Position numbers and translations under genes: made by a program
The notes under the pieces: generated by a model
Databases searched by the model: none
The model's input: only the letters and a program-made list of their open reading frames with translations
What the model was told of the DNA's origin: nothing
Part shown: positions 1 to 64,000 of the stretch, in pieces
How positions within the stretch are numbered: the first letter of the stretch is position 1
Layout: the number at the start of each line of letters is the position of its first letter
From: Candidatus Zixiibacteriota bacterium
Lineage (GTDB): Bacteria > Zixibacteria > MSB-5A5 > GN15 > FEB-12
DNA: 64,000 nucleotides
NCBI GenBank assembly: GCA_040756055.1
Contig: JBFLZR010000002.1
Coordinates: 274,411-338,410, forward strand
Direction of reading: 5' to 3'

Positions 1-1
1 C

Positions 2-610
2 TTCTTCTCCAAGAAGAAACTCGGCAAGAGCGGAAGCGGACTCGGACTCTCCGTCGTCTACGCTGTCGTAAAGGACCACAACGGCTACGTCGACGTTCGC
101 AGCGAACTCGCCAAAGGCTCCGAGTTCATAATCTACCTGCCGGCCATCGAAGCCGTCGCGCCCGCGGGACCGGAACAACCCGTCTATGATATCAAGGGCA
201 ACGAGAAAATCCTTGTCGTCGACGATGTCGCCGAACAGCGTGACCTCGCTGTAACCCTCCTCGCCAGCCTCGGATACCAGATGGCGTCGGCATCCAACGG
301 TCATGAGGCCGTAGACTACCTCAAGCACGAATCGTGCGACGTTCTCATACTCGATATGATCATGGAACCGAACTTCGACGGACTCGACACCTACCGGGAA
401 ATCATAAAAACTCATCCCGGCCAAAAAGCCGTCATCGTTAGCGGCTTCTCCCAAACCGACCGCGTCAAAGAAGCAGAAAAACTCGGCGTTACCAAATACG
501 TCAAGAAACCCTACACCATGCAAAAACTCGGAAAAGCCATAAGAGAAGTATTGACCTCCCCCTCCGACGCGGACCTGCAGAGCCTCCCGGTCGAAAAAGT
601 CAAGAATTAA
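2..610 (+). CDS. Hybrid sensor histidine kinase, C-terminal part (5' end outside window)
   Basis: The reading frame is open from base 2 and ends at TAA 608-610, about 202 residues, so the gene begins upstream of the window. The first residues carry the end of a HATPase_c domain: the G2-type box GSGLGLSVVYAVVKDHNG, then a SEL...GSEFIIYLP ending. A receiver domain follows, with the acidic pair in ILVVDD, the likely phospho-acceptor Asp in DVLILDMIME, a Ser in VIVSGFS and the conserved Lys in KKPY. This is a kinase-receiver fusion, expected to autophosphorylate and relay phosphate to its own receiver. The sensor part and signal are unknown. It converges with the ABC-F gene, with 9 bp between the stop codons. 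Confidence 0.88.
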   Translation, partial: FFSKKKLGKSGSGLGLSVVYAVVKDHNGYVDVRSELAKGSEFIIYLPAIEAVAPAGPEQPVYDIKGNEKILVVDDVAEQRDLAVTLLASLGYQMASASNGHEAVDYLKHESCDVLILDMIMEPNFDGLDTYREIIKTHPGQKAVIVSGFSQTDRVKEAEKLGVTKYVKKPYTMQKLGKAIREVLTSPSDADLQSLPVEKVKN

Positions 611-619
611 GCGCCCCTT

Positions 620-2176
620 TTAAACCAGATCAAGGCTGCCATCATCGAGCATATATAATTTCGAAGCTATACTGGCCGCAAATGAACGGTCATGACTGAT
701 CACCAGGTAACCACCGGCAAATCCCCTCAGCAATTGCTCCAGCACATCGATTGACTCGATATCCAGATGTGAAGTCGGCTCGTCCAGCAACAGAAACTCC
801 GCCCTCGACAACACACCCTTCACGACCGCCGCCCGCATCAACTCTCCCTGCGAAAAACTATCCAGACTCTTCTCCACCTCGTCCCTGCGGATGAGAACCG
901 ATCCCAGATACTGACGAATCGTTGTCTCATCAAAACCGCAATCATCGAAATTATCCAGAAGCCGCTCCCGTTTGAAAAAACCGGTCAACCCTTGCGGAAT
1001 CCCGACCACTTTCACCGACGCGTTGCGATACGCCTCCCCCCTTTTTGGCCTCAACTGCCCGAGCAGTAACTTCAGCAGAGTGGATTTACCCGAGCCGTTT
1101 TTGCCCATCAAACACAACCTGTCTCTGGCTCTAATCGCTATGTCAACATCTCTCAAAAGATACCTCGTCTCACCACCATCCGCCTCATCGCGATAGTCAA
1201 ACCGCACGTCGCGTAAACTGAACACATCACGATTACGCACCTCATAGTCAGGGAAATGCAGGCTGACCTTCTTGGCAACGAACGGCTTTACCTCCTCCAG
1301 CCGGCCAATCTCACGTTCTGCCCTGCGACGCACCGCCTTCGCGCGCATAGCTATCTTCTTTGATAATTTGCCCAGATAGGGCTTCGATGATCCCGCCCCG
1401 ATCTTGCGCTTTTCACTGGCGGCTGCCCAGCCAGCCTTGGCGATAACATCCTTTTGCAGCTGCTTGATCTTCTTGTCTATCTCTTTCGCCCGGTGACTTC
1501 GCGACTCAAAATCGCCCGACCACGCCGACCACGCCGCGGTGGCACCGCCCGCGACGCCGAGAATCCTGTGACTGGTAACCAGTATCGTCCGATCCGCCAG
1601 GTTGTCCGTAAAGGCCCTGTCATGGGTAACTACGATTAGCCCCTTGCCACGACTTTTGAAATTCTCGCAGTAATACTCCAGCGCCGTAATTCCCGCCAGG
1701 TCCATGTAGTTGGTCGGCTCATCCAGAAGGTACAAATCGCTGTCCGCTGCAAGAACACGAGCCAGAAAGCGCTTCTGAAGTTCGCCCCCGGATACCCTCG
1801 TGTCATCGGATCCGCCTATGACATCGAAATCACGACACAACCTCTCGTAATCGGCCCCGCCGAATGACTCAAAGCCGCGCGAAAGGTCATCGCTGACACT
1901 ACCGGATTGCAGTACCTGCGGAAGGTACCCTACCGATATATGCGGCGAGAGAAAAACCGATCCCTCGATCTCGAAAGCGATATTGTCAACCAACTCCGCA
2001 TCACTTCCGACCTGGGCGTACACATGATTAAGAATCGTCGACTTGCCACAACCATTGGGACCAATGAGCGCCACCATCTCCCCCGGCTCTACCGCGAATG
2101 ATAGACGCTCAAAAAGAACTTCACCGTTTACAGTAATTGAAAGATCCTTGATATTGACGAGAGGCGCAGTCGCCAT
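620..2176 (-). CDS. ABC-F family ATPase, two ATP-binding cassettes, no membrane domain
   Basis: A 518-residue soluble protein with two complete ABC cassettes. Cassette 1 has Walker A GPNGCGKST (about residues 39-47), signature VSGGELQKR (about 128-136) and Walker B LYLLDEPTN (about 148-156). Cassette 2 has Walker A GKNGSGKST (about 358-366), signature FSQGELMRA and Walker B FLLLDEPTSHLD. A basic linker (about 225-295, rich in KK/RR) joins them, as in ABC-F proteins that act on ribosomes in translation or antibiotic protection. I start at ATG 2176, 7 nt after GGAGG, instead of the GTG one codon earlier. The subtype (Uup, EttA, resistance type) cannot be fixed by eye. Confidence 0.88.
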   Translation of the reverse strand: MATAPLVNIKDLSITVNGEVLFERLSFAVEPGEMVALIGPNGCGKSTILNHVYAQVGSDAELVDNIAFEIEGSVFLSPHISVGYLPQVLQSGSVSDDLSRGFESFGGADYERLCRDFDVIGGSDDTRVSGGELQKRFLARVLAADSDLYLLDEPTNYMDLAGITALEYYCENFKSRGKGLIVVTHDRAFTDNLADRTILVTSHRILGVAGGATAAWSAWSGDFESRSHRAKEIDKKIKQLQKDVIAKAGWAAASEKRKIGAGSSKPYLGKLSKKIAMRAKAVRRRAEREIGRLEEVKPFVAKKVSLHFPDYEVRNRDVFSLRDVRFDYRDEADGGETRYLLRDVDIAIRARDRLCLMGKNGSGKSTLLKLLLGQLRPKRGEAYRNASVKVVGIPQGLTGFFKRERLLDNFDDCGFDETTIRQYLGSVLIRRDEVEKSLDSFSQGELMRAAVVKGVLSRAEFLLLDEPTSHLDIESIDVLEQLLRGFAGGYLVISHDRSFAASIASKLYMLDDGSLDLV

Positions 2177-2216
2177 CACGCTACCTCCAATTGCTTCCCA
2201 TCAAAAGAAATCACTA

Positions 2217-3986
2217 TTATTCGAATAAGAGTAGCCCGAACCCGTTCGGATCATAAGCGTGTGGTACCTGCCAGCCGCCGGCGCTCTGTAATCGCGCCTG
2301 CTTGCGCCTGAAATTGAAATCCCACTTCTGCCCGCTCGCACCCGTTGCTCCAAACTGAGCCAGAGGAATCCGCACTTCCACCCGCCAGCCGACTTCGTCG
2401 CTGCTCGTGGCAATCTCGTAGGTACCATTCCAACGCTCATCGTTGACCCAGTACCCGTCCGAACCCTGCAAGATCTTCTGATCGTACGTCGTCCCGACTG
2501 GATTAACATACAGCTGGTAAACAGCATCATCGGCCGAAACGGGCCGATAAAGAAATCCAACACAGTCTTCCGTATAAATCGCGTCATCCTGTTCGGTCAT
2601 GTTGGCCATCAACGAATCCATCCTGCTCTCGACACATCTCACGGCGAGATAAAGATTGTCGCCGTCGTGAGCAAAATAGAACTCCGTCGAATCCACATTG
2701 GCAGGCTTGCCATCACCGTCAAGTAACCCCCATCGCGGAGATCGCCAGATCGACTCATCAATTATGCCGTCAATCACCGGAGGGACTTCGGCAGCCACGC
2801 AAGTCGCCTGACGAGCAACCCGCAACTCCCGCTTTGCCTGAATAACCGCGTCCTCATTGTACGGGAAACTTACGGTTACTTCGGGCAGTGGATACAAACT
2901 CCCGGCACATGAAAACCGGAATTCCGCCTCGGCTTTCCCCGCTGGCGGCGCCTCTACAAAAAACTCCTGCGGCTCCACTGACCAGCCCTCCGGAACCGTC
3001 CATCTCACCGTGTCCTTGAGCGCCCTTTGCGAATCAAAGTTGTGAAATTCCACCGTCACCGGACTTGCCTCAACCTTCAGATTTGCCTCGGACACCGGCG
3101 CCGCACCCGCAAACGTGATCCCCAGACGTTTTGCCCTTTCGTAATATCGAATATCGGACACCGGGGTTTCATCCCATGACATAACCGAGTTATACTTGAT
3201 TGGCGCTATGGAAATCCCGTCACTGTCAACCGTCACCCAGGCAAAATGGTACTCCATCTCCCCCGGCCTGAAATTGTTGTGCCCCCCCGATGTCCCCACC
3301 GTCGTATACTCGATACCATCATACTCGCCGGTGAAATACGAATGCCAGTGCCCGTTGAACACCGCATCAACCCCATACTTCTGATAAATGGTGTGGAGCC
3401 TGTCCGGCTTACCGTCCGACAGCGTACGATACCAGCTCGGCACATGATAAAACAACAGCGTGTACTCCGCGCCCGTGTGGCCCTCAAGATCACTAATTAA
3501 CCATTGGACCTGTTCATCCGGCATTTCATCACTCTCATACCACCGACTGTTATCCAGCACAACGATGTGCACACCGTCATAATCAAACGAATAATACGGA
3601 CTCAACCCGGTCTGCCGCCGGTAAGTCTCCTCCATATCATCGTAAGTAATATCGTGATTCCCCGGCGTAAGATGAACCGGCATGCTGAACGCCTTAATCA
3701 ACTCAAGATACTCTTTCCATTCGGCGTTCAATATTGACGTATCCGAAGTATACCCCTCTATGTGATCGCCAACCGTCATCACGAACTCCGGCTTCAATCG
3801 CTCAATCTCACCGATGATTTGCTCGTAAATCCCCGGCTGATTTTCCCCTGTCCGATCACCGATTATAGCGAATCTGATTGGGTACTTCTCCAAATCCCGC
3901 GTGTCAGTCTCACCTCCGTTAGCCAGATGATGAAATCCGGAAACGGCCAGCGTCACTATTAATGAGGACAATAGATTCCTGAGCAC
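2217..3986 (-). CDS. Secreted calcineurin-like metallophosphoesterase with C-terminal CBM9-like domain
   Basis: About 589 residues. The N-terminus (LRNLLSSLIVTLAVSG) is a signal peptide, so the protein is exported. Residues about 35-260 are a metallophosphoesterase domain with the metal-ligand series IGDRTG, VGDH, PGNHD, FYHVPSW and GHWH. A linker with an Ig-like feel follows. The last ~190 residues (from PPVIDGIIDESIW) match the carbohydrate-binding family 9-like fold common in secreted FCB proteins. I chose GTG 3986, placed 5 nt after GGAGG; the GTG two codons earlier overlaps that site. The substrate is unknown: phosphoester hydrolysis outside the cytoplasm is family-level inference. Confidence 0.85.
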   Translation of the reverse strand: MLRNLLSSLIVTLAVSGFHHLANGGETDTRDLEKYPIRFAIIGDRTGENQPGIYEQIIGEIERLKPEFVMTVGDHIEGYTSDTSILNAEWKEYLELIKAFSMPVHLTPGNHDITYDDMEETYRRQTGLSPYYSFDYDGVHIVVLDNSRWYESDEMPDEQVQWLISDLEGHTGAEYTLLFYHVPSWYRTLSDGKPDRLHTIYQKYGVDAVFNGHWHSYFTGEYDGIEYTTVGTSGGHNNFRPGEMEYHFAWVTVDSDGISIAPIKYNSVMSWDETPVSDIRYYERAKRLGITFAGAAPVSEANLKVEASPVTVEFHNFDSQRALKDTVRWTVPEGWSVEPQEFFVEAPPAGKAEAEFRFSCAGSLYPLPEVTVSFPYNEDAVIQAKRELRVARQATCVAAEVPPVIDGIIDESIWRSPRWGLLDGDGKPANVDSTEFYFAHDGDNLYLAVRCVESRMDSLMANMTEQDDAIYTEDCVGFLYRPVSADDAVYQLYVNPVGTTYDQKILQGSDGYWVNDERWNGTYEIATSSDEVGWRVEVRIPLAQFGATGASGQKWDFNFRRKQARLQSAGGWQVPHAYDPNGFGLLLFE

Positions 3987-4059
3987 AGGCACCTCCCTGA
4001 ATTGATATTGTTATAGAAGGCGACGGGGCCGCCCGGCAGCCCCGCCGCGTTACGATCGC

Positions 4060-5481
4060 TTAAATCTGCGGAAGATAAAAACAAACGACCTTCGGCTCGG
4101 TCATCTCCTGAAGCGAGAATTTCAAGCCTTCCCGGCCGAGACCGGAATACTTGATACCGCCAAACGGCATCGAATCAAGCCGGTAATCGGTCGAATCGTT
4201 AATCATCACCCCGCCACAATCAAGATCATACGAAGCTTTAAAGGCGACATCGACATTGCTCGTGAATATCGCCGCCAGAAGTCCGTATGGAAGAGAATTG
4301 GCTTCCTTGATAGCTTCATCAAGGTCGTCGATAGGATAAAGGTTGACAGTCGGGCCAAAGACCTCTTCACAATGTATCGTGATATTCTTCGGCACATTCT
4401 CCAGCACCGTCGGCTCAAACAACGCTCCCTTTCTCTTGCCGCCGGTAAGCACTGTCGCGCCCTTCTCCCTGGCCTCATTCACCCACTTCTCGACCCGGAT
4501 AGCCTCCGCCTCCGTAATCATCGGACCCATGTTGGTATCGTCTTTGAGCTTGTCACCGATCTTGTACTTCTTGGTGCTCGCCACGAACTTCGTCTTGAAC
4601 TCATCATAAATTTCTTTGTGAACCAGAAGACGCTGCACGCCGATACAGTTCTGCCCGGCTGCCCAGAAAGCGCCGGAAACACACGATTCCACCGCCAGAT
4701 CGATATCAGCGTCCTTCCACACAATTACCGGCGAGTTAGAACCAAGCTCCATACCGATTTTCTTTATCCCGGCCAGCTTCGCAATACGCTTTCCGGCCTC
4801 GACACCGCCGGTGAACGAAATCATCCGCACTCTTTCGTCCGATACCAGCAAATCGCCGATCTCGTGTCCATAACCGGTGATCACCTGTATCGCCTGCGCC
4901 GGAAGTCCCGCTTTCACCATCGCCTCGACCAGCTTTATCGCCGAGAGAGGCGTCACCGTCGCCGGCTTCAAAATAACCGCGTTCCCCGCCGCTATCGCCG
5001 GACCCAGCTTGTGAGCCACCAGGTTCAACGGATCATTAAACGGCGTAATCGCCAGAATTATCCCTATCGGAAAACGATAGTAATACCCCCGGCGCTTCTC
5101 CCCGCCCGGGAAAGAATCGAACGGAATCGTCTCACCCAGTATCCGCTTGGCTTCTTCCGCCGATGCCGTGATGGTATTCACGCAGCGCCTTGCCTCTTTG
5201 CGGGCCTCCGTGATAGTCTTTGACCCCTCTCTGGCAATCGTTTTGGCGAAATCCTCCAGATTGTCGCTGATAATCTGAGCCGTCTTAAAAAGAATCTGAG
5301 CACGCTCATAAACCGTCATCTTCTTCGTGATCTCAAATCCCTTAACAGCCCCACGAAGGGCTGTCTCCACGTCCTGCTTGCTGCCCGCCGGCACAGTATC
5401 GATTACACTATTATCGTAGGGATCGGTCACGTCGATTTTCTTGTCACGGTCAACCCACTGACCGTCCAGAAGCATCTTCAT
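4060..5481 (-). CDS. NAD(P)-dependent aldehyde dehydrogenase
   Basis: A 473-residue aldehyde dehydrogenase of normal length. Seen: the cofactor-domain stretch ITPFNDPLNLVAHKLGPAIA, AGNAVILKPATVTPLSA, the FTGG motif, the general-base Glu in GMELGSNSPVIVW and the catalytic Cys in WAAGQNCIGVQRL. The closest flavours are lactaldehyde or semialdehyde dehydrogenases of the non-phosphorylating GapN-like group; the aldehyde cannot be read from sequence. The start ATG overlaps the stop of the homoserine-dehydrogenase-like gene (ATGA), so the two are translationally coupled. Aspartate semialdehyde handed over by that neighbour is a reasonable but unproven substrate. It is the last gene of a four-gene operon. 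Confidence 0.87.
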   Translation of the reverse strand: MKMLLDGQWVDRDKKIDVTDPYDNSVIDTVPAGSKQDVETALRGAVKGFEITKKMTVYERAQILFKTAQIISDNLEDFAKTIAREGSKTITEARKEARRCVNTITASAEEAKRILGETIPFDSFPGGEKRRGYYYRFPIGIILAITPFNDPLNLVAHKLGPAIAAGNAVILKPATVTPLSAIKLVEAMVKAGLPAQAIQVITGYGHEIGDLLVSDERVRMISFTGGVEAGKRIAKLAGIKKIGMELGSNSPVIVWKDADIDLAVESCVSGAFWAAGQNCIGVQRLLVHKEIYDEFKTKFVASTKKYKIGDKLKDDTNMGPMITEAEAIRVEKWVNEAREKGATVLTGGKRKGALFEPTVLENVPKNITIHCEEVFGPTVNLYPIDDLDEAIKEANSLPYGLLAAIFTSNVDVAFKASYDLDCGGVMINDSTDYRLDSMPFGGIKYSGLGREGLKFSLQEMTEPKVVCFYLPQI

Positions 5482-6497
5482 CGCTTACCCCCCACGTGAA
5501 TGATATCAATCAGAGCGCTGTAACCGGTCTGGGCGCGGCCTGCCCCCGGACCCACAATCGTAACATCACCCAGGATATCCGTCGTATACGTAATGGCGTT
5601 CGTTCCCCCCATCACCCCCGCCAGCGGGTGCGACAGATCGACCTGCTCCGGCGCCACGCTCGCCTTAACCTTCTCGCCCTCGCGCCATACTTTACCAATC
5701 AGTTTAAATCTCTTGCCACGGGCCTTAGCTTCCTTTATCGCCTCGGCCGTGATCTCCGTAATCCCCTTGCACGGGAAATCAGCCGGACGGGCCTTAACAC
5801 CGAACATCGCGTTCGCTATAATCGTCACCTTCGCCAGAGCATCCCAGCCGAGAACATCGGCATCCGGGACCGCCTCCGCGTATCCCAGTTCCTGCGCCTT
5901 CTTTAGAGCGTCCTCATAACCAAGCCCCTCCTCCATCCGGGTGAGAATATAGTTGGTCGTCCCGTTGAGGATACCTTTTACCTCGTTGATCCGGCAACCG
6001 GCCAGGGTCTCTCTCGCAAGGTTCAGCATCGGCGAACCGCTCATGACTGTTCCTTCGAAGAGAAACTGCACGCCCTTTTTCCTTGCCAGTTCCGTCAGCT
6101 CCTGCAAAAACAGCGCCGCCGGACCCTTATTCGTCGTCGTAACATGCATTCCCTTCTCCAACGCCGCCCTGATGTGCGAAGTCGCCGGCTCTCCGGTCTT
6201 GATATCAGTGTACGTCGCCTCAACCATCATATCCGCCTTGGCCTGCTTAATCATCGCCAGCGCGTCATCATCAAAAGCCTCCGCCAGGTCCGAAAGCTTC
6301 CCCCCCGATTTAACCTTCTCAAGAGCCTTCTGAAGATCCAGGCCGCCGGCGTCGTAAATACTCCCCTTGAGCATATCCGCTATGCCAACCACCCTCGTCT
6401 TCAAACCATACTCTTTTTCGAGCGTGTTTTTCTTCTCGATTAATAACTCGGCCAGGCCCTGACCCACCGTGCCAAAGCCTATTAATAGTAACTTCAC
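5478..6497 (-). CDS. Homoserine dehydrogenase-like oxidoreductase (no ACT domain)
   Basis: I start at GTG 6497, which follows AAAGGAGGAT at ideal spacing; the frame stays open 21 codons upstream but lacks such a site. This gives 339 residues. A Rossmann NAD(P) site (LLLIGFGTVGQGLAELL) opens the protein. Homoserine-dehydrogenase hallmarks follow: TTTNKGPAAL with the catalytic Lys, GILNGTTNYILTRM, and DADVLGWDALAKV with the substrate-binding Asp and the Lys. There is no regulatory ACT domain and no fused aspartokinase, and no threonine or methionine biosynthesis gene lies nearby. Placed between a cupin gene and an aldehyde dehydrogenase, it may work in the oxidising direction on a homoserine-like compound in catabolism. 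That is inference. Confidence 0.83.
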   Translation of the reverse strand: MKLLLIGFGTVGQGLAELLIEKKNTLEKEYGLKTRVVGIADMLKGSIYDAGGLDLQKALEKVKSGGKLSDLAEAFDDDALAMIKQAKADMMVEATYTDIKTGEPATSHIRAALEKGMHVTTTNKGPAALFLQELTELARKKGVQFLFEGTVMSGSPMLNLARETLAGCRINEVKGILNGTTNYILTRMEEGLGYEDALKKAQELGYAEAVPDADVLGWDALAKVTIIANAMFGVKARPADFPCKGITEITAEAIKEAKARGKRFKLIGKVWREGEKVKASVAPEQVDLSHPLAGVMGGTNAITYTTDILGDVTIVGPGAGRAQTGYSALIDIIHVGGKR

Positions 6498-6569
6498 GTT
6501 AGAATCCTCCTTTATGATAGTCACGACCGCAACGGCCCAATTACCGCTCCGGTGCGTCAAAAAAATATT

Positions 6570-6938
6570 CTACTTCTTAACCTGCCACCGATCAGGAGCG
6601 TCGAATACGTCTATCAGGTTCACCCGCGAATGAAAATTCGCCGAATGCACCACCCCCGCCGGTATATAATACCAGTCACCCTTGCGATAACGCTTCGTCT
6701 CCTTACCAATCGTCAGCGACATCTCACCTTCGATCATTATTCCCCACTGGGCACAATGAGAATGAGGCGGAACCACTCCGATCGGCTGAATATCGAAAAA
6801 GACAGCCTGCTTCTCACCGCTCGCCAGAAGCCAGCCGCGAAGACCATCCATCGGAATGTCAATCTCCGGCATGCTGCGAATCATCTCGGGAAAAATCGTG
6901 CCGTCCCACTTCTTCATCAATTCGTCCATCATGATCAT
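6570..6938 (-). CDS. Small single-domain cupin protein
   Basis: A 122-residue protein with one cupin barrel. Motif 1 is seen as PPHSHCAQWGIMIEGE, providing His, His and Glu, and motif 2 as GDWYYIPAGVVHSANFH, providing the last His. This set normally binds one divalent metal. The start is uncertain among ATG 6938 and two in-frame ATGs within 9 nt. The first lies just after the AAAGGA site inside the end of the upstream gene, whose stop it touches, so coupling is likely. Role unknown: cupins next to dehydrogenases are often isomerases, sugar or amino-acid modifying enzymes, or sensors. Confidence 0.78.
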   Translation of the reverse strand: MIMMDELMKKWDGTIFPEMIRSMPEIDIPMDGLRGWLLASGEKQAVFFDIQPIGVVPPHSHCAQWGIMIEGEMSLTIGKETKRYRKGDWYYIPAGVVHSANFHSRVNLIDVFDAPDRWQVKK

Positions 6939-8174
6939 CTATCCTTTATAAGCTATACCGGCGAACCGGGCCTCGTGACCCCGGCGCATTATCTCACGCG
7001 CATCCTTATCGCAACGCACACACTTGTGATATATCACGTCGCCGATAAGCTCCGCCTTCTCATCGCGCTCCTGATCCGACAGGAAATAAGCTTCCATCGT
7101 GTCGTAAGGACGCGATGTTCCATCGCTCTCATACTTGATCGTGATATCCGTCCCCTTATCCAGAACCTTGTGCGCGTTCTCCGTCCAGTCGAAATCCGCC
7201 ATCCCCAGGTCGGGATTAATACGCAAATGCGCTGTGAGCGACACGGGCGGAAGACCCGATGCCTTCAACTCCTCGGCGCACTTTACGAACGTCTCGGGAC
7301 TGGCCGCGTTTCCGATATTTACCTCGTAAATAGGCGTCGTACCATCATCACGCAGATACTCTTTGATTATATTCATCAGCATCCTGAACTGAAGGGCGTT
7401 CTGCGTCGACAAAAGCATCGAAATCTTGAAACTGATCTCGGGAATCTCGCGGGCAAAATAGCACGCCGCTATAATCGTCGACCAGCTCGGATTCAAAAAG
7501 AAACTCGCCCCTGTCTCCATCGCCGCCCGGGTAATTCCATCCAGATAAATCAAATGATTGTTGTCGCCAACCTCGACACCACCGAGATTGCCAAAAGCCG
7601 TACCCATATTCTTGAGAATCAACTGGCTCAGACCATCACCCAGATCCCGACGATCAAACTTATCACCCGTAATCTTCTCCACCCGCTTAAATCGGTGTTC
7701 CGGCATCGGAATCCCGATCAAATTCGTCGAACAAAACTTGCTCGCCCGGATAATATTCTCCGCCATCGCCAGCGTCGCCAGAAGGTCACCCGTGTAAACA
7801 TAATGCTCGGTCAGCGCAACCACCGAAATCATCTCGGTCGGAAACAGCACGTCACGATTCTCGGCCACCCGACGCATACAGTCAAGCGTCACCCGCGAGC
7901 CCTGAAACCCCGAAACCTGCGTGGTACAAACACCCGGCCTGGTAACTCTGACACCTTCCCTGTCGACAAAGTCCTCAACCTTCGGAAAATCCCTGGCATA
8001 CCGTTCGGCCTTTTTAAGCATCTCCCCATAACCCTTCTCAGCGGCCATCTTCTTTCTGGTCTCATATTGCCGCAACTGTTTAATCCTCTCACAGATAGCC
8101 TTCCCTCCGCCAAAGTCGGCGATAAGAGCGTCAATTGCCTTAAGGTCTCTGTCGCTAAGCAGCTTGAAATGCAT
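6939..8174 (-). CDS. Unrecognised 411-aa protein heading the cupin / homoserine dehydrogenase / ALDH operon
   Basis: I do not recognise this family. It has no signal peptide or membrane segment, so it is probably cytoplasmic. Alternating hydrophobic strands and helices (PIYEVNIGNAASPETFVKCAEEL, then PPVSLTAHLRI, then GTDITIKYESDG) look like beta/alpha-barrel units. Candidate functional residues are the CTTQVSGFQGS stretch (about 83-93), the NNHLIYLDG segment, HLRINPDLGMADFDW, and a late Cys pair CVRCDKDA. It starts at ATG 8174 after a GGGAGAG site and is the first gene of the operon, so it may supply the substrate for the two dehydrogenases. A lyase, mutase or aldolase role is only a guess. 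Confidence 0.7.
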   Translation of the reverse strand: MHFKLLSDRDLKAIDALIADFGGGKAICERIKQLRQYETRKKMAAEKGYGEMLKKAERYARDFPKVEDFVDREGVRVTRPGVCTTQVSGFQGSRVTLDCMRRVAENRDVLFPTEMISVVALTEHYVYTGDLLATLAMAENIIRASKFCSTNLIGIPMPEHRFKRVEKITGDKFDRRDLGDGLSQLILKNMGTAFGNLGGVEVGDNNHLIYLDGITRAAMETGASFFLNPSWSTIIAACYFAREIPEISFKISMLLSTQNALQFRMLMNIIKEYLRDDGTTPIYEVNIGNAASPETFVKCAEELKASGLPPVSLTAHLRINPDLGMADFDWTENAHKVLDKGTDITIKYESDGTSRPYDTMEAYFLSDQERDEKAELIGDVIYHKCVRCDKDAREIMRRGHEARFAGIAYKG

Positions 8175-8480
8175 CTTTATTCTCTCCCTGTCTCTATTAA
8201 ATAGGGGTAATTACTCGCGTCGTCGATATGACTGTTTTCCTCCTGCGGCTGGTCCCGATACACGTCAGTAAGCCGCAAGGTAAGCCAAGATTCACCCCTT
8301 TTCAAGCGATTTCTGAAAATCAACCCCCGGGCGGACAAAATGGTCAAGTTATTGCAGGATAATCCGATATAGATACTAATGCTCAACACAGGGCAATGGG
8401 CTACGGGAATTCGACGGCGGCTCACGACGGGCTCTGACTCGGACAGCGCGCCTCCGCGAAAAAAAGGGGAGGAAAAGACA

Positions 8481-8500
8481 ATTTGTGAAGTAAGTCACAA
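8481..8500 (+). promoter_or_regulatory. CRP/FNR-family operator (perfect palindrome)
   Basis: The sequence reads TTTGTGA-N6-TCACAAA, a perfect 7-bp inverted repeat that contains the exact CRP consensus half-sites TGTGA-N6-TCACA. Its centre lies at about 8490.5, about 65 bp before the transcription start predicted from the promoter at 8521-8549, a spacing used by class I CRP activation. It suggests that a CRP-superfamily regulator controls the 49-haem cytochrome. Which member (cAMP-, redox- or haem-sensing) is unknown. Confidence 0.65.
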
Positions 8501-8520
8501 AATAGTTGCAAAATGCTTTT

Positions 8521-8549
8521 TTGACCGGTAATTTCCTTGGGTCTACAGT
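8521..8549 (+). promoter_or_regulatory. Sigma-70-like promoter for the multihaem cytochrome
   Basis: The -35 box is TTGACC at 8521-8526 and the -10 box is TACAGT at 8544-8549, with a 17-bp spacer. The boxes are one and two mismatches from consensus. The predicted start is near 8556, giving a leader of about 50 nt before ATG 8608. The weak -10 box and the CRP-type palindrome upstream fit an activator-dependent promoter. Confidence 0.45.
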
Positions 8550-8607
8550 ATTGGCCGGCGTCGCGCTCAGCACGCCTCAAAAAGGGTCGCATACAAAGAG
8601 GATACTT

Positions 8608-11600
8608 ATGAAGGACAGCACGCGCGTACTGATCACACTACTGTCATTCATAACATTGTTTGCATGCGCCTCGGCACAGGACATGCCTCATGAAGAAATG
8701 GACTTCGACTGCGAAGTCTGCCACTCCATGACCGAGTTCAAAGGCGTTCAGTTCGACCACACCGCCAATACCGGCTTCACCCTCGAACATCGACACGCCA
8801 ATGTCGAATGCAAATCATGCCACAATGTCAAAGACTTCTCCATAATCGATACTGAATGCATGTCTTGCCACAGAGACATCCACGAAGGGAAGCTTGGCCC
8901 TCTGTGCGAAAAATGCCATACTACCCGGGGCTTTGAAATATTCAATATCGAAGATATTCACGCCGAAACCAATTTCCCCATGATGGGCCGCCACGCCCAG
9001 GTCGACTGCCAGAGCTGCCACAAAGGCCTGCCACGCGGCGACCTCTCCTTCAATACCACCCGATGCGTTGAATGTCACCAACAAAATTATATCGAAGTCG
9101 CCAGCCCCAACCACGTCGCCGGAGGCTTCCCAACCGACTGCAGCGAATGCCACCAGATGAACTCCTGGCAGCCGGCCATGTTCGCAAACCACGATGCCTT
9201 CTTTCCCATCTTCTCGGGAGAACACGCCGGTGAATGGGATGAATGCTCCGACTGCCACATCGACCCTGACAACTTCCTCGTCATAAGCTGCCTCAACTGC
9301 CACGAACACAACCGTCAGGACACCGATGACAACCACGAAGGCGTCCCCGGATACAATTATGATACTCAGGACTGCCTGATCTGTCACCCCGGTGGACGGG
9401 CGGGCCAATTTGTCGAACACGATGCCCTGTACTTCCCTATCTTCTCGGGCTCGCACGCTGGCGAGTGGGATGGCTGCTCCAACTGCCACGACAACCCGGC
9501 CGACCGAACCATGTTCAACTGCCTGGCTTGCCACTTCCACAACGAAACTGACATGAACAACATGCATCAGAGTATCAGCGGCTACTCCTACGTGAGCACC
9601 GCCTGCTTCTCATGTCATCCGGCCGGCGAAGGAATCGAGTTCACCCAGCACGATGCCGCCTACTTCCCCATCTACACCGGTACCCATTCCGGCGTCTGGA
9701 CCGAATGCTCCAGTTGCCACACCGAACCGACCGACCGCAGCGTCTTCAGTTGCCTCGGATGCCATGGCCAGACCGAAACCAACACCATCCACCAGGGCAT
9801 CAGTACTTACGCCTGGGAAAGCACTGCCTGCCTCACCTGTCACCCGACCGGCGCCGGCGGCGATTTCCTTGAACACGATGTTCTCTTTTTCCCCATATAT
9901 TCCGGCACTCACAGCGGCGTATGGGATGCCTGCTCGATATGCCACACCGATCCCAACGACCGAAGCGTCTTCAGTTGCCTGACCTGCCACTCCGAAGCCG
10001 AAACCAACCCGATTCACGGCGGAATAACGGATTACACCTACGAGAGCACCGCCTGCCTCACCTGTCACCCGACCGGCTCCGGAGGTGAATTCCTCACCCA
10101 CGATGCGGAGTACTTCCCAATCTATTCCGGTACTCACGCCGGAACCTGGAACGATTGCATCACCTGCCATTTCAACCCCGACGATCGCTCCCAATTCACC
10201 TGCCTGGTCTGCCACGAGCAATCGACGGTTGACCCCGTCCATACGGGCATGACAAGCTACAGTTACGAAAGTACCGTCTGTCTGTCCTGCCATCCGCAAG
10301 GTGTCGTAGGGGATTATCTCGAACACGATGCCGACTTCTTCCCGATATACAGCGGCCCCCACGCCGGCTCCTGGGCCGAATGCGCCACCTGCCACACCGA
10401 CCCGGCCGACAGATCCGTCTTCTCCTGCCTGGTCTGCCACAACCAGACTGACACCGATGACATGCACACCGGCATAACCGGCTACGTATATAACAGCACC
10501 GACTGCATTACCTGTCACCCGACCGGCGAAGAAATAGAATTCACCGAACACGAACTCTCCTACTTCCCGATCTACTCCGGAGCGCACGCCTCCGTCTGGA
10601 CCGAATGCGCCACCTGTCATCCCGTGCCCGGCGACAGGACAGTATATGACTGCCTCTCGTGCCACGAGCAGACTACTATCGACGGCCTCCACCTCGGCAT
10701 GCTCAGCTACAGTTACGCAAGCACCGCCTGCTACGGCTGCCACGCCTCTGGATCCGTCGAGGACTATCTCGAACACGATGCCGCTTTCTTCCCCGTCTAC
10801 TCCGGCACTCACTCCGGGCAGTGGACAGAATGCGCCTCCTGCCACACCGACCCGACCGACAAATCCGTCTACACCTGCCTCGGTTGCCACGAGCAGACCA
10901 CCATCGACGGTATCCACCTCGGTATGCCAGGCTATAGCTATCAAAGCTCTGTCTGTCTCACTTGCCACCCCTCCGGTGTCATTGAAGATTATGTCGAGCA
11001 CGACGGCGCCTTCTTCCCCATCTATTCCGGCACCCACTCCGGACAATGGGTCGATTGCTCCAACTGCCACACCGACCCGACCGATAAATCCGTCTTCACC
11101 TGCTTGACCTGTCACGAACAGTCAACTATCGACGGTATCCACCTCGGTATGCTCAGCTACTCCTACGAATCCTCCGCCTGCTTCAGCTGTCACCCGACTG
11201 GTGTTGTCCAGGACTACCTTGAACACGATGGCGCTTTCTTCCCCATCTATTCCGGCACTCACGCCGGACAATGGGTCGATTGCTCCAACTGCCACACCGA
11301 CCCGGCCGATAAGTCTGTCGTTGATTGCCTCGGATGTCACGTCCAGGCCCCCATAGATGTAATTCACCAGGGCATGCTCAGTTACAGTTACGTAACCTCG
11401 GCCTGCCTGACCTGTCACCCCTCTGGAGTTGTCGAGGATTATCTCGAGCACGATGGCGCCTTCTTCCCGATTTACACCGGCCCGCACGCCGGAGCCTGGG
11501 TGGACTGCGCCACCTGTCACACTGACCCGGCCGACAGGTCCGTCTTCAGCTGCACCGTCTGCCACACGCAGACCGATATGGATAACATGCACACAGGCAT

Positions 11601-12354
11601 TACCGGATATGTTTACAACAGCAGCGACTGCCTCACCTGCCACCCTGTCGGTCAGGCTATTGAATTTACCGAACACGAACTGCTCTATTTCCCGATTTAT
11701 TCCGGCGCCCACGATGGCGTCTGGGACGAGTGCGCCACCTGCCACACGGTCGTCGGTGATCGCACGCAGTTTAGCTGCCTGTCCTGTCACGAGCAGGCAA
11801 CCGCCGATATCGTCCACATGGGTATGCCCGAATACAGCTACGCCAGCGATGTATGCTATAGCTGCCATCCGCGGGGAGTCCCCGAGGACTACCTGCAGCA
11901 CGACGTCAACGGCTTCTTCCCGATATATTCAGGCAACCACGATGGCGTCTGGGCTCAATGCGCCACCTGCCACATCGACCCGAACAACCGGTCCGTGTTC
12001 ACCTGCCTGGTGTGCCATACTCAGGGAGTAATCGACCCCGTGCACCTGGGCATGCCGGAATACAGCTATGAATCGAACGTGTGCTATAGTTGCCACCCCG
12101 GCGGAGTCATTGAAGACTACCTCTCGCACGATACCTACTTCTTCCCGATTTACTCAGGAACTCACGATGGTCGTTGGTCCACCTGCGCCACATGTCATAT
12201 CGACCCGATGGATAAGAGCGTATTTTCCTGTTTGGTTGGTTGCCACCCCAAAACCTCGACCGACGCTAAACACTCAAACCCAACTCCCGTTTCCGGATAC
12301 GTGTATGACAGTTACGAGTGTTACAACTGCCATCCCACCGGATTGGCCCCGTAA
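8608..12354 (+). CDS. Giant multihaem c-type cytochrome, 49 haem-binding motifs, 14 tri-haem repeats
   Basis: I start at ATG 8608, just after AAAGAGGA, giving 1248 residues with a signal peptide (STRVLITLLSFITLFACASAQ). Cleavage is either after ASA or, if LFAC serves as a lipobox, at the Cys. I count 48 CXXCH motifs plus one CX3CH (CLVGCH) in the last repeat. Seven lie in the N-terminal ~160 residues. The rest sit in 14 tandem repeats of about 75 residues, each with three CXXCH. Every repeat I checked also has three further His (in xHDxxxFPIYSG, SGxHxGxW and xIHxGM), one per haem, so bis-His coordination is likely. No enzyme domain is visible. An electron conduit or storage wire in the periplasm or at the surface is inferred. 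The barrel gene follows after 13 bp. Confidence 0.93.
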   Translation: MKDSTRVLITLLSFITLFACASAQDMPHEEMDFDCEVCHSMTEFKGVQFDHTANTGFTLEHRHANVECKSCHNVKDFSIIDTECMSCHRDIHEGKLGPLCEKCHTTRGFEIFNIEDIHAETNFPMMGRHAQVDCQSCHKGLPRGDLSFNTTRCVECHQQNYIEVASPNHVAGGFPTDCSECHQMNSWQPAMFANHDAFFPIFSGEHAGEWDECSDCHIDPDNFLVISCLNCHEHNRQDTDDNHEGVPGYNYDTQDCLICHPGGRAGQFVEHDALYFPIFSGSHAGEWDGCSNCHDNPADRTMFNCLACHFHNETDMNNMHQSISGYSYVSTACFSCHPAGEGIEFTQHDAAYFPIYTGTHSGVWTECSSCHTEPTDRSVFSCLGCHGQTETNTIHQGISTYAWESTACLTCHPTGAGGDFLEHDVLFFPIYSGTHSGVWDACSICHTDPNDRSVFSCLTCHSEAETNPIHGGITDYTYESTACLTCHPTGSGGEFLTHDAEYFPIYSGTHAGTWNDCITCHFNPDDRSQFTCLVCHEQSTVDPVHTGMTSYSYESTVCLSCHPQGVVGDYLEHDADFFPIYSGPHAGSWAECATCHTDPADRSVFSCLVCHNQTDTDDMHTGITGYVYNSTDCITCHPTGEEIEFTEHELSYFPIYSGAHASVWTECATCHPVPGDRTVYDCLSCHEQTTIDGLHLGMLSYSYASTACYGCHASGSVEDYLEHDAAFFPVYSGTHSGQWTECASCHTDPTDKSVYTCLGCHEQTTIDGIHLGMPGYSYQSSVCLTCHPSGVIEDYVEHDGAFFPIYSGTHSGQWVDCSNCHTDPTDKSVFTCLTCHEQSTIDGIHLGMLSYSYESSACFSCHPTGVVQDYLEHDGAFFPIYSGTHAGQWVDCSNCHTDPADKSVVDCLGCHVQAPIDVIHQGMLSYSYVTSACLTCHPSGVVEDYLEHDGAFFPIYTGPHAGAWVDCATCHTDPADRSVFSCTVCHTQTDMDNMHTGITGYVYNSSDCLTCHPVGQAIEFTEHELLYFPIYSGAHDGVWDECATCHTVVGDRTQFSCLSCHEQATADIVHMGMPEYSYASDVCYSCHPRGVPEDYLQHDVNGFFPIYSGNHDGVWAQCATCHIDPNNRSVFTCLVCHTQGVIDPVHLGMPEYSYESNVCYSCHPGGVIEDYLSHDTYFFPIYSGTHDGRWSTCATCHIDPMDKSVFSCLVGCHPKTSTDAKHSNPTPVSGYVYDSYECYNCHPTGLAP
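9190..12345 (+). repeat. 14 tandem ~225-bp repeats coding tri-haem units
   Basis: Coding tandem repeats inside the cytochrome gene with a period of about 225 bp (75 codons). Each begins at the HD of xHDxxxFPIYSG and ends after the third CXXCH and its Pro-rich tail. Units 8 to 11 (about 10.8-11.5 kb) are close at nucleotide level, for example in ttccccatctattccggcac, which points to recent duplication. Outer units are more diverged. The region is prone to copy-number change and to assembly collapse. Confidence 0.9.
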
Positions 12355-12367
12355 GCAGAGGTAAACG

Positions 12368-13978
12368 ATGAGATCAATAGTAACCTTCATAGCATCCATC
12401 CTCATCGCGGTGACTCTTGCGGGACCGGCCCAGGCCGCCGGCAATTGCAGCCAACCCTGCGTAACCTATATCTCTGCCGAGGGCGTCTATCTCGACGGTG
12501 GCCTCTCGTCAGGGTTTGATGTCGACGATACCGTGGCCTTCATTAGGGACAAAAAGACTATCGCGATCGGATTCGTGACCAAAGTAGCTGAATACGCCGC
12601 CGCCACCGAAGTTGCGCACCAAACGTGCCCCGTGCAGGTTGGCGACATTGCCGCCAGAATTTCCGATGTGCCGCGGCTTACTCTGACGTCCACCGCCGCG
12701 TTCGTCGAACCGGCCAGAGCTCCACACCCGGAGGCAACGTCGACTATAAACCAAAAGCCCGGTCCGCCGCCTCACCTAAGAGGCTCCATATCTTTCGAAA
12801 ACTACTATCACAACGACCTGACCGACACCGACTACGATCGCACCCAGCCCGGCGTCAAAACCAAACTCGAAATCGAAAATATCACCGGCGACGTCTCGTT
12901 CAAGATGCGTCACCGCACTCGCCTGTACCATCGCTCAAAAGCCTATAGCATCGGACAGGACACCGACGAATGGATCCACCAGGTTTATGAACTGGGATTC
13001 TTTCACGAGGTCGAAGGATCGAAGGCTGAATGGGCTATCGGAAGGGTTCTTTCACCCTATGTGCGCGGCATCGGCTATGTCGATGGCGGCTACCTCGCTC
13101 ATCAAATACATCGCAATTTCAAGATCGGACTCGCGGGCGGAACAGCCCCCGACATGGTCTCGTCGGAACCCAACTTCGATCGCAGAAAATTCGGACTCTT
13201 CGCGGCCTTCGAAACCGGCGCCTACCAAACCCGGCGCCTGGCCTTTACCGCTGCCGTCTCCACCGAATACGACCGTTCCACCGTCAGCCGCGATTTCCTG
13301 TACTTCCAGGCCACCTTTTCAAAGTATCAACTACTGTCACTCTATCAGTCCGTGGAAATCGACTTCAATCGCGATTGGAGATACGATAAAACCGGCGACC
13401 GATTCACCTTCACCAATTACTACGCCAACGCCACCATCAACATCACCAAAGATGCCTCGGTGTTCTTCTCCTACGACGCCCGCAAAAACATCCGCTATTT
13501 CGAAACTATGGATACACCCGACAGCCTGTTCAACGACGACTACCATCAGGGAATCAGAGCCGGACTCAACCTGCGCTTCACGGACCGCATTAGTTTCCGG
13601 GGCAACGCCGGAATACGCTTCCGCGACGGATTACCCGAGGACAACAGATTCGTCTCGGCCACGCTCCGTCTCTCGCGATTCCCGCTGCCGAAACACTCGA
13701 TGACGCTCATGATGTCAATCGTCGAAACACAATTCACCACCGGCTATCGGCCAATGATCACCTATCGTCTGCCAATCTCCCGACGGTTGGCCTTCAATAT
13801 CACCGGTTCCAGCTACATTTACAAAACCGGCTCCAAAACAACCAGCTATTACTACGCCGACGCCAGCACATATTATTCTTTCGCCCGCAGATACTATTTG
13901 GCCGGAACCTTCCGCCAATACTTCGACTCCCGACTCAAATCTGTGGAACTTCGCACTGAGCTCGGAATCCGACTCTAA
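12368..13978 (+). CDS. Outer-membrane beta-barrel protein, candidate porin partner of the cytochrome
   Basis: A 536-residue protein with a clear signal peptide ending PAQAAG. Residues about 25-95 form a small beta-rich domain with a CSQPC pair near the mature N-terminus (VTYISAEGVYLD, then DVDDTVAFIRDKKTIAIGFV), reminiscent of SH3-like folds. From about residue 130 to the end, amphipathic strands with many Tyr/Phe/Arg alternate with short turns, and the last strand ends SVELRTELGIRL, typical of an outer-membrane barrel. It lies 13 bp after the cytochrome stop with its own AGAGGT site. By analogy to porin-cytochrome conduits (MtrB-like) it could carry the cytochrome or electrons across the outer membrane. 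I see no direct MtrB homology. Confidence 0.72.
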   Translation: MRSIVTFIASILIAVTLAGPAQAAGNCSQPCVTYISAEGVYLDGGLSSGFDVDDTVAFIRDKKTIAIGFVTKVAEYAAATEVAHQTCPVQVGDIAARISDVPRLTLTSTAAFVEPARAPHPEATSTINQKPGPPPHLRGSISFENYYHNDLTDTDYDRTQPGVKTKLEIENITGDVSFKMRHRTRLYHRSKAYSIGQDTDEWIHQVYELGFFHEVEGSKAEWAIGRVLSPYVRGIGYVDGGYLAHQIHRNFKIGLAGGTAPDMVSSEPNFDRRKFGLFAAFETGAYQTRRLAFTAAVSTEYDRSTVSRDFLYFQATFSKYQLLSLYQSVEIDFNRDWRYDKTGDRFTFTNYYANATINITKDASVFFSYDARKNIRYFETMDTPDSLFNDDYHQGIRAGLNLRFTDRISFRGNAGIRFRDGLPEDNRFVSATLRLSRFPLPKHSMTLMMSIVETQFTTGYRPMITYRLPISRRLAFNITGSSYIYKTGSKTTSYYYADASTYYSFARRYYLAGTFRQYFDSRLKSVELRTELGIRL

Positions 13979-14395
13979 GCGCAAAACCCCACTCACGCCA
14001 TTCTCAACTTGACAGACATGATTATAAGATGGAGCTGGTCGCATAATACGCGCCATTAGTGTCGAGCGGCACTTCGGCACACCAACTTCCTCGTTGACAT
14101 CACATCACTTAAGAGATATACCGGACTAAATCGGTGGGCATAGTCATACTAACCGATCGAACATTCAATTGATAATTGACAAAATAGTATCTATTTCGTA
14201 TTATTAATTAGTATACCTACCCCGCACCACCCGGGGATAGTCATCTGAAGTAGTACCTCGTATTGGAAACCCTGTGCTTCAATGTACATACGCAGGCTCC
14301 GGAGATTCTTTCTGATCTGACAATTTGTCATAAAAATAATTACAGTTCCGCAAGGAATAAGTTGGGAACCAATTTACTCTTGAAAGGAGCCATGA
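13979..14395. other. 417-bp intergenic region with promoter and leader
   Basis: No protein gene is seen. The region is AT-rich around 14160-14215, where a strong consensus promoter lies. A second, weaker candidate has TTGACA at 14094-14099 and TATACC at 14117-14122 with a 17-bp spacer. The last 55 bp match the leader of the paralogous gene at 18287. Confidence 0.6.
14176..14204 (+). promoter_or_regulatory. Consensus sigma-70 promoter upstream of the first Asp-box/dockerin gene
   Basis: The -35 box TTGACA (14176-14181) is a perfect consensus. A 17-bp spacer separates it from the -10 box TATTAT (14199-14204). Transcription would start near 14211, leaving a 5' leader of about 185 nt before ATG 14396. 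I found no equally good match upstream of the paralogue at 18287. Confidence 0.6.
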
Positions 14396-14400
14396 ATGTT
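14342..14400 (+). promoter_or_regulatory. Conserved 5' leader shared with the paralogue
   Basis: This 59-nt segment, including the ribosome site GAAAGGAG and the start codon, aligns without gaps to 18233-18291 upstream of the second paralogue. A short stem (GTTCC at 14345-14349 with GGAAC at 14365-14369) is visible. The second copy can form a similar stem with other pairs. It may be a translation-control element or just a remnant of duplication. Confidence 0.5.
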
Positions 14401-17400
14401 TAGGAGATTCACAACAATTGCCGTTGTCTCCGCCTTGATGATTGCATTCCTGGCGGCGCTAACCTTTGCCGCCCAAAACAAAGGTGATGTCAACAAGGCC
14501 TCACGCCTCGGCCAGACTGACTATATGGCCCAGGCCTACTCTTTTGGCGAACAAAAAAAAACCGGCCTTGAAGCTACCGGCAAAAAAGGCGTGATATCGC
14601 TGGGCGATGTTTCTTACTCCGCTTCCAGCGCCTCACCCGGACAAACGGTCGGCACCAGCTACTATGACTACCAGCACAACTGCTCCATGGGCCGCATGAT
14701 CGAAACCGGCCCGCACTCGGGTGTCACCGGCCCGGCGGTGGTCCATTTCAGCTGGATGTACATGGCTTCTGCCGACGACCTCGGCCAGGCGCGATCCTAC
14801 GCCTACAACGCCTATAGCACGGCTACCCACCAATACGCCGGTGCACACATTCTCCACGACGACGAATACTCCGGCTACGTCAACATCGACGTCACTCCGG
14901 ACAACCGCGGTATCGTCGGCGGTCACACCGATGTTCACGGCCCGGTAAAATACCAGGCCCAGATGCACTTCGATGACTGCTCGACATGCGAAGACTTCGC
15001 GGCCTTCTCCCGCATCCCCGACAGTCTGGCTGCCTACGATCAGGAAGGCGACCTGGAAGCCATGTGGCCCAAGTTCCTCTTCCAGTTCGGTACCGACACC
15101 GTACTTCACGTCATTACCCACAACTGGGATTACTACGGCGCTCAGATGTATTTCCGATGCGTAGGCTACGAAGGTCAGGGCGTGTGGGATTACCCGCCGT
15201 ATGTCGTGGATACCAACCAGTGTATGGCCCACGACCTCACCGGCCCGCGCGTCGGTGACAAGGTCGGCCTGGCCTGGCTGGCCAGTCCCCCTTATCAGGA
15301 ACCATGGTGTGATACCTGCTCCGGACTGACCGTCTACGATGGTCTCCTCGCCGGTCAGTATGACAACGATGTCTACATCCAGATATCCGACGACCAGGGT
15401 GTTACCTGGCAACCCAAGAAAAATCTCACACAGCTGCAAATCGGAGAACCCGGATACAGAGCCTACTGCGATCTCTCAGTCGTGTTTGACAGCGACGAAA
15501 ACCTGCACGTCGTCTGGAACGGCACCCCCTGGCCCGCCGACACCTGTATCGACGCCGGCGGCCTGTGCTTCACCGAAGACTGGTGGCTGGATCCGGCAAG
15601 AATCTTCCACTGGTCCGAGAATATGCCCTACGTCCGCACCGTGCACGATGCCACTTGGCTGCCAAGCGATAGTTGCGGCCCACCGCACTTCTGGTCGGTC
15701 CAGGTTGCCAAAATGTCCATCTCCGAATGTAATGGCCGTCTCTACTGCCTCTTCACTCAGTTCAACGATGTCCCTGGCGGCGTCGATGACGACTGCGCCC
15801 AGTGGGGATATGACCAGAATAGATGGCCCGGTCCGGCTAACGGCGACTTGTGGATGTGCATCTCGGCCGATGGCGGCATGACTTGGGACGCCGCCCGTAA
15901 CCTGACCAACTCCTACACCCCACACTGCGACCCGCTCCTCGGCGAAGTCTGTCAGAGCGATTACTGGGCCTCCATGACACGCTGGGGACGGCAGGTACAA
16001 ACCGGTGAAGATTGGTCCGCCGCTGAAATCGTCGACCCCTCGGGCGGTACCTCCCCCACCGATTACTACCTCGACGTCCAATACGTCAATGACCTCGACG
16101 CCGGCACACCCATCTGGGGTGACCCTGACGCCGAAGGCTCATGGACCAACAATCCCATCAAGTGGTTCCGCGTACCATGCGTCGAAGAAATCCGCCTCTG
16201 TAACCCGGTCTTCTCCCCGCGTCAAATTGATGATCCGGCCTGGACCAAACCCGGCGTGCAATTCGATACCGCTATCGTAGTTGAGAACATCGGTAACGCC
16301 GACTATACCTACTCCATCAGCGTCGAAGAAGACAACGGTACTCCCGGATGGCTGGGCGTGGGCAGTTATTCCGGAAGCATCCCCTCCGGACTCGGCAACA
16401 CCGAAACCGTGGAGATATCTCTCAACAACGGCGGTGTTCAAACCGAACAGATCGAGTTGATCGGAAGAGTTCTCTTCAACGGTAATCATCCCAGTTCACC
16501 GCATATCATCCCTATCAACTTCTTCGTCGTCGACACCATGATCTGGCCGAGTTTCGACACCGTCCACACCAACTGTCTCGCGTTGATCTGCGGCAACAAC
16601 GGCAATATCGGTCACGATGGCACCCCCGGTGTCACCATGGATTACATCCGTTCGGCTGACTGTGATCCCGAGGCGGTCAACTATATGTATGATGGCTCAG
16701 CCCTGGTCGGCTGGATTGACGGTACCGACACCATCTTCAATTATGCCATCTGGGGCGCTTTCTTCACTTCTGATGACTGCTTCCGTCCTCAGGGCGGCCG
16801 CATCAACACCACCGAGTGTCTACCCCTGAACGCCGAGGTCTACCACTCCGGCGTTTTCAGCACTCAGGACTCGACCATTGCCCTTGAGAAGGTAGTCGTG
16901 GCTCCTCTGGATAATTGCCCGTTCATCATCGAGTACCTGCGGGTTTATTCTTTCGACGGTCTGGCCCACACCGGTCTCATGATCGGAGAAGCCATCGACT
17001 GGGATATTCCGTATGACTACCGAGATGACGACACAGCCGCAGCCACCTGGGATGTCTGCAACTACGGTGGAGCCGACCCCGTCAGGGCTCTGCTTTACCA
17101 GCAGGGCTACGAGGCTACCTGGGATGATGGAGTCGAGGGTGAGGATTGTCAGGAGAACTCGGATCGCTTCGGCGGCAGTGCCTTTATCGAGTCCTATTTC
17201 AACGGCAGTTTCGCTGCCGGCGGACCTTACAGCGGCTTCGTCGGTGAAAACGATTCTCTTCAGACGGCGACCGGATTCTACGCCGGCAGGCTGTATTATG
17301 ATCTGGCCCAGTCCGGTTTCACGGCCACCGACTCAATCGAGGACTTGCACACGGCCATGTGTTTCACCCCCTCGCTCGATCTCGGCGCCACCGATTACTA

Positions 17401-17767
17401 CGAGGTGGTGACGGTCCTGGCTACGGTTCACGAGGGTACCCTGGCTGACCTGCAGGCAAACATCGATGCCGGCAAGGCCTGGTACACCGCCAACGGCGGC
17501 ATGACCATATTTGCCGATGTCAACCGCGACGGCGGTATTGACCTTTGCGAAAGCTGCTGTCAGATTATGGGTGACCTCAATGACGACGGCTACCTTGACC
17601 CGCTGGATATCACCTTCTTCGTGAACTGGCTGTGGAAGGGTGGTCCGTCACCGATATGCGAAGACGTAGTTGATGTCAACTGTGATCTGGCTGCTGATCC
17701 GCTGGATCTGACTTATCTGGTCAACTATGTCTGGAAGGGCGGCCCGCCACCTTGCGGCTGCCATTGA
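14396..17767 (+). CDS. Secreted Asp-box (sialidase-fold) protein with C-terminal dockerin-like repeats, paralogue 1
   Basis: A 1123-residue protein with a signal peptide (TTIAVVSALMIAFLAALTFAA). The first ~600 residues contain Asp-box motifs of sialidase-type propellers (SDDQGVTW and SADGGMTWD). Around residues 605-715 an Ig-like/BACON-type domain is suggested by VVENIGNADYTYSISV. The C-terminus carries two dockerin-like EF-hand units: DLNDDGYLDPLDI with canonical calcium ligands, then a poorer DVNCDLAADPLDL, each followed by a VNWLWKGG or VNYVWKGG tail. No sialidase Arg triad is evident and the protein is Cys-rich, so a binding or surface role is as likely as catalysis. Start at ATG 14396, 6 nt after GAAAGGAG. 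It is very similar to the protein at 18287 along its whole length. Confidence 0.85.
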   Translation: MFRRFTTIAVVSALMIAFLAALTFAAQNKGDVNKASRLGQTDYMAQAYSFGEQKKTGLEATGKKGVISLGDVSYSASSASPGQTVGTSYYDYQHNCSMGRMIETGPHSGVTGPAVVHFSWMYMASADDLGQARSYAYNAYSTATHQYAGAHILHDDEYSGYVNIDVTPDNRGIVGGHTDVHGPVKYQAQMHFDDCSTCEDFAAFSRIPDSLAAYDQEGDLEAMWPKFLFQFGTDTVLHVITHNWDYYGAQMYFRCVGYEGQGVWDYPPYVVDTNQCMAHDLTGPRVGDKVGLAWLASPPYQEPWCDTCSGLTVYDGLLAGQYDNDVYIQISDDQGVTWQPKKNLTQLQIGEPGYRAYCDLSVVFDSDENLHVVWNGTPWPADTCIDAGGLCFTEDWWLDPARIFHWSENMPYVRTVHDATWLPSDSCGPPHFWSVQVAKMSISECNGRLYCLFTQFNDVPGGVDDDCAQWGYDQNRWPGPANGDLWMCISADGGMTWDAARNLTNSYTPHCDPLLGEVCQSDYWASMTRWGRQVQTGEDWSAAEIVDPSGGTSPTDYYLDVQYVNDLDAGTPIWGDPDAEGSWTNNPIKWFRVPCVEEIRLCNPVFSPRQIDDPAWTKPGVQFDTAIVVENIGNADYTYSISVEEDNGTPGWLGVGSYSGSIPSGLGNTETVEISLNNGGVQTEQIELIGRVLFNGNHPSSPHIIPINFFVVDTMIWPSFDTVHTNCLALICGNNGNIGHDGTPGVTMDYIRSADCDPEAVNYMYDGSALVGWIDGTDTIFNYAIWGAFFTSDDCFRPQGGRINTTECLPLNAEVYHSGVFSTQDSTIALEKVVVAPLDNCPFIIEYLRVYSFDGLAHTGLMIGEAIDWDIPYDYRDDDTAAATWDVCNYGGADPVRALLYQQGYEATWDDGVEGEDCQENSDRFGGSAFIESYFNGSFAAGGPYSGFVGENDSLQTATGFYAGRLYYDLAQSGFTATDSIEDLHTAMCFTPSLDLGATDYYEVVTVLATVHEGTLADLQANIDAGKAWYTANGGMTIFADVNRDGGIDLCESCCQIMGDLNDDGYLDPLDITFFVNWLWKGGPSPICEDVVDVNCDLAADPLDLTYLVNYVWKGGPPPCGCH

Positions 17768-17790
17768 CCATAAACATCGTTTGAACGAAA

Positions 17791-17815
17791 ATCCCGGGTG
17801 TCTGACACCCGGGAT
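17791..17815 (+). terminator. Hairpin after paralogue 1 (first of two)
   Basis: A perfect 11-bp stem ATCCCGGGTGT / ACACCCGGGAT with loop CTG starts 24 bp after the stop codon. There is no U-tract, so it may stabilise the 3' end or assist the following terminator. Confidence 0.55.
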
Positions 17816-17828
17816 CCAAATACACAGC

Positions 17829-17870
17829 AGAAAGCCACCCAAAAATCTAATCAGGAGTGGCTTTCTCTCT
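17829..17870 (+). terminator. Hairpin after paralogue 1 (second)
   Basis: The stem AGAAAGCCAC (17829-17838) pairs with GTGGCTTTCT (17857-17866), followed by a pyrimidine run. The same AAAGCCAC...GTGGCTTT stem is used after paralogue 2 at 21763, so the terminator was probably duplicated with the gene. Confidence 0.6.
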
Positions 17871-18232
17871 CTTCGCCATCACAAAAAAATCATGATATCG
17901 TAAAGAAACTTTTCTATTTAATAGCACCTTAATTGTCCACTTTGTCCCCTCTTCGAAACTCAACCATCCACACCACAATGATTTAACACACATTATCGCA
18001 AATTAACCGGCCGCAAAAAATTTTAACTCTTTTCTGCGAGGTGCGATTGCTCTCTTCACAAATTCTGATTTCATGCGTTCATGTAATATACCTTTCTCGC
18101 ACCGCGTTCAATTCGGGGAAATAGTAAGAAGCAGTTCTTTGCTCTTTGCGCTTTGACCTTCCTATCGCTTCTACACCAACCGCCACCCCTAGAGAGTTCT
18201 TTTATTCTGGCACTCGCTTGCCATTAATATAA

Positions 18233-18291
18233 ACAGTTCCGCGAGGAGCTCGTTGCGAACACTTTTACTCTCGAAAGGAGCGATGAATGTT
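18233..18291 (+). promoter_or_regulatory. Conserved 5' leader, second copy
   Basis: It aligns without gaps over 59 nt to 14342-14400. The ribosome site GAAAGGAG is identical, and the loop region between the stem arms has diverged most. Substitutions change both arms of the predicted short stem, so pairing is kept in a shifted form (GTT/AAC plus CGC/GCG). Confidence 0.5.
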
Positions 18292-21200
18292 AGGTAGAGT
18301 TACAACCATCCTGGTTGTCTCCGTGCTCGTAGTTGCCGTTATGGCAATGACAGCATTTGCGGCCCAGACAGCGGCCAAAGGCAAAGCATTCAAGAAAATG
18401 AGAGGCGCTCAGGCTTATTCCTTCGACGATGGTCATGGGATGAGCCAACCTAACGGCGAACAGAGAGGTCATAGTACCCTCGGAACAGTCCAGTATTTCT
18501 CCTCGTCCGCATCGCCAGGGAGAATCGTTGGCGGTACCGTCTATGAGTACCAGCACAACTGTTCCATGGGACGAATGATCGAGACCGGACCGCATTCCGG
18601 AATCACCGGCCCGGCAACAGTGCACTTCGGCTGGATGTACATGGCTACAGCCGAAGACTTCAACCACTACCGATCCTACGCCTACAACGCCTACAGCACC
18701 GCCAACCACCAGTACGCCGGGGAATATGTCCTACATGAAGACCCCTATTCAGGCTACGTCAACGTGGATGTAACGCCCGATAACCGTGGTATCGTCGGTG
18801 GCCATACCGATCTCCACAGTTCCATACCGTATCAGCCGCAGATTCACTTTGACGCCTGTTCGGCTTGCGAAGACTTCGCCGCCTTCGTGCGTGTCCCCGA
18901 TTCTGTCGCGGGTTACCCGGCAGAAGCAGCTGAAACCTCCTGGCCGAAATTCTTCTTCCAGTTCGGATCCGATACCGTACTTCACATAGCTGCTATGGAA
19001 GACGCCGGACGCCTCTATATGAAGTATTTCAGGTGCGTTGGCTATGAGGGCGTGGGCACATGGGACTATCCCCCCTATGTCATCGACACGGTCGAAGATA
19101 TCGCTCAAGATATCACCGGTGAGAGACTCGGTGACCGCGTCTGTATGTCGTGGTTCGCCTGCCCGCCATATCAAGAACCATGGTGCGATACCTGCTCCGG
19201 ACTGCCTACCCCCGGATACGATGGTACCGGATGGGCTCAGATGGACAACGATATATACATCCAGACTTCCGATGATCAGGGCGTAACGTGGAATCCCCGA
19301 CAGAACATAACCAACGTGGGGCCCTATGGCGAACCCGCCTGGAAAGCCTATTGTGATGCTTCCATCCTGTTTGACCAATCCGGTTATCTCCACCTCATTT
19401 GGCACGGATGCCCGTGGCCGGCTGACCCGGAACTCGACGCCATATTCGAGGAAGATTGGGACCAGGTCGAAGCCCGTCTGTTCCACTGGTCCGAAAACGT
19501 ACCGTACATCCGTACTATCGCGGACCACAACTACTCGTCCGGCGATAGCTGCGGACCTCCGATCTGGGGTATTAACGTCGCCAAGATGACTCTATCTGAA
19601 TGTGACGGTAAACTCTATGCCCTCTTCACCCAATTTAACGACATCCCGAACAATGTCGAAAACGACTGCGCCGAATGGGGTTATCCCGATGTCTACTGGG
19701 GCGCCGCTAATGGCGACCTCTGGGTGTCCATATCCTCCGACGGCGGTATGACGTGGGATGCCCAACGTAACCTGACCAACTCCTACAGCCCCCATTGCGA
19801 CCCCGTAGCTGGCGAAGACTGCCAGAACGACTACTGGGCCTCAATGGTACGCTGGGGACGTCAGGTGCAAACCGGTGAGGACTGGTCCGCCGCCGAAATC
19901 GTCGACCCGTCCGGCGGGGCATCTCCGACCGACTTTTACCTCGACATCCAGTATGTAAACGATATCGACGCTGGCGGTGCCGTACAGGACGAAGGCACCT
20001 GGCAGTACTGCCCGATCAAATGGTTCCGCATGCCGTGTGTTGAGCCCGTCGCCGCGCCGCTGGCTATTTTCACTCCTACCAGGTACGGCGATCCGGCCTG
20101 GGGTCACCCCGGTGAGCAGGTCGACTCGTTCATCACAATCGAAAACGCCGGTAACATGGAACTCAACTGGACCGCCACGGTCGAAGAATACAACGGCGCT
20201 GCCGGTTGGCTGCGAATGGGAAGCTACGCCGGCACCATCCCCTCGGGCATGGGCAACGTTGCCACGGCCGAAGTCATCTTCAACTATGGTGGCGCCCAGA
20301 CCGAACACATCGTGCTCGAAGGTGCTCTGGTTTTCAACGGTAACGATCCGAAATTACCTAAGACCATACCGGTTAGTTTCATAGTCACCGACACCGTCCA
20401 ACCTCCCGTTTTCGACACCGTTCACACCGATTGTCTGGCCCTGATGGTGTCGTCGACCGGGAATATGGGTAACAGCGGCCGGGCCGGAGTTACAATGGAC
20501 TACATCAGATCCGGTGACTGCGATCCCAACGCTACCAATTACCTGTACGACGGTTCTCCCGTCATTGGGTGGATTAACGATGGCGACACGGCCTTCAACT
20601 GGGCCATTTGGGACGCCACCTGGCTTAACGACAAAGGCTTCCGCCCACAGTACGGCGAACTGCCGACCAAAACTTGTGAGCCCCTCAATGCCGAGGTGTT
20701 CCACTCCGGTATATTCACAACACACGACACCACGATCGCATTCGAGAAAATCTCCGTCGCTCCGCTGGATGACTGTCCATTCGTCCTGCAGTATATGAAA
20801 GTATACTCGTTTGACGGCAATGCTCATTCCGGCCTCATGATCGGCGAAGGAATCGACTGGGATATCCCGTGGGATTACCACGACGATGATCCCGAAGGCG
20901 ATGTCTGGACCGTGTGCAACTATGGCGGCTTTGATGTCACCAGAAGCCTCGTGTACCAACAGGGATATGAGGCATCCTGGGATAACGGCGATCCTGATGC
21001 CGACTGTCAGAGAAACGATGCTCGCTTTGGCGGCAACGCCTTTGTTGAATCATACTTCAACGGCGCTCACGCCGCCAGCGTCCCCTACAGCGGTTTTGTC
21101 CAGGAAAACGAACTGCTGCAGAGTGTCGATGGCTTCATAGCTGGTCTCTTTTACCAGGAGATGATGAATCCGGGCTTGTCCGCCACCGACTCTATTGAAG

Positions 21201-21625
21201 ACCTGCACTCGGCCATGTGCTTCACACCCTCGCTGGACCTCGGCGCCACCGACTACTACGAGGTTGTGACGGTTCTGGCCACAGTACATGAAGGCGATCT
21301 TGGGGATCTGCTGGCCGCCGTTGACGCCGGCAAGGCCTGGTACACCGCCAACGGCGGCATGACCATGTTTGCCGATGTCGATGGCGAAAACGGAATCGAC
21401 GTATGCGGGTTCTGCTGCGAAATCATGGGCGACCTCAACGACGATAAGTATCTCGACCCGCTGGATATCACCTTCTTCGTGAACTGGCTGTGGAAGGGTG
21501 GCCCGCCACCGCCTTGCGAAGACCAGGTCGATGTTAACGGCGATGGAGCCGATGACCCGCTCGATCTTACCCATCTTGTAAACTATGTTTGGAAAGGCGG
21601 CCCACCACCGGTGCCATGTCAATGA
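18287..21625 (+). CDS. Secreted Asp-box (sialidase-fold) protein with C-terminal dockerin-like repeats, paralogue 2
   Basis: A 1112-residue paralogue of the preceding protein with the same order: signal peptide, N-terminal Asp-box region (SDDQGVTWNPRQN, SSDGGMTWDAQRN), BACON/Ig-like domain (ENAGNMELNWTATVEEYNG), a conserved middle block (CDPNATNYLYDGSPVIGW) and two dockerin-like units. Here the second unit keeps better calcium ligands (DVNGDGADDPLDL) than in paralogue 1. No cohesin gene lies in the window, so the dockerin-like tails may serve surface attachment or only structure. It begins at ATG 18287, 6 nt after GAAAGGAG, and is followed by two hairpins. Confidence 0.85.
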   Translation: MLGRVTTILVVSVLVVAVMAMTAFAAQTAAKGKAFKKMRGAQAYSFDDGHGMSQPNGEQRGHSTLGTVQYFSSSASPGRIVGGTVYEYQHNCSMGRMIETGPHSGITGPATVHFGWMYMATAEDFNHYRSYAYNAYSTANHQYAGEYVLHEDPYSGYVNVDVTPDNRGIVGGHTDLHSSIPYQPQIHFDACSACEDFAAFVRVPDSVAGYPAEAAETSWPKFFFQFGSDTVLHIAAMEDAGRLYMKYFRCVGYEGVGTWDYPPYVIDTVEDIAQDITGERLGDRVCMSWFACPPYQEPWCDTCSGLPTPGYDGTGWAQMDNDIYIQTSDDQGVTWNPRQNITNVGPYGEPAWKAYCDASILFDQSGYLHLIWHGCPWPADPELDAIFEEDWDQVEARLFHWSENVPYIRTIADHNYSSGDSCGPPIWGINVAKMTLSECDGKLYALFTQFNDIPNNVENDCAEWGYPDVYWGAANGDLWVSISSDGGMTWDAQRNLTNSYSPHCDPVAGEDCQNDYWASMVRWGRQVQTGEDWSAAEIVDPSGGASPTDFYLDIQYVNDIDAGGAVQDEGTWQYCPIKWFRMPCVEPVAAPLAIFTPTRYGDPAWGHPGEQVDSFITIENAGNMELNWTATVEEYNGAAGWLRMGSYAGTIPSGMGNVATAEVIFNYGGAQTEHIVLEGALVFNGNDPKLPKTIPVSFIVTDTVQPPVFDTVHTDCLALMVSSTGNMGNSGRAGVTMDYIRSGDCDPNATNYLYDGSPVIGWINDGDTAFNWAIWDATWLNDKGFRPQYGELPTKTCEPLNAEVFHSGIFTTHDTTIAFEKISVAPLDDCPFVLQYMKVYSFDGNAHSGLMIGEGIDWDIPWDYHDDDPEGDVWTVCNYGGFDVTRSLVYQQGYEASWDNGDPDADCQRNDARFGGNAFVESYFNGAHAASVPYSGFVQENELLQSVDGFIAGLFYQEMMNPGLSATDSIEDLHSAMCFTPSLDLGATDYYEVVTVLATVHEGDLGDLLAAVDAGKAWYTANGGMTMFADVDGENGIDVCGFCCEIMGDLNDDKYLDPLDITFFVNWLWKGGPPPPCEDQVDVNGDGADDPLDLTHLVNYVWKGGPPPVPCQ

Positions 21626-21683
21626 TCTTGGCGCCTGGGCAAACGACTTTATTGGAGTAAAAACACAGAAATAGCGCGATTGC

Positions 21684-21715
21684 TTGAGCAGGCCTTACCA
21701 AAAAGGCCTGCTCAA
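21684..21715 (+). terminator. Strong hairpin after paralogue 2
   Basis: A perfect 13-bp stem TTGAGCAGGCCTT / AAGGCCTGCTCAA with a 6-nt loop lies 58 bp after the stop codon. It lacks a U-tract. Confidence 0.5.
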
Positions 21716-21762
21716 TTCAAAACCTCGGGATTTGGACGGTCCTGAGATTTAGAAAAAACAAC

Positions 21763-21800
21763 AAAGCCACTTCGACACAAACCGAAGTGGCTTTCTTTTT
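21763..21800 (+). terminator. Rho-independent terminator after paralogue 2
   Basis: The 12-bp stem AAAGCCACTTCG / CGAAGTGGCTTT (21763-21774 with 21783-21794) is followed directly by CTTTTT. This is a classic intrinsic terminator for the upstream plus-strand gene. Confidence 0.8.
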
Positions 21801-21801
21801 A

Positions 21802-21924
21802 CTGAACATTCTATTCCACTGAATTTCTTGTTCTACTGGACTTTCTACCTCACTGGATTCATTTCCCTGCTGGACTTACCCCCTCATCGTATCCACTGCC
21901 CGCTGAACTTACTTCCTCGGCTGG
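21802..21924. repeat. Degenerate ~17-bp tandem repeat
   Basis: About seven units begin with CTGGA, CTGAA or similar at a 16-18 bp step (21802, 21819, 21836, 21853, 21870, 21887, 21903). The consensus is roughly CTGGACTTNCTNCCTCA. Units have drifted and no gene is coded, so it looks like a decayed minisatellite. Confidence 0.55.
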
Positions 21925-21929
21925 TCTAC

Positions 21930-21989
21930 AGCAGCCGCAGGGCAGAACCCTCTTCCACAAAAGATCATAATCGTAAGCGGTTCTGCCAA
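21930..21989. repeat. 60-bp hairpin repeat, copy 1
   Basis: It is identical to 23558-23617 at 58 of 60 positions. Ends pair as GGCAGAACC / GGTTCTGCC around a loop containing agatcataatcgt. The two copies are in the same orientation and bracket the pentapeptide/membrane gene. Confidence 0.85.
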
Positions 21990-22170
21990 TCTCGGATATT
22001 AACGCTTTCAACACCTCGATACGATTGAAGGGTCTTTTCACCACTTATGAATCGTCTACTTGACAGGGAAGTTCATGCGCCCTCCAGCCAAGTTCCATCG
22101 CCCGTCCAGGAGAATTCCACGTAGGCTCCAGTAGTGTCGCCTGACCCGGCCAGCGGTTTTCCGCACTAAA

Positions 22171-23514
22171 TCATTCGCCTAATGGCTTTTTGGGCGTAAA
22201 TTTACGTCGAACAGCTATAACTAGAAAAGAGAGCAGTACGACATTTGTAGCTGTTTCAAAGATGAGAACTACCTTCTGCAAGCTGTCTGACGCTGGCGAC
22301 AACTCATGCTTTCGGTCGATTGTTGAAAGAGATAGGTTGGACCCAACCGTTGACCAATAATCACTCCAGAAGTGAGAAGGGTAGCCGCTCAAAGTAATAT
22401 CGTAATTCACGTGCTTTATCACTTCCTGTCCGTTCACTTCCCTATGCACGTTAATACCCAGACTGAGCAACCAGAGCGGAAAAAGCGCCCATACAATACA
22501 TAACCATAAAACGGGGCGCCAGACCGATGCACCGAAGTTGGATACCAATTGATAACATCTGCTTAGGAATCTTGATACCCGACCATAATCAGAAACTCTG
22601 CGTCTTAATACAAGCTGCCCGACATAGAAGTGATTCGCCAGGTCGAAATCCGAATGGTCATAGAAATACTTTTCGAGATATCGATAACAGTCGATTACCT
22701 TGATCGGATCACTTTTGTGCTGGATCTCGTCTCTTATCATTTTTCTTGGCCAGGGTCGCCACCACTTTTTATCTTCGTACCACTTTTGGATATTGGAGAA
22801 CTCTATTCTAACCTGGTCTCTGGGGAGACTAGATATCTTCAGTCCCTGGAGATTGGCCGCGCTAAGTCGCATTCCCGCAATCTCTCCGGCGAATCGAAAC
22901 TCAAGATTGGCTAGTCCGTGAAATTCGCATTGGTGAAAGTTGAGCCACTCATTAGGTGAATCGAATGCCAGAGTAGCCCAGGCGAAAATCGCTACATCTT
23001 TAAACTTCGTTGCAATGAACTCCGGCATGGCGTGAAAGTGGCAGGCCCGAAATCTCACTTCCTTGTGAAAAATCGCACTCGTGAAAATCACTCTATCTTG
23101 AAAGTGTACCTGCTTCTGCCGGTCATAGGGGTTGTTGTCGTCGCTAAAATCAGCCGTTCCCAGGAACTCCGACCCGAAAAAGGTCGTATAGCTCGGAAAG
23201 TGAATACCACGAAACGAGACATCCCCGTAGAATTTGCATTGCGGCGCATAGAAAGGCTTGCGTACAGCTGCCGGATACTTGAATTCCACCTTTGGAAACA
23301 CAAATCCCGCGAGATCAATATCTTTGCACTCTTGAGCGGAACTCTGGCGTCTGATCTCCTCTAAAATTGGCTCTAGAGGTTTGTCAGGATCATCCAGGTG
23401 AAAGATGCAATACCCATCCTTGACGGCCTCCCGCCCGCACCGACGATCCAATGGGCTGAAGTTGACGCCCTGCCGTATTGCTATCTGATATCTTATACTA
23501 CAGGTTTCTGGCAT
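22171..23514 (-). CDS. Pentapeptide-repeat membrane protein with N-terminal Cys/His cluster
   Basis: A 447-residue protein. The N-terminus (CGREAVKDGYCIFH) has a Cys/His cluster that may bind zinc, as in some pentapeptide proteins. Residues about 65-230 show pentapeptide-like F/A-x-F periodicity (CKFYGDVSFRG, CHFHAMPEF, CEFHGLANLEF). A soluble helical stretch follows. Two hydrophobic segments lie near the C-terminus (WLCIVWALFPLWLLSLGI and VVLIFETATNVVLLSFLVIAV). Between them, SDYWSTVGSNLSLSTI loosely recalls the pore loop of two-helix ion channels. A membrane effector is possible but unproven. Base composition is more AT-rich than the neighbours, and 60-bp repeats lie on both sides. Confidence 0.68.
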   Translation of the reverse strand: MPETCSIRYQIAIRQGVNFSPLDRRCGREAVKDGYCIFHLDDPDKPLEPILEEIRRQSSAQECKDIDLAGFVFPKVEFKYPAAVRKPFYAPQCKFYGDVSFRGIHFPSYTTFFGSEFLGTADFSDDNNPYDRQKQVHFQDRVIFTSAIFHKEVRFRACHFHAMPEFIATKFKDVAIFAWATLAFDSPNEWLNFHQCEFHGLANLEFRFAGEIAGMRLSAANLQGLKISSLPRDQVRIEFSNIQKWYEDKKWWRPWPRKMIRDEIQHKSDPIKVIDCYRYLEKYFYDHSDFDLANHFYVGQLVLRRRVSDYGRVSRFLSRCYQLVSNFGASVWRPVLWLCIVWALFPLWLLSLGINVHREVNGQEVIKHVNYDITLSGYPSHFWSDYWSTVGSNLSLSTIDRKHELSPASDSLQKVVLIFETATNVVLLSFLVIAVRRKFTPKKPLGE

Positions 23515-23557
23515 TCATTCCTCTCTAGGCGACAACTATTCGTCCTAAATATAATCC

Positions 23558-23617
23558 AGCAGCCGTAGGGCAGAACCCTCTTCCACAAAAGATCATAATC
23601 GTCAGCGGTTCTGCCAA
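23558..23617. repeat. 60-bp hairpin repeat, copy 2
   Basis: Second copy of the repeat at 21930-21989, same orientation, two mismatches. It lies 43 bp upstream of the start of the pentapeptide gene, in the gap to the PD-(D/E)XK-like gene. Confidence 0.85.
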
Positions 23618-23702
23618 GAGCCTTGCCTGAACTAGGAATCGGCATTATTCGACCTCCCTCACACTAACGGTATTTCAGGGTAATAAACAGGTGCCTTCTT
23701 GC

Positions 23703-24137
23703 TCAGTCTACCTTGTTATCTCCGCTACCAATTATTCTATCCCAGGCTTCACAATACTCGTCTGAATCGTAAAACTTCGCACTCAGCCACCAAGACACTT
23801 GACCGTCTTTTTCATTGTGGACCGCATTGCTTCGGACTTCCTGGGCGGTCAAAACAAACGCGCTGGGTTCATCGTGGACGTTGTACAAGACCACCCAAAA
23901 GTCTCCCATGATCTTCTCAACCGAATTACCCAAGGGCACGTCCATTCGCCGACTGAGAGATTTCACCTGCACTCCAACATAATTGGAGCCGGTAGAGTCA
24001 TAAGCGACCAAGTCAATACCTCGCGCATTCCTGGCTGTTGGCATGACATTCCAACCCAACTGCGACAGCCTAAAACAGACGTAGTGCAATCCGACGTTTC
24101 CCGTAATTTGGGGACTTCTCTTGGTTTTCTCTGGCAC
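23703..24137 (-). CDS. Small PD-(D/E)XK nuclease-fold protein
   Basis: A 144-residue protein starting at GTG 24137 after AGGGGAGA. The core ARGIDLVAYDSTGSNYVGVQVKS fits the D-x(n)-(D/E)XK pattern: Asp in GIDLV, then QVK with Gln where Glu is usual. Similar small proteins are stand-alone restriction-endonuclease-like or DUF4365-like proteins and some are inactive. The helix at residues about 10-32 (ITGNVGLHYVCFRLSQLGW) fits the first helix of that fold. The gene sits in an AT-rich accessory patch between the pentapeptide gene and a tRNA. Nuclease activity is inferred from fold only. Confidence 0.62.
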   Translation of the reverse strand: MPEKTKRSPQITGNVGLHYVCFRLSQLGWNVMPTARNARGIDLVAYDSTGSNYVGVQVKSLSRRMDVPLGNSVEKIMGDFWVVLYNVHDEPSAFVLTAQEVRSNAVHNEKDGQVSWWLSAKFYDSDEYCEAWDRIIGSGDNKVD

Positions 24138-24141
24138 CCTA

Positions 24142-24234
24142 TTATCTCCCCTTCTTGCCGCGCAACTTATCCAACTTCACCCATTCACCGTTCATGTCTT
24201 TGTACGTCCAAAATCGCCAGCCATTGGTTATACC
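24142..24234 (-). pseudogene. Possible C-terminal gene fragment (about 30 codons)
   Basis: The minus-strand frame between two stops reads GITNGWRFWTYKDMNGEW, then VKLDKLRGKKGR and stop. The composition is protein-like but no start codon is present. The stop lies 4 bp before GTG 24137 of the next gene, as in an operon. It may be the remnant of a gene once located upstream of the PD-(D/E)XK-like gene. Confidence 0.25.
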
Positions 24235-24567
24235 TTAATGCCATAATTCCAGCTTCTGTGGTTTCTTGAGGTACCACCGAATTTAAGCTCGTCGGCAACC
24301 AACTTATCGACTGCGCTGTTTACTAAACCTTACGATAGCAGTTGATTCCAGAATGCCTGGTTGACTGAGAAGTAGTGCCGGTTCCGACTTGATCCGGTCG
24401 CAGGGTTCAGACCTGCGAAAAGTGTCAAGACCCGTTCTCAAGAACGGCACTAGATTCGACTCTTCCATTGGAGGATCCTCCCAGATTATATGTCACAATC
24501 CCGTCACATGGTCGTTTTAAGTAGGATACTGAAGTTGTAAGTGATTTTCAAGTAAAAGGATAAATAA

Positions 24568-24641
24568 TAGCGGTGCAGGGACTTGAACCCCGGACACGCG
24601 GATTATGATTCCGCTGCTCTAACCAGCTGAGCTACACCGCC
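24568..24641 (-). tRNA. tRNA-Met (anticodon CAT)
   Basis: A complete cloverleaf on the minus strand, 74 nt including the discriminator A. The acceptor GGCGGTG pairs with CACCGCT (one G-U pair at the end). The D-arm is AGCTCAGCTGGTTAGAGC. The anticodon stem is GCGGA/TCCGC around the loop ATCATAA, giving CAT. The T-arm is CCGGGGTTCAAGTCCCTG. CCA is not encoded. It resembles elongator tRNA-Met. A lysidine-modified tRNA-Ile is the alternative, as both read CAT in DNA. Confidence 0.93.
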
Positions 24642-24712
24642 ATTATCAACCAAACTCGTAGCCAGTCAATTTATCAAAAATCGCGGCTTAGTCAAGAAAT
24701 TACTACCAACAC

Positions 24713-24756
24713 AAAAAAAATCCACACCGCATCTCACATCGACTCACAGCGTGGAT
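24713..24756 (-). terminator. Intrinsic terminator on the minus strand, upstream of the tRNA
   Basis: On the minus strand ATCCAC (24756-24751) pairs with GTGGAT at the other end, with further inner pairing, followed by eight T. It ends some minus-strand transcript coming from the lpd side before the tRNA. Confidence 0.65.
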
Positions 24757-24800
24757 ATAGCCTATCAAAAAAGGGCCGGAACAAGCTCTACTCAATCGAA

Positions 24801-24831
24801 AAAGGAGTTCCCCCTCACTAGGAACTCCTTT
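24801..24831 (-). terminator. Hairpin terminator downstream of lpd
   Basis: The perfect 11-bp stem AAAGGAGTTCC / GGAACTCCTTT is followed on the minus strand by TTTTTCG. It is the first terminator after lpd, about 330 bp past its stop. Confidence 0.6.
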
Positions 24832-24926
24832 CTCTCCACCTCTTAAATACCCTTCACCGCCATACTAATATTTAAGAGCAACTAACTTCGTCCCAATATG
24901 AAACAACTTGCGTGCCAAAAGAACAA

Positions 24927-25019
24927 TCAGGACTCAAAAGGACCGTAACTCGTTAGAACATACGAATCTTCCGGCACGAACCTTGCCTCGATATTCACAC
25001 CATTAACGACAAAACGCAC
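24927..25019 (-). CDS. Possible 30-aa peptide or gene remnant
   Basis: A GTG-started frame of 30 codons with a protein-like sequence (VRFVVNGVNIEARF, then VPEDSYVLTSYGPFES). It lies between lpd and its terminator. The ribosome site is weak. It may be the tail of a decayed gene: an upstream scrap in another frame, GYVVAVPYGTYRDGALG, suggests a frameshift. Low confidence. Confidence 0.25.
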   Translation of the reverse strand: MRFVVNGVNIEARFVPEDSYVLTSYGPFES

Positions 25020-25161
25020 CTAATGCGCCATCCCGGTACGTCCCATACGGTACGGCGACTACGTATCCCATTGAATTACATGCGAATAGCTGCCCAAAAA
25101 TTAGACAGACAAACACGATTGGCCGAAAAGCAGATTTTCCCACCCCGTTAAGTTCTGCGCC

Positions 25162-26556
25162 CTATTTCTTCTTCGCCAGATGTACCGACATCCCATGAAG
25201 GTCGTGTGATGCCTCCATTATCGACTCCGAAATCACGGGATGACCAAAGATCAATGATCCAAGCTCCGTGACCGTTAAACCCCGATTAATGGCAAGCGCC
25301 GCCGCGTGTATAATCTCCGTAGCGTGAACTCCCACTATATGCACACCTAATAGCTTGTCAGTCTTGCGATCACCTATCACCTTCACCTCCCCGGCAATTT
25401 CATTCTCAGCATGCGCTTTGCCCAATACCCTGAGCGGAAAACGACCAACCGCCACCTCATATTTCTCAGCCGCCTCGGCCTCACGCATACCCACCGAGGC
25501 TACCTCGGGATGAGTGAAGATCACCGATGGCACCCCCAGATAATTCACCTCCGCCTTCTCCCCCAGCGCATTATCAACCGCCACCGACCCATCGTGTACC
25601 GCCGTATAAGCCAGAAGTATCTTGCCCCGCACGTCACCAATGGCAAATATGTTGTCGACGCTCGTCCGCATGTCAGCCGATGTCTTGATCGAACGGTTCT
25701 TCTCCAATTCCACCCCGACTTCCTCAAGACCGAGACCTTCAGTATTAAACGACCGGCCAACAGCCACCAGCACCTGGTTACAGTCGACAGATTTACCATT
25801 AGATAGAACAGCGAGAACCCCGGCCTCACCGGGCTTAACAGACTCCACCTTGGTCGAGGTGTGCACCGCAACCTTCATCTTCTTAAGTTCCCGCTCCATG
25901 ACCTTCGAGGTATCCGCATCCTCCATCGGGAGCACCCGCTCCAGCATCTCCACCACCGTCACCTCGACATCCAGAAGCGATAGCATGCACGCCCACTCGC
26001 AACCAATGACGCCCGCGCCTATTATCAGCATGGACTTCGGAAGGTTCCCCAGCTCCAGAAGATGATCCGATGTTAAAATACGTTTGCCGTCCACCGGAAA
26101 CCCGGGAATGTTCGCGCTGCGAGAACCGGTCGCTATTATGATGTTATCCGTCTGAAGCTCGGTTTCCCTATCGTTCTCGTCAGTGACAATCACCGAATTT
26201 TTTCCGCCGATTCTGCCATAACCGGCGAAATGCTCCACTCCATGCGATTTGAAAAGCTGCCCGATCCCCCCAACCAGCATGCCCACAATCTTGTCTTTGC
26301 GAGCGCGCATGGCCACCCAGTCGTAAACCGGCGGCGAAGAAAGCGTTATACCGAATGTCGATGCTTCCTTCATCCGCTTATACTGCTCGGCCGATGCTAT
26401 CAGGGCCTTCGACGGAATACACCCCTTATTCAGACACACTCCGCCCAGCTTGTCCCCCTCCACCACCGCAACTTTAGCTCCCTTCAAGGCAGCCCTGATT
26501 CCAGCCGTGTAACCACCCGGGCCGCCGCCAATAATTACTATATTGTACTTGTCTAT
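25162..26556 (-). CDS. lpdA: Dihydrolipoamide dehydrogenase, apparent AUA start codon
   Basis: The E3 subunit oxidises dihydrolipoamide to lipoamide with NAD. Seen: FAD site VIIGGGPGGY, the redox disulphide GGVCLNKGCIPSK, NAD site LIIGAGVIGCEW, the second FAD motif IFAIGDV, and the C-terminal His-Glu region HATEIIHAAALAI. The length from 26556 is 464 residues, normal for the family. No ATG, GTG or TTG occurs between the preceding in-frame TGA and the FAD motif. The only codon at proper distance (7 nt) from AAAAAGGAG is ATA 26556. The first canonical start, TTG 26487, would delete the FAD motif. No dehydrogenase-complex genes are adjacent. Confidence 0.9.
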   Translation of the reverse strand: MDKYNIVIIGGGPGGYTAGIRAALKGAKVAVVEGDKLGGVCLNKGCIPSKALIASAEQYKRMKEASTFGITLSSPPVYDWVAMRARKDKIVGMLVGGIGQLFKSHGVEHFAGYGRIGGKNSVIVTDENDRETELQTDNIIIATGSRSANIPGFPVDGKRILTSDHLLELGNLPKSMLIIGAGVIGCEWACMLSLLDVEVTVVEMLERVLPMEDADTSKVMERELKKMKVAVHTSTKVESVKPGEAGVLAVLSNGKSVDCNQVLVAVGRSFNTEGLGLEEVGVELEKNRSIKTSADMRTSVDNIFAIGDVRGKILLAYTAVHDGSVAVDNALGEKAEVNYLGVPSVIFTHPEVASVGMREAEAAEKYEVAVGRFPLRVLGKAHAENEIAGEVKVIGDRKTDKLLGVHIVGVHATEIIHAAALAINRGLTVTELGSLIFGHPVISESIMEASHDLHGMSVHLAKKK

Positions 26557-26637
26557 CGCTAAACTCCTTTTTCAGTATCGCCTCTGTCTGCCACTAAACT
26601 TACTACGATTCCACCGCGCAGGCAAGCTGTGAGATAA

Positions 26638-26673
26638 TAAAAAAGCCGGCCTCTTTTCATTCGAAGCCGGCTC
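26638..26673 (-). terminator. Intrinsic terminator after the lipoprotein gene
   Basis: AGCCGGCT pairs with AGCCGGC around a 14-nt loop, followed on the minus strand by TTTTTT. It lies 21 bp beyond the stop of the gene at 26694. Confidence 0.8.
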
Positions 26674-26693
26674 AATACTGTATTCTGGCGTAA

Positions 26694-27242
26694 TTACGAT
26701 GAAGCGCTGACCATCAACCAGATAATTACCCGGCCCGAGTCAACACTGAAATTCACCGAGGATCCTCCGGTGCTCACGCCATAAAAATTGAACTGGCCGG
26801 TCAGCGCCAGAGCCTTCATTACATCAATATTCTCGATATAATCAAAAGACTCACCCACGGTAATGTGCCGCGACGACCCGGCCGGTATCGTTATATCCTT
26901 CAAAATCCGCGTCGGTGTCGTGAGAGCATCAAAACACGCCCTGGTCGGGCAAATACCCAGGTCGTCATACTCATCAACATACCCGTCAAAAGTAACAGCC
27001 GTTTCTTCATTGTTGGTCAGATAGATATCAAAGGCCACCAGTTCGACAAACTCAATATCGTCCTGATGATCCTCCCAATCGGGATTCGTGGTCACGTCAA
27101 TTGCCCGATAATAAAAATCACCCGCGCCCGATACATCAAAATCCTCGTCGATCATGTACGTTATCGAGACAATCCCGCATCCGGCGAGTAGGATGAGGAC
27201 CGTCAGGCTGAGAACGAAGTATTTGCTTAAAGACTTCATCAT
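26694..27242 (-). CDS. Small lipoprotein of unknown function
   Basis: A 182-residue protein. The signal peptide ends in the lipobox LLAGCG, so it is lipid-anchored. The rest is beta-rich and has an extended acidic start (MIDEDFDVSGAGDFYYRAID). I do not recognise a family. It follows the small barrel gene by 9 bp in the same operon, so the two may act together at the outer membrane. A strong terminator follows. Confidence 0.75.
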   Translation of the reverse strand: MMKSLSKYFVLSLTVLILLAGCGIVSITYMIDEDFDVSGAGDFYYRAIDVTTNPDWEDHQDDIEFVELVAFDIYLTNNEETAVTFDGYVDEYDDLGICPTRACFDALTTPTRILKDITIPAGSSRHITVGESFDYIENIDVMKALALTGQFNFYGVSTGGSSVNFSVDSGRVIIWLMVSASS

Positions 27243-27251
27243 GACCTCCTC

Positions 27252-27800
27252 CTACATTCCGAAGTTATAGTTTACGCCAATAGTGGCCGTGACTGACTTC
27301 TTGGAGCCGCCGTCGTCATATGGTATGACATGAGCAACTCCCCTGACATCAGCTGAAATCAACGGTGTGAAACCGATGTTGAACCCCAGGCCGGCCGACC
27401 AGCCGAGATTGGTTTCATCCTGATCCGTCTGGTCGCGCTTGACATTATAAAACCCGGCGCCGACCACCGCGAACATCGAAAAGCCCTTGCCGCCAAATGG
27501 CGCGCCCAACGTCGCGTCGATTCCATAAGCCGTGACCTTGGAACCATCCAGATTGAGCGTCAGAATGTCACTCTCCGGCTCCCCAAAACTGGTGAACGCA
27601 ATCTTCGGCTCGAGCGTGATGATCGGCAAGGCCTTTAACCTTCCCCTGAAACCAAAAACCGTCCCCTGCGCCTGGTCGTCCTGACCTACCGGTGCGTCAA
27701 GACCACCAAACACGCCGACTCCGAGCTTAACGCCCGTTTGCGCTGTCGCCAATGGACATACCAGCAACAGCAGGACAATCAACACTACCGCTTTCTTCAT
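27252..27800 (-). CDS. Small outer-membrane beta-barrel protein
   Basis: A 182-residue protein with a signal peptide (MKKAVVLIVLLLLVCPLATAQ), then alternating amphipathic strands with glycine-rich turns (VKLGVGVFGGLDAPVG, GWSAGLGFNIGF) and a C-terminal strand ending in Phe-Gly-Met (TATIGVNYNFGM). This is the layout of 8-strand OmpA/OmpW-like barrels. First gene of a two-gene operon with the lipoprotein. Function unknown. Confidence 0.75.
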   Translation of the reverse strand: MKKAVVLIVLLLLVCPLATAQTGVKLGVGVFGGLDAPVGQDDQAQGTVFGFRGRLKALPIITLEPKIAFTSFGEPESDILTLNLDGSKVTAYGIDATLGAPFGGKGFSMFAVVGAGFYNVKRDQTDQDETNLGWSAGLGFNIGFTPLISADVRGVAHVIPYDDGGSKKSVTATIGVNYNFGM

Positions 27801-27976
27801 TAACCCTCCTTGTGGAGTTATGTTGAGCGAAATTACCCGGCGAGTCAGACACTGTTGACATTGATTCCCGCCACACCCCGACAGCCCTGCAAATGCGCGT
27901 CAGGATAGCTAATAGAAAATACGACAATTGTTTGTCACTGTGAACAAAAAAAATAAAGACAACCGTTAAAAATTGC

Positions 27977-28051
27977 TTGACATCTCCCGCTGATCAGTTA
28001 TTTTTGGTCGCTTTTACTAAACAAAATGGACGCTTATATTAAACCATTTTG
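27977..28051 (+). promoter_or_regulatory. Promoter with tandem operators before the polyamine operon
   Basis: A TTGACA box lies at 27977-27982, with a poor -10 region (TTATTT near 27998). Two direct repeats of the form TGGWCGCTTWTAYTAAAC follow at 28005-28022 and 28027-28044, exactly 22 bp apart or two helical turns. An inverted repeat CAAAATGG / CCATTTTG (28022-28029, 28044-28051) overlaps the second. The position at the expected transcription start suggests autoregulation by the XRE-cupin regulator coded next. Confidence 0.5.
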
Positions 28052-28089
28052 AGGATACGTATAAAGGTTATAGAAGCCAAAGATTCGAA

Positions 28090-28638
28090 ATGGAACTGAA
28101 CATCGGAAGTAAAATCAAGGCGCTCCGGCTGGCCTCGGACCTGACCCAGGAAGAACTGGCCAACCGCGCCGGGCTGACCAAAGGGTTCATCTCCCAGCTG
28201 GAGAATGAGAAGTTTCAGACTTCCATCTCCCTGGATTCGCTGGCCGATATTCTCGAGGCCCTCGGCATCGGCCTGGCAGAGTTCTTTGGCGAGGAAACCG
28301 AAGAACAGGCCATCTTCAGAGTCGAAGATCGTGTCCAGGTCGAGGGTACCGGCGCCAGCTCGTTCGAGCTTTTGATACCCGGGTCCACTAACAACCTGAT
28401 GGACCCCATTCTGGTGACCCTGGGCGCCGGCGAGAAGCTCGAAAAGCGCGACCCGCACCCGGGCGAGCAGTTCGGTTTTGTTTTGAAAGGCACCATAACG
28501 CTGATTCTGAGCAAGAAGAGCTACAAGGTTGGCCGCAACAATTGCTTTTACTTCACCTCGAATCAGCCGCACCAGATAGTGAATAAGAGCGATGGCGAGG
28601 CATCATTTTTGTGGATTACCTCGCCACCGCAGATGTAG
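28090..28638 (+). CDS. XRE-cupin transcriptional regulator, first gene of the polyamine operon
   Basis: A 182-residue protein. Residues 3-65 are an XRE helix-turn-helix (IKALRLASDLTQEELANRAGLTKGFISQLENEK). Residues about 105-178 are a cupin sensor domain (HPGEQFGFVLKGTITL, then PHQIVNKSDGEASF). This layout is that of PuuR and similar regulators, which bind small ligands through the cupin. Next to speH, an ornithine decarboxylase and speE, a polyamine or polyamine-precursor ligand is a sound guess. Tandem direct repeats just upstream are the likely operator. Confidence 0.85.
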   Translation: MELNIGSKIKALRLASDLTQEELANRAGLTKGFISQLENEKFQTSISLDSLADILEALGIGLAEFFGEETEEQAIFRVEDRVQVEGTGASSFELLIPGSTNNLMDPILVTLGAGEKLEKRDPHPGEQFGFVLKGTITLILSKKSYKVGRNNCFYFTSNQPHQIVNKSDGEASFLWITSPPQM

Positions 28639-28689
28639 TATATAATCGTTAACACGCAACTCTAACCGTATGGAAGGAGGGATCGAAAA

Positions 28690-29103
28690 ATGAAGATTCT
28701 CGGACGTCATTTAATCGCCGAGCTTGCCGAGTGCGACCATCAGGTCCTCGACAATCTACCTCAACTCGAACAGTACCTGAACGAATCCGTTCGCCGCTCG
28801 GGCGCAACCATAGTTAAGTCCGTGTTTCACAGATACAATCCCCAGGGTGTCTCCGGTGTGGTAGTCATCGCCGAGTCTCACATTTCGATCCACACCTGGC
28901 CGGAATACGGATACGCCGCGGTGGATTTCTTCACCTGCGGCGACTCAGTCGACCCCTACAAGGCCTACGACTATCTGAAAGGCATGCTGCGCTCGAAAAG
29001 CGGCTCGCTGACCGAACTCAACCGTGGCTTACCATCGGCAAGCGATGAAGTAATCAGCCACAAGCCAACCGGTCACCTGAAAACCGCCGCGGCGGTCAAA
29101 TAG
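28690..29103 (+). CDS. speH: S-adenosylmethionine decarboxylase proenzyme
   Basis: A 137-residue bacterial-type AdoMet decarboxylase. It cleaves itself between Glu and Ser in AESHISIHTWPE to make the pyruvoyl group; that motif, GRHLIAEL near the start, and the catalytic Cys in DFFTCGD are all present. It provides decarboxylated AdoMet for spermidine synthesis. A GGAGG site lies upstream and the decarboxylase gene follows after 14 bp. Confidence 0.93.
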   Translation: MKILGRHLIAELAECDHQVLDNLPQLEQYLNESVRRSGATIVKSVFHRYNPQGVSGVVVIAESHISIHTWPEYGYAAVDFFTCGDSVDPYKAYDYLKGMLRSKSGSLTELNRGLPSASDEVISHKPTGHLKTAAAVK

Positions 29104-29117
29104 ACAGGGGGTCAATC

Positions 29118-30284
29118 ATGACTCACTCGGTACAATTCTCTGTCATTGAACAGAGCGCCCGCTCGCGTGGTGTCAACACCGACCCGATGCGGGAGATGCT
29201 CTCCAGAACCGACCTGGATACGCCGGTTCTGCTGATGTCGCGTTCGCAGATTGCCCGCAACTTCGACCGCCTCCAGATGGCCATGCCGCGCGTAAAACTC
29301 CATTACGCCGTCAAGCCCAACAGCCACGAGGCTATCGTCAGCGAGGTTTACAACCGGGGCGGGAATTTCGATGTCTGCTCGGCGGGCGAAATCAAAACCG
29401 TCGGCAAAACCGGCATCGACCCGGCGTCACTGATACATTCGCACCCGATCAAATCCATCCCCGAGTTCGACTATGCCGTCAACAGCGGGCTGGAGATGTT
29501 CGTGGTGGACAACCCCGATGAAGTCAAAAAGCTGGCGCGTTACGAAAAGAAACTGAAAATACTGGTCCGCTTCCGGATCAACACCAATACCAGCGCGGTG
29601 GTCAACCTGCAGTACAAGTACGGCTGCCACGTGAAGGAAGTCCTGCCGCTGGCCCGCATGATCAAAGACGCCGGGCACGAATTCTACGGCCTGTGCTTTC
29701 ACATCGGCTCGCAGTGCGTCTACAGCGAAAACTACACCAAAGCCATCCGGGCCGCGCACAGCCTTATCCAGCAGCTCGACATGGAAGGTTTCGACACCCG
29801 CCTTCTGGATATCGGCGGCGGTTTTCCGGTTGAATACGACGAACCCGTGCCCGAAATCGAGGACTTCTGCAAACCGATAGTCCGCGCCCTCGACAAGCAC
29901 ATCCGCCCCGGCATCAAAGTCATCAGCGAACCGGGACGATACATCGCCGCCACACCCACAACCCTGATCTGCTCCGTTATCGGCAAATCGGTCCGCGACG
30001 GTAAAATCTGGTACTATATGGACGATGGTCTCTACTCCACTTTCTCCGGCATCCTCTACGACCATTGCCAGTACCCAGTCGTGACCGACAAGGAAGGCGA
30101 GCACAAACTGTCCGTTCTCGCCGGACCAACCTGCGACTCGTTCGATGTCATGTACGATGGCCTGATGATCCCCGAGCACAATGTCGGTGACCGGCTGATG
30201 TTCATGGCGACCGGCGCGTATTGCGAGGTTTCCGGCTCGAATTTCAACGCCCTGCGCCGTCCGGAGTACCTCGTCTTAGAATAA
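29118..30284 (+). CDS. Ornithine-type PLP decarboxylase (group IV, alanine-racemase fold)
   Basis: A 388-residue enzyme making the diamine for spermidine. PLP-binding Lys is in HYAVKPN, the phosphate-binding glycine loop is DIGGGFP, the EPGRY motif is present, and the catalytic Cys-Asp pair is in GPTCDSFD. Length and motifs fit ornithine decarboxylases of the eukaryotic type. Lysine/ornithine dual types or carboxynorspermidine decarboxylases cannot be excluded. It follows speH and precedes speE, which supports ornithine to putrescine. Confidence 0.88.
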   Translation: MTHSVQFSVIEQSARSRGVNTDPMREMLSRTDLDTPVLLMSRSQIARNFDRLQMAMPRVKLHYAVKPNSHEAIVSEVYNRGGNFDVCSAGEIKTVGKTGIDPASLIHSHPIKSIPEFDYAVNSGLEMFVVDNPDEVKKLARYEKKLKILVRFRINTNTSAVVNLQYKYGCHVKEVLPLARMIKDAGHEFYGLCFHIGSQCVYSENYTKAIRAAHSLIQQLDMEGFDTRLLDIGGGFPVEYDEPVPEIEDFCKPIVRALDKHIRPGIKVISEPGRYIAATPTTLICSVIGKSVRDGKIWYYMDDGLYSTFSGILYDHCQYPVVTDKEGEHKLSVLAGPTCDSFDVMYDGLMIPEHNVGDRLMFMATGAYCEVSGSNFNALRRPEYLVLE

Positions 30285-30295
30285 GGAGTTCTTAT

Positions 30296-31198
30296 ATGAC
30301 TAAAGGAAAAGACACTGGCGAAACATACATCACCGAAACCGGCATGGCCGACCTGTGGAATGTCTGGTATAAAGAGCTTCACGATGGTCAGTCCGGCCTG
30401 ACGCTGAAGATCGATCGGATTATCGAGTCGAAAAAATCGCCGTTCCAGCGTATCGATGTTATCGAAAATAAAGATTTCGGCAAACTCCTCGTGCTGTATG
30501 GTTCGCTGATGGTCTGTGACAACGACAACAACGCCTACAACGAGATGATCTCCCATGTCCCGCTGTTCGTGCATCCCTCGCCGAAGGAAGTCCTGATTAT
30601 CGGCGGCGGCGACTGCGGCGCGCTCACCGAAGTGCTCAAACACCCGGAGGTCGGCAGATGCACCATGTGCGAGATCGACAAAATGGTTGTAGAGATCTCC
30701 GAGAAACATTTCCCTTACCTGACCCGCGGCATCACCGATGGCCGCGCGAAACTGGTTTTCGAGGACGGTAAGAGCTATATCGAGCGCGGACGCAACCAGT
30801 ACGATATTATCATGCTCGATCTTTCGGACCCGGTCGGGCCGGCCGCCGATCTTTTCCAGAAGTCGTTCCATCAGAAGGTGTACAATCAACTTCACGATGA
30901 CGGCATTTTGATTGCGCAGTCCGAATCGCCGTTTTACAACAAAGCCACGGTGAAGCAGATGTACAAGAATCTGCGCGAGATTTTCCCGATTGTTAAGATG
31001 TACACCTGTTTCATGCCGATATATCCATCGACTTACTGGTCGTTCGCGTTTTGTTCGAAGAAGTATGATCCGCTGGAGAATTTCGACCAGGCGCGTTATG
31101 ACAAAATCAAGGCGAAGCTGAAGACGAAGTATTACAACGACGATGTTCATCGTGCTTCGTTCGCATTGCCGCAGTTTGTCCGCGCGCTGATCGGGTAA
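30296..31198 (+). CDS. speE: Spermidine synthase
   Basis: A 300-residue aminopropyltransferase. I start at ATG 30296 after AAGGAG; an in-frame extension overlaps the decarboxylase. Seen: the AdoMet-analogue site VLIIGGGDCGALTEVLKH, CEIDKMVVEISEKHF, and the catalytic region MLDLSDPVGPAADLF. It transfers the aminopropyl group from decarboxylated AdoMet to putrescine. Last gene of the operon; no clear terminator follows, but a repeat-rich region begins at once. Confidence 0.92.
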   Translation: MTKGKDTGETYITETGMADLWNVWYKELHDGQSGLTLKIDRIIESKKSPFQRIDVIENKDFGKLLVLYGSLMVCDNDNNAYNEMISHVPLFVHPSPKEVLIIGGGDCGALTEVLKHPEVGRCTMCEIDKMVVEISEKHFPYLTRGITDGRAKLVFEDGKSYIERGRNQYDIIMLDLSDPVGPAADLFQKSFHQKVYNQLHDDGILIAQSESPFYNKATVKQMYKNLREIFPIVKMYTCFMPIYPSTYWSFAFCSKKYDPLENFDQARYDKIKAKLKTKYYNDDVHRASFALPQFVRALIG

Positions 31199-31266
31199 TC
31201 GCGACACAAATTCTTCCGTGTTCTTCGCAGGGGTTCAAAATTTTGAACCCCTACAGCGACGGGTGC

Positions 31267-31321
31267 CCCATAGCTTGCTATGGGAATTGATTATCCGGGT
31301 GCCCCATCCGCATGCGGTGGG
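31267..31321. repeat. Two CCCA...TGGG hairpin elements
   Basis: 31267-31284 is CCCATAGC-TT-GCTATGGG. 31303-31321 is CCCA(T)CCGCA / TGCGGTGGG. Both follow GGTGC. Further copies are at 31795-31813, 32184-32201 (CCCGCAGC-TT-GCTGTGGG) and, inverted, 36736-36754. The inner stem differs between copies, yet pairing is kept. Confidence 0.75.
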
Positions 31322-31450
31322 TTGAGATTCTCCTGTAGGTCAAAACCCCCGCCCGACAGGGTTCATCGTCAGATGAAGGTTTTGACATATTTCTCCTGTC
31401 ATTTCGGGCATAATAGCCAGAAATGACAATTCGGCGATACCGTTGTCAAT

Positions 31451-31474
31451 GGCGGGTTCGAAGACGGACCCGCC
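31451..31474. repeat. GGCGGGT...ACCCGCC hairpin element
   Basis: The stem GGCGGGT / ACCCGCC has a 10-nt loop and is followed by CTACGAA. A second copy is at 58769-58792 with loop differences and the same CTACGAA tail. Confidence 0.7.
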
Positions 31475-31495
31475 CTACGAAAAAATCCTCCTCAT

Positions 31496-31610
31496 ACACC
31501 CCTCACAATCCCTCCCCGCCTTATCGTTACACTGATTTGGCTTCGTTTCGATATTTTCATCATCCCCCTCACCCCAACCCTCCCCCGAAGGGCGAGGGAG
31601 AAAGAGGCGT
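31496..31610. repeat. 115-bp imperfect repeat, copy 1
   Basis: It begins ACACCCCTCACAATCCC and ends GAAGGGCGAGGGAG plus AAAGAGG. It is repeated in the same direction at 31829-31944 with few changes. A partial inverted copy (the tgatttggcttcgtttcgat part and onward) is at 36628-36690 on the other side of the island. Confidence 0.75.
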
Positions 31611-31626
31611 GATGTCGCGTTTCGTG

Positions 31627-31650
31627 CTGTCAGGTGTCCCCACCTGACAG
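31627..31650. repeat. CTGTCAGGTG hairpin, founding member of a covarying family
   Basis: CTGTCAGGTG and CACCTGACAG form a 10-bp stem around TCCC. Relatives are 31951-31993 (same stem, enlarged loop), 32134-32157 (CTGTCAGACG / CGTCTGACGG, loop TCCT) and 32236-32259 (one G-U pair). All are preceded by CGTG and most followed by CTACC. Confidence 0.8.
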
Positions 31651-31828
31651 CCGCAGGGAGAAAGAGGTGTGATGTTGCGTTTGATGAATCAAACGCCTAC
31701 CATCCACGCAACGATTCTTGTAGGGAAGGATCCCTGCCCGGCAAAAGCCGGGGCGCTGTTTAGCTGCGCGATCCTGCCATCTTCTCCCCGGTGCCCCATC
31801 CGCTTGCGGTGGGAATTGACTCCTCAAA

Positions 31829-31944
31829 ACACCCCTCACAATCCCCTCCCACCGTTATCGTTACACGCATTTGGCTTAGTTTCGATATTTTCATCATCCC
31901 CCTCACCCCAACCCTCTCCCGAAGGGCGAGGGAGGAAGAGGTGT
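31829..31944. repeat. 115-bp imperfect repeat, copy 2
   Basis: Direct repeat of 31496-31610. Confidence 0.75.
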
Positions 31945-32432
31945 TTCGTGCTGTCAGGTGCCTGCCCGCCGATGGAGGGTCCCCACCTGACGGCTACCTC
32001 TCGTTTGATAGTACAATTGGCTTTGTTTTGTTATTTTTATGGGTTCCCGAAAACGCGCTTTTCCCTTCCAACTGATTTTGATTTAACCGCTTGACGCTCT
32101 TTTTTGGTGCAATTTAGTGTCATCATTTTCGTGCTGTCAGACGTCCTCGTCTGACGGCTACCTTTCACCCGTGCGCGGGGTGCCCCGCAGCTTGCTGTGG
32201 GAACGGTGGCTCCACCTGCAACCTTCGATTTCGTGCTGTCGGGTGTCCCCACCTGACAGCTACCTTTGGTTTGTGCGCGGTCCCGCGCTTCGCGGGATCC
32301 CCCATCTGCCCGTCCTGACGTTTTCTTTTTAGAAGACATAATCCCTCCTGTAATGTGACGTTCCACCGGGCACCTCGTCATTCCTCCTCCTAGCCACCCC
32401 CGCCTTTTACAGTCCCCCCGCCCTCTTAGTCA

Positions 32433-32500
32433 CCCCCGCGAAAGCGGGGGCCCAGTCAGACGCGGACCACAGGTCGCGTCATTCCGTCGAAGGACGGAAT
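32433..32500. repeat. Two GTCA-stem-GAAR-stem-CCAG elements with different stems
   Basis: 32433-32450 has stem CCCCCGC / GCGGGGG with loop GAAA. 32481-32500 has stem ATTCCGTC / GACGGAAT with loop GAAG. Both are preceded by GTCA and followed by CCAG. An inverted copy of the first is at 36503-36520. Confidence 0.75.
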
Positions 32501-32530
32501 CCAGAAACCCGACGGACCACACAAACTCGT

Positions 32531-32576
32531 TCCGTTGGGTCTTGATTTCCGCTTGCGGAAATTGTGACCCGACGGA
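32531..32576. repeat. Two-tier hairpin element
   Basis: The outer stem TCCGTTGGGTC / GACCCGACGGA encloses an inner stem ATTTCCGC-TT-GCGGAAAT. Related elements at 36577-36621 (inverted) and 57649-57692 keep both stems with altered bases. It lies next to the 3' end of the island operon. Confidence 0.75.
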
Positions 32577-32716
32577 CCACCTTTGTTATGATTGCTCTAT
32601 TACAGGAAGCCCGGATGCATTTTGCTATGATGTTGTAGGGAAAATGTGGGGGGGAATAGATTTTGTCCTCTCATGGTGTGGCTAGGGAACCAGGCACAAG
32701 CATCGAGGAACTGAAA

Positions 32717-33592
32717 TCACATCGGTGGTATGCGCAATGGAGTAATCACAAGCTCACGGGCTCTTCTCTGCGCATTTGAATTGACCGAGTATGGCATTGA
32801 GACATTGACTTTCACACAGTTGCCAGTATACATCCGCCTAATCTGCGGGGCATCATCGTAGCTTAGCAGCCAAGGATGTTTAAGTTTACTTACGGCCTTG
32901 TACAACGCTCTGTGCTCCTGCTCCCGAAACCAGAAACGGTACAAGCTCTCGGCTTTGTCAAAGAACGGAGGGTCCAAATAGAAGAACATGGACTCTGCCT
33001 TCTTCTTCGCCTTACATAATGACAAGACGTAACTCAATGTGTCTCTCCAACCCAATGGGAGCACTGTTACCTTCTCTGATAGCGCAGCTACTGTCTTGAT
33101 CCGAGAGATCAATTTTTCGCGATTAAAGCGGCAGTCTATTTTGTACTCACTTTTTTGTTCCTTGCCGCCAATAGGGCCTGCTTTGTCTGTAAGTAGGCCG
33201 GAGAAGCTCGTCCTATTCAGGAACAGGCAGGCTTTCGCCAATTCAACTTCGCAGACATCACCGGTGCTCCGGGCAATCTCTTTGAATCTGTAAAAGTTAT
33301 CTTCGTCTATCCTGACACGCCCAATAAACCGTGTCAGTTTTTGGTGTTGAGTGAAAACGACATTCCAGAAAGAGTAAATTAGCGGGTCAATATCTGCAAG
33401 AATTACACGGCTGACGGCCTTGTTTGCTAGAAGGTGCAATGATACGTTCGCGCTTCCTGCAAACGGTTCGACTAACACCGGTCGCAACAGCCCGTTGTGC
33501 GACAGCAGCCGATAAACAAAGGGCACAAGGCTCTTCTTTGATCCTGGATATCTTAGCGGGCTCAGGTCCGTAAGCTTAATCGCGCGTTCCAT
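32717..33592 (-). CDS. D12-class (Dam-like) N6-adenine DNA methyltransferase
   Basis: A 291-residue methyltransferase with the D12 order: N-terminal LSPLRYPGSKKSLVPFV, AdoMet motif I VLVEPFAGSANVSLHLL, acidic loop LADIDPLIY, and catalytic motif FYLDPPFF (DPPF instead of DPPY). It should methylate adenine in a short site. The site is unknown. It is the last gene of a three-gene operon, 5 bp after the HD-domain gene, with palindromic repeats right behind. As no restriction enzyme is linked in the classical way, it may protect self DNA from the other two proteins or mark the target. Confidence 0.88.
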   Translation of the reverse strand: MERAIKLTDLSPLRYPGSKKSLVPFVYRLLSHNGLLRPVLVEPFAGSANVSLHLLANKAVSRVILADIDPLIYSFWNVVFTQHQKLTRFIGRVRIDEDNFYRFKEIARSTGDVCEVELAKACLFLNRTSFSGLLTDKAGPIGGKEQKSEYKIDCRFNREKLISRIKTVAALSEKVTVLPLGWRDTLSYVLSLCKAKKKAESMFFYLDPPFFDKAESLYRFWFREQEHRALYKAVSKLKHPWLLSYDDAPQIRRMYTGNCVKVNVSMPYSVNSNAQRRARELVITPLRIPPM

Positions 33593-33597
33593 TTAAC

Positions 33598-35166
33598 CTA
33601 TGCCGACAACTCGAGCGGAATAATAAATGTAACACCGTTCATCTCGAAGAAAGATAAGGCACCGCTCAATTCTTTCAAAAGTCTTTTTTTGACCGAAGCG
33701 CTGAGCCCTTGATCGGAGAGTTGGGCGCGGATACCACCATCGCTTACCACAACACCAGCAAAAATGTCGGGTCTATCGAATATGGCGGATTTCGTACGCC
33801 TGTCCTCTTGAATGATGTCCACATATGTTAACAGAAGCGAGAAACCGAAATGCTGTGCCTTGACCGGATTGATTTGATTCTCTATCATGTGCGACCTAAC
33901 CTGGTAATCGTGCAGCAAGATCGATACCCCGGCCAGCAGTACATGTCGGTAAAGAAATTCGCGGTCATCGTCCTCATCGATTTGTTTCAATAGATGTCTG
34001 ACAAGTTGTGCCATCTTGATGGCCCCCGCTGCGCCATGTGAGCCGAGTTCAACAAACGCTGTCTTCAACGTCGCTCTGAAAGGCGTCAAACCATCCGGAC
34101 TAGAGTATTTCTCAAGCTTGAATGCATCCCAACGCCATCGACCGGTCTTGCCACTATAAAGGTGACCAAACAAGTCCTCTATCACAGTAGTAGCGAGGCC
34201 GGTCGTCTCCTCTTCCCAAAAATACTGCCTTAGCGCTTTGGTTTGTTGGGCGAGGGTATCGCTGACGTCTTCTTGCGCCATCGCGAATACTTTTTCGGTT
34301 ATCTTCTCAAAGTTGGCCACAGGATATCCGATGTCGTGATATAGGGAAATTAGTAGCCACAAGAATTCGATGTCGATATCCTCACCGAGAGTCCCGCCCA
34401 ACGATAGAAAGCGATCATACGCACTATCAATAACTAAATAGCCGATAAGCATTGTGTTGAAGGCATGGTAGTAGTGATCTCTTATTTCGATACCAGACCC
34501 ACTTAGAAGAGACTCAATTTCTCCCATAAAATCAATCGGACTGCACTGCAGCTGAAATCGGGGGTCACAATTCAACAGATCCTTGATGAATTGCTTGATA
34601 GTTTTATCCTCCTCCTGTTTGTCCAAGTGTTCCAAATACTCTGTGCAGAACTTGCGAATCAAGTCCCCGATGGGGCCGCGCAAGCGCTTCGCTTCACTCA
34701 GAGCAAGAACGACGGCCGGCAACAATCTTCGATCCTTGTTAAGTGCCTCAGCAACCGTTGAAAAGACCCTAGCAGAACCGCCGTCCAATCGATGCAGAAC
34801 TCCGGACTTCGCAGTCTCCGGATGACTTTTAAGGAACTCCAAATCTTCATCTGCATCTGTAAGAAAGTACAGAATGGGCTGCTTTTTCCCTTTTTTCAGA
34901 ATCTCTATAGTGGCTGTGATTCTTTCCGCCAACTCATTCAGCTCGGAGAGATCAGCATAATCCTCCCTGCGGAACCGCTCGAAGATAAACACGTGTTTGT
35001 CGGATTCGGCCGCATATGTGGGACACCACGCCAGAGTTGGTTTACTATGCATGCCCGAGAGTGTGTCGCGCAGGTATGAATAGGCATCTGCCTCCAGCAT
35101 AGCTCCGTCGAACTCGACACCAGACATGGCCTGTATAATTTCTCTAAATGATTTCATATTTCTCAC
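33598..35166 (-). CDS. 522-aa HD-domain protein, middle gene of the ParB-HD-Dam operon
   Basis: I do not recognise the full-length family. Residues about 225-455 look like a metal-dependent HD phosphohydrolase: H231/H234 in RDHYYHAF, the HD pair H277-D278 in SLYHDIGYP, then H377 (GSHGAAGA), H408, H419-D420 (ILLHDYQ) and D450 in LLLTYVDIIQ. The N-terminal ~150 residues hold a possible alpha/beta domain (PILYFLTDADEDLEFL). The C-terminus (about 465-522) is a small beta domain. The start GTG 35166 overlaps the stop of the ParB gene (GTGA); ATG 35157 is the alternative. Cleavage of nucleotides, cyclic nucleotides or nucleic acid is possible for such domains. Confidence 0.72.
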   Translation of the reverse strand: MRNMKSFREIIQAMSGVEFDGAMLEADAYSYLRDTLSGMHSKPTLAWCPTYAAESDKHVFIFERFRREDYADLSELNELAERITATIEILKKGKKQPILYFLTDADEDLEFLKSHPETAKSGVLHRLDGGSARVFSTVAEALNKDRRLLPAVVLALSEAKRLRGPIGDLIRKFCTEYLEHLDKQEEDKTIKQFIKDLLNCDPRFQLQCSPIDFMGEIESLLSGSGIEIRDHYYHAFNTMLIGYLVIDSAYDRFLSLGGTLGEDIDIEFLWLLISLYHDIGYPVANFEKITEKVFAMAQEDVSDTLAQQTKALRQYFWEEETTGLATTVIEDLFGHLYSGKTGRWRWDAFKLEKYSSPDGLTPFRATLKTAFVELGSHGAAGAIKMAQLVRHLLKQIDEDDDREFLYRHVLLAGVSILLHDYQVRSHMIENQINPVKAQHFGFSLLLTYVDIIQEDRRTKSAIFDRPDIFAGVVVSDGGIRAQLSDQGLSASVKKRLLKELSGALSFFEMNGVTFIIPLELSA

Positions 35167-36191
35167 TTCTCAAGCAACGGGCGGAGCTCTCTTTCAAGTC
35201 TTTGAAGTACCTCAAGTAGCTGGCTGAAAGCCGCGATAAATTCCTTCTTTTCAGCTGCCGTTGTAGACTCGAATAACGAGAAGTCGTAGTCGCCCAAAGC
35301 AACGGAGGTACGAAGCATTCTGTTTATGAGGCTTTTTCGGGTATGTCTTGGACTCTTTTCGGCTTCTGGAAAACGCGCCAAGAATTCGTCCCTCGCATCG
35401 TCAAAGGAGTACGTCTTCTCTTTCACCAATTTTTCCAAGACCTGTCGAGCGAATTTGTATTGTCTGGGGTCATCATCGGTGGTGTTCACAATAGCCTTCA
35501 TCTTTCTGGCATCTGTACCGGCGTGCACTACACCCTCCTGGTATTTTTCAAAGAGAAACTCTCTGACAGCGTCGCTTGACACCTTATCGAAGTAGTCCGG
35601 AAAGTTCTTGGAGGCTGGCTGTATTATGCCCTTTTCAATTTCAACTATTGTCCAGTAGAAATCCTGATTACCATCATATACATGCTTCTTTATGTCCTTT
35701 GGCCATTTGAGAAAGAGCAATCGATCATTCATAGTTCGGATGTGTGTGCCTGTAAGTTCGGCAAGTCTCTTAGCAATTGCTTTGTAATCGCCCCCAAGCT
35801 CTCGGTTCAAGTCTTCATACGCTTCTTCAACGGCATGGCACTGTTGAACAGCTCCCCATTGGACGCGATTTGTATGAATGTGGAACATAAGATTTTTCGC
35901 CTCTGCCAAACTCGATTCGTGTGGCAATACGTGAGCGGGAGCTTCATTTACTCCGGCTCGCTTGAGAGCCCAGTATCGGCGCTCGCCATCCAAGAGCACG
36001 AACTTGATTCTTCCTTTAGGCTTGGGTTTTTTCATGACGATAAGTGGAACCAAAAGTCCGTACTTCCTAATCGACTTTTCCAACTGTGATAAATCGGGGT
36101 CATCTTCTAGGATATTGATCCCACGCGGGTTTTCGGGATTAGGTTCTATCGAAGAGACTTCAATAACGCTGAGGCTTTTGGGTTCTTTCAT
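35163..36191 (-). CDS. ParB N-terminal-domain protein, first gene of the island operon
   Basis: A 342-residue protein. Residues about 8-95 are a ParB/Srx-type domain (IEPNPENPRG, then KYGLLVPLIVMKK, then FVLLDGERRYWALKRAG with the GERR box). A helical part follows (residues about 115-190) that could be a helix-turn-helix (LAELTGTHIRTMNDRLLFL), as in ParB and Noc. The C-terminus is charged and helical. There is no ParA gene, and the linked genes are an HD protein and a DNA methyltransferase, so a chromosome-segregation role is unlikely. DNA recognition for a modification or defence module is more plausible. It begins at ATG 36191, with overlapping coupling to the next gene. Confidence 0.8.
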   Translation of the reverse strand: MKEPKSLSVIEVSSIEPNPENPRGINILEDDPDLSQLEKSIRKYGLLVPLIVMKKPKPKGRIKFVLLDGERRYWALKRAGVNEAPAHVLPHESSLAEAKNLMFHIHTNRVQWGAVQQCHAVEEAYEDLNRELGGDYKAIAKRLAELTGTHIRTMNDRLLFLKWPKDIKKHVYDGNQDFYWTIVEIEKGIIQPASKNFPDYFDKVSSDAVREFLFEKYQEGVVHAGTDARKMKAIVNTTDDDPRQYKFARQVLEKLVKEKTYSFDDARDEFLARFPEAEKSPRHTRKSLINRMLRTSVALGDYDFSLFESTTAAEKKEFIAAFSQLLEVLQRLERELRPLLEK

Positions 36192-36784
36192 ATACCACTC
36201 CCCTGCAGATTATTCGGCGGAGTTTTCGGTTGAGTCCAGTTAAATGACCCAGAAAAAGAGTCACTCAACAAATGCGACTACTAACATGTTATCAGCCGAG
36301 AAGCCGTAACTGTTTTCTTCACCCAGCTACTGATGTCACCATGTCCACATCGGAAGCAATAATAGCAGCCGGGCTATTCATTTGCTTAAGCGCTAAAGAT
36401 ACCAATCTGCCAAGTACTTGTCAAAGACAATATGGACGACAGTGTCTACTGGCGGTTTTCATACAAGATCAATGGTGATTGGTTGGGGGTGGGGGGAAGA
36501 GAGGCCCCCGCTTTCGCGGGGGTGACTAATAAAAGGGGGGTGACTAAGAAAGGGGTCCTTCCCTACAAAAGAGGAGTCCGTCAGGTCACAATTCCGCGCT
36601 GCGAAATCAAGACCCGACGGAACATTGTGTGAAAATATCGAAACGAAGCCAAATCCTGGTAAGGGGATGAAGGGTATGGGGTTGGGGGGATTTTTTACGG
36701 GCAGACGAGGGCGTCTGCCGCGCACAAAGTCAAATCCCACCGCAAGCGGATGGGGCACCGAAGAGGAATCAATGACAGGAAAAA
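36192..36784. other. 593-bp non-coding region with inverted palindromic elements
   Basis: Right edge of the island. After ~280 bp upstream of the ParB-domain gene with no clear consensus promoter, it holds the CCCCCGC hairpin (36503-36520), the two-tier hairpin (36577-36621), a piece of the 115-bp repeat (36628-36690), GGCAGACG / CGTCTGCC (36700-36719) and a CCCA...TGGG element (36736-36754). Most are inverted relative to their relatives at 31.2-32.6 kb. Confidence 0.75.
36577..36621. repeat. Two-tier hairpin element, inverted copy
   Basis: TCCGTCAGGTC pairs with GACCCGACGGA (G-U/A-C tolerant), enclosing ATTCCGC / GCGAAAT. It is the inverted relative of 32531-32576. Confidence 0.7.
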
Positions 36785-38335
36785 CTACTCGAACAGTTCG
36801 AAGACATCAGGCAGGGCGTCGATGAGGTCGCTGGCAATCAAAGCGCGGTCGGTGAGAGACCAGGCGGCGATATCACCGGCAAAACCATGAACATAAACAC
36901 CACACAAGGCCGCATCCAAAGGCTCCAGCCCCTGCGCCATAAAAGACCCTATCAGCCCCGAAAGAACATCACCCGACCCGCCCGTAGCCATCCCGTTGTT
37001 GCCGGTCTGGTTCACGTAGCAGATCCCCTCCTCATCGGCCACAATCGTAGGACTCCCCTTGAGCACCAGCACCGCCTTGTACTCCGTGGCGAACTCGCGT
37101 GCGACAGCAATGCGCATGTGAATATCATCGGGCACAGCGATACCGGTCAATCTCTTAAACTCGCCCGGATGCGGCGTGAGCACGATCGGCCCGCCCGCCT
37201 CGTGGAAAAGGTCCAGATGCCCCTCCAGCGCATTGACACCATCAGCATCGATAATCATCGGCCTCTCCACAGACACCACCAGCCTTCGCACCAGCTCGAA
37301 AGTCTCCCGGTGCCGTCCGATACCGGGGCCGATAATGACAGCATCGTGCTCGACGGCCGCCTGGCGAATCTCCCCCAGTCCGCGAAGAGCCAGCGCGCCC
37401 TTCTTGGCGACATCGGGAAGCGGCATGGTGGTAGCCTCGATAACCGACGACGCTATAATCGGAAGGACAGTCCGCGGGCAGCCAACCCTGGCGAGTCCAC
37501 ATCCACCCCTCAGGGCGCTCTTAGCGGCCAGCGCTGCCGCGCCGGTCAATCCTGTCGATCCGGCGATTATGAACACCGTGCCGAAATCCCCCTTGTGGCC
37601 ATCGGGCTTGCGATACGGCAGAGCCTCGGTAACATACTCGTGGGTGATAAGCTCGTTTTGGATATCGAATTTTTCGACAACGTTATCGGGCACGCCAATC
37701 GGCACGACTTGCACCTGTCCGGCCAGTTCGCGCCCCGGCGAGACATAAAGCCCGTACTTGGGCAGCGCCAGCGTGTAAGTGAAATCGGCCACGACCGCCG
37801 CCCCCTCGCAGCTTCCGTTGTCGGCGTTGAGGCCCGACGGCAAATCGACCGCGATAATGGGATGCTCCTGATAGTTCATGTACTCGATAACATCCGACGC
37901 GATCCCCTTCGGCGCTCCCTCGAAACCGGTGCCGAAGACAGCATCGACTATATAATCGCACTCGAGTTCATCGGGAAAGTCCTCGGTGGTCTTCAGCTCC
38001 ACAAACTCCAGCTTGAGTTTGCGGGCGCGTTCGTAGTTGAGTTTGGCGTCGTCCGAAAGTTTTTCGACAGGCCCGAGGAAATAAAAAGCAACATCGTGCC
38101 CGGCTTCGTGAAGATACCGCCCGACCACGTAGCCATCGCCGCCGTTGTTGCCTTTGCCGCAGAAGATGGCGAAGCTGAGTTTGGCGTCATCATCGTGCTG
38201 GGAGGCGATGTCGGTGAGAATGCCGAAGGCGATGCCGCGGCCGGCGTTTTCCATCAGGTCAGGGCCCGCGATGCCGACAATATCGATCGTTTCGCGGTCG
38301 ATAGAACGCATCAGGTCGGAGGTGACCAGTTTCAC
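36785..38335 (-). CDS. nnr: Bifunctional NAD(P)H-hydrate epimerase / ADP-dependent dehydratase
   Basis: A 516-residue fusion that repairs hydrated NAD(P)H. The N-terminal half is the YjeF_N epimerase (DLMENAGRGIA, CGKGNNGGDGYV, VDLPSGLNADNG). The C-terminal half is the ribokinase-like dehydratase (GTVFIIAGSTGLTGAA, VLTPHPGEFKRL, GSGDVLSGLIG). The start is GTG 38335 at 9 nt from GGAGG. It follows lon by 18 bp, so the two are likely cotranscribed. Confidence 0.92.
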   Translation of the reverse strand: MKLVTSDLMRSIDRETIDIVGIAGPDLMENAGRGIAFGILTDIASQHDDDAKLSFAIFCGKGNNGGDGYVVGRYLHEAGHDVAFYFLGPVEKLSDDAKLNYERARKLKLEFVELKTTEDFPDELECDYIVDAVFGTGFEGAPKGIASDVIEYMNYQEHPIIAVDLPSGLNADNGSCEGAAVVADFTYTLALPKYGLYVSPGRELAGQVQVVPIGVPDNVVEKFDIQNELITHEYVTEALPYRKPDGHKGDFGTVFIIAGSTGLTGAAALAAKSALRGGCGLARVGCPRTVLPIIASSVIEATTMPLPDVAKKGALALRGLGEIRQAAVEHDAVIIGPGIGRHRETFELVRRLVVSVERPMIIDADGVNALEGHLDLFHEAGGPIVLTPHPGEFKRLTGIAVPDDIHMRIAVAREFATEYKAVLVLKGSPTIVADEEGICYVNQTGNNGMATGGSGDVLSGLIGSFMAQGLEPLDAALCGVYVHGFAGDIAAWSLTDRALIASDLIDALPDVFELFE

Positions 38336-38353
38336 GGTGTGAACCTCCAGTTG

Positions 38354-40759
38354 CTACGATTTACGTCGCGCGGTCGTTTTGCCTGTGGTTTTGGTTTTCC
38401 TGCTGTTGCCATCTAAAGCGAATTTAACAGCCGGTAAAACTTCGGAAAAGAATTTTAATTTTATATTTTTTTTGATTTCCAGCGGCAACTCGACCGAATC
38501 CTTGCGGTTTTCCTCGGGCAGAATGACGGTGTCGATGCCCGCCCGGTAGGCCGCCAGCAGCTTCTCTTTGAGGCCGCCGATAGGCAAAAGCTGGCCGCGC
38601 AGGGTGATTTCGCCGGTCATGGCCAGGCACGATTGAGGCGGACGCTGCGTGAGAAGCGACGCCAGCGCGACCACCATAGTGATACCGGCCGAGGGACCAT
38701 CTTTGGGCGTCGCGCCCGATGGTACATGGATGTGGATATCGGTGTTTTCGAATTTGTCGGGGTCGATTTTCAGTTCGGCCGCGTTCGAGCGAATGAACGA
38801 CAACGCCGCCTGGGCGGATTCTTTCATGATATCGCCCAGATGGCCGGTGAGCATCAGGTTGTTCTTGCCCTTCATCGTGGTTGCCTCGATGAACAAAATT
38901 TCGCCGCCGACCGCGGTGTAGGCCAGTCCCGGCACGACGCCGATACTCGCCTGGCGGCTGAGACCTTCGCGGATAAATTTGGTCGGACCGAGCATCTTGG
39001 GAATCTCTTTGGCGCCGATAGTGAGCTTTTTCTTGTAGCCCGATGCCACTTTCCGCGCCGCTTTGCGGATGACCGAGGCTATCTCGCGCTCGAGATTGCG
39101 AAGCCCCGCCTCGCGGGTGTAGCCATCGATGATCACCTTCACGGCGCTGTCTTCGATAGCGATGTTGGTGGTGCTCAGGCCGTGATTCTCGAGCTGTTTG
39201 GGAATCAAATGACGGCGCGCGATGGCCATCTTCTCGATATCGGTGTAGCCGGGAAGATTGATGATCTCCATGCGGTCGCGAAGCACCGCCGGGATGGGTT
39301 CCATCCAGTTGGCCGTGGTAATAAACATGACTTTGGACAAATCGAACGGCACCTCGAGATAGTGATCGGAGAACGAATCGTTCTGCTCCGGATCGAGGAC
39401 CTCGAGTAGGGCCGCCGATGGATCGCCGCGGAAATCGGAGCCGAGTTTATCGACCTCATCGAGCATGATAACCGGGTTATTCGAGCCGCATCGTTTCATG
39501 GATTGGATGATGCGCCCCGGCATGGCGCCTATGTAGGTGCGGCGATGGCCGCGGATTTCGGCTTCATCGCGCATGCCGCCCAGCGACACGCGGGCGAACT
39601 CGCGCCCCATCGCGCGGGCGATAGATTTGCCCAGCGAGGTCTTCCCCACTCCGGGAGGGCCGACAAAACAAAGGATAGGGCCTTTGATATCGGATTTGAG
39701 TTTGCGCACGGCAAGATATTCTAAAATGCGGTCTTTGACTTTTTCGAGATTGTAGTGGTCCTCATCGAGCACTTTCTTGGCGCGCTTGAGATCGAGCTTG
39801 TCCTGCGTGGTGACGCTCCACGGCAGCGAGACGAGCCAGTCGAGATAGGTGCGCGTGACGGTGTATTCGGCCGATGATGGCGACATGTGCGACATGCGGT
39901 CAAGCTCTTTGTAGGCCGCCTGCTCGACCGTTTCGGGCATTTTGGCCTGTTCGATTTTGGCCTCGAACTCGTCGACATCGGACTTGTCGTCAGCGTCGCC
40001 AAGCTCTTTCTTGATCGCCTTGAGTTGTTCGCGAAGAATATAATCGCGCTGCGATTTGCCCAACTCGCTGGCCGCTTTGGCCTGTATCTGCTGCGACAAC
40101 TCGAGCACCTCGATCTCTTTCTTGAGCAGGTGGAACAGCCTGTCCATCCGCTTGTAAACGTTGGTCTCTTCGAGCAGCCGCTGCTTGTGCTCGATAGGGA
40201 CATTGAGACTCGAGGCGATATAGTCGGTGAGTTTCGATGGGGTGTCCTGGTTGTGGGCCGAGACTTGAAATTCTTCTGAGAGATAGGGCGCCAGTTCGAC
40301 CAGCTTGCGCACGGCTTCCATGAGGCTGCGCTGAAGCGCCTCCATTTTGACGGCCTCAGCGGTGGTCTCGCGAACTTCCTCCACCTCGGCCGACATATAC
40401 GGCGCGCTGGTGATGATTTTCTTGATGCGGATTCGGGCCAGCCCCTGGATGAGAAAACGGACGGATCCATCGGGGAAACGAAGCATCTTGAGGATATTGC
40501 CCGAGGCGCCGATTTCGTAAAGGTCCTCGGGTTTGGGATGTTCCACGGCGGTATCGCGCTGCAAAAACAGCCCGATACGTGAGCCGCGCATGAGGGCGTC
40601 ATCGACCAGCCTCGTCTGCTCGGCATCCTGGATCATCAGCGGCACTATCAGGTAGGGGTATACGATTGTCCCTTTGAGCGGGAGAATCGGCAGCACCGGG
40701 GGTGTACCGTTGGAGTTATCTATTTCGTTATCAGCTACTTTGTCTTTAACTTCGGACAC
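38354..40759 (-). CDS. lon: ATP-dependent Lon protease
   Basis: An 801-residue cytoplasmic protease. It has the N-terminal substrate domain (PVLPILPLKGTIVYPYLIVPL), a AAA+ module with Walker A FVGPPGVGKTSLGKS and Walker B PVIMLDEVDKLG, and the protease domain with catalytic Ser in KDGPSAGITM and Lys in LPIGGLKEKLLAAYRAG. The length is typical. The start is GTG 40759 after GAGGTAAAA. A Lys/Arg/Thr-rich tail ends the protein. Confidence 0.96.
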   Translation of the reverse strand: MSEVKDKVADNEIDNSNGTPPVLPILPLKGTIVYPYLIVPLMIQDAEQTRLVDDALMRGSRIGLFLQRDTAVEHPKPEDLYEIGASGNILKMLRFPDGSVRFLIQGLARIRIKKIITSAPYMSAEVEEVRETTAEAVKMEALQRSLMEAVRKLVELAPYLSEEFQVSAHNQDTPSKLTDYIASSLNVPIEHKQRLLEETNVYKRMDRLFHLLKKEIEVLELSQQIQAKAASELGKSQRDYILREQLKAIKKELGDADDKSDVDEFEAKIEQAKMPETVEQAAYKELDRMSHMSPSSAEYTVTRTYLDWLVSLPWSVTTQDKLDLKRAKKVLDEDHYNLEKVKDRILEYLAVRKLKSDIKGPILCFVGPPGVGKTSLGKSIARAMGREFARVSLGGMRDEAEIRGHRRTYIGAMPGRIIQSMKRCGSNNPVIMLDEVDKLGSDFRGDPSAALLEVLDPEQNDSFSDHYLEVPFDLSKVMFITTANWMEPIPAVLRDRMEIINLPGYTDIEKMAIARRHLIPKQLENHGLSTTNIAIEDSAVKVIIDGYTREAGLRNLEREIASVIRKAARKVASGYKKKLTIGAKEIPKMLGPTKFIREGLSRQASIGVVPGLAYTAVGGEILFIEATTMKGKNNLMLTGHLGDIMKESAQAALSFIRSNAAELKIDPDKFENTDIHIHVPSGATPKDGPSAGITMVVALASLLTQRPPQSCLAMTGEITLRGQLLPIGGLKEKLLAAYRAGIDTVILPEENRKDSVELPLEIKKNIKLKFFSEVLPAVKFALDGNSRKTKTTGKTTARRKS

Positions 40760-40869
40760 TTTTACCTCATGAGATTAAGCACGTTGCTATTGTCGATATA
40801 TCGGCAGTTGTGCTCACTTTTTGAACAGTTAAATAGCCCCATTTTTCTATGTCTATCGTCTTATACACC

Positions 40870-41922
40870 TTAGACATTGAATCGAAACAGGATCACGTCG
40901 CCATCCCCGACTATATACTCCTTGCCCTCCAGATGGGCTTTGCCCGCCGACCGCGCGTTGGCCAGGGTCTCATACTGGATATAGTCATCGTATTTGACCA
41001 CTTCGGCGCGAATAAACCCGCGCTCCATATCGGTGTGGACCGCGCCGGCGGCTTTCTGGGCGTTGGTGCCTTTGCGGATTGTCCACGCGCGAACATCGGG
41101 CGGCCCGGCCGTAATAAAGGAGATCAGCCCCAGAAGATCATAGGACATTTGAATCACTTTTTCCACCGCGGGGCTTTTTATCCCGAGTTCTTCCATAAAC
41201 ATCCGCCGTTCCTCGCTATCGAGCGGCACGAGCTCCATCTCGATTTTGCCGCACAGCGCGGCGATATCGCGCTTGCCTGCCGACACAAACTCCGACAACT
41301 CCTGTCTGAACTGCTGCCCTTTGCCGATATCCGCTTCACTCACGTTAAGAACAATCAAAAGCGGCTTTTGTGTCAGAAAGGTGTACCCGCGGAGCATTTT
41401 TTCATCATCGCCCGCCAGATCCAGATCAATAAGCAGTTTGCCCTCATCGAGCGCGGCGCGGCATTGCTCGAGAAGCTCGATTTCTCTTTGTCCGGCCTTG
41501 TCACCGGTGAGTCTTATTTTGCGGGATTTTTTATCGATGTTGTTCTCGACGACAACCTGGTCGGCGAGAATCATTTCATCGAGCAAATCTCTTATATCGC
41601 GTATCGGATCACTGTCATTGGAGAATTTATCGATAACGAGAATCAGCGCGTCCATAAGCCGCAATTCGGAGCTTATTTCCGGCGCTCCGGATTCTTTGCC
41701 TTTGCCGGTGAACCCGGGAGCATCGAGAAACTCTATCTCGGCGTAAGTTTTCTTTTGCGGCTTGATTATAGCGGCGATTTTGTCTATGCGTTCGTCGGGA
41801 ACTTTTATAACGGCGCGGTGAAGCGCCTGGCTGAAATCGCCGACTGTTTCCTGATGTCCCGAGGCGGCGTTGAACACGGTCGTCTTGCCGCTTTGTGGTT
41901 TTCCTATAATGCCCAGTTTCAT
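40870..41922 (-). CDS. ychF: YchF/Obg-like P-loop ATPase with TGS domain
   Basis: A 350-residue protein of the YchF group. The P-loop is GKPQSGKTTVF, which differs from the usual GLPNVGKSTLF. The base-specificity motif is NVSE, as in YchF (ATP preference) rather than NKxD. A coiled-coil insert (about 115-170) and a C-terminal TGS/DUF933 domain (AWTIRKGTNAQKAAG, then EYIVGDGDVILFRF) complete it. It probably acts on ribosomes or stress responses. The unusual P-loop suggests a divergent subfamily. Confidence 0.87.
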   Translation of the reverse strand: MKLGIIGKPQSGKTTVFNAASGHQETVGDFSQALHRAVIKVPDERIDKIAAIIKPQKKTYAEIEFLDAPGFTGKGKESGAPEISSELRLMDALILVIDKFSNDSDPIRDIRDLLDEMILADQVVVENNIDKKSRKIRLTGDKAGQREIELLEQCRAALDEGKLLIDLDLAGDDEKMLRGYTFLTQKPLLIVLNVSEADIGKGQQFRQELSEFVSAGKRDIAALCGKIEMELVPLDSEERRMFMEELGIKSPAVEKVIQMSYDLLGLISFITAGPPDVRAWTIRKGTNAQKAAGAVHTDMERGFIRAEVVKYDDYIQYETLANARSAGKAHLEGKEYIVGDGDVILFRFNV

Positions 41923-42008
41923 ATTTCGTAAGTGTAAGCCAAAGTCCTATTCATGGCAAGGGAATGTTGAGTGATTTGAGAGGCTTTGTATCGTAAAGAG
42001 TGTAAATG

Positions 42009-42040
42009 AAAAAGCAGGCTAATCGCTTAGCCTGCTTTCT
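42009..42040 (-). terminator. Intrinsic terminator after rpsA
   Basis: A perfect 12-bp stem AAAGCAGGCTAA / TTAGCCTGCTTT with a 4-nt loop, followed by T residues on the minus strand. It ends the transcript 37 bp past the rpsA stop. Confidence 0.85.
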
Positions 42041-42075
42041 ATCCTTAAAGCAGCTTCGGTCAATCGACCGCAAGG

Positions 42076-44136
42076 CTACTCTTGTGTCTCTTTTGATTCG
42101 CCTTTCGAAGCTTTTCCTTCAGCAGTCTCCGCTGAAGCTTTTATAGGCTGGGTGTCTTCGGCCGAATAGCCTTCTTCCACGCGCGCCTGCTTCAGTTCAT
42201 CGGGCATGGCATCGGCCAAGGCCGTGCTGCTGCCCACCGGATGCTTCGTAAGGAACTCATCGAGCTCAGCCCGTTCCCGCTTGCGGTAGTAAGCCGACAC
42301 CGAGAGCACGATTTTGTGCTGATGGCGTTCGAACTCGATCACCTGAAGCGGAATCTGCTCGCCTTCTTTGAACACGCCGGTCGGGTCGGTCATGTCCTTG
42401 TTGCCCAGCTGGGCGGTCGGGACAAAACCTTCGACCGTGTTGTCGAGATCCACCACCACGCCGCGATCCATCACTTTAGTAATGGTACCGAGACATTCGG
42501 TGCCGACAGCGTATTTGCGGGCAATCTCGTTCCACGGGTCTTCGCTGAGCTGTTTCAGACCGAGCGAGATGCGACGGTTTTCGTGGTCAATCTTGATAAC
42601 CTTGACGTCGACCCGGTCACCCTTCTTCATGACTTCCGAAGGATGCTGGATGCGTTTGGTCCAGGACATATCGGAGATATGAACCAGTCCGTCGATCCCC
42701 TCTTCGAGCTCAACGAAGGCGCCGAAGGCGGTCAGGTTGCGGACTTTTCCGGAGATGATTTTGCCGATCGGGTATTTGTGGTCGATGGTTTCCCACGGAT
42801 CGGGCTCCATCTGTTTGATACCCAGCGAAATCTTCTCGTTTTCCTTGTCGACAGACAGCACCACCGCCTCGACAGCATCATTGACATTCATGATCTTCGA
42901 CGGGTGTTTGATGTGCTGGGTCCAGGACATTTCGGAAATATGAATCAATCCCTCGATGCCTTTTTCGAGTTCGACAAAGGCGCCGTAATCGGTGATAGAG
43001 ACTACCCGTCCGGTCACCTTGGTGCCAATGGGATATTTCTCGGTGATGTTTTCCCACGGGTACGGCGTCATCTGTTTGAGACCGAGCGAAATTCGGGAGG
43101 TCTTATCATCGATATCCAGAATCTTAACATCGATCTTGTCGCCCAGGTTGACCATCTCGGAAGGATGGCGGATGCGGCCCCATGACATATCGGTGATATG
43201 GAGAAGGCCGTCGACACCGCCCAGATCGATAAAGACGCCGAAATCGGTGATATTTTTGACGATACCCTGGCGAACCTGATCGACCGCGATTTCATCGAGA
43301 AGCCTTTCGCGCATGCTGTCGCGTTCCTCTTCGAGGACAACGCGGCGGGAGACGACGATATTGCGGCGGGCCTTGTTGATTTTGATGATCTTGAGAGTCA
43401 TTTCCGCGTTGATAAGAGCGTCAAAATCCGGCACCTGCCGCAGGGCCACCTGTGAACCGGGCAGGAAGGCATCGACGCCCATGACATCGACAACGAGTCC
43501 GCCCTTGATGCGACGCATGACCGTTCCGGTAACTTCTTCACCGGAGTCATGGATGTCGCGAATTCTATCCCACACGCGCATGAAGTCGGCCTTCTGCTTG
43601 GACAGGATGAGCTGACCGTTGCTGTCCTCGATCTGCTCGAGATAGACATCGATAGGATCGCCTACCTTGATGTTGAGAGGCATGGGGAATTCGTTGATCG
43701 GGATAATCCCCTCGGACTTGAACCCGACATCGACGATGACGTCATCGCGGTTCACACCGAGAATGGTTCCGGACACGATTTCACCTTCGCGGATAGCCTT
43801 TATGGTCGAGTCGTACATATCGACCATCTTCTTGTATTCGGGGTCATCATAGATGACGCCGGATACATCGGTAATCCGCATTCTCTGAACTTCGGGTTCA
43901 CCGGTTTCCGGTACCTCCGAGCGCTCTTTGGCTTTCTCGGCAACGCGCCGGTGACGATCGGTAACAACGCGTTCGTCTTGCCGATCCCGTTCGACTACAG
44001 CGGTAACCTGTTCGTTCTGGGAGTCGGTCTTGGTGATTTTGGTTTTGGTTTTTTTGGTTTTTCGAGCTGTGCCGGCTTTGCGTTTTGAAACTTTAGCAGA
44101 CGCAGCTGTGGGTCTGGTTTTTTTGGCTTCTGCCAT
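42076..44136 (-). CDS. rpsA: 30S ribosomal protein S1 with a lysine-rich N-terminal extension
   Basis: A 686-residue protein with six S1 RNA-binding domains from about residue 110 on (for example VDVGFKSEG, GVFIDLGGVDGLLHITDMSW, GAFVELEKGIEGLIHISEMSW, GAFVELEEGIDGLVHISDMSW). The first ~75 residues are a highly basic, low-complexity extension (SKRKAGTARKTKKTKTKITK) not found in E. coli S1. The C-terminus is acidic. It delivers mRNA to the ribosome. The gene has an AGGAGG 13 nt from the start, farther than usual, and a leader hairpin. The order cmk-plsC-rpsA is common in bacteria. Confidence 0.95.
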   Translation of the reverse strand: MAEAKKTRPTAASAKVSKRKAGTARKTKKTKTKITKTDSQNEQVTAVVERDRQDERVVTDRHRRVAEKAKERSEVPETGEPEVQRMRITDVSGVIYDDPEYKKMVDMYDSTIKAIREGEIVSGTILGVNRDDVIVDVGFKSEGIIPINEFPMPLNIKVGDPIDVYLEQIEDSNGQLILSKQKADFMRVWDRIRDIHDSGEEVTGTVMRRIKGGLVVDVMGVDAFLPGSQVALRQVPDFDALINAEMTLKIIKINKARRNIVVSRRVVLEEERDSMRERLLDEIAVDQVRQGIVKNITDFGVFIDLGGVDGLLHITDMSWGRIRHPSEMVNLGDKIDVKILDIDDKTSRISLGLKQMTPYPWENITEKYPIGTKVTGRVVSITDYGAFVELEKGIEGLIHISEMSWTQHIKHPSKIMNVNDAVEAVVLSVDKENEKISLGIKQMEPDPWETIDHKYPIGKIISGKVRNLTAFGAFVELEEGIDGLVHISDMSWTKRIQHPSEVMKKGDRVDVKVIKIDHENRRISLGLKQLSEDPWNEIARKYAVGTECLGTITKVMDRGVVVDLDNTVEGFVPTAQLGNKDMTDPTGVFKEGEQIPLQVIEFERHQHKIVLSVSAYYRKRERAELDEFLTKHPVGSSTALADAMPDELKQARVEEGYSAEDTQPIKASAETAEGKASKGESKETQE

Positions 44137-44166
44137 TAACGGTAGAGAACCTCCTTAAGACTTTCC

Positions 44167-44204
44167 CCGATGGTTTTGGATTTTTCCTTTCGGAAAACCA
44201 TCGG
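44167..44204 (-). promoter_or_regulatory. Hairpin in the rpsA leader
   Basis: A perfect 11-bp stem CCGATGGTTTT / AAAACCATCGG with a 16-nt loop lies 31-68 nt before the rpsA start. It could be the site of S1 autoregulation or an attenuator; ribosomal-protein leaders often hold such structures. No U-tract directly follows. Confidence 0.5.
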
Positions 44205-44244
44205 AGCCGCCAGAGCCTGGAGATATGACCCGTAGCGGTTTTGC

Positions 44245-44272
44245 TATATAACAAAATCTCAGCAATTTACAA
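44245..44272 (-). promoter_or_regulatory. Likely rpsA promoter
   Basis: On the minus strand TTGTAA (44272-44267) and TATATA (44250-44245) are 16 bp apart. This gives rpsA its own promoter inside the cmk-plsC-rpsA cluster. Confidence 0.5.
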
Positions 44273-44322
44273 GCGCTTTTTTAGCCCGTATGCTAAAATC
44301 TATCATCGGCTTGTCGGACGGA

Positions 44323-44946
44323 TTACTTAGCGGGGCGCATTTGGCTCTGGATCTCTTTGATCCGGCTCATGACCAGCTCGGCCAGTTGAAAATAGCCTTC
44401 TTTGTTGGCGGGAAAAGAAGCCACCTGTTCCGCGGGAATGGGCGGACCGATAAACATCCCCATGCGTTCCCGCAAGCCCAGGAAACAACTCTTAAGTCTG
44501 TTGGAGCCATGGATATAGGCCGGCACAATGGGAACTTTGGTCTGGGTGGCTATGATGCCGATACCGGGTTTAGGCGACAGGAAGTCGACCCCCCGGGCCC
44601 GGGTTCCTTCGGGAAAAACCGTCAGTCCGTAACCCTTCTCTATCACCTCGACACACAGCTTAACGGCATTTCGGTCTATCGTGCCGCGTTTTACCGGCAA
44701 AGCGTTGGTGCGAGTGATAACCCAGCCGAAGAGCTTATTCTTGAACAGCTCGGCCTTGCCCAGAAAATATACCTGGCGGCGCAGCCAACTTCCGGCGAGA
44801 AGAGGATCGAAATATGATCGGTGATTGGTGGCTATTATGAAGCCTCCCGTGGGCGGGATATTTTCCGTACCGGTAATCTCGATGCGAAAAAGCAATTTGG
44901 ACACCAGCCGGGTCAATGACCAGCCGGCATAGTAGAGAATCTTCAT
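44323..44946 (-). CDS. plsC: 1-acyl-sn-glycerol-3-phosphate acyltransferase
   Basis: A 207-residue membrane-associated acyltransferase adding the second acyl chain of phosphatidic acid. The catalytic HX4D motif is in TNHRSYFDPLL. The glycerol-phosphate site is FPEGTRARG, and a basic hydrophobic N-terminus is present. It starts 3 bp after the cmk stop (translational coupling likely). Confidence 0.92.
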   Translation of the reverse strand: MKILYYAGWSLTRLVSKLLFRIEITGTENIPPTGGFIIATNHRSYFDPLLAGSWLRRQVYFLGKAELFKNKLFGWVITRTNALPVKRGTIDRNAVKLCVEVIEKGYGLTVFPEGTRARGVDFLSPKPGIGIIATQTKVPIVPAYIHGSNRLKSCFLGLRERMGMFIGPPIPAEQVASFPANKEGYFQLAELVMSRIKEIQSQMRPAK

Positions 44947-44949
44947 GAC

Positions 44950-45651
44950 TTATTTGAGTACCTGACGGATAAGCGAGATTATGTAATCGACCTGTCCCTC
45001 GACAGTCATATCGGTGGTATCGACCGTGAAGGCATCGCGGGCCTTCGTAAGCGGCGAGTGTTTGCGACTAGAGTCGTAATCGTCGCGTCTCTGGATATCG
45101 GCCATCTGCTCTTCAAGCGTGGTGCTGACGCCCATCTTGGTCAAATCGATCAATCGGCGGCTGGCGCGTTCTTTCACCGAGGCTGACAGATATACTTTGA
45201 GGTCGGCGCGCGGGAAAACCACCGTTGTGGTATCGCGACCTTCGGCCACAATGGAACCATTCTCGGCCAGTTTCTGCTGAAGCGCCACCATCGCCTTCCG
45301 GACACCTTTGTGGGCGGAGACTTCGGAGACGTGTCTGGTCACCTCCGGGGAGCGAATTTCCTCGGTAACATCCTGCCCGTTTATGAACACCTTGTTGACC
45401 TCCTCGCCGGTCTCAAACTCAATCGGGACTTTCTCGGCCAGGGCGGTAAGTTTGGCGCAGTCGGAGGGAGAAATGTTCGTTTGCAGGGCAAAGTAAGTCA
45501 GCGCCCGGTACATGGCGCCGGTATCAAGGTAAGTGAAGCCGAGGCGGGCCGCCAGTTTGCGCGCGGTGGTGGATTTGCCGGAGCCGGCGGGACCATCAAT
45601 GGCGATTATTTTTCCTTTGAGCCTCGGAAGGTTAAGCTTCAGGTCGTTCAT
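44950..45651 (-). CDS. cmk: Cytidylate kinase
   Basis: A 233-residue kinase phosphorylating CMP and dCMP. The P-loop is IAIDGPAGSGKSTTARKLA, the YLDTGAMYRALTY motif is typical of Cmk, and the lid region DLTKMGVSTTLEEQMADIQRRD is present. I start at ATG 45651; upstream in-frame codons (to 45741) have no ribosome site and overlap the end of the solute-binding gene. First gene of the cmk-plsC group. Confidence 0.93.
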   Translation of the reverse strand: MNDLKLNLPRLKGKIIAIDGPAGSGKSTTARKLAARLGFTYLDTGAMYRALTYFALQTNISPSDCAKLTALAEKVPIEFETGEEVNKVFINGQDVTEEIRSPEVTRHVSEVSAHKGVRKAMVALQQKLAENGSIVAEGRDTTTVVFPRADLKVYLSASVKERASRRLIDLTKMGVSTTLEEQMADIQRRDDYDSSRKHSPLTKARDAFTVDTTDMTVEGQVDYIISLIRQVLK

Positions 45652-45697
45652 CGTGATTAACTCTACAAAAAGGTGTTCTATCGGCCACCGGCAGAAC

Positions 45698-46492
45698 TCA
45701 CTGTGACTCGCCACCCGACAGTGTATCGAGCGACAGCCCATCAGGCGGAGGCACCCCGAACCATTTCACATGAAGCTCCGCGTAGCCATCCCCGGCCTTG
45801 AATTCCTCAAGAGCCTTGTTCAACTGACCGAGTAATTCGTTATCGGATTTTCTCACGGCTATACCGTAGTATTCTGTCGAGAGTTTTTCACCCACCGTTT
45901 TGGCGGTACCGTGTTTGGAAATATAAGCCTGTGTGGTAGGAAAGTCATTCAGTACGGCATCGAGATTACCGTTGGACATGTCGATGAAGGCGGCGCCGAT
46001 GTTGTCATAGGAAAAAACCTGCAGACCATCGATCCGCTTCGCCATCAACTCGCCCGTGGTGCCGAGTTGGACGCCTACTCTTTTGCTAACCAAGTTTTCC
46101 ACGCCGAGAATCACGGTATCGTCGAGGGGAACCGCTATAGTTTGACCGGCCAGATAGTACGGGTTGGTGAAATCGACCACCGCGGCGCGTTCGGGAGTTA
46201 TGGTCACAGCTGAAATGACGGCATCGTACTTCTTGCTCCGCAGTCCGGGGATAATGCCGTCGAATGGCGTGACGATGAACTCCGGTTTCCATCCGTTCAG
46301 TTCACACAAGGCGGTCATCAGGTCTATATCAAATCCGGCTGGTTGCCCGGTTTCGGTGTCGACAGATTCGAAGGGTGGATAGGTGGCATCGGTGCCAACC
46401 CGCAGTACCTCTCTTTCGGAAGTTTCTGTTTTGTCGCCGGAGCAACTGAGAGTGATTGCCAGCCCGATAATCAGGACCAGTGTCCGTTTCAT
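45698..46492 (-). CDS. Amino-acid-type ABC transporter substrate-binding lipoprotein (no permease nearby)
   Basis: 264 residues from ATG 46492, preceded by a GGGGATAA-type site; a longer in-frame start at 46567 is unlikely. The signal ends near LAITLSCSGDK, so Cys lipidation is probable although the lipobox is not perfect. The family 3 binding-protein signature is seen in VGTDATYPPFESVDTETGQ and GFDIDLMTALCELNGW. No ABC permease or ATPase gene is adjacent, so it is an orphan binding protein. The ligand, probably a polar amino acid, is unknown. Confidence 0.88.
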   Translation of the reverse strand: MKRTLVLIIGLAITLSCSGDKTETSEREVLRVGTDATYPPFESVDTETGQPAGFDIDLMTALCELNGWKPEFIVTPFDGIIPGLRSKKYDAVISAVTITPERAAVVDFTNPYYLAGQTIAVPLDDTVILGVENLVSKRVGVQLGTTGELMAKRIDGLQVFSYDNIGAAFIDMSNGNLDAVLNDFPTTQAYISKHGTAKTVGEKLSTEYYGIAVRKSDNELLGQLNKALEEFKAGDGYAELHVKWFGVPPPDGLSLDTLSGGESQ

Positions 46493-46625
46493 GTTTATCC
46501 CCTGCTTTTGTTTAAGTAATAACTTCTGTGACCTGATGACTGAAAGTAACAAATTTGCGTCGCTCATACAATTAAAAAAGCGACGTTGCCGCCGCTTTTG
46601 AATCAGCTATCAGTGACCCGGGATT

Positions 46626-47528
46626 TTAGAAATAGTCAAGAACGAACGACTGAAGACGCTCGTCGACATTGATTTCCACTTTCGTGGCGACCGTGTCGTA
46701 CCCCGCCGAAATGAAGGAACCGTCATCGGCCTCGATCATACCGATCGTTGTGAGATACGACTCATAATTACGTCCCAGAATTTTCAGTCCGACATCCTCG
46801 GGAACGCGCAATTTGAGCTCGGAATCCGCGCCGCTGATATTAACCGTGACCAGCGGCTCGAGGGTACCGATTTTGACATATATCCTGGCGTCATCGGCCT
46901 CGACCTTAAGTCTCTCCAGGCGCGAGGTTGACATATTCAGGTGCATATCGGACTCGTCGCCGATACACTCCAGATCAAGCGGGACATTGTCGGCAAAGCG
47001 AAGGTACCAATCCTGCGGATCGCCGGTATCGAATTCGACCGATCCGATGAGGAATTTGCCGGAGCGTCCTCTCAATTCGACCTGAGCGATATCATCAACA
47101 ACTTCGAAGTTTATCTTCGGTTTTTGCGTGAACCGGTCGAAACGTCCATATACCATGTCTGTGCCGGCATCGCGAATAGTAAGATCGGTGCCATCGCAGT
47201 CGAGAACGGCCCTGATTTTCTTCACCTGTGGATCAAAATCCGCGCGGTACGTGGTTTCTGACAGATAGCTCCCTGACTGGCCGCCATAGCTGCTGTTGAA
47301 CGCCAACGCCAGCCCGACCACGAAAATTCCGACCGAAGTCAGGTAGGATATGAGCTGCAGTTTGGTTTTGGTGAAGATTTTCTCGATACCGACGAAGATC
47401 AGAACGATGGCGAAGAAGACGAGAAAATCGAACAGGAAGTTGAAGTTAATCACATCCAGATTCGCCAGCATAATCAACACGCCAATCTGGATAAGGAGAA
47501 TTCCCCATCTGAAGCGCGCCGGACTCAT
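46626..47528 (-). CDS. LiaF-like membrane protein
   Basis: 300 residues. The first ~90 residues hold four short membrane segments (WGILLIQIGVLIMLANL, FLFDFLVFFAIVLIFVGIE, LISYLTSVGIFVVGLALAF), as in LiaI/LiaF-like proteins. The remainder is a beta-helical domain similar to the LiaF C-terminal part (VTVNISGADSELKLRVPEDVGLKI). It overlaps the PspC gene by 4 bp, and both are typical of envelope-stress modules. The signal it senses is unknown. Confidence 0.7.
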   Translation of the reverse strand: MSPARFRWGILLIQIGVLIMLANLDVINFNFLFDFLVFFAIVLIFVGIEKIFTKTKLQLISYLTSVGIFVVGLALAFNSSYGGQSGSYLSETTYRADFDPQVKKIRAVLDCDGTDLTIRDAGTDMVYGRFDRFTQKPKINFEVVDDIAQVELRGRSGKFLIGSVEFDTGDPQDWYLRFADNVPLDLECIGDESDMHLNMSTSRLERLKVEADDARIYVKIGTLEPLVTVNISGADSELKLRVPEDVGLKILGRNYESYLTTIGMIEADDGSFISAGYDTVATKVEINVDERLQSFVLDYF

Positions 47529-48013
47529 GAGATCGACCCTCCGTTTTCTGTTTTAGGCTCGTGATTGTTGGCAAATGACGTCATATTGGAGTTATCCACC
47601 TGCTTCCTCTTGCGATTGCGCCGAAGGATAAGATACAGTCCTGCTCCTATGAGAATTATGGGCCACAGTTCGTCCCAGTGAAACCAGTACCAGGTTTCTC
47701 TCATGACGAGCAGCAAGCCAATGCTGATGAGAATAATTCCCGGCCAGAATCCTTTCCACGAAGATATCGAGTTGGATTGGTTGGAGACGGGTTGGTCGGA
47801 CGTAGCCTGATGGAGCATCGATTCCTCCTCCGCTTTGGGTACTATGAGCCAGGCGATAAAATAGACCAGAATGGCCACTCCGCCGGTGGCAAAGATAAGT
47901 ATTACGGAAATCAATCGGAGTATTACCGGATCGATGTCCATGTATTGGCCGAGACCGCCGCAGAGACCGGCGATGATCTTATTGGTCGATGACCTGTAAA
48001 GCCGCTTTTCCAT
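47525..48013 (-). CDS. PspC-domain membrane protein
   Basis: 162 residues from ATG 48013, 5 nt after GGAGG. Residues 1-60 are a PspC domain (KRLYRSSTNKIIAGLCGGLG, then DPVILRLISVILIF). Two more hydrophobic segments follow (GFWPGIILISIGLLLVM and LWPIILIGAGLYLIL), resembling the LiaI-like repeat of the next gene. It probably senses or responds to membrane stress. The ATGA overlap couples it to the LiaF-like gene. Confidence 0.82.
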   Translation of the reverse strand: MEKRLYRSSTNKIIAGLCGGLGQYMDIDPVILRLISVILIFATGGVAILVYFIAWLIVPKAEEESMLHQATSDQPVSNQSNSISSWKGFWPGIILISIGLLLVMRETWYWFHWDELWPIILIGAGLYLILRRNRKRKQVDNSNMTSFANNHEPKTENGGSIS

Positions 48014-48172
48014 TGAAGCCTCCGTTTCTACCACGCACTGTTGAGTTCTGGTATAGTATACGAAAGCCGAAGCGGAAAGTTTTCGAAAGGTGGAATGGCT
48101 GCGTCGTGACCGGCGCCGTGGTCTGAGGATAATCTACTCATTGGCAATCGGTTAGTAGTGATCGCTGGCCTC

Positions 48173-49411
48173 CTACCACTTTCTTTGCTCTAGTTGCTGA
48201 ATATACCAGGCGGCGTTTAACTTATACACCGAATCATCTTTATCCAGATACTCCCGCAGGGCATCGATAGAGCGCTCATACTCTTTCTTGTCGTCTGTCA
48301 ACAGACCCACCTGATAGTGGCTTTCCAGCAGAAGGAACTGCGGGTCGTGTTGGGCGAATTCCGTTGAGAGAGAATCGACCAGAGCCGCTTGAGCTTTTTT
48401 GTCGAGGTCTTTGGCTTTGGCCGTCAACAGCATTTCGTTCTCCATGAGTATCCCTATGTCGGTAGAGGACACCACCGCCGCGAGCGAGTCCCGTTTGGCT
48501 CGCCACTCTTCGAGAGTTGGCTGTGAGGTATCGGTTTCGGCTATTTTCGACGCGGCAGCAGCCTTGCGGCCGGCATCAGTTTTCGAAACATACCCGGAGA
48601 CAGCATCGGAGTCCATTATGCTAACCGCCGGAGGCGGAGTCTTGGTTTCGCTCTCCTTCTTGAGGATATCGTGAGAAGTGGCTATCCTGCCGGCCTCTTT
48701 TGTCGCCAGATTTCCGGGACTCTGGGTATATGGAAACGGTTCAGCAGGAGATTCATCGGGCACTTCGAGTACTTTCAAATCGTCCTTGGCCTCGACCTTC
48801 ACAACCGTTTTTTCTTTCGATACGACAGCAGAGGGTTCATCGGCGATCGCTCCGGTTTCGTCATAGGGTTGCTCATGTCTCATCTGCAAAAGTTCTTCCC
48901 TGGTGGCAACGAGGGTATCGGCGCCAAGGTCGGCCTCGAGTTCCGGCTGGGTTTGAGCCGCCTCGGTATCACCCATCACTACCGAGGAATCGCCCAGAGG
49001 GGCCAGTTCTATGCTCTGAGACCTGGCTCGCGGCTTGATTTCTATGTTCACGTTGTCGGTGATATCGGTCTCGTAGAGGGCAATGAAGGCGATAATAGCA
49101 ACAGTGGCGGCCACGCTCGCGAGTTTCCATCCAAGCCCGTACCACGACGACTTTTTCACATCCACAACTTCGGTCTTCACCTGCTGCGCTCCGAGAGCCT
49201 GTTCGATCTTCCGCGCGGAACGTTCCCAGTAGTCATCGTCTTTGAGACCCGAATGTTTTTCCACCATCCGATCGAAAGCCTCGAGTTCGCGCAGGAGCTG
49301 CTGGCATTCTTCGCAGGTCTTGATATGCTCGGCAATCAGGTGCTCTTCTTCGTGCTTTAGTTCACCATCGTGGTACGCCGAGATTTTATCTTTGAAATAT
49401 GAGTGTTCCAT
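48173..49411 (-). CDS. Anti-sigma factor with zinc-finger (zf-HC2) N-terminus
   Basis: 412 residues. The N-terminal domain has the HX3CX2C anti-sigma zinc motif (HIKTCEECQQLL) preceded by an HEEEH stretch. One membrane helix lies at about residues 95-112 (LASVAATVAIIAFIALYE). The rest is a Pro/Ser/Ala-rich, charged periplasmic part. It would hold the ECF sigma factor at the membrane until a periplasmic signal releases it. It follows the sigma gene by 9 bp. Confidence 0.87.
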   Translation of the reverse strand: MEHSYFKDKISAYHDGELKHEEEHLIAEHIKTCEECQQLLRELEAFDRMVEKHSGLKDDDYWERSARKIEQALGAQQVKTEVVDVKKSSWYGLGWKLASVAATVAIIAFIALYETDITDNVNIEIKPRARSQSIELAPLGDSSVVMGDTEAAQTQPELEADLGADTLVATREELLQMRHEQPYDETGAIADEPSAVVSKEKTVVKVEAKDDLKVLEVPDESPAEPFPYTQSPGNLATKEAGRIATSHDILKKESETKTPPPAVSIMDSDAVSGYVSKTDAGRKAAAASKIAETDTSQPTLEEWRAKRDSLAAVVSSTDIGILMENEMLLTAKAKDLDKKAQAALVDSLSTEFAQHDPQFLLLESHYQVGLLTDDKKEYERSIDALREYLDKDDSVYKLNAAWYIQQLEQRKW

Positions 49412-49420
49412 ATATTAAAC

Positions 49421-49969
49421 CTACTGATCCAATAAATCCTTTAGCTTCTCCATAAGCAACATCCTTGCTCGATAAAGGCGCGAATCCACCGTTCCGGGAG
49501 GTATTTTCAGGTAGCTGGCGATAGCGGCATAATCCATCTGCTCGAAATGCCTCAGCACGAACACCGAGCGGAATTTTACCGGCAGAGTCATCAGAGCCTG
49601 GTAAAACCGCTTGTGCCCTTCGTCGTTAAGCAGCTTCTCCAGCGGGCCGAGTTCGGTGCTTTCGGGGTTGAAGCCTTTGTCGCTGAGTTCATCGAGCGAC
49701 TCTTTCTTCTCTTCGCGGTGAATCTGGTTGTAGGCCAGATTGCGAGCGATAGTGGACAGCCAGGGGTAGAACGCGTATTCGGTGCGGAATGTCTTTATGT
49801 TATCAAAAGCTTTCACAAATGCTTCCTGTACTATGTCTTCGGTAGCGTCGAAAGACTTGAGCAAACCATAGATATACCTGAAAAGCCGTTTCTGGTGGAG
49901 CCTTATAAGTTGACCGTAAGCCTTCTTGTCGCCATTCTGGGCCGCCTCGACCAGTTTCTTTTCAGAAAC
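49421..49969 (-). CDS. ECF-type RNA polymerase sigma factor, start codon unclear
   Basis: About 182 residues. Region 2 is seen in KLVEAAQNGDKKAYGQLI and ATEDIVQEAFVKAF, and region 4 in LPVKFRSVFVLRHFEQMDY and IPPGTVDSRLYRARMLL. The frame holds no ATG, GTG or TTG between the upstream in-frame TGA inside holA and region 2. AAGGAGG is followed after 4 nt by GTT 49969, which I use as a provisional start; ATT codons near 50017 are alternatives. The first canonical start, TTG 49864, would remove region 2.1. It is paired with the zinc-finger anti-sigma gene downstream. Confidence 0.82.
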   Translation of the reverse strand, partial: VSEKKLVEAAQNGDKKAYGQLIRLHQKRLFRYIYGLLKSFDATEDIVQEAFVKAFDNIKTFRTEYAFYPWLSTIARNLAYNQIHREEKKESLDELSDKGFNPESTELGPLEKLLNDEGHKRFYQALMTLPVKFRSVFVLRHFEQMDYAAIASYLKIPPGTVDSRLYRARMLLMEKLKDLLDQ

Positions 49970-50021
49970 CTTGCCTCCTTCTGTATTTACAGAAGTGATG
50001 TCGCTTTCTTCCCGAATAATA

Positions 50022-51014
50022 TCACCCGTTTTGCGGTTTATTTTCGCCAGCCAGCGTCATGGCCAGCATTTCCAGCGTGGTTTCCGGCTTGATGCCCTTG
50101 TGGCGGAGCATTTTATCGGCGTCGGCGATTTCGATTATGATATCCTCAAGGCGCTCATTGGAGTAGCGATCGGCCTGACGCTTCAGTTTGTAGACGATGC
50201 GGTCGCGATTTCCAATAGGGTTTTTGCCGTGCTTGACAAGGTATAGCGAGCTGAAATGCTGCTGCATCAGGGTAGTCAGCGTGGCCGGGGAGTTGCCCTC
50301 GGAAAGAAGCGTACGCACCATCTGGAGGACTTTTCTGGTATTTCCGGCGACGACATAATCGGCCAGATCGAAGATACCGAAAACCTCGTAGCCGGCGGAG
50401 ATCTTTTTGATATCTTCGATTTCGACCGTCTCGCCGCTTGATTTGAAATTTATCAGCTTGCCGATCTCCACTTCCATAGCTCCGCGACTTCCGCCGAGAA
50501 GCTCGGCCAGCATTCGCAGGGCATCGGGGTTGATGGCTATCCCTTCCTTCTGGAGCCTGCCGCGGATCTGGCCGGCGGTATCCTCGAAGGTGAGTCGCTT
50601 GAATTCGATAACCTCGGCCACTTTTGACATCGAATTGAGGAAAGCGGAATTTCGTTTGGGGGTGCGGGTCGATGGGCTGGAGAATATTATAATCCGGTTC
50701 GGGTCGGGCGGCGACAGCAGTTCGAGCACGCGGGTGATTTCGGTGGGTTTGTAGCTCTGGAAATCGCGCACGAAAAAGACCTGCTTCTCCCCCAGCATGG
50801 GCAGGTTGGCAAGCTTCGCCATCAAATCCGGCGCTTTGGTCTGACGTCCGTCGATTTTGTAAAGATTGGTGGCTGCCTGGCGGTCGGGAAGAAACTGCGA
50901 GGCCACGAATTTTTCCGCCTCGCGCATGCGATAGTCCTCTTCACCAAAAAAGTAATAAGCCTGCTTAAAGCGGCCGGCGGTGATATCTTTGTGTAATGTC
51001 AGGGGAGTCGGCAT
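50022..51014 (-). CDS. holA: DNA polymerase III delta subunit
   Basis: A 330-residue clamp-loader subunit. The N-terminus (AYYFFGEEDYRMREAEKFV), a middle AAA+-like domain without a functional P-loop (KQVFFVRDFQS, then PDPNRIIIFSSPS) and the C-terminal helical domain (LGGSRGAMEVEIGKLINF, HGKNPIGNRDRIVYKLKRQA) are typical. Its 3' end leads directly into the sigma-factor gene, so the two share a transcript. Confidence 0.88.
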   Translation of the reverse strand: MPTPLTLHKDITAGRFKQAYYFFGEEDYRMREAEKFVASQFLPDRQAATNLYKIDGRQTKAPDLMAKLANLPMLGEKQVFFVRDFQSYKPTEITRVLELLSPPDPNRIIIFSSPSTRTPKRNSAFLNSMSKVAEVIEFKRLTFEDTAGQIRGRLQKEGIAINPDALRMLAELLGGSRGAMEVEIGKLINFKSSGETVEIEDIKKISAGYEVFGIFDLADYVVAGNTRKVLQMVRTLLSEGNSPATLTTLMQQHFSSLYLVKHGKNPIGNRDRIVYKLKRQADRYSNERLEDIIIEIADADKMLRHKGIKPETTLEMLAMTLAGENKPQNG

Positions 51015-51046
51015 ACACCCATTATACGGTCATGCCGAAGGGAGCG

Positions 51047-51427
51047 TCAATCAAAAAGCGAGCGGTAGACCGGGTTGTCATCCGGCTTGATCCACGACAG
51101 CGAAAAGCGGTATTTCTTGCGGTAGTCCTTGGCTTTCTGCATCAGGGGAGTAAAGATCAGCGGAGGTTGTTCGTGATTGTTGACCTGGTTGATGATCTTT
51201 TTGTTGTTGCCAAAAATCTGGTAGGTGTGGTTCGCGAAATATTTCTGGTTGCTGTCGATAAACTCCAGCAGGGCCAAAAGCGACGCGAAATCGTTGTGAT
51301 CGTTATTGACGCCATCGAACGGCGCCTTGAACTTTATGCCAAGGTCCGGGATGGAGAAAATGACCACGGCTGATTTATCGAGCTGGTTGCCCTCGGGCAG
51401 TTCGTATGAGCCGAAATAACAGTCCAT
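51047..51427 (-). CDS. Hypothetical 126-aa protein
   Basis: Not recognised. No signal peptide. The beta-strand series FGSYELP, SAVVIFSIPDLGIKFKAPF, a helix DFASLLALLEFIDSN, then QIFGNNKKIINQVNN recalls small RNase H-like or reverse-transcriptase-associated folds, but the catalytic acidic set is not clear. It lies 32 bp upstream of holA and could be cotranscribed. Confidence 0.55.
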   Translation of the reverse strand: MDCYFGSYELPEGNQLDKSAVVIFSIPDLGIKFKAPFDGVNNDHNDFASLLALLEFIDSNQKYFANHTYQIFGNNKKIINQVNNHEQPPLIFTPLMQKAKDYRKKYRFSLSWIKPDDNPVYRSLFD

Positions 51428-51659
51428 ACCGGCAGTAAATGCAACGGCTGTGCCGGACAGAAAGCTAATGCTTCGTTGTTGTATTTCAATAGGTTACGGA
51501 AGCGCGGGCGTAAAGAAGGGAGCGATAAATGCAAACGGGTTCATAAAAATTCTTACTAGAGTGCACTTCGGAATTACTCGGCGACACGGTCGATGTTGCG
51601 TTTTACAGTAATAGACCTTATCTTATCCCAGTTCGCAAAAACCACAGGGAGGAATTTGT

Positions 51660-52319
51660 ATGAGATGCACGTTATTGGGAGTTTTTTCGATATGTCTGTT
51701 GGTTTGTGCGGCCTGCGGGGATAAATCTGTCGACCCGGACACCTTTACGCTTCCACTAACCGCTTTTCCACATTCAATCGGAACCTCGTGGACGTACGAA
51801 TTGACTGATTCAACTTCTGATGGTTCGGTAGCCCGCTGCACTGTCGTAGTTATGATTGCAGATAGTGTAGCCTATGACTGCGGACAGGAGGACTGTACCG
51901 GAACCTTTCAGCAAATATGGGAGCTGCAATGCGACGACATGCTCGACACAGTAACAGTGTTATACCAACACGACTCTCTGCACCTGCGGTATCCATTTGT
52001 TGCGATTTCTTTGTTTTTCCCGCTCGAACTAGGTAAGACTTGGACCGCGCTCTATCCGACTGGCACCACTGAAACGAGGGCAGGCGTGGTAGAGATTACA
52101 ACACTTGAGCTTAACAATGACGCGACCCCCAAATGTATGATAGTCGCCGGCACGGTTTCATACGACAGCGGTATGGGCTACCTTTCCATAGTAAAGGTGG
52201 CTCCCAATATTGGAATCGCTGGCATGGATTTTATGCTATGGATCGACTCTACGATCTACGAGATAGGGGCCATTGATATACACCAAAAATGGGAATTAAT
52301 TGACTGGGATGTGGACTGA
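51660..52319 (+). CDS. Secreted lipoprotein of unknown function
   Basis: 219 residues starting at ATG 51660 after GGGAGG. The signal peptide ends in a lipobox-like VCAACGDKSVDPD. The mature part is beta-rich with a pair C..CGQEDC and Trp-rich ends (GTSWTYELTDS, WIDSTIYEIGAIDIHQKW). It resembles other small surface lipoproteins of the FCB group. It converges with the dGTPase-like gene with 15 bp between. Confidence 0.72.
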   Translation: MRCTLLGVFSICLLVCAACGDKSVDPDTFTLPLTAFPHSIGTSWTYELTDSTSDGSVARCTVVVMIADSVAYDCGQEDCTGTFQQIWELQCDDMLDTVTVLYQHDSLHLRYPFVAISLFFPLELGKTWTALYPTGTTETRAGVVEITTLELNNDATPKCMIVAGTVSYDSGMGYLSIVKVAPNIGIAGMDFMLWIDSTIYEIGAIDIHQKWELIDWDVD

Positions 52320-52334
52320 CGGGCAGGGTACTTC

Positions 52335-53471
52335 TCAGCACAGCTCTTCGTACATTTTGATGGCGAAGCGGTCGGTCATGCCGGCGATATAATCCGCGAT
52401 GACAATCTCGGCGTCCTCGGTGAGAAGCATCTCCTGAAAACGCGGCGGCATAAGCGTTGTCTCCCCTTTGATTCTCGCGAAAATGCACTCGATTATCTTG
52501 CGCGCCCACTCGGACATCCCCACCAGATTGGAGTGCTTGTACAAACTGCGATTGAGAAAATCTTTCAGTTCGGACACGGTCCTTGCGGTCGACTCAGAGT
52601 AGGCGCACAACTTCTCTTTGGCCGAACGAACATCGGACAAACTGCCAATGCTGTTGCGATCAATGCGCCGCTGCGTCTCATTGGCGACATCGGTGACCAT
52701 CAAATCCAGAAGTCTCCGGACCAGCGCATAGCGGCTCTTGTCATCGGATGGTGATGCTTTCGCGAGCGTTTGTTTCAGGCCGAGCTGGTCCATAAACACG
52801 GTACGATCGAGGTCCTCGAACGTGAGAATCCCCGATGACAACCCGTCATCGATATCGTGCGCGTTGTAGGCGATTTCATCGGCGATATCCACCAGCGATG
52901 CCTCCAGCGTGGGCTTCTCCTGCGGGTTGAATTCGGGGAGCCTTATCTGCACTTTGGTCTCGTGCTTGACAATCCCCTCGCGGACCTCATAAGTAAGATT
53001 CAGTCCGGGATGTTCATCGTAGCGTTGTTCGAGAATATCGACTACTCGAAGCGACTGACGGTTGTGGTTGAACCCGCCGTTGTCTTTCAGCAGGTCATTG
53101 AGGACATCCTCGCCCGAATGCCCGAAAGGGGTGTGCCCCAGATCGTGCACCAGCGCGATAGCCTCGGCGAGGTCTTCGTTCAAACGAAGAATGCGCGCCA
53201 TCGTGCGGCTAATCTGCGCGACCTCGATAGTGTGTGTCAGGCGGGTGCGGAAATGATCCCGGTCGTGCGGAATAAACACCTGCGTTTTGTATTCCATGCG
53301 GCGGAAGGCGGAGGAATGGATAATCCGGTCGCGGTCGCGCTGGAATGCCGTGCGCAGGGGGTGTTCGTCGAGCGGATAGGCCCGCCCGCGTGAACGCGAT
53401 GACAACGCGGCGTAGGGAGCCAGCATCTGCTGCTCTCTGGTTTCGATATCTTTTCTGGTCAGGCCGGCCAT
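52335..53471 (-). CDS. Deoxyguanosinetriphosphate triphosphohydrolase-like HD protein
   Basis: 378 residues from ATG 53471 (a GTG lies two codons earlier). The HD-domain motif series is clear: FRRMEYKTQVFIPHDRDHFRTRLTH, ALVHDLGHTPFGHSGEDVL with the HD pair, FNHNRQSLRVVD, and VDIADEIAYNAHDIDDG with the late Asp. It should cleave dNTPs to nucleoside and triphosphate, controlling pools. The short type without an insert fits bacterial dGTPase-like proteins. It is the last gene after the surface cluster, 12 bp behind it, which looks like simple transcriptional read-through. Confidence 0.9.
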   Translation of the reverse strand: MAGLTRKDIETREQQMLAPYAALSSRSRGRAYPLDEHPLRTAFQRDRDRIIHSSAFRRMEYKTQVFIPHDRDHFRTRLTHTIEVAQISRTMARILRLNEDLAEAIALVHDLGHTPFGHSGEDVLNDLLKDNGGFNHNRQSLRVVDILEQRYDEHPGLNLTYEVREGIVKHETKVQIRLPEFNPQEKPTLEASLVDIADEIAYNAHDIDDGLSSGILTFEDLDRTVFMDQLGLKQTLAKASPSDDKSRYALVRRLLDLMVTDVANETQRRIDRNSIGSLSDVRSAKEKLCAYSESTARTVSELKDFLNRSLYKHSNLVGMSEWARKIIECIFARIKGETTLMPPRFQEMLLTEDAEIVIADYIAGMTDRFAIKMYEELC

Positions 53472-53483
53472 GCGCACGCCTTG

Positions 53484-54314
53484 CTAAGGTTGTTCTGAGT
53501 CCTCTCTGCCAAAGGCAAAGGATAGCGACAGGGTGTGTGAAAACCCGAGAGTCGGATGATACGATGTCGCGTAGGTAATAAAACTTCTTTTATAGATTAA
53601 TTCAAGCCCGGCGCCGTAAATAAACGGCTCGGTCGAAAGCCCCCAGAAAACGGCGGCGATCGATGAAATATCGATCTTCTGCCCCGCCCCCAACTGCGGT
53701 TTCTCGCGCTTCTGAGCACTGATTCGCCCGGTGATAGAATATGAACCGGGGCCGATCAATTCGGTGTACAGCGTGTACCTCGGAAGAATACTCTCGCTGT
53801 GGTCATACAGTCCGGGGGAGTTGATGTCTTCCGCTACAAACGCCGCAAAAACTTTCTTCGTTCGATAAGATGCTCCCAGTCCGACTGAGAAAGCGTTCAG
53901 GTCCGGATAGTGCCCGCCGAAGCCGACTTGCATATACGAGCAATTTACGCCGACACTCACCGAATCATATTGGTAGGCTACCGACAATCTGCCTGTCCTC
54001 TCGGCATAGAGATCATCGTCGCCGAACGATATAAACCCGCCGGCGCAGGTAACCGACCCGCGGCGATAGGCGGCGGACATGAACGCCCGATCAAGCTCTT
54101 TTAGATCGAATGTTCGGATAGCTCCGAGATCGACTTTCCACTGACGGTCGATAAGTCCGCCGGAGGGAGCCAGAAGGAGTGTCGATGCCGATGAGTTCGA
54201 AAGGATGACAGTCTGACCCATACCGTTGCCATCGGCAGTGACAAAATCGAAAGCTCCCGCCGGATGCCCAAGCGACAGCAAAATAACCGCGATTGTGATG
54301 GTTGCTCTTTTCAT
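53484..54314 (-). CDS. PorV/PorQ-like outer-membrane beta-barrel protein
   Basis: 276 residues with a signal peptide (TITIAVILLSLGHPAGAFDF). The mature start FVTADGNGMGQTVILSNSSASTLLLAP resembles the PorV/UPF0164-type barrels (GMG...A, then N.A..L...PA). Repeated amphipathic strands and a final strand LSLSFAFGRE support the outer membrane. It follows the lamin-tail/FlgD-like gene by 3 bp. Such barrels serve in protein export or surface attachment in Bacteroidetes, so a linked role is possible. Confidence 0.7.
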   Translation of the reverse strand: MKRATITIAVILLSLGHPAGAFDFVTADGNGMGQTVILSNSSASTLLLAPSGGLIDRQWKVDLGAIRTFDLKELDRAFMSAAYRRGSVTCAGGFISFGDDDLYAERTGRLSVAYQYDSVSVGVNCSYMQVGFGGHYPDLNAFSVGLGASYRTKKVFAAFVAEDINSPGLYDHSESILPRYTLYTELIGPGSYSITGRISAQKREKPQLGAGQKIDISSIAAVFWGLSTEPFIYGAGLELIYKRSFITYATSYHPTLGFSHTLSLSFAFGREDSEQP

Positions 54315-54317
54315 AGC

Positions 54318-55958
54318 TCACCTCGCCACCACTATCGGTTTCTTGACCGCGCCCACTCCGGCTGCCTCAACATAGATGATGTACATCCCGATCGGTAATC
54401 TCTGTCCGGCATCGGAGAGACCATCCCATTGGATTGGCGGCGGAAGATATCTCTCCTTCACGCACAGCCATTTTACCAGTCTCCCCTGACGGTCATAAAT
54501 CCTCGCGGTGTAGTATTCCGCTTCAGGACCTTCTATGGTGATATCAACCACATCTTCAAAACCGTCGCCGTCGGGCGAAATATACGATGATGACAGCTCG
54601 ACTTTCACGGATGACCCGACTGCATTAATCACCACCTCGTTGGGCGCACCCGGTGTGCCTCCTGCCGCAAGAGACCTTCCCCATCCTCCGGTATCGGCCC
54701 CCTCAATCATCCTGCTCCATGTGAAATTGTTTTCGAAGGCGGTGGTATATTGGAAACGGTCAGCTTCGACGCCATAGCTGTCGACGAGCCTGACTATATC
54801 ACCTTCGTTATTGAGCGATGCCCAGCTTGATGGCTCCACGCACGTACCATCGAAATCCGGGTTGTAAAGGCGGAAGTACTCTTCGGACTCGACGAGAACG
54901 ACATACTCGCCCGGCCCGATACCGAGGCAGTCATCGCACAGGCCGTGCACACTTACGGAGTCCCCGATCTGCCAGCCGCTCATATCTACTGTCTCATTCG
55001 AATGATTATATATTTCCACCCATTCGTAGTAGATGTTAACTTGCGGGTTGGGCAGAAACTCGCTCAAGACGATCGGCGGATAATCACCTCCCACCGCTAC
55101 GAACGCACGGCTGTTGTTGCGATCGCGATCGTCGGGCGACAGGGCGGCGGCGAGCGGAGTGTATATCCGATCAAATAAGTACTCCCCTGTCAGGTCAAAC
55201 GTATCCTCAGGTTTCAGCGTCTCGACTGGTATGACATCGATTGTATCCACTCCATTTGTGTCGGTAACACACAACTGTGCTCCGCTGACCTCATTGAGGC
55301 CCATGTTGGCAATCGTGAAAGTTACTATCGACCCGCCATCGTGCGGAGTAACATGTATGTCCGCGATGGCCAGGTCGTGTCCGGCGGGTGTCAATGAATT
55401 CAGAAGGCCGGGAGTACTTCCTGTCGGATGAACCGATTGGCCCGTACTATCCGATAGCGGAAACACTCTTTCCCACGAAACACCATCGCCACCGGAGCGG
55501 CTCCACGAGAGCGATGAAACCTCCGAAAAGTTGTGCCAGAGCGACACGCTGCCGGACTCGTTCGTCAGCGAGAACGATGCCTCAAGGGGAGTCTGAGAGG
55601 CGCTTTCATATTCGGTATCCCCCCAGACGCCGGAGCTGTCGCCCCAGAATGACTCGAAACCCTGCGATGCAGCCGTGGCAAAAAGTCTTCTGCAGATGAT
55701 GAAGTACTCGCCCTGTCCGAGTGTTACATCGGACGGAAAGGTTATAATATCATCATCGCTGTGAAGCTCGTAGCCATCGAGCGATACCGCCTCGCCGAAA
55801 TTATACAGCTCGATCCACTCCAGCGAGGTGATCGAACCCGGCTCGTTGGCCAGAACCTCGTTGACAATTATCTGAGCCGACACCGGCGCGGCTACAAGTA
55901 TCGCCGCAGCAACAAAGACGGCTGCTATCAGCCCCAGAGATAAACCAGGTCGAGCAAT
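54318..55958 (-). CDS. Secreted lamin-tail-domain protein with C-terminal FlgD-like sorting domain; start unclear
   Basis: Residues about 30-140 and 295-410 are lamin-tail domains (IIVNEVLANEPGSITSLEWI, then IVLSEFLPNPQVNIYYEWVE). The last ~75 residues are a FlgD/T9SS-type domain (YYTARIYDRQGRLVKWL, then WDGLSDAGQRLPIGMYIIYV). A good signal peptide begins RPGLSLGLIAAVFV and ends VSAQ. No ATG, GTG or TTG lies near it. The choices are ATT 55958 (used here), ATA 55928, which overlaps the upstream stop as TGATA, or a TTG 142 bp inside the upstream gene (56069) with a 65-residue leader. It stands between two barrel genes and is likely a surface protein. Confidence 0.75.
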   Translation of the reverse strand: MARPGLSLGLIAAVFVAAAILVAAPVSAQIIVNEVLANEPGSITSLEWIELYNFGEAVSLDGYELHSDDDIITFPSDVTLGQGEYFIICRRLFATAASQGFESFWGDSSGVWGDTEYESASQTPLEASFSLTNESGSVSLWHNFSEVSSLSWSRSGGDGVSWERVFPLSDSTGQSVHPTGSTPGLLNSLTPAGHDLAIADIHVTPHDGGSIVTFTIANMGLNEVSGAQLCVTDTNGVDTIDVIPVETLKPEDTFDLTGEYLFDRIYTPLAAALSPDDRDRNNSRAFVAVGGDYPPIVLSEFLPNPQVNIYYEWVEIYNHSNETVDMSGWQIGDSVSVHGLCDDCLGIGPGEYVVLVESEEYFRLYNPDFDGTCVEPSSWASLNNEGDIVRLVDSYGVEADRFQYTTAFENNFTWSRMIEGADTGGWGRSLAAGGTPGAPNEVVINAVGSSVKVELSSSYISPDGDGFEDVVDITIEGPEAEYYTARIYDRQGRLVKWLCVKERYLPPPIQWDGLSDAGQRLPIGMYIIYVEAAGVGAVKKPIVVAR

Positions 55959-57589
55959 ATCTGCGTTCGATGTCGGTCGAGGTAGTTTCGGTAGTATCGG
56001 TGCATCACTTTCGCTCCGACCGACAACCCCCCCGCGACCCGAAAACTGTTTTTTACATATGCGTACCAATTATTCGTTCTCCCCTCACTGAGATCGATTC
56101 TGGTAAGATTGGTCCAGAGTTCAACCCGGATGTATGATTTAAATTCGTATTTCAACATAGTGAAAAGTGACACGTAGCCGGGCTCGCCGGTCTCGGTGTC
56201 GTAGCCAATGTGCGACCTGAAATATAACCGGTCTGTCTTGTACCGGGCCACAAGTCTCGTCTGCCTGTGGGTGACATCCGTGCCGCTCGACGAACCGACC
56301 CGGTGTTGTGTCTTGGTCAGAAAGTTGCCGCTCAAGGTGAGCCGGTTGAGCTTGAGATTCAGCTCACTCAGCCACTGGGTATTGATCGTGTCGCTGTTAA
56401 ACGACGCATACAGGGCGGAGTTGGCGAATTCCAGTCTGCTGCTCAAGTCAACAACTGTCTTAACCATCGCGCCTTCCTGACCCGAGCGTTTCGTATTGTA
56501 TTGGAAAGCGACCTCGTCGAGAGTATCCCTGTGCCGCAAACCTGCGGCCTTGCTACCGGACGAGAGATCGATAAACTCATCGCTGTACGCCCAGAGCGCG
56601 TATTTGATTTCCGCCTGATGCAACCTGTGGCGACCCTCTATCACGAACGCTCCCGGTGATGACCGCGCACCATCCTGCCACACGAATTCGGCGCCGACTC
56701 TCCCCCGCTTGTATCTGTGCGCAACATTCAGGCCATACTTGAGGTCGTCTATCGACTCCCCGGTTTCCCGATTCTTGAGATTGTTGACTCCGAACAGCAA
56801 CGATGGTTTCAGTGGCAGTTGTTCGAATTGAACAATCGATGCTCCACTGCTCAGGCGGAACAAATCGTCACGGACGACCGATGCTACTGTTTGAACGTCC
56901 ACTCCTCCGGCTGCAACACGCACCAGGCCGCCGTTGGAGCCGCCGTAGTCGGGGAACATCAAAGACTCCCTGTCGATCCCATCGGAGGACGAAAGCAGTC
57001 TGCCGCGATAGCCATACACGGTACCCATGCCAAACCGTCTCGAGAAGGATCCTACGAGAATTTCCCTGACCGTACTTTTTGGATTACGGTAAGAGAGTGA
57101 GCGCGACAGCAATATCTCTTCTTCGTCGTAATAGTCGCGACGGAAGGCCAAATCCGCGTATATGCGGTCGCGCAATCGCAGGTCAAGTTTCGTTTGAGAA
57201 TTATAGCCGCTGAATTCCTCGATATAGCGGTAGTAGGAGTGCCGGAGTCTGCCGATGACGATGCCCGGTTCTCGGGCGGTTGAAGCGCTGTCGGTCGCGA
57301 AGGCGATCTGCTGTTCCTGTTCTAATTGCGACGCGAGTGAATTGGAGTCGAGGCCGAAGAAGCCGAGGTTGGGGATTTGATCGAGCAGGTGGATATTCGA
57401 CGAGTCCAGCCCGTTGACGGCTATTTCCAGAAGGATTACATATTGCTCGTAGGTGATTTCGCCTGAGCGAAGGGCCTGGATGATTTCGTCTTCGGACGGC
57501 AGAATCGTGGTTGAGAGGTCTTGTGTCCGAAGGCTCCCTCCCCCCAGCAATACCACCAGCGCCATTGCTGTCAGTAGTGCCGTTTTCAC
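55928..57589 (-). CDS. Outer-membrane beta-barrel protein of unknown function
   Basis: 553 residues starting at GTG 57589. A signal peptide (TALLTAMALVVLLGGGS) is followed by a small helical region (residues about 30-75: ILPSEDEIIQALRSGEITYEQYVILLEIA). A long run of amphipathic strands follows (TKLDLRLRDRIYADLAFRRDY, RVELWTNLTRIDLSEG) with a C-terminal strand LLDLVYLWG. The helical start resembles the helix-hairpin-helix-like segments at the N-termini of some Bacteroidetes barrel proteins. It overlaps or abuts the lamin-tail gene. The region around its start codon exists as a second, exact 46-bp copy at 57961. Confidence 0.72.
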   Translation of the reverse strand: MKTALLTAMALVVLLGGGSLRTQDLSTTILPSEDEIIQALRSGEITYEQYVILLEIAVNGLDSSNIHLLDQIPNLGFFGLDSNSLASQLEQEQQIAFATDSASTAREPGIVIGRLRHSYYRYIEEFSGYNSQTKLDLRLRDRIYADLAFRRDYYDEEEILLSRSLSYRNPKSTVREILVGSFSRRFGMGTVYGYRGRLLSSSDGIDRESLMFPDYGGSNGGLVRVAAGGVDVQTVASVVRDDLFRLSSGASIVQFEQLPLKPSLLFGVNNLKNRETGESIDDLKYGLNVAHRYKRGRVGAEFVWQDGARSSPGAFVIEGRHRLHQAEIKYALWAYSDEFIDLSSGSKAAGLRHRDTLDEVAFQYNTKRSGQEGAMVKTVVDLSSRLEFANSALYASFNSDTINTQWLSELNLKLNRLTLSGNFLTKTQHRVGSSSGTDVTHRQTRLVARYKTDRLYFRSHIGYDTETGEPGYVSLFTMLKYEFKSYIRVELWTNLTRIDLSEGRTNNWYAYVKNSFRVAGGLSVGAKVMHRYYRNYLDRHRTQILLDLVYLWG

Positions 57590-57627
57590 GCTGGTTAATT
57601 ATAGACAAATCCGTCGCTGAAGGCAAG
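57582..57627. repeat. 46-bp exact direct repeat, copy 1 (covers the barrel gene start)
   Basis: It is identical to 57961-58006 over 46 bp. It includes the first codons of the barrel gene (to 57589) and its untranslated leader. Between the copies lie 333 bp of palindromic elements. Confidence 0.9.
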
Positions 57628-57648
57628 CGGGGAATTTTGTATCTATGT

Positions 57649-57692
57649 TCCGTCAGGTCCTGATTTCGCGTAGCGGAATTGTGACCTGACGG
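57649..57692. repeat. Two-tier hairpin element, third copy
   Basis: TCCGTCAGGTC pairs with GACCTGACGG and encloses ATTTCGC / GCGGAAT. Compared with 32531-32576 the outer stem changed on both sides (GGGTC/GACCC versus AGGTC/GACCT). Confidence 0.75.
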
Positions 57693-57709
57693 CTCGCAAT
57701 TCTGTGCGC

Positions 57710-57762
57710 GGCAGATGTCCCCATCTGCCCGATTCTGTGCGCGGCAGATGTCCCCATCTGCC
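57710..57762. repeat. Two GGCAGATG hairpin elements in tandem
   Basis: Each is GGCAGATG-TCCC-CATCTGCC, preceded by TGTGCGC and followed by CGATTC. The inverted form, with loop GGGA, is at 58692-58711. A variant with GGCAGACG / CGTCTGCC is at 36700-36719. Confidence 0.8.
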
Positions 57763-57815
57763 CGATTCCGGGTGGCAGGCTCAAACTTGCTTTGGGCCTG
57801 ATGAAAGCAACGGAA

Positions 57816-57849
57816 TTGGTAGGCTCACGCCGCGGCGTGAGCCTACCAA
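57816..57849. repeat. 34-bp perfect palindrome
   Basis: TTGGTAGGCTCACGCCG is followed directly by its reverse complement. No loop is present, so it could form a cruciform or be the fused ends of two elements. Confidence 0.85.
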
Positions 57850-57960
57850 CGTGCCTGCATCCGATAGAAGATAGTCTGAGTAGCGATTTTGACAGGATTT
57901 GTGCGGAAAATGTAGACCCACCTGACGCTGACGCTTTAGGTGGGGTACCGTACCGGTGCT

Positions 57961-58006
57961 GTTTTCACGCTGGTTAATTATAGACAAATCCGTCGCTGAA
58001 GGCAAG
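57961..58006. repeat. 46-bp exact direct repeat, copy 2
   Basis: Second copy of 57582-57627. It carries a GTGAAAAC start-like piece on the minus strand but no continuing gene. Confidence 0.9.
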
Positions 58007-58247
58007 TGGGGATTTGGGGGGCTGTTGGAGCTGGATCACATGGTCGGCGTCGTTGTTGGTCGTAAGCGCATGATATTTCACGCGATACAGGGGCGGGAAT
58101 CGCCCGGATCACGCAAGGCGGTATTGCCACGGTACTGAAACCTCGAACATCTGCCGATAGAACATTAATGGGAGGATTTGTGGTCCGACCGCATCTGGGA
58201 GCAAGCAGCAATTCACATAATTTTCGATTATTTACACTGGAGTTGAG

Positions 58248-58676
58248 ATGAAATACAAAGATGAAGTAACCACGCTGCCGGCGATACTCTGCGCGGTCGG
58301 CATCGTGCTCACCCTGGCTATCGGGCGGTTTCCAAGTGCCATGACAGGTTTTGTGAATTCCGCTATCCTGTGGATACTCGGCATAGTCTGGGGCGCGGCG
58401 GCCGTTCTGACCTGCGTCAGATGTTTCCGGCAGAAGTGGCCGTTTAAGAAAGCATTCCTCGGTTCGTTTCTCTATCTGGTGGTGCCGGTGTTCTGGTTCT
58501 GGTTCACCTATGCCTATTTCTGGAAAACGCCGCCGACAACGATCGGTGAATTTGGAGAGATCGTGCTGGTAGCCCTCGCGTGGACGCTCACCATGACCCT
58601 GCCGGCGTCGCTGTTTCTATCATTGTCTTATGTCTTGATTCGCAAAGACTCAACCGGCGAGGTTGAATCGGCCTGA
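58248..58676 (+). CDS. Small four-helix membrane protein, function unknown
   Basis: 142 residues with four predicted membrane segments: LPAILCAVGIVLTLAIG, SAILWILGIVWGAAAVLTC, FLGSFLYLVVPVFWFWFTY and LVALAWTLTMTLPASLFLSL. There is no recognised family. It stands alone between two repeat-rich regions, with a weak upstream GGAGTTG site. Confidence 0.65.
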   Translation: MKYKDEVTTLPAILCAVGIVLTLAIGRFPSAMTGFVNSAILWILGIVWGAAAVLTCVRCFRQKWPFKKAFLGSFLYLVVPVFWFWFTYAYFWKTPPTTIGEFGEIVLVALAWTLTMTLPASLFLSLSYVLIRKDSTGEVESA

Positions 58677-58691
58677 GATAATATGGGAATC

Positions 58692-58792
58692 GGCAGATGG
58701 GGACATCTGCCGGGCACGGATTGGCGGGCGGACATCTGCCGGCCACGGAATCGGCTTGAGACAAATATGGCGGGTTCTAAGAAGGACCCGCC
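58692..58792. repeat. Palindromic elements between the membrane gene and the sigma-54 activator
   Basis: 58692-58711 is GGCAGATG-GGGA-CATCTGCC. A decayed second copy follows at about 58723-58741. 58769-58792 is GGCGGGT...ACCCGCC with the CTACGAA tail. Confidence 0.75.
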
Positions 58793-58815
58793 CTACGAAC
58801 GCGGTACGATAATAT

Positions 58816-60237
58816 CTAGCTCAGCCCGTACTTCTTCAACTTGCGATACAATGTTCGCTCGCCGATACCGAGGCGGCGGGCGGTCTCCTTGCGGTTGCCC
58901 TTGGTCTCGTCGAGGATCTGCTCAATCATCATCTTCTCCATCTGCTCCATGTTCATCCCCCTGGTGGCCTCGGCGGCATCGGAAGAATAATCCCCGGGCG
59001 GCGTTTCCGACGGAAGATGCGATGTGATCAAATCGCGGAGCATCCGGATTTCGTTGCCCATAGACAGGATGGCGTGATAGATAAGCTCGTGACCGGCCTC
59101 TTCGACAGTCTTGCCGGTGGTAACTGGTAGATTCAGCGCGGTGCTGTACTGCTCTTCGATAAAGCGCTCAACATCCTCAACCTCGACCATCCCGCCTTTC
59201 TTGAGCGCGCCCATCCGGTCGGCGAAATTTTTGAGCTGGCGAACATTGCCCGGCCAGTCATACTTGACCAGCAGTTCGATAGCGGCATCGGAATAACTCA
59301 GCTTAGGGTAGCCGCGCGAGAAATGCTGAAGCAGCGGATAGATATCGCAGGTGCGCTCGAACAGCGGCGGCAGGACAACTTTGACCACGCCGATTCGGAA
59401 ATATAAGTCTTCGCGGAAGGCCCGCTCGCTGATAGCCTCGGTGAGATCGCGGTTGGTGGCGGAGACGACGCGAACATCGGCGCGCTGCGCTGCCGACGAT
59501 CCGACCGGGTAGTAAGTGCCGTCTTCGAGCACCCGAAGCAGCTTGACTTGCATGTCGGGTTTGGTTTCGCCGATTTCATCGAGGAAAATCGTGCCGCCAT
59601 CGGCCTTGTGAAACAGCCCCTCACGTTTGGATACCGAACCGGTGAAAGCCCCTTTTTCGTGGCCGAACAGTTCGGACTCGAGCACTCCTTCGGCGATAGC
59701 TCCGCAGTTGATAGCGACAAACGGTTTTTCGCTGCGTTCGGAGTTATCGTGGATAGCGCGCGCCACCAGTTCCTTGCCGGAGCCTGATGGTCCGACAATC
59801 ATCACGGGAACATCGGTGGGCGCGATACGGTCGATAGTTTCGGCGACGATTTTCATCTTGGCCGACCGGCCGATGATTTTGAAATTGCTCAGCAACTCTT
59901 TCTGATAGAGGATCTGCTTTACTTTCTTGATTATGCCTTCCTGGCCGAGGTCCGCCGAGATGTGACCATCGATAAAATCATCCTCCGGTTCGATATCATG
60001 GCTGTCCGCCACGACATGCCAGATTTCGGTCAGGCCGTTGTAACGCCGTATGCGAGCCGCCACGGGGTACTTGAAAGTGCCGCGGGCGTCATCGACAAGT
60101 ACGATATCGATCTGTTTCTCCCTGACGGTCTGATACAGTTCGGGGATTTCGTGAACGACGATGCCGATTTGTTGCCAGTCGATTTGTTGACTGACCGATG
60201 ACTGGGAATCTGCTAAAACAACAACTCTGGATAACAT
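58816..60237 (-). CDS. Sigma-54-dependent transcriptional activator with degenerate receiver domain
   Basis: 473 residues. The N-terminal ~115 residues resemble a receiver (IDIVLVDDARG) but lack several typical residues. The AAA+ domain (about 122-350) has Walker A VGPSGSGKELVAR, ESELFGHEKGAFTGS, Walker B GTIFLDEIGE and sensor VRVVSATNRDL. The C-terminal Fis-type helix-turn-helix is NRKETARRLGIGERTLYRKLKKYG. The loop that contacts sigma-54 reads GAFTGS instead of GAFTGA. No partner kinase is adjacent. It follows the RNase R gene by 13 bp. Confidence 0.9.
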   Translation of the reverse strand: MLSRVVVLADSQSSVSQQIDWQQIGIVVHEIPELYQTVREKQIDIVLVDDARGTFKYPVAARIRRYNGLTEIWHVVADSHDIEPEDDFIDGHISADLGQEGIIKKVKQILYQKELLSNFKIIGRSAKMKIVAETIDRIAPTDVPVMIVGPSGSGKELVARAIHDNSERSEKPFVAINCGAIAEGVLESELFGHEKGAFTGSVSKREGLFHKADGGTIFLDEIGETKPDMQVKLLRVLEDGTYYPVGSSAAQRADVRVVSATNRDLTEAISERAFREDLYFRIGVVKVVLPPLFERTCDIYPLLQHFSRGYPKLSYSDAAIELLVKYDWPGNVRQLKNFADRMGALKKGGMVEVEDVERFIEEQYSTALNLPVTTGKTVEEAGHELIYHAILSMGNEIRMLRDLITSHLPSETPPGDYSSDAAEATRGMNMEQMEKMMIEQILDETKGNRKETARRLGIGERTLYRKLKKYGLS

Positions 60238-60250
60238 GGCTCAGATGCTT

Positions 60251-62452
60251 TTATTGTTTTCTTTTCTTTTTTATCTGCTTCTGTTTGGGCTGACGTTCTT
60301 TTTCTTTTTTGTTTTTCTTTTGGCCGGTCTTTTTAGCCGCTTTCTTTGGCTCTTCTATCACGAAGAGGTCCATCTCCTGCGCCACGGTATCGACTCTCGT
60401 CACGCCAACCTTGACGCGCCCGCCGAGACGGAAAGTCCGGCCGGTGCGACGGCCGACCATGCGGTAGTTCTTCTCGTCGAAATGGTAGTAATCGTCATCG
60501 ATAGTCGACACCCGGACCATGCCTTCGACGGCGACGTTATCGAGACGCACGAAGAAGCCGTAGGAGGTTACGCCGGAGATGGTGCCTTCGAAATGGTCGC
60601 CGACGTGTTTGCTCATGAACTGCATCTGTTTGACCTTGACAGCATCGCGCTCGGCCGATTCGGCGGTGCGTTCGGTATCGGAGCAGTGGCGTCCGACGCT
60701 GTCGATGAAAGTGGTCACTTTACGCGCATAGGCGACCGGATATTTTCCGCCAGCAAGTTTGCGAAGCAGGCGGTGCACGACGAGATCCGGGTAGCGCCGG
60801 ATCGGCGACGTGAAGTGGGTGTAGTGGGTAAAGGCCAGTCCGAAATGCCCTATATTCTCGCGCTGGTAGACCGCTTTTTTCATCGAACGCAGCATCAGTT
60901 CGTTTATGAAGTCTTCCTCGGGGGCATCTTTGATGTTATCCAGAAAGCGCGCGAAAGCCAACGGTTTCATATCCGGCGAAACCGGGAAATTGTACCCGAG
61001 GCGTTTCATCAGGTGCGAGAATTCGTTGATGCGTTCAAGGTCCGGTTTATCGTGGACGCGATAAAGAAACGGCTGAGCCTTTCGAAAGACTTCGAGCGCG
61101 ACCGCCCTGTTGGCGGCCAGCATAAATTCCTCGACAAGGCGATGCGACTCAAGGCGTATTTTGTGGCCGAGTTCGATAACCTCGCCTTTCTTATTGAGGA
61201 TGATTTTGGTTTCGGGCAAATCGAAATCGAGGGAGCCTTCGGCAAACCGCCATTTATTCAAAAGCAGCGCCAGTTGCCGGGCGGTTTTGAGGTTGGAGGC
61301 TACTTTTTTGACGGCGGGAGTTTCTTCGCCGGTGTCAAAAAACTGCTGAACATCTTCATAACTCAACTTGGCTTGCGATTTTATGATGGTATCGGCGAAG
61401 GTCCACCGGAGCATCTTGCCATTCTTATCGAAGTCGATAAAGACCGAATGCGCCAGTCTCTTGCGGTTAACCTTGAGCGAGCAGACATCGTTGGACAATA
61501 TCTCCGGCAGCATGGGGATCACCATGCCGGGCAGGTAAACCGAGTTGCCGCGCAGGAAAGCTTCTTTGTCGAGCGCGGTACCTTCTTCGACAAAGTGGGA
61601 GACATCGGCGATGTGAACCGATAGACGGTAGCCATCGACCGTCTTCTCTACACTGACAGCGTCGTCGTGGTCTTTCGCGTCAGCCGGGTCTATCGTGTAA
61701 ACGCAGTGTTGGGTGCAATCAAGGCGGTGGGACAGATCATCATCGGTGAGTCTTGCCGAGGCCAGTTCCGCCTGCGAGAGGACTTCATCGGGGAATGTTT
61801 CCGGGAAGTCGTAATTCTTGATCACGGTGAGCATGTCGACACCCGGCTGGCCGGGAAATCCGATCCGCTCGGTGATTTTGCCTTCGGGATTAAGATGGGG
61901 ATCGTCCCAGGCTGTGAGAACCGCCACCACCTTCTCCCCTTCTTTGGCGCTCTTCGTTTCATTGGAGGGGATGTACAAATCGCGATGGAAACGTTTGTTA
62001 TCGGGAGTCACGAATGAGAAATTGCGTCCCCGGTGGAAGACGCCGACGATGTTGCGCTTGGCGCGCTGGACTATTTTTATCACCGTGCCGGCCTGGCGGC
62101 CGCTGATTATTCCGGCGAGACGGACCATCACCGTGTCGCCATCGAGAGCCGTACCCAGCCTGACGGCGGGAATGAAGATGTCTTCATCTTGTCCCTCGAC
62201 CACCAGAAAGCCCGCTCCGCCGCGGGTGACCACGATAGTCCCGACGCGGACATCAAGCTCGGAGGCAAGACCGAGGCGGTTGCGTTTTAGTTTGACCAGT
62301 TCACCGGAGTCGATCAGGTCTTTGATTGTCTTCCTGAAGGCGTTGTATTCGGACGATGGTATCGCGAGGGCTTTGGCCAGTTCTTTGGTCTTCATCGGGT
62401 GCGCCGATTTCTGCCTGATGAAGTCGATTATTTTTCGGGTATCTTGTTTCAT
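60251..62452 (-). CDS. rnr: Ribonuclease R
   Basis: 733 residues from ATG 62452. The order is an N-terminal winged-helix domain (KELAKALAIPSSEYNAFRKTI), cold-shock domains, the RNB catalytic domain with acidic cluster DPADAKDHDDAVSVEK, an S1 domain (FEGTISGVTSYGFFVRLD) and a Lys-rich tail (KKTGQKKNKKEKERQPKQK). It degrades structured RNA 3' to 5' and processes rRNA. Typical length. The sigma-54 activator follows. Confidence 0.95.
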   Translation of the reverse strand: MKQDTRKIIDFIRQKSAHPMKTKELAKALAIPSSEYNAFRKTIKDLIDSGELVKLKRNRLGLASELDVRVGTIVVTRGGAGFLVVEGQDEDIFIPAVRLGTALDGDTVMVRLAGIISGRQAGTVIKIVQRAKRNIVGVFHRGRNFSFVTPDNKRFHRDLYIPSNETKSAKEGEKVVAVLTAWDDPHLNPEGKITERIGFPGQPGVDMLTVIKNYDFPETFPDEVLSQAELASARLTDDDLSHRLDCTQHCVYTIDPADAKDHDDAVSVEKTVDGYRLSVHIADVSHFVEEGTALDKEAFLRGNSVYLPGMVIPMLPEILSNDVCSLKVNRKRLAHSVFIDFDKNGKMLRWTFADTIIKSQAKLSYEDVQQFFDTGEETPAVKKVASNLKTARQLALLLNKWRFAEGSLDFDLPETKIILNKKGEVIELGHKIRLESHRLVEEFMLAANRAVALEVFRKAQPFLYRVHDKPDLERINEFSHLMKRLGYNFPVSPDMKPLAFARFLDNIKDAPEEDFINELMLRSMKKAVYQRENIGHFGLAFTHYTHFTSPIRRYPDLVVHRLLRKLAGGKYPVAYARKVTTFIDSVGRHCSDTERTAESAERDAVKVKQMQFMSKHVGDHFEGTISGVTSYGFFVRLDNVAVEGMVRVSTIDDDYYHFDEKNYRMVGRRTGRTFRLGGRVKVGVTRVDTVAQEMDLFVIEEPKKAAKKTGQKKNKKEKERQPKQKQIKKKRKQ

Positions 62453-62601
62453 ATTATAGAAATATCGACTTATCATCATGCCGAGTCAAGCAATTTTGGC
62501 AGAAATCGGCCAATTTGGCAGCACACTACGTGTGTTTTAGCGCATTTTGGAAGGGTTGGCAGTATTCGGGGGCACCCCGGAGGGATGGTGTGCTCGGGGC
62601 A

Positions 62602-62630
62602 ATAAAAGAAGCCCGCCGGTGCGGGCTTTC
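62602..62630 (-). terminator. Terminator after the CpxP/Spy-like genes
   Basis: AAGCCCGC pairs with GCGGGCTT around a 4-nt loop, with CTTTTATT following on the minus strand. It can also end transcripts from the other direction. Confidence 0.7.
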
Positions 62631-62694
62631 TTAGAGTAGTGAGAATAGAAGGAGGAACTGAAGTTAGGTTCAGTCGTGCTCTTTATATAAGGGG

Positions 62695-63261
62695 TCAACC
62701 ACCCTGCGGGCCGAAACCCATGCCTTGGCCGGGGCCCTGGCCCTGTCCGGGTCCGGGACAGTTCGGGTTTTGGCCGCGCATGCGGGCGGTTTTTTTGCGG
62801 AATTGTTTAAGCTGATCGACCTGCTCGGCGGTCAAAACTCCCTTGGCCTGTTGGAAGTGCGTGTAGTGCATTTTCTTCATGTCGGCTTTGAGTTTTGCCA
62901 CCTGGTCGATAGCGGCGAAGATCTGGCCCTGGTCGGCATCATCACGCATGAGGGCGCGCAGATTGATCTCGGCTTTTTCGAGGGCGGCTTTTTTGTCGAC
63001 GCGCTCGGTCTGGAAAGTGGTCATCATCTTTTCCAGTTTATCCTGTTGCTCGTCGGTGAGTTTGAGTTCATCGGCGTGAGCCAGGATAGCGCGCAGGCCG
63101 GGCATACCGTCATGTTGCCCCATGTGTTTGCCCATACCGCGGTGCATTCCCTGCGGGCCGAATCCGGGTCCGTCGCAATCGCCGCCGCCCTGGCCGGGCT
63201 GCGCCATGGCCACAGGTGCGGCCAGCGCCAGAATCAGGGTTAGTACGAGTAGTTTCTTCAT
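62695..63261 (-). CDS. CpxP/Spy-like periplasmic protein 1 (Met/His/Gly-rich)
   Basis: 188 residues with a signal peptide (KLLVLTLILALAAPVAMAQ). The LTXXQ-type motifs are LKLTDEQQDKLEKM and GVLTAEQVDQLKQF in a helical core. Both ends are rich in Gly, Pro, Met and His (MHRGMGKHMGQHDGM), which may bind metal. Family members act as periplasmic chaperones or metal/envelope-stress responders. Second of at least three genes in the operon, followed by a terminator. Confidence 0.85.
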   Translation of the reverse strand: MKKLLVLTLILALAAPVAMAQPGQGGGDCDGPGFGPQGMHRGMGKHMGQHDGMPGLRAILAHADELKLTDEQQDKLEKMMTTFQTERVDKKAALEKAEINLRALMRDDADQGQIFAAIDQVAKLKADMKKMHYTHFQQAKGVLTAEQVDQLKQFRKKTARMRGQNPNCPGPGQGQGPGQGMGFGPQGG

Positions 63262-63284
63262 TGGTGTCTCCTTTCAGTTATTAC

Positions 63285-63899
63285 TTACAGTGAATCTTCA
63301 TCGTCAATGCTGTCGGGGTCGAAAGGCTCCATACCGGGAGGACCCGGATGAGGTCCCATGCCCCGTCCACGACGCTGCATCATACGCTCGAATACTTCTT
63401 TTTCGAATCGTTGTTCGAACACCAGCAGCAGGGCATACTGTTTAAGAGTGAGAAGATCGCGGGCCTGCTGGTGAAAAGTCGCGATCGAATTCGCCCGTTC
63501 GGATTCCATATCTTCGAGCCTGCTTACGAGTCTTTCTATTTCAGCATCTGAGAGATTTTTCTCCCGAAGGCCGGTGGCGAGAGTATCCTGAATGGCGGTC
63601 AGCTCGCGCACGGAGGTCATCATTCGGAAGCGAAAGTCTTTCGCTATTTCACGAAGGCGCTCTTGTTTATCGTCGTCGAGCTGAAGCAGTTCAAACAGTT
63701 TTTTCATGCGAAGGCGCTCGAACTCCTGCGGTACGGGTCCGAAACCGGGGGCGCCCTGACGATGCATCCCCTGGTGCATCGGCTGACCGGACATCATCAT
63801 GGAAGAATCATCAGGTTTGGCCTGCGCCTTGATTTCTACGGCCGTGAGACCGATAGCCAGGGCGGCTACCAGGGAGATTGTAAATATCAGACGCTTCAT
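63285..63899 (-). CDS. CpxP/Spy-like periplasmic protein 2
   Basis: 204 residues with a signal peptide (IFTISLVAALAIGLTAVEIKAQ). It has a Met/His-rich start (MMMSGQPMHQGMHRQ) and a helical core LLQLDDDKQERLREIAKDFRF related to the LTXXQ motif, then DLLTLKQYALLLVF. The C-terminus is Pro-rich and acidic. It overlaps the stop of the upstream partial gene (ATGA). It is likely a partner of the first Spy-like protein in metal or envelope-stress handling. Confidence 0.82.
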   Translation of the reverse strand: MKRLIFTISLVAALAIGLTAVEIKAQAKPDDSSMMMSGQPMHQGMHRQGAPGFGPVPQEFERLRMKKLFELLQLDDDKQERLREIAKDFRFRMMTSVRELTAIQDTLATGLREKNLSDAEIERLVSRLEDMESERANSIATFHQQARDLLTLKQYALLLVFEQRFEKEVFERMMQRRGRGMGPHPGPPGMEPFDPDSIDDEDSL

Positions 63900-64000
63900 A
63901 ATATGTCCTTCACGTCAAAGTTTTCATCGAGATATTTGAGGTCTTCCTCGGTCATTTCTTCCACGAGCATGTTACTGGTGGTTTGGTAATCACCGGCAGT
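63896..64000 (-). CDS. C-terminal end of an unidentified protein (gene continues beyond the window)
   Basis: Only the last 34 codons are present (ending EEDLKYLDENFDVKDIL). The stop overlaps the start of the Spy-like gene by ATGA, so it is in the same operon. By position it could be an anti-sigma or other regulatory protein, but the piece is too short to assign. Confidence 0.6.
   Translation of the reverse strand, partial: TAGDYQTTSNMLVEEMTEEDLKYLDENFDVKDIL

Follow-up and report, generated by a model that had tools for sequence, protein, structure and literature searches.

The window, i.e., the whole stretch of 64,000 nucleotides that was analysed, contains on its forward strand a gene for an exported multihaem cytochrome (gene B) and, directly downstream after a gap of 13 bp, a gene for an outer-membrane barrel protein (gene C) that had been overlooked in the original prediction (Table 1). 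The 48 CXXCH motifs and single CX3CH motif attributed to the 1248-residue product of gene B were all recovered when its open reading frame was counted, and a signal peptide was present, whereas sequences shuffled from the same composition yielded a mean of 0.61 and a maximum of 5 CXXCH motifs (2000 shuffles). The first seven haems constitute a separate head, so that the anatomy of B is 7 + 14 × 3 = 49 haems, at 25.0 aa per haem. Scanning the region for promoters, terminators, and Rfam families yielded nothing further.

Table 1. Features of the cytochrome and barrel genes, with positions in the window
Feature	Position	Strand	Basis
Ribosome-binding site AGAGGA before ATG 8608	8597..8602	+	Sequence
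Gene B, 49-haem cytochrome, 1248 aa	8608..12354	+	ORF; Pfam Cytochrom_CIII / Cytochrome_C7 above cut-off
Signal peptide, probable cleavage ASA/QD	8608..8676	+	Inference and orthologue comparison
Seven-haem head, invariant, haem spacing 33/16/16/34/19/25	8677..9189	+	
14 three-haem units, spacing 34-35/15/26-30, CX3CH in last unit	9190..12351	+	
Units 6-10, apparent five-unit duplication block	10327..11451	+	u6/u11 80%, u7/u12 69% (aa)
CX3CH motif CLVGCH of last unit, residue 1208	12229..12246	+	
Ribosome-binding site AGAGG of gene C	12357..12361	+	Sequence
Gene C, 536-aa outer-membrane protein	12368..13978	+	
N-terminal six-strand domain of C, probably periplasmic	12458..12658	+	AlphaFold2 model; location inferred
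22-strand beta-barrel of C	12773..13972	+	AlphaFold2 mean pLDDT 85; Foldseek

The 14 units that follow the head measured 71–77 residues and began at about position 9190, in agreement with the units of about 75 residues proposed beforehand. Their mean column identity was 61%, with the haem Cys and His residues and the GxH and DxxHxG motifs being invariant and the HD/HE junction nearly so, and the His residues of these three elements supply the candidate distal ligand that had been postulated for each haem. The accompanying claim of exactly three extra His residues per unit, in contrast, needed correction for units 1 and 2, which have four non-haem His residues (the fourth of which is not conserved), but stood for the other units. 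The CX3CH motif of the last unit was also found in the B orthologues of three relatives (G001–G003). Neither a catalytic domain nor an obvious open haem was found in the B sequence, and its array is acidic (pI 4.7, Lys+Arg 1.8%), cytochrome A (see below) being near neutral. An AlphaFold2 model of the B head with six units (38-row alignment) reached a pLDDT of 53 and a pTM of 0.23, which is too poor for haem distances.

B orthologues share the mature start AQ-D/E-MPH. Since Cys20, located in the signal peptide and the sole Cys of B outside the haem motifs, is not conserved in these orthologues, B is probably not a lipoprotein; indeed, no lipid anchor was seen in B or its orthologues, and B has no recognisable secretion signal except the signal peptide. 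Elsewhere in the window (54318–56069), a protein with lamin-tail domains carries a CHU_C type IX secretion sorting domain, so that the organism may possess an export route resembling type IX.

The barrel of C was modelled with AlphaFold2 using 30 homologues, and Foldseek matched it at low TM-score to PapC/FimD ushers and OprD-type porins. The likeness to PapC/FimD (TM below 0.5) was set down to generic large-barrel similarity. Within the phylum, cytochrome B was present in 30 of 146 genomes, every one of which also encodes barrel C, whereas 113 of the 116 genomes lacking B lacked C as well (Fisher p 4e-28, kinship ignored); the three genomes with only the barrel have it, at least in some cases, on fragmentary contigs. 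Both genes adjoin in the examined loci, save where a contig end falls between them and in G002, where the cytochrome is immediately followed by a masked stretch and has the barrel 17 kb upstream of it (L087 / L088), pointing to either rearrangement or misassembly. This barrel gene directly downstream places B in a porin-cytochrome system. Moreover, the four minus-strand genes upstream (4060–8174) show synteny across all four genomes that represent the genus, indicating that the B–C pair is an old resident at this locus. Beyond the barrel lie two tandem paralogous genes for secreted proteins of ~1115 aa with C-terminal dockerin-type repeats (14396–17767 and 18287–21625), which had no match in the stretches fetched beside the barrels of the congeners.

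Length of B in three-haem steps

Comparison across relatives revealed that the B family consists of an invariant 7-haem head followed by n three-haem units, n ranging from 1 to 22 and the number of haems thus from 10 to 73. The values of n, taken from intact or nearly intact arrays, were 1, 3, 4, 5, 6, 7, 9, 10, 11, 12, 14 (the window), 15, 16, 20, and 22, and the haem spacing in the relatives was 32-36/16/16/34-35/19/25 for the head and 32-35/15/25-28 for the units. Exceptions to this 7+3n rule were limited to single lost motifs (G002, G044, and G058), one frame broken in two (G113), and a head enlarged by two haems (G003); the genomes are mostly metagenome-assembled, and some of the broken arrays may be sequencing errors. 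The largest B found (L117:6525-12035; G118) has 73 haems (7+3x22) in an 1836-aa frame and is accompanied by a 17-haem partner and a barrel. In G102 (L114:6654-10732), two tandem B genes of 43 haems (n=12) and 10 haems (n=1, consisting of the tail-type unit only) precede one barrel.

The last unit of B is always of the FPIYSG type. It is this tail type that was multiplied in the lineage of the window, and the FPLTGAH type that was multiplied in other lineages. Array length differs among sister species whose barrels are alike, n being 14, 10, 11, and 9 in the window, G001, G002, and G003, respectively, 20/22 in G103/G118, 16/12 in G096/G113, 4/7 in G011/G016, and 7/3 in G006/G048. The idea that length can be tuned by repeat number therefore holds in the sense of tuning in evolution, by whole three-haem steps among relatives.

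Five-gene clusters and resemblance to PCC3

In its canonical form elsewhere, the B–C pair is part of a five-gene cluster encoding a membrane protein (IMP), cytochrome A, cytochrome B, barrel C, and an FAD/4Fe-4S oxidoreductase, the latter being situated upstream of IMP in some variants. Clusters with A, IMP, and oxidoreductase were found in at least 20 relatives and on an Emticicia plasmid. The IMP has five hydrophobic segments, an SGxxG motif, and two WX3HX13H motifs, and these features were present in the clusters of 23 relatives as well as in a second, complete five-gene cluster (one W varying there) with a 16-haem B in the genome of the window itself (G000:C1:108.8-115.7 kb; L105:4805-11728). 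That genome also has another large cytochrome (L121:5179-8385; G000:C6), whose 1068-aa frame contains 42 CXXCH motifs; a 6-haem and a 10-haem gene come after it. Cytochrome A had 17 or 20 haems in 22 of 22 A genes (L090-L120; sd 1.3), as opposed to the 10–73 haems of B (sd 16.4). Across the same 22 genes, A thus also steps by three haems, with no number in between.

For the barrel, a plasmid search retrieved Emticicia only, i.e., plasmid pEMTOL02 of Emticicia oligotrophica DSM 17448 (L133:9808-18504), which carries IMP, an NAD(P)-binding protein, an A of 23 haems, a B of 40 haems (7+3x11), and C, beside a CcsA cytochrome-maturation gene. Plasmid matches in Variovorax, Bradyrhizobium, and Pontibacter comprised a 7-haem cytochrome, an HX13H membrane protein, and a 2Fe-2S or FAD-binding oxidoreductase; since the fetched stretches had no barrel gene, these were set aside as relatives of the inner-membrane part only. 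Cytochrome A and IMP are both absent from the locus in the window, and G001–G003 likewise have no A orthologue and no IMP, G001 and G003 being single-contig genomes of 95–96% completeness, in which B–C, if functional, would have to do without both.

Haem wires built from repeats in a single chain are already published and are thus not new. GSU1996 consists of four three-haem domains (4x3) whose crystal structure has the haems in line at 3–5 Å edges, and GSU2210 has 27 haems in one chain (PMC10138318), and the extracellular cytochromes of PCC3, which contain repeat units and as many as 85 haems, have explicitly been proposed as molecular wires (PMC5566968, PMC10734462). Porin-associated cytochromes that are variable and repeat-rich, together with the wire and capacitor ideas, have likewise been stated before (PMC5566968, PMC10734462, PMC7399161). 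Zixibacteria, finally, are on record with porin-cytochrome operons (FeGenie; PMC7005843) and are said to have mtrAB without extracellular cytochromes (PMC4411801).

Among the closest parallels by published description is PCC3 of Alpha-, Beta-, and Gammaproteobacteria (PMC5566968; for Gallionellaceae, PMC10734462), which also combines a barrel with a long variable cytochrome, in that case of 10–85 haems at 22–39 aa per haem and with repeats (cf. 10–73 haems in the B family). Elsewhere in the phylum, the likeness extends to the ~21-haem periplasmic cytochrome and the ~300-aa five-helix membrane protein of PCC3, the five helices, SGXXG, and two WX3HX13H motifs being IMP traits of PCC3 and PCC4 (He et al. 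2017; PMC5566968). Differences are that the present systems belong to Zixibacteriota (and the Emticicia plasmid), that the barrel has 22 strands versus up to 42 predicted for PCC3, that an FAD/4Fe-4S oxidoreductase is part of the cluster, and that the window copy comprises cytochrome and barrel only. The window locus thus shares with PCC3 the adjacent outer-membrane barrel and the long variable repeat cytochrome (its extracellular site being putative), but since it lacks A and IMP it is better regarded as a derivative of a PCC3-like system that works in the same manner than as a full member.

Burkholderiales clusters of a 24-haem and a 49-haem cytochrome with a porin (PMC7399161) have two large cytochromes before the porin, as here, and their homologues differ by haem-bearing stretches gained or lost; they come from a different phylum, have an OmbB-like porin, and are likened to B by description only. 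GSU1996 and GSU2210 are also single chains, but with no partner barrel described, and in every domain of GSU1996 one haem is His-Met where the candidate ligands of B are all His; Pfam Cytochrome_C7 was matched in a search with the whole B protein, and the PDB profile match to 3ouq was not significant (E = 0.59). MtrCAB and MtoAB equally pair a porin with multihaem cytochromes across the outer membrane, theirs being ten-haem and of fixed size, and the best family models, those of DmsE-type decahaem and OmcA/MtrC cytochromes, stayed far below their curated cut-offs (67 bits vs. 192 for TIGR03508 and 19 vs. 209 for TIGR03507). New here are the Zixibacteriota version, the 7+3n rule, and the change in array length from one sister species to another while the barrel is conserved, as well as a genus that has the cytochrome and the barrel on their own; a literature search covering few subscription journals returned no report of the Zixibacteriota B family or the 7+3n rule.

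Possible role of the haem array

Judged from its sequence, B probably serves as a wire that conducts electrons, the general type of which is already known: candidate His ligands for all haems and the lack of a catalytic domain make conduction and storage likely, rather than catalysis. On balance, we favour B as the long cytochrome of a PCC3-kind conduit with barrel C, whose chain would carry electrons away from the outer membrane. The docking site of the 7-haem head is most likely barrel C, on it or inside it, and the 14 three-haem units would form a single chain of bis-His haems, presumably packed in line and most likely outside the cell, exchanging electrons with a solid or with another cell and storing charge en route. 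In the canonical clusters, electrons would be exchanged between cytosolic NAD(P)H or ferredoxin at one end and B and C at the other, by way of the FAD/4Fe-4S protein, the b-haem membrane protein, and the periplasmic 17- or 20-haem A, be it to reduce an outside acceptor or to take up electrons from a donor; in the genus of the window, where B–C lies apart from the cluster, another periplasmic partner would have to be used. An A of constant size would suit a gap of fixed width, for instance the periplasm, and a B whose size is free would suit an extension into open space. Moreover, that B and C are kept together where A is missing suggests that it is B which contacts the barrel. TonB receptors with 22 strands hold a plug domain, and a 22-strand barrel should thus have room for a slender cytochrome. 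Tentatively, and with doubts prevailing, the pair in this genus might even be a two-part conduit without the IMP and periplasmic cytochrome of PCC3, in which one polypeptide provides both a barrel plug (the head) and a free wire evolving in three-haem steps.

Alternatively, the whole array might reside in the periplasm as an electron store or lateral bridge, with C being separate or accessory, a reading that we regard as unlikely but worth serious attention. The plain signal peptide and the lack of a lipid anchor in orthologues agree with it, as does the description of the Geobacter single-chain triheme wires as periplasmic capacitors (PMC10138318). A variable n, moreover, would suit a store as well as a wire. 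However, B is strictly paired with an outer-membrane barrel, and cytochrome A already offers a periplasmic chain of constant length. In addition, an extended chain of 49 haems, which would measure about 50 nm if pitched like GSU1996, exceeds the usual periplasm, and relatives have up to 73 haems.

We consider it very improbable that B is the protomer of a polymerising filament such as OmcS, OmcE, or OmcZ. Its profile similarity to PDB 8d9m and 7lq5, which we take to be OmcZ, was weak and not significant (E about 0.3–0.4), and none of the solved filament cytochromes was matched significantly in PDB searches. More generally, searches with the B protein and the unit profile gave nothing significant, the top profile match being a ferredoxin (E 0.07). 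Furthermore, length variation within the chain would spoil a fixed protomer, and a long chain needs no polymerisation for its range.

That assembly inflated the unit number of this tandem array in a metagenome-assembled genome, or that the gene is decaying as in the few relatives with broken copies (split in G113, truncated in G058), is scarcely credible given that all haem motifs are intact, that most unit pairs share 59–79% DNA identity with a longest exact repeat of 41 bp, and that the end units (1 and 11–14) map one to one onto those of G001–G003. The unit copies do not exceed 79% DNA identity; this divergence, together with the short exact repeats, argues against a simple assembly duplication, and differences of mostly 21–41% should allow short reads to resolve the array. 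Arrays of 9, 10, and 11 units were independently obtained in three single-contig relatives. Since the pairs u6/u11 and u7/u12 both match one ancestral pair in G001–G003, units 6–7 appear to be second copies of the pair 11–12, and the extra length in the window looks like a five-unit block duplication.

With the array serving as the long cytochrome of a PCC3-kind conduit, PCC3-type extracellular electron transfer would be extended, down to the detail of sequences, to an uncultured phylum for which a part in iron cycling is suspected, and also to the plasmid of a cultured Bacteroidota member (Emticicia), which is a testable case. How current depends on length in protein wires has so far been argued from few structures. 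With a common head and a common tail separated by 1 to 22 like-built units, the B family constitutes a natural length series of matched proteins, which would let conduction, charge storage, and reach be measured against each other. If the two-part reading is true, it would be a natural series of 10 to 73 haems on one chassis.

Follow-up and report, generated by a model that had tools for sequence, protein, structure and literature searches.

A three-gene unit between housekeeping genes

Open reading frame (ORF) analysis of a 64,000-nt stretch of DNA from the little-studied Zixibacteria (hereafter, the window) revealed three intact and tightly packed genes, all on the minus strand and free of internal stops, encoding in order a ParB-fold protein, an HD-type protein and a D12-class methyltransferase (MTase) (Table 1). 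Gene order and coupling are directly established at this locus: the short overlap between parB and the HD gene suggests translational coupling, and 5 nt separate the HD gene from the MTase gene. No ParA ORF lies within the unit, where parB is neighboured by the HD gene and nnr. An earlier note on this DNA, which had described three overlapping or nearly touching genes without ParA, is borne out on both points.

Table 1 Features of the three-gene unit and its flanks (window coordinates)
Feature	Position	Strand	Description
parB ORF	35163..36191	-	ParB-fold protein, 342 aa
HD ORF	33598..35166	-	HD-type protein, 522 aa; GTG start, ATG at codon 4
MTase ORF	32717..33592	-	D12-class N6-adenine DNA methyltransferase, 291 aa
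parB stop / HD GTG start overlap	35163..35166	-	4 nt; same overlap in SM1_73
Left palindromic-repeat cluster	31488..32577		Neighbourhood, outside the system; dispersed repeats
Right palindromic-repeat cluster	36503..36760		Neighbourhood; same repeat classes as left, in inverted orientation

The unit is indeed more AT-rich than its surroundings, as had been judged previously, with a GC content of 0.474 compared to 0.533 (sd 0.022) over all 3475-nt windows (rank 7 of 606). Inspected by eye, its neighbours are housekeeping genes (speD-like, lysA/ODC-like, speE, nnr and lon), and no other phage genes were noticed around it. Palindromic repeats flank the unit on both sides amid these genes, as the earlier note had also recorded; their interpretation as the sign of a mobile setting did not survive, because one 101-nt repeat unit has 19 matches across the genome. 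The palindromes are thus genome-wide dispersed repeats that do not mark an element, and they were ruled out as element ends. Enrichment in defence islands, proposed earlier as a check, is not supported, the neighbours here being housekeeping genes; the locus lies outside any defence island, which counts against a defence reading.

The unit is absent from all three congeners examined (G001, G002 and G003), and this absence, together with the low GC content and a patchy distribution, fits lateral transfer. Congeners G001 and G003 retain lon-nnr; the sequence following nnr differs from that of the window and speE is absent there, so that no clean empty site was found in the three congeners (nnr was not found in G002).

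Family assignment of the three proteins

The MTase is directly assigned to a family, matching Pfam MethyltransfD12 above cut-off (2.5e-18) and carrying a DPPF motif, and it supplies the unit with the methyltransferase component of type II restriction-modification; no nuclease family was matched in the unit by Pfam, NCBIfam or PADLOC. Among PADLOC models, PD-Lambda-5_B (PDLC04018) scores highest (1e-79, 265.9 bits), followed by MTase_II (218.1 bits). The nearest MTase, 51% identical, belongs to a ParB/nuclease-like/MTase operon of another Zixibacteria genome, G124 (support 100/99).

Similarly direct is the assignment of a ParB fold with an altered Box III. The ParB protein matches Pfam ParB_N above cut-off (1.3e-11), its N-terminus (residues ~10-172) comprising a ParB CTPase fold and helix-turn-helix (HTH) region and its C-terminal region having no assigned fold. 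Compared to known structures, the family profile recovers ParB/Noc/Spo0J proteins (e.g. 7bnk, 9.2e-20 over residues 10-171; the Noc structure 7nfu, 2.3e-18); it also matches ordinary ParBs of the phylum, which counts against the defence reading. Box II reads DGERR, which may resemble the DGQHR motif of DndB/DpdB, and Box III is divergent (IHTNRVQW). Of the phylum's 26 chromosomal ParBs, 25 have Box III in its ENxxR form and one has LNIQR, compared to IHTNR in the window. Because I/V-H replaces the Box III Glu-Asn in the window protein and its relatives (5/5), these five ParBs are unlike segregation ParBs. No PADLOC model matched the ParB protein up to E 1, and a search for further copies in the phylum (12 stretches examined) added no new member. 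Four viral matches (L115-L118) were rejected as resembling ordinary phage ParBs; matches in plasmids and phages, also rejected, are partial and mostly partition-type by name.

Assignment of the HD protein rests on its residues, because the Pfam HD match falls below cut-off (E 0.023; 15.4 bits versus a cut-off of 22). The full HD phosphohydrolase residue set claimed earlier is present within an HD-type region (~225-460): H231, H234, H277-D278, H377, H419-D420 and D450 are all invariant in the 27%-identical homologue of genome SM1_73. The N-terminal ~1-180 residues have no assigned fold. The protein is a putative effector and could be a nuclease. It has no match in PADLOC, PHROGs or PDB sequences and no significant similarity to the window's own dGTPase-family protein (BLASTP E 0.34). 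AF2 models were poor (41.9 pLDDT for the whole protein, 43.8 for the HD part), probably owing to a lack of homologues, and the helical proteins that Foldseek returned for them (best E 0.35) were set aside as not meaningful.

The HD family is rare. Relatives were detected neither in plasmids and phages (tblastn) nor in viral contigs (scans), unlike most mobile defence effectors, and this counts against the defence reading. Genome contigs yielded none with the single protein as query and only SM1_73 with an alignment, while a search of the phylum (132 genomes) recovered, besides the window itself, SM1_73 and a weak match in G037 limited to the domain, leaving a full-length HD protein in 1 of the 131 other genomes. 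The G037 GAF-HD protein was rejected as a member: its alignment is confined to the R.H..H / HD.G.P part (a single comparison gave E 5.7e-9), its gene adjoins Nudix-like and HAD-like genes, and it has no matches in plasmids.

Related operons with exchanged partners

No second occurrence of the exact ParB/HD/MTase triplet was found in anything searched. The ParB-HD pair recurs at full length in one other Zixibacteria genome, SM1_73 (31% and 27% identity, with the 4-nt overlap), where a B12/radical-SAM gene occupies the MTase position. The expectation that the triplet would be conserved elsewhere is therefore only partly met: a strict triplet does not recur, the HD protein being full length in that one genome beside a different third gene, whereas the pair and the three-part layout do.

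Other ParB relatives stand with different partners. One in genome G015 and one on a viral contig, the latter adjoining an integrase, accompany an MTase and an RNxxxH protein, and another adjoins a radical-SAM gene alone. The RNxxxH protein is putatively HEPN-like, a label based on the motif conserved in two sequences; neither Pfam nor PADLOC returned a HEPN match. None was found in plasmids or further viral contigs, and a search of the phylum recovered only G015 and a marginal match in G107 (7.5e-4), excluded by gene context. A common N-terminal domain of the HD and RNxxxH effectors, suspected by eye, was unsupported (hhalign E 0.54 and 0.23).

Linkage of radical-SAM and ParB genes was seen in SM1_73, G111 and L101, the last being a terminase-bearing region in which the radical-SAM relative overlaps a ParB-like ORF. 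The link is weaker elsewhere, because the radical-SAM matches of L099, L100, L102, L103 and L104 had no flagged ParB-motif ORF nearby; in L098, a ParB-motif ORF lies ~0.6 kb from the match on the opposite strand. Furthermore, PD-Lambda-5_A-type ParB-like partners stand beside MTases of this kind in Zixibacteria: the ParBs of the G124 and G023 operons match the N-terminus of PD-Lambda-5_A (1.7e-18 and 6.1e-23, respectively). Conservation of the ParB-HD pair and the HD residues is thereby established, as is the swapping of effector and modifier genes next to related ParBs, and the best reading of these operons is modular, with ParB, effector and modifier exchanged among them.

Proposed function and relation to known systems

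We consider it moderately probable that the unit is a compact anti-phage module of restriction-modification or abortive type, related to PD-Lambda-5 via its MTase. Rather than an entirely new type of phage defence, it seems to be a variation on one already known, with ParB and HD proteins from unnamed, rare families. We infer the defence role, the division of labour and the HD activity as follows. The D12 enzyme would label the host's DNA with N6-methyladenine. The ParB-fold protein, its nucleotide pocket rebuilt, would serve as a switch that binds DNA and nucleotides, distinguishes DNA carrying the mark from DNA that lacks it or is invading, and recruits or releases its partner. The HD protein would be the effector, acting as a metal-dependent nuclease or nucleotide phosphohydrolase on DNA or the nucleotide pool. 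The anti-phage character proposed earlier retains the support of the PD-Lambda-5_B-family MTase and the ParB-effector-modifier relatives, one of them on the integrase-bearing viral contig, but loses that of the flanking palindromes.

A broader version, tentative and unlikely, would place the unit in a family of immune modules centred on a ParB-fold switch whose nucleotide pocket has been rebuilt. Swapping would then extend to the killing parts (HD enzyme, RNxxxH HEPN-like protein or fused C-terminal extension) as well as to the marking parts (D12 adenine methyltransferase or B12-type radical-SAM enzyme). If so, the radical-SAM enzyme would write a DNA mark replacing N6-methyladenine; such an enzyme at the position of a DNA methyltransferase would mean an unusual DNA mark, if real.

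ParB-MTase pairs are present in phages too, without proven defence, which counts against the defence reading, as do the sub-threshold Pfam HD match, the two poor structure models, the single occurrence of the triplet in what was searched and the unsupported N-terminal kinship of the HD and RNxxxH effectors. The unit might be a leftover of a prophage or other element: its ParB-fold protein and MTase would methylate the element's DNA or regulate it (e.g. for anti-restriction or lysogeny control), and the HD protein would be an accessory enzyme. We regard this as unlikely: MTases of the window's family are phage-borne, ParB-MTase fusions are enriched in prophages (PMC12704722), one ParB relative adjoins an integrase and the L101 pair lies in a terminase-bearing region, but no other phage genes were noticed by eye around the unit, RNase- or nuclease-looking third genes recur, and PD-Lambda-5, with the same MTase family, does defend (PMC9519451). 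Quite unlikely is a role in which the HD protein hydrolyses an NTP or signal nucleotide controlling the ParB switch, yielding a nucleotide-gated regulator or nucleotide-depleting defence with a loosely tied MTase. ParB-HD linkage stays while the third gene changes, ParB folds bind CTP, ATP or GTP (PMC12704722), and hydrolysis could occur in trans because the Box III Glu-Asn is lost; the lack of similarity to the window's dGTPase argues against it. That the unit is what remains of a plasmid partition or addiction locus, as the ParB fold with HTH and the low GC content could suggest, is most improbable given that ParABS features are absent (no adjacent parA, no ENxxR Box III, unlike 25/26 partition-type ParBs of the phylum) and that related ParBs adjoin modification genes.

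The favoured anti-phage module can be set against several known systems. With chromosomal ParB/Noc proteins the unit shares the ParB fold and HTH, and it differs in the absence of parA and the loss of the Box III Glu-Asn. DndB and DpdB (PMC10853773, PMC12839542) are ParB-superfamily partners of DNA modification systems and likewise place such a protein beside a DNA-modifying enzyme, whereas no dnd or dpd genes were noticed at the window locus. The G124 and G023 operons have the same three-part layout of ParB, effector (putatively nuclease-like) and MTase; unlike the window, their ParBs match PD-Lambda-5_A and their effector is of another family, with a D..AW / QC..G..W pattern. No description of a ParB/HD/D12 gene set was found in the literature searched, a scope outside which bioRxiv and most subscription papers fell. 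The earlier view that no named system has such a set holds insofar as the ParB and HD proteins match no PADLOC model, and requires qualification in that PD-Lambda-5 is a pair of ParB-like protein and MTase.

PD-Lambda-5 is a two-gene anti-phage system from a functional selection in E. coli (PMC9519451). The window MTase falls in its PD-Lambda-5_B family, and in PD-Lambda-5, as here, the MTase has a partner with a ParB-like N-terminus; a His and a Trp following Box II do not vary in either group, but are spaced differently in the two. Unlike PD-Lambda-5, the window has a separate HD gene between ParB and MTase and a Box II of DGERR rather than EGNRR/DGNRR, and neither its ParB nor its HD protein matches PD-Lambda-5_A up to E 1, compared to 7e-190 and 7.3e-174 for the Vibrio maritimus and Kosakonia partners. 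The comparison singles out a ParB subfamily whose Box III is changed and whose members adjoin DNA-modifying enzymes. It also links PD-Lambda-5, a system tested against phages but mechanistically obscure, to three-gene relatives that carry sensor, effector and modifier as individual genes, each open to single-gene testing.

A three-gene unit and its setting

The island proposed in the earlier note was found as three intact, near-touching ORFs on the minus strand: those of a ParB-fold protein (342 aa; Pfam ParB_N, 1.3e-11) and an HD-type protein (522 aa; Pfam HD match below cut-off, E 0.023) overlap by 4 nt, and a 5-nt gap separates the latter from a D12 adenine methyltransferase (MTase; 291 aa; MethyltransfD12, 2.5e-18). 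The unit is, as had been judged by eye, more AT-rich than its surroundings: its GC of 0.474 ranks 7 among 606 windows of equal length, which average 0.533 (sd 0.022). Palindromic repeats do lie on both sides as described, but one 101-nt repeat unit has 19 matches spread across the 3.3-Mb genome; within the window, dispersed palindromic repeats occupy 31488-32577, 36503-36760 and 57645-58799. Elsewhere in the window, two neighbouring long secreted-looking proteins of 1123 and 1112 aa (14396-17767 and 18287-21625) are probably tandem paralogues, judging from their similar N-termini.

Coordinates and gene arrangements of the unit and related loci (G numbers, genomes of the Zixibacteria phylum set; L numbers, stretches taken from genomes or viral contigs)
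Feature	Source	Location	Strand	Arrangement
ParB-HD-MTase unit	window	36191-32717	-	three successive intact ORFs
B12/radical-SAM gene	SM1_73	L003 4528-5592		overlaps ParB or ParB-like ORF
B12/radical-SAM gene	G111	L084 3860-4969		overlaps ParB with C-terminal extension (479 aa)
B12/radical-SAM gene	G070	L101 5001-6185		overlaps ParB or ParB-like ORF
ParB neighbourhood	G015			D12 MTase - ParB - 275-aa protein with RNLVDH
ParB neighbourhood	viral contig IMGVR_UViG_2585427803_000009			D12 MTase - ParB - 292-aa protein with RNTASH, then integrase-like ORF
Three-gene operon	G124	L042 4014-7093		ParB (PD-Lambda-5_A-like N-terminus) + 309-318 aa nuclease-like protein + MTase
Three-gene operon	G023	L040 3922-7554		ParB (PD-Lambda-5_A-like N-terminus) + 309-318 aa nuclease-like protein + MTase

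Relatives of the HD and ParB proteins

The only full-length HD homologue came from SM1_73, a Zixibacteria genome of the same class; 132 phylum genomes, a species-level contig collection, plasmids, phages and viral contigs yielded no other, although scans that depend on short conserved peptides or on BLAST-level similarity may overlook distant relatives. Both SM1_73 proteins are full length relative to those of the window (ParB, 345 aa, 31% identity; HD, 506 aa, 27%), and their ORFs share the identical 4-nt overlap. The third SM1_73 gene, again with a 4-nt overlap, encodes not an MTase but a B12-binding/radical-SAM protein with two sub-cut-off Pfam matches (5.7e-4 and 7.4e-5); its G111 relative (38% identity) exceeds the Radical_SAM cut-off. 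This family, whose G070 member lies directly ahead of terminase-like genes, could be a DNA-modifying enzyme. Downstream of the SM1_73 unit are an MNT-like gene (PADLOC PDC-S09, 1.4e-14) and a small ORF of HEPN-like appearance by eye.

Two further HD proteins were observed. The window's dGTPase-family protein (52335-53477; PADLOC dGTPase, 2.2e-91) showed no relation to the island's HD protein by BLASTP. G037 encodes an 803-aa GAF-HD protein whose HD part faintly resembles the island's (L105 3525-7280); its gene overlaps a Nudix-like one, and a HAD-like gene comes next.

A three-row ParB profile matched in 114 of 129 genomes, nearly all matches scoring like ordinary chromosomal ParBs; profile score set apart those of the window, SM1_73, G015 and G111, and a fifth of this type is carried by the viral contig. 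Judged from their neighbouring genes, a DNA-modifier candidate therefore lies adjacent or one gene off in 5/5 (three MTases, two radical-SAM proteins), the G015 and viral-contig MTases being D12 enzymes of subfamilies other than the window's. Among the phylum genomes, single-contig G074 has a pair of similar parAB regions (L123, L124), which lie 0.9 Mb from each other and share matching neighbours, and is possibly a mixed assembly.

Glu and Asn of Box III form part of the CTPase site in the ParB fold. In an alignment to a single profile, Box III of the five ParBs is IHTNR, IHMNQ, IHNVR, IHALR and VHMLR, each with W three places on, versus ENxxR in 25/26 chromosomal ParBs and LNIQR in the remaining one (L065; the shifted or gapped rows L065 and L079 were read by eye), and GERR is kept in all aligned ParBs. 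Nucleotide binding may still occur through a different chemistry: PMC12704722, which names the fold's three boxes, reports ATP and GTP binders within it.

Comparison with PD-Lambda-5

The window MTase best matches the PADLOC model of the B component of PD-Lambda-5, a two-gene anti-phage system (PD-Lambda-5_B, 1e-79; second, MTase_II, 3.9e-65); among solved structures, the closest in sequence is 7m6b (1.7e-10), an adenine-specific MTase. This family is not rare, its model matching 34/129 phylum genomes and 3/14 control genomes, scores of at least 145 bits occurring at only ten places. In a tree of 21 MTases, in which the tool flagged long branches meeting elsewhere, the window enzyme pairs with that of G124 (51% identity; support 100/99).

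Strong PD-Lambda-5_A matches came from the A partners of PD-Lambda-5_B-type MTases on a Vibrio maritimus plasmid, a Kosakonia plasmid and a Vibrio phage, and two of these ORFs also match ParB_N weakly (0.018 and 0.0058). By a PD-Lambda-5_A profile built from two sequences, 8 of 18 phylum MTase neighbourhoods contain a matching ORF; six follow the PD-Lambda-5 plan of a single long A protein (here 433-490 aa) adjoining the MTase, and the other two (G124, G023) have a shorter ParB (361 and 366 aa) followed by a separate protein (318 and 309 aa). These two separate proteins are mutually related (BLASTP, 4e-13), gave no Pfam match above cut-off and have no PADLOC model; a D..AW / QC..G..W pattern makes them putatively nuclease-like. 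When the island ParB family was compared by profile with that of G124, the probability was 67.7% (E 4.9e-5), a match that covers the ParB fold itself. PD-Lambda-5_A rows, like island-type ParBs, have one invariant His and one Trp past Box II, a possible link between the two groups.

The most economical account of the unit is a PD-Lambda-5-like restriction-modification or abortive module, in which functions packed into the A protein would be split between the ParB and a separate effector, here the HD enzyme; we infer both this division of labour and a role in defence. Counting against this account are the weak HD match and failed HD structure models, the uniqueness of the triplet among the sequences searched, and the unit's housekeeping neighbours. 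The earlier view that no named system has this set stands for the exact ParB/HD/MTase combination, of which the literature searched gave no description, and is qualified by likeness to a known one: because the A component fails in PADLOC, the unit is not filed under PD-Lambda-5, which it nevertheless resembles in its MTase and its ParB-plus-MTase plan.
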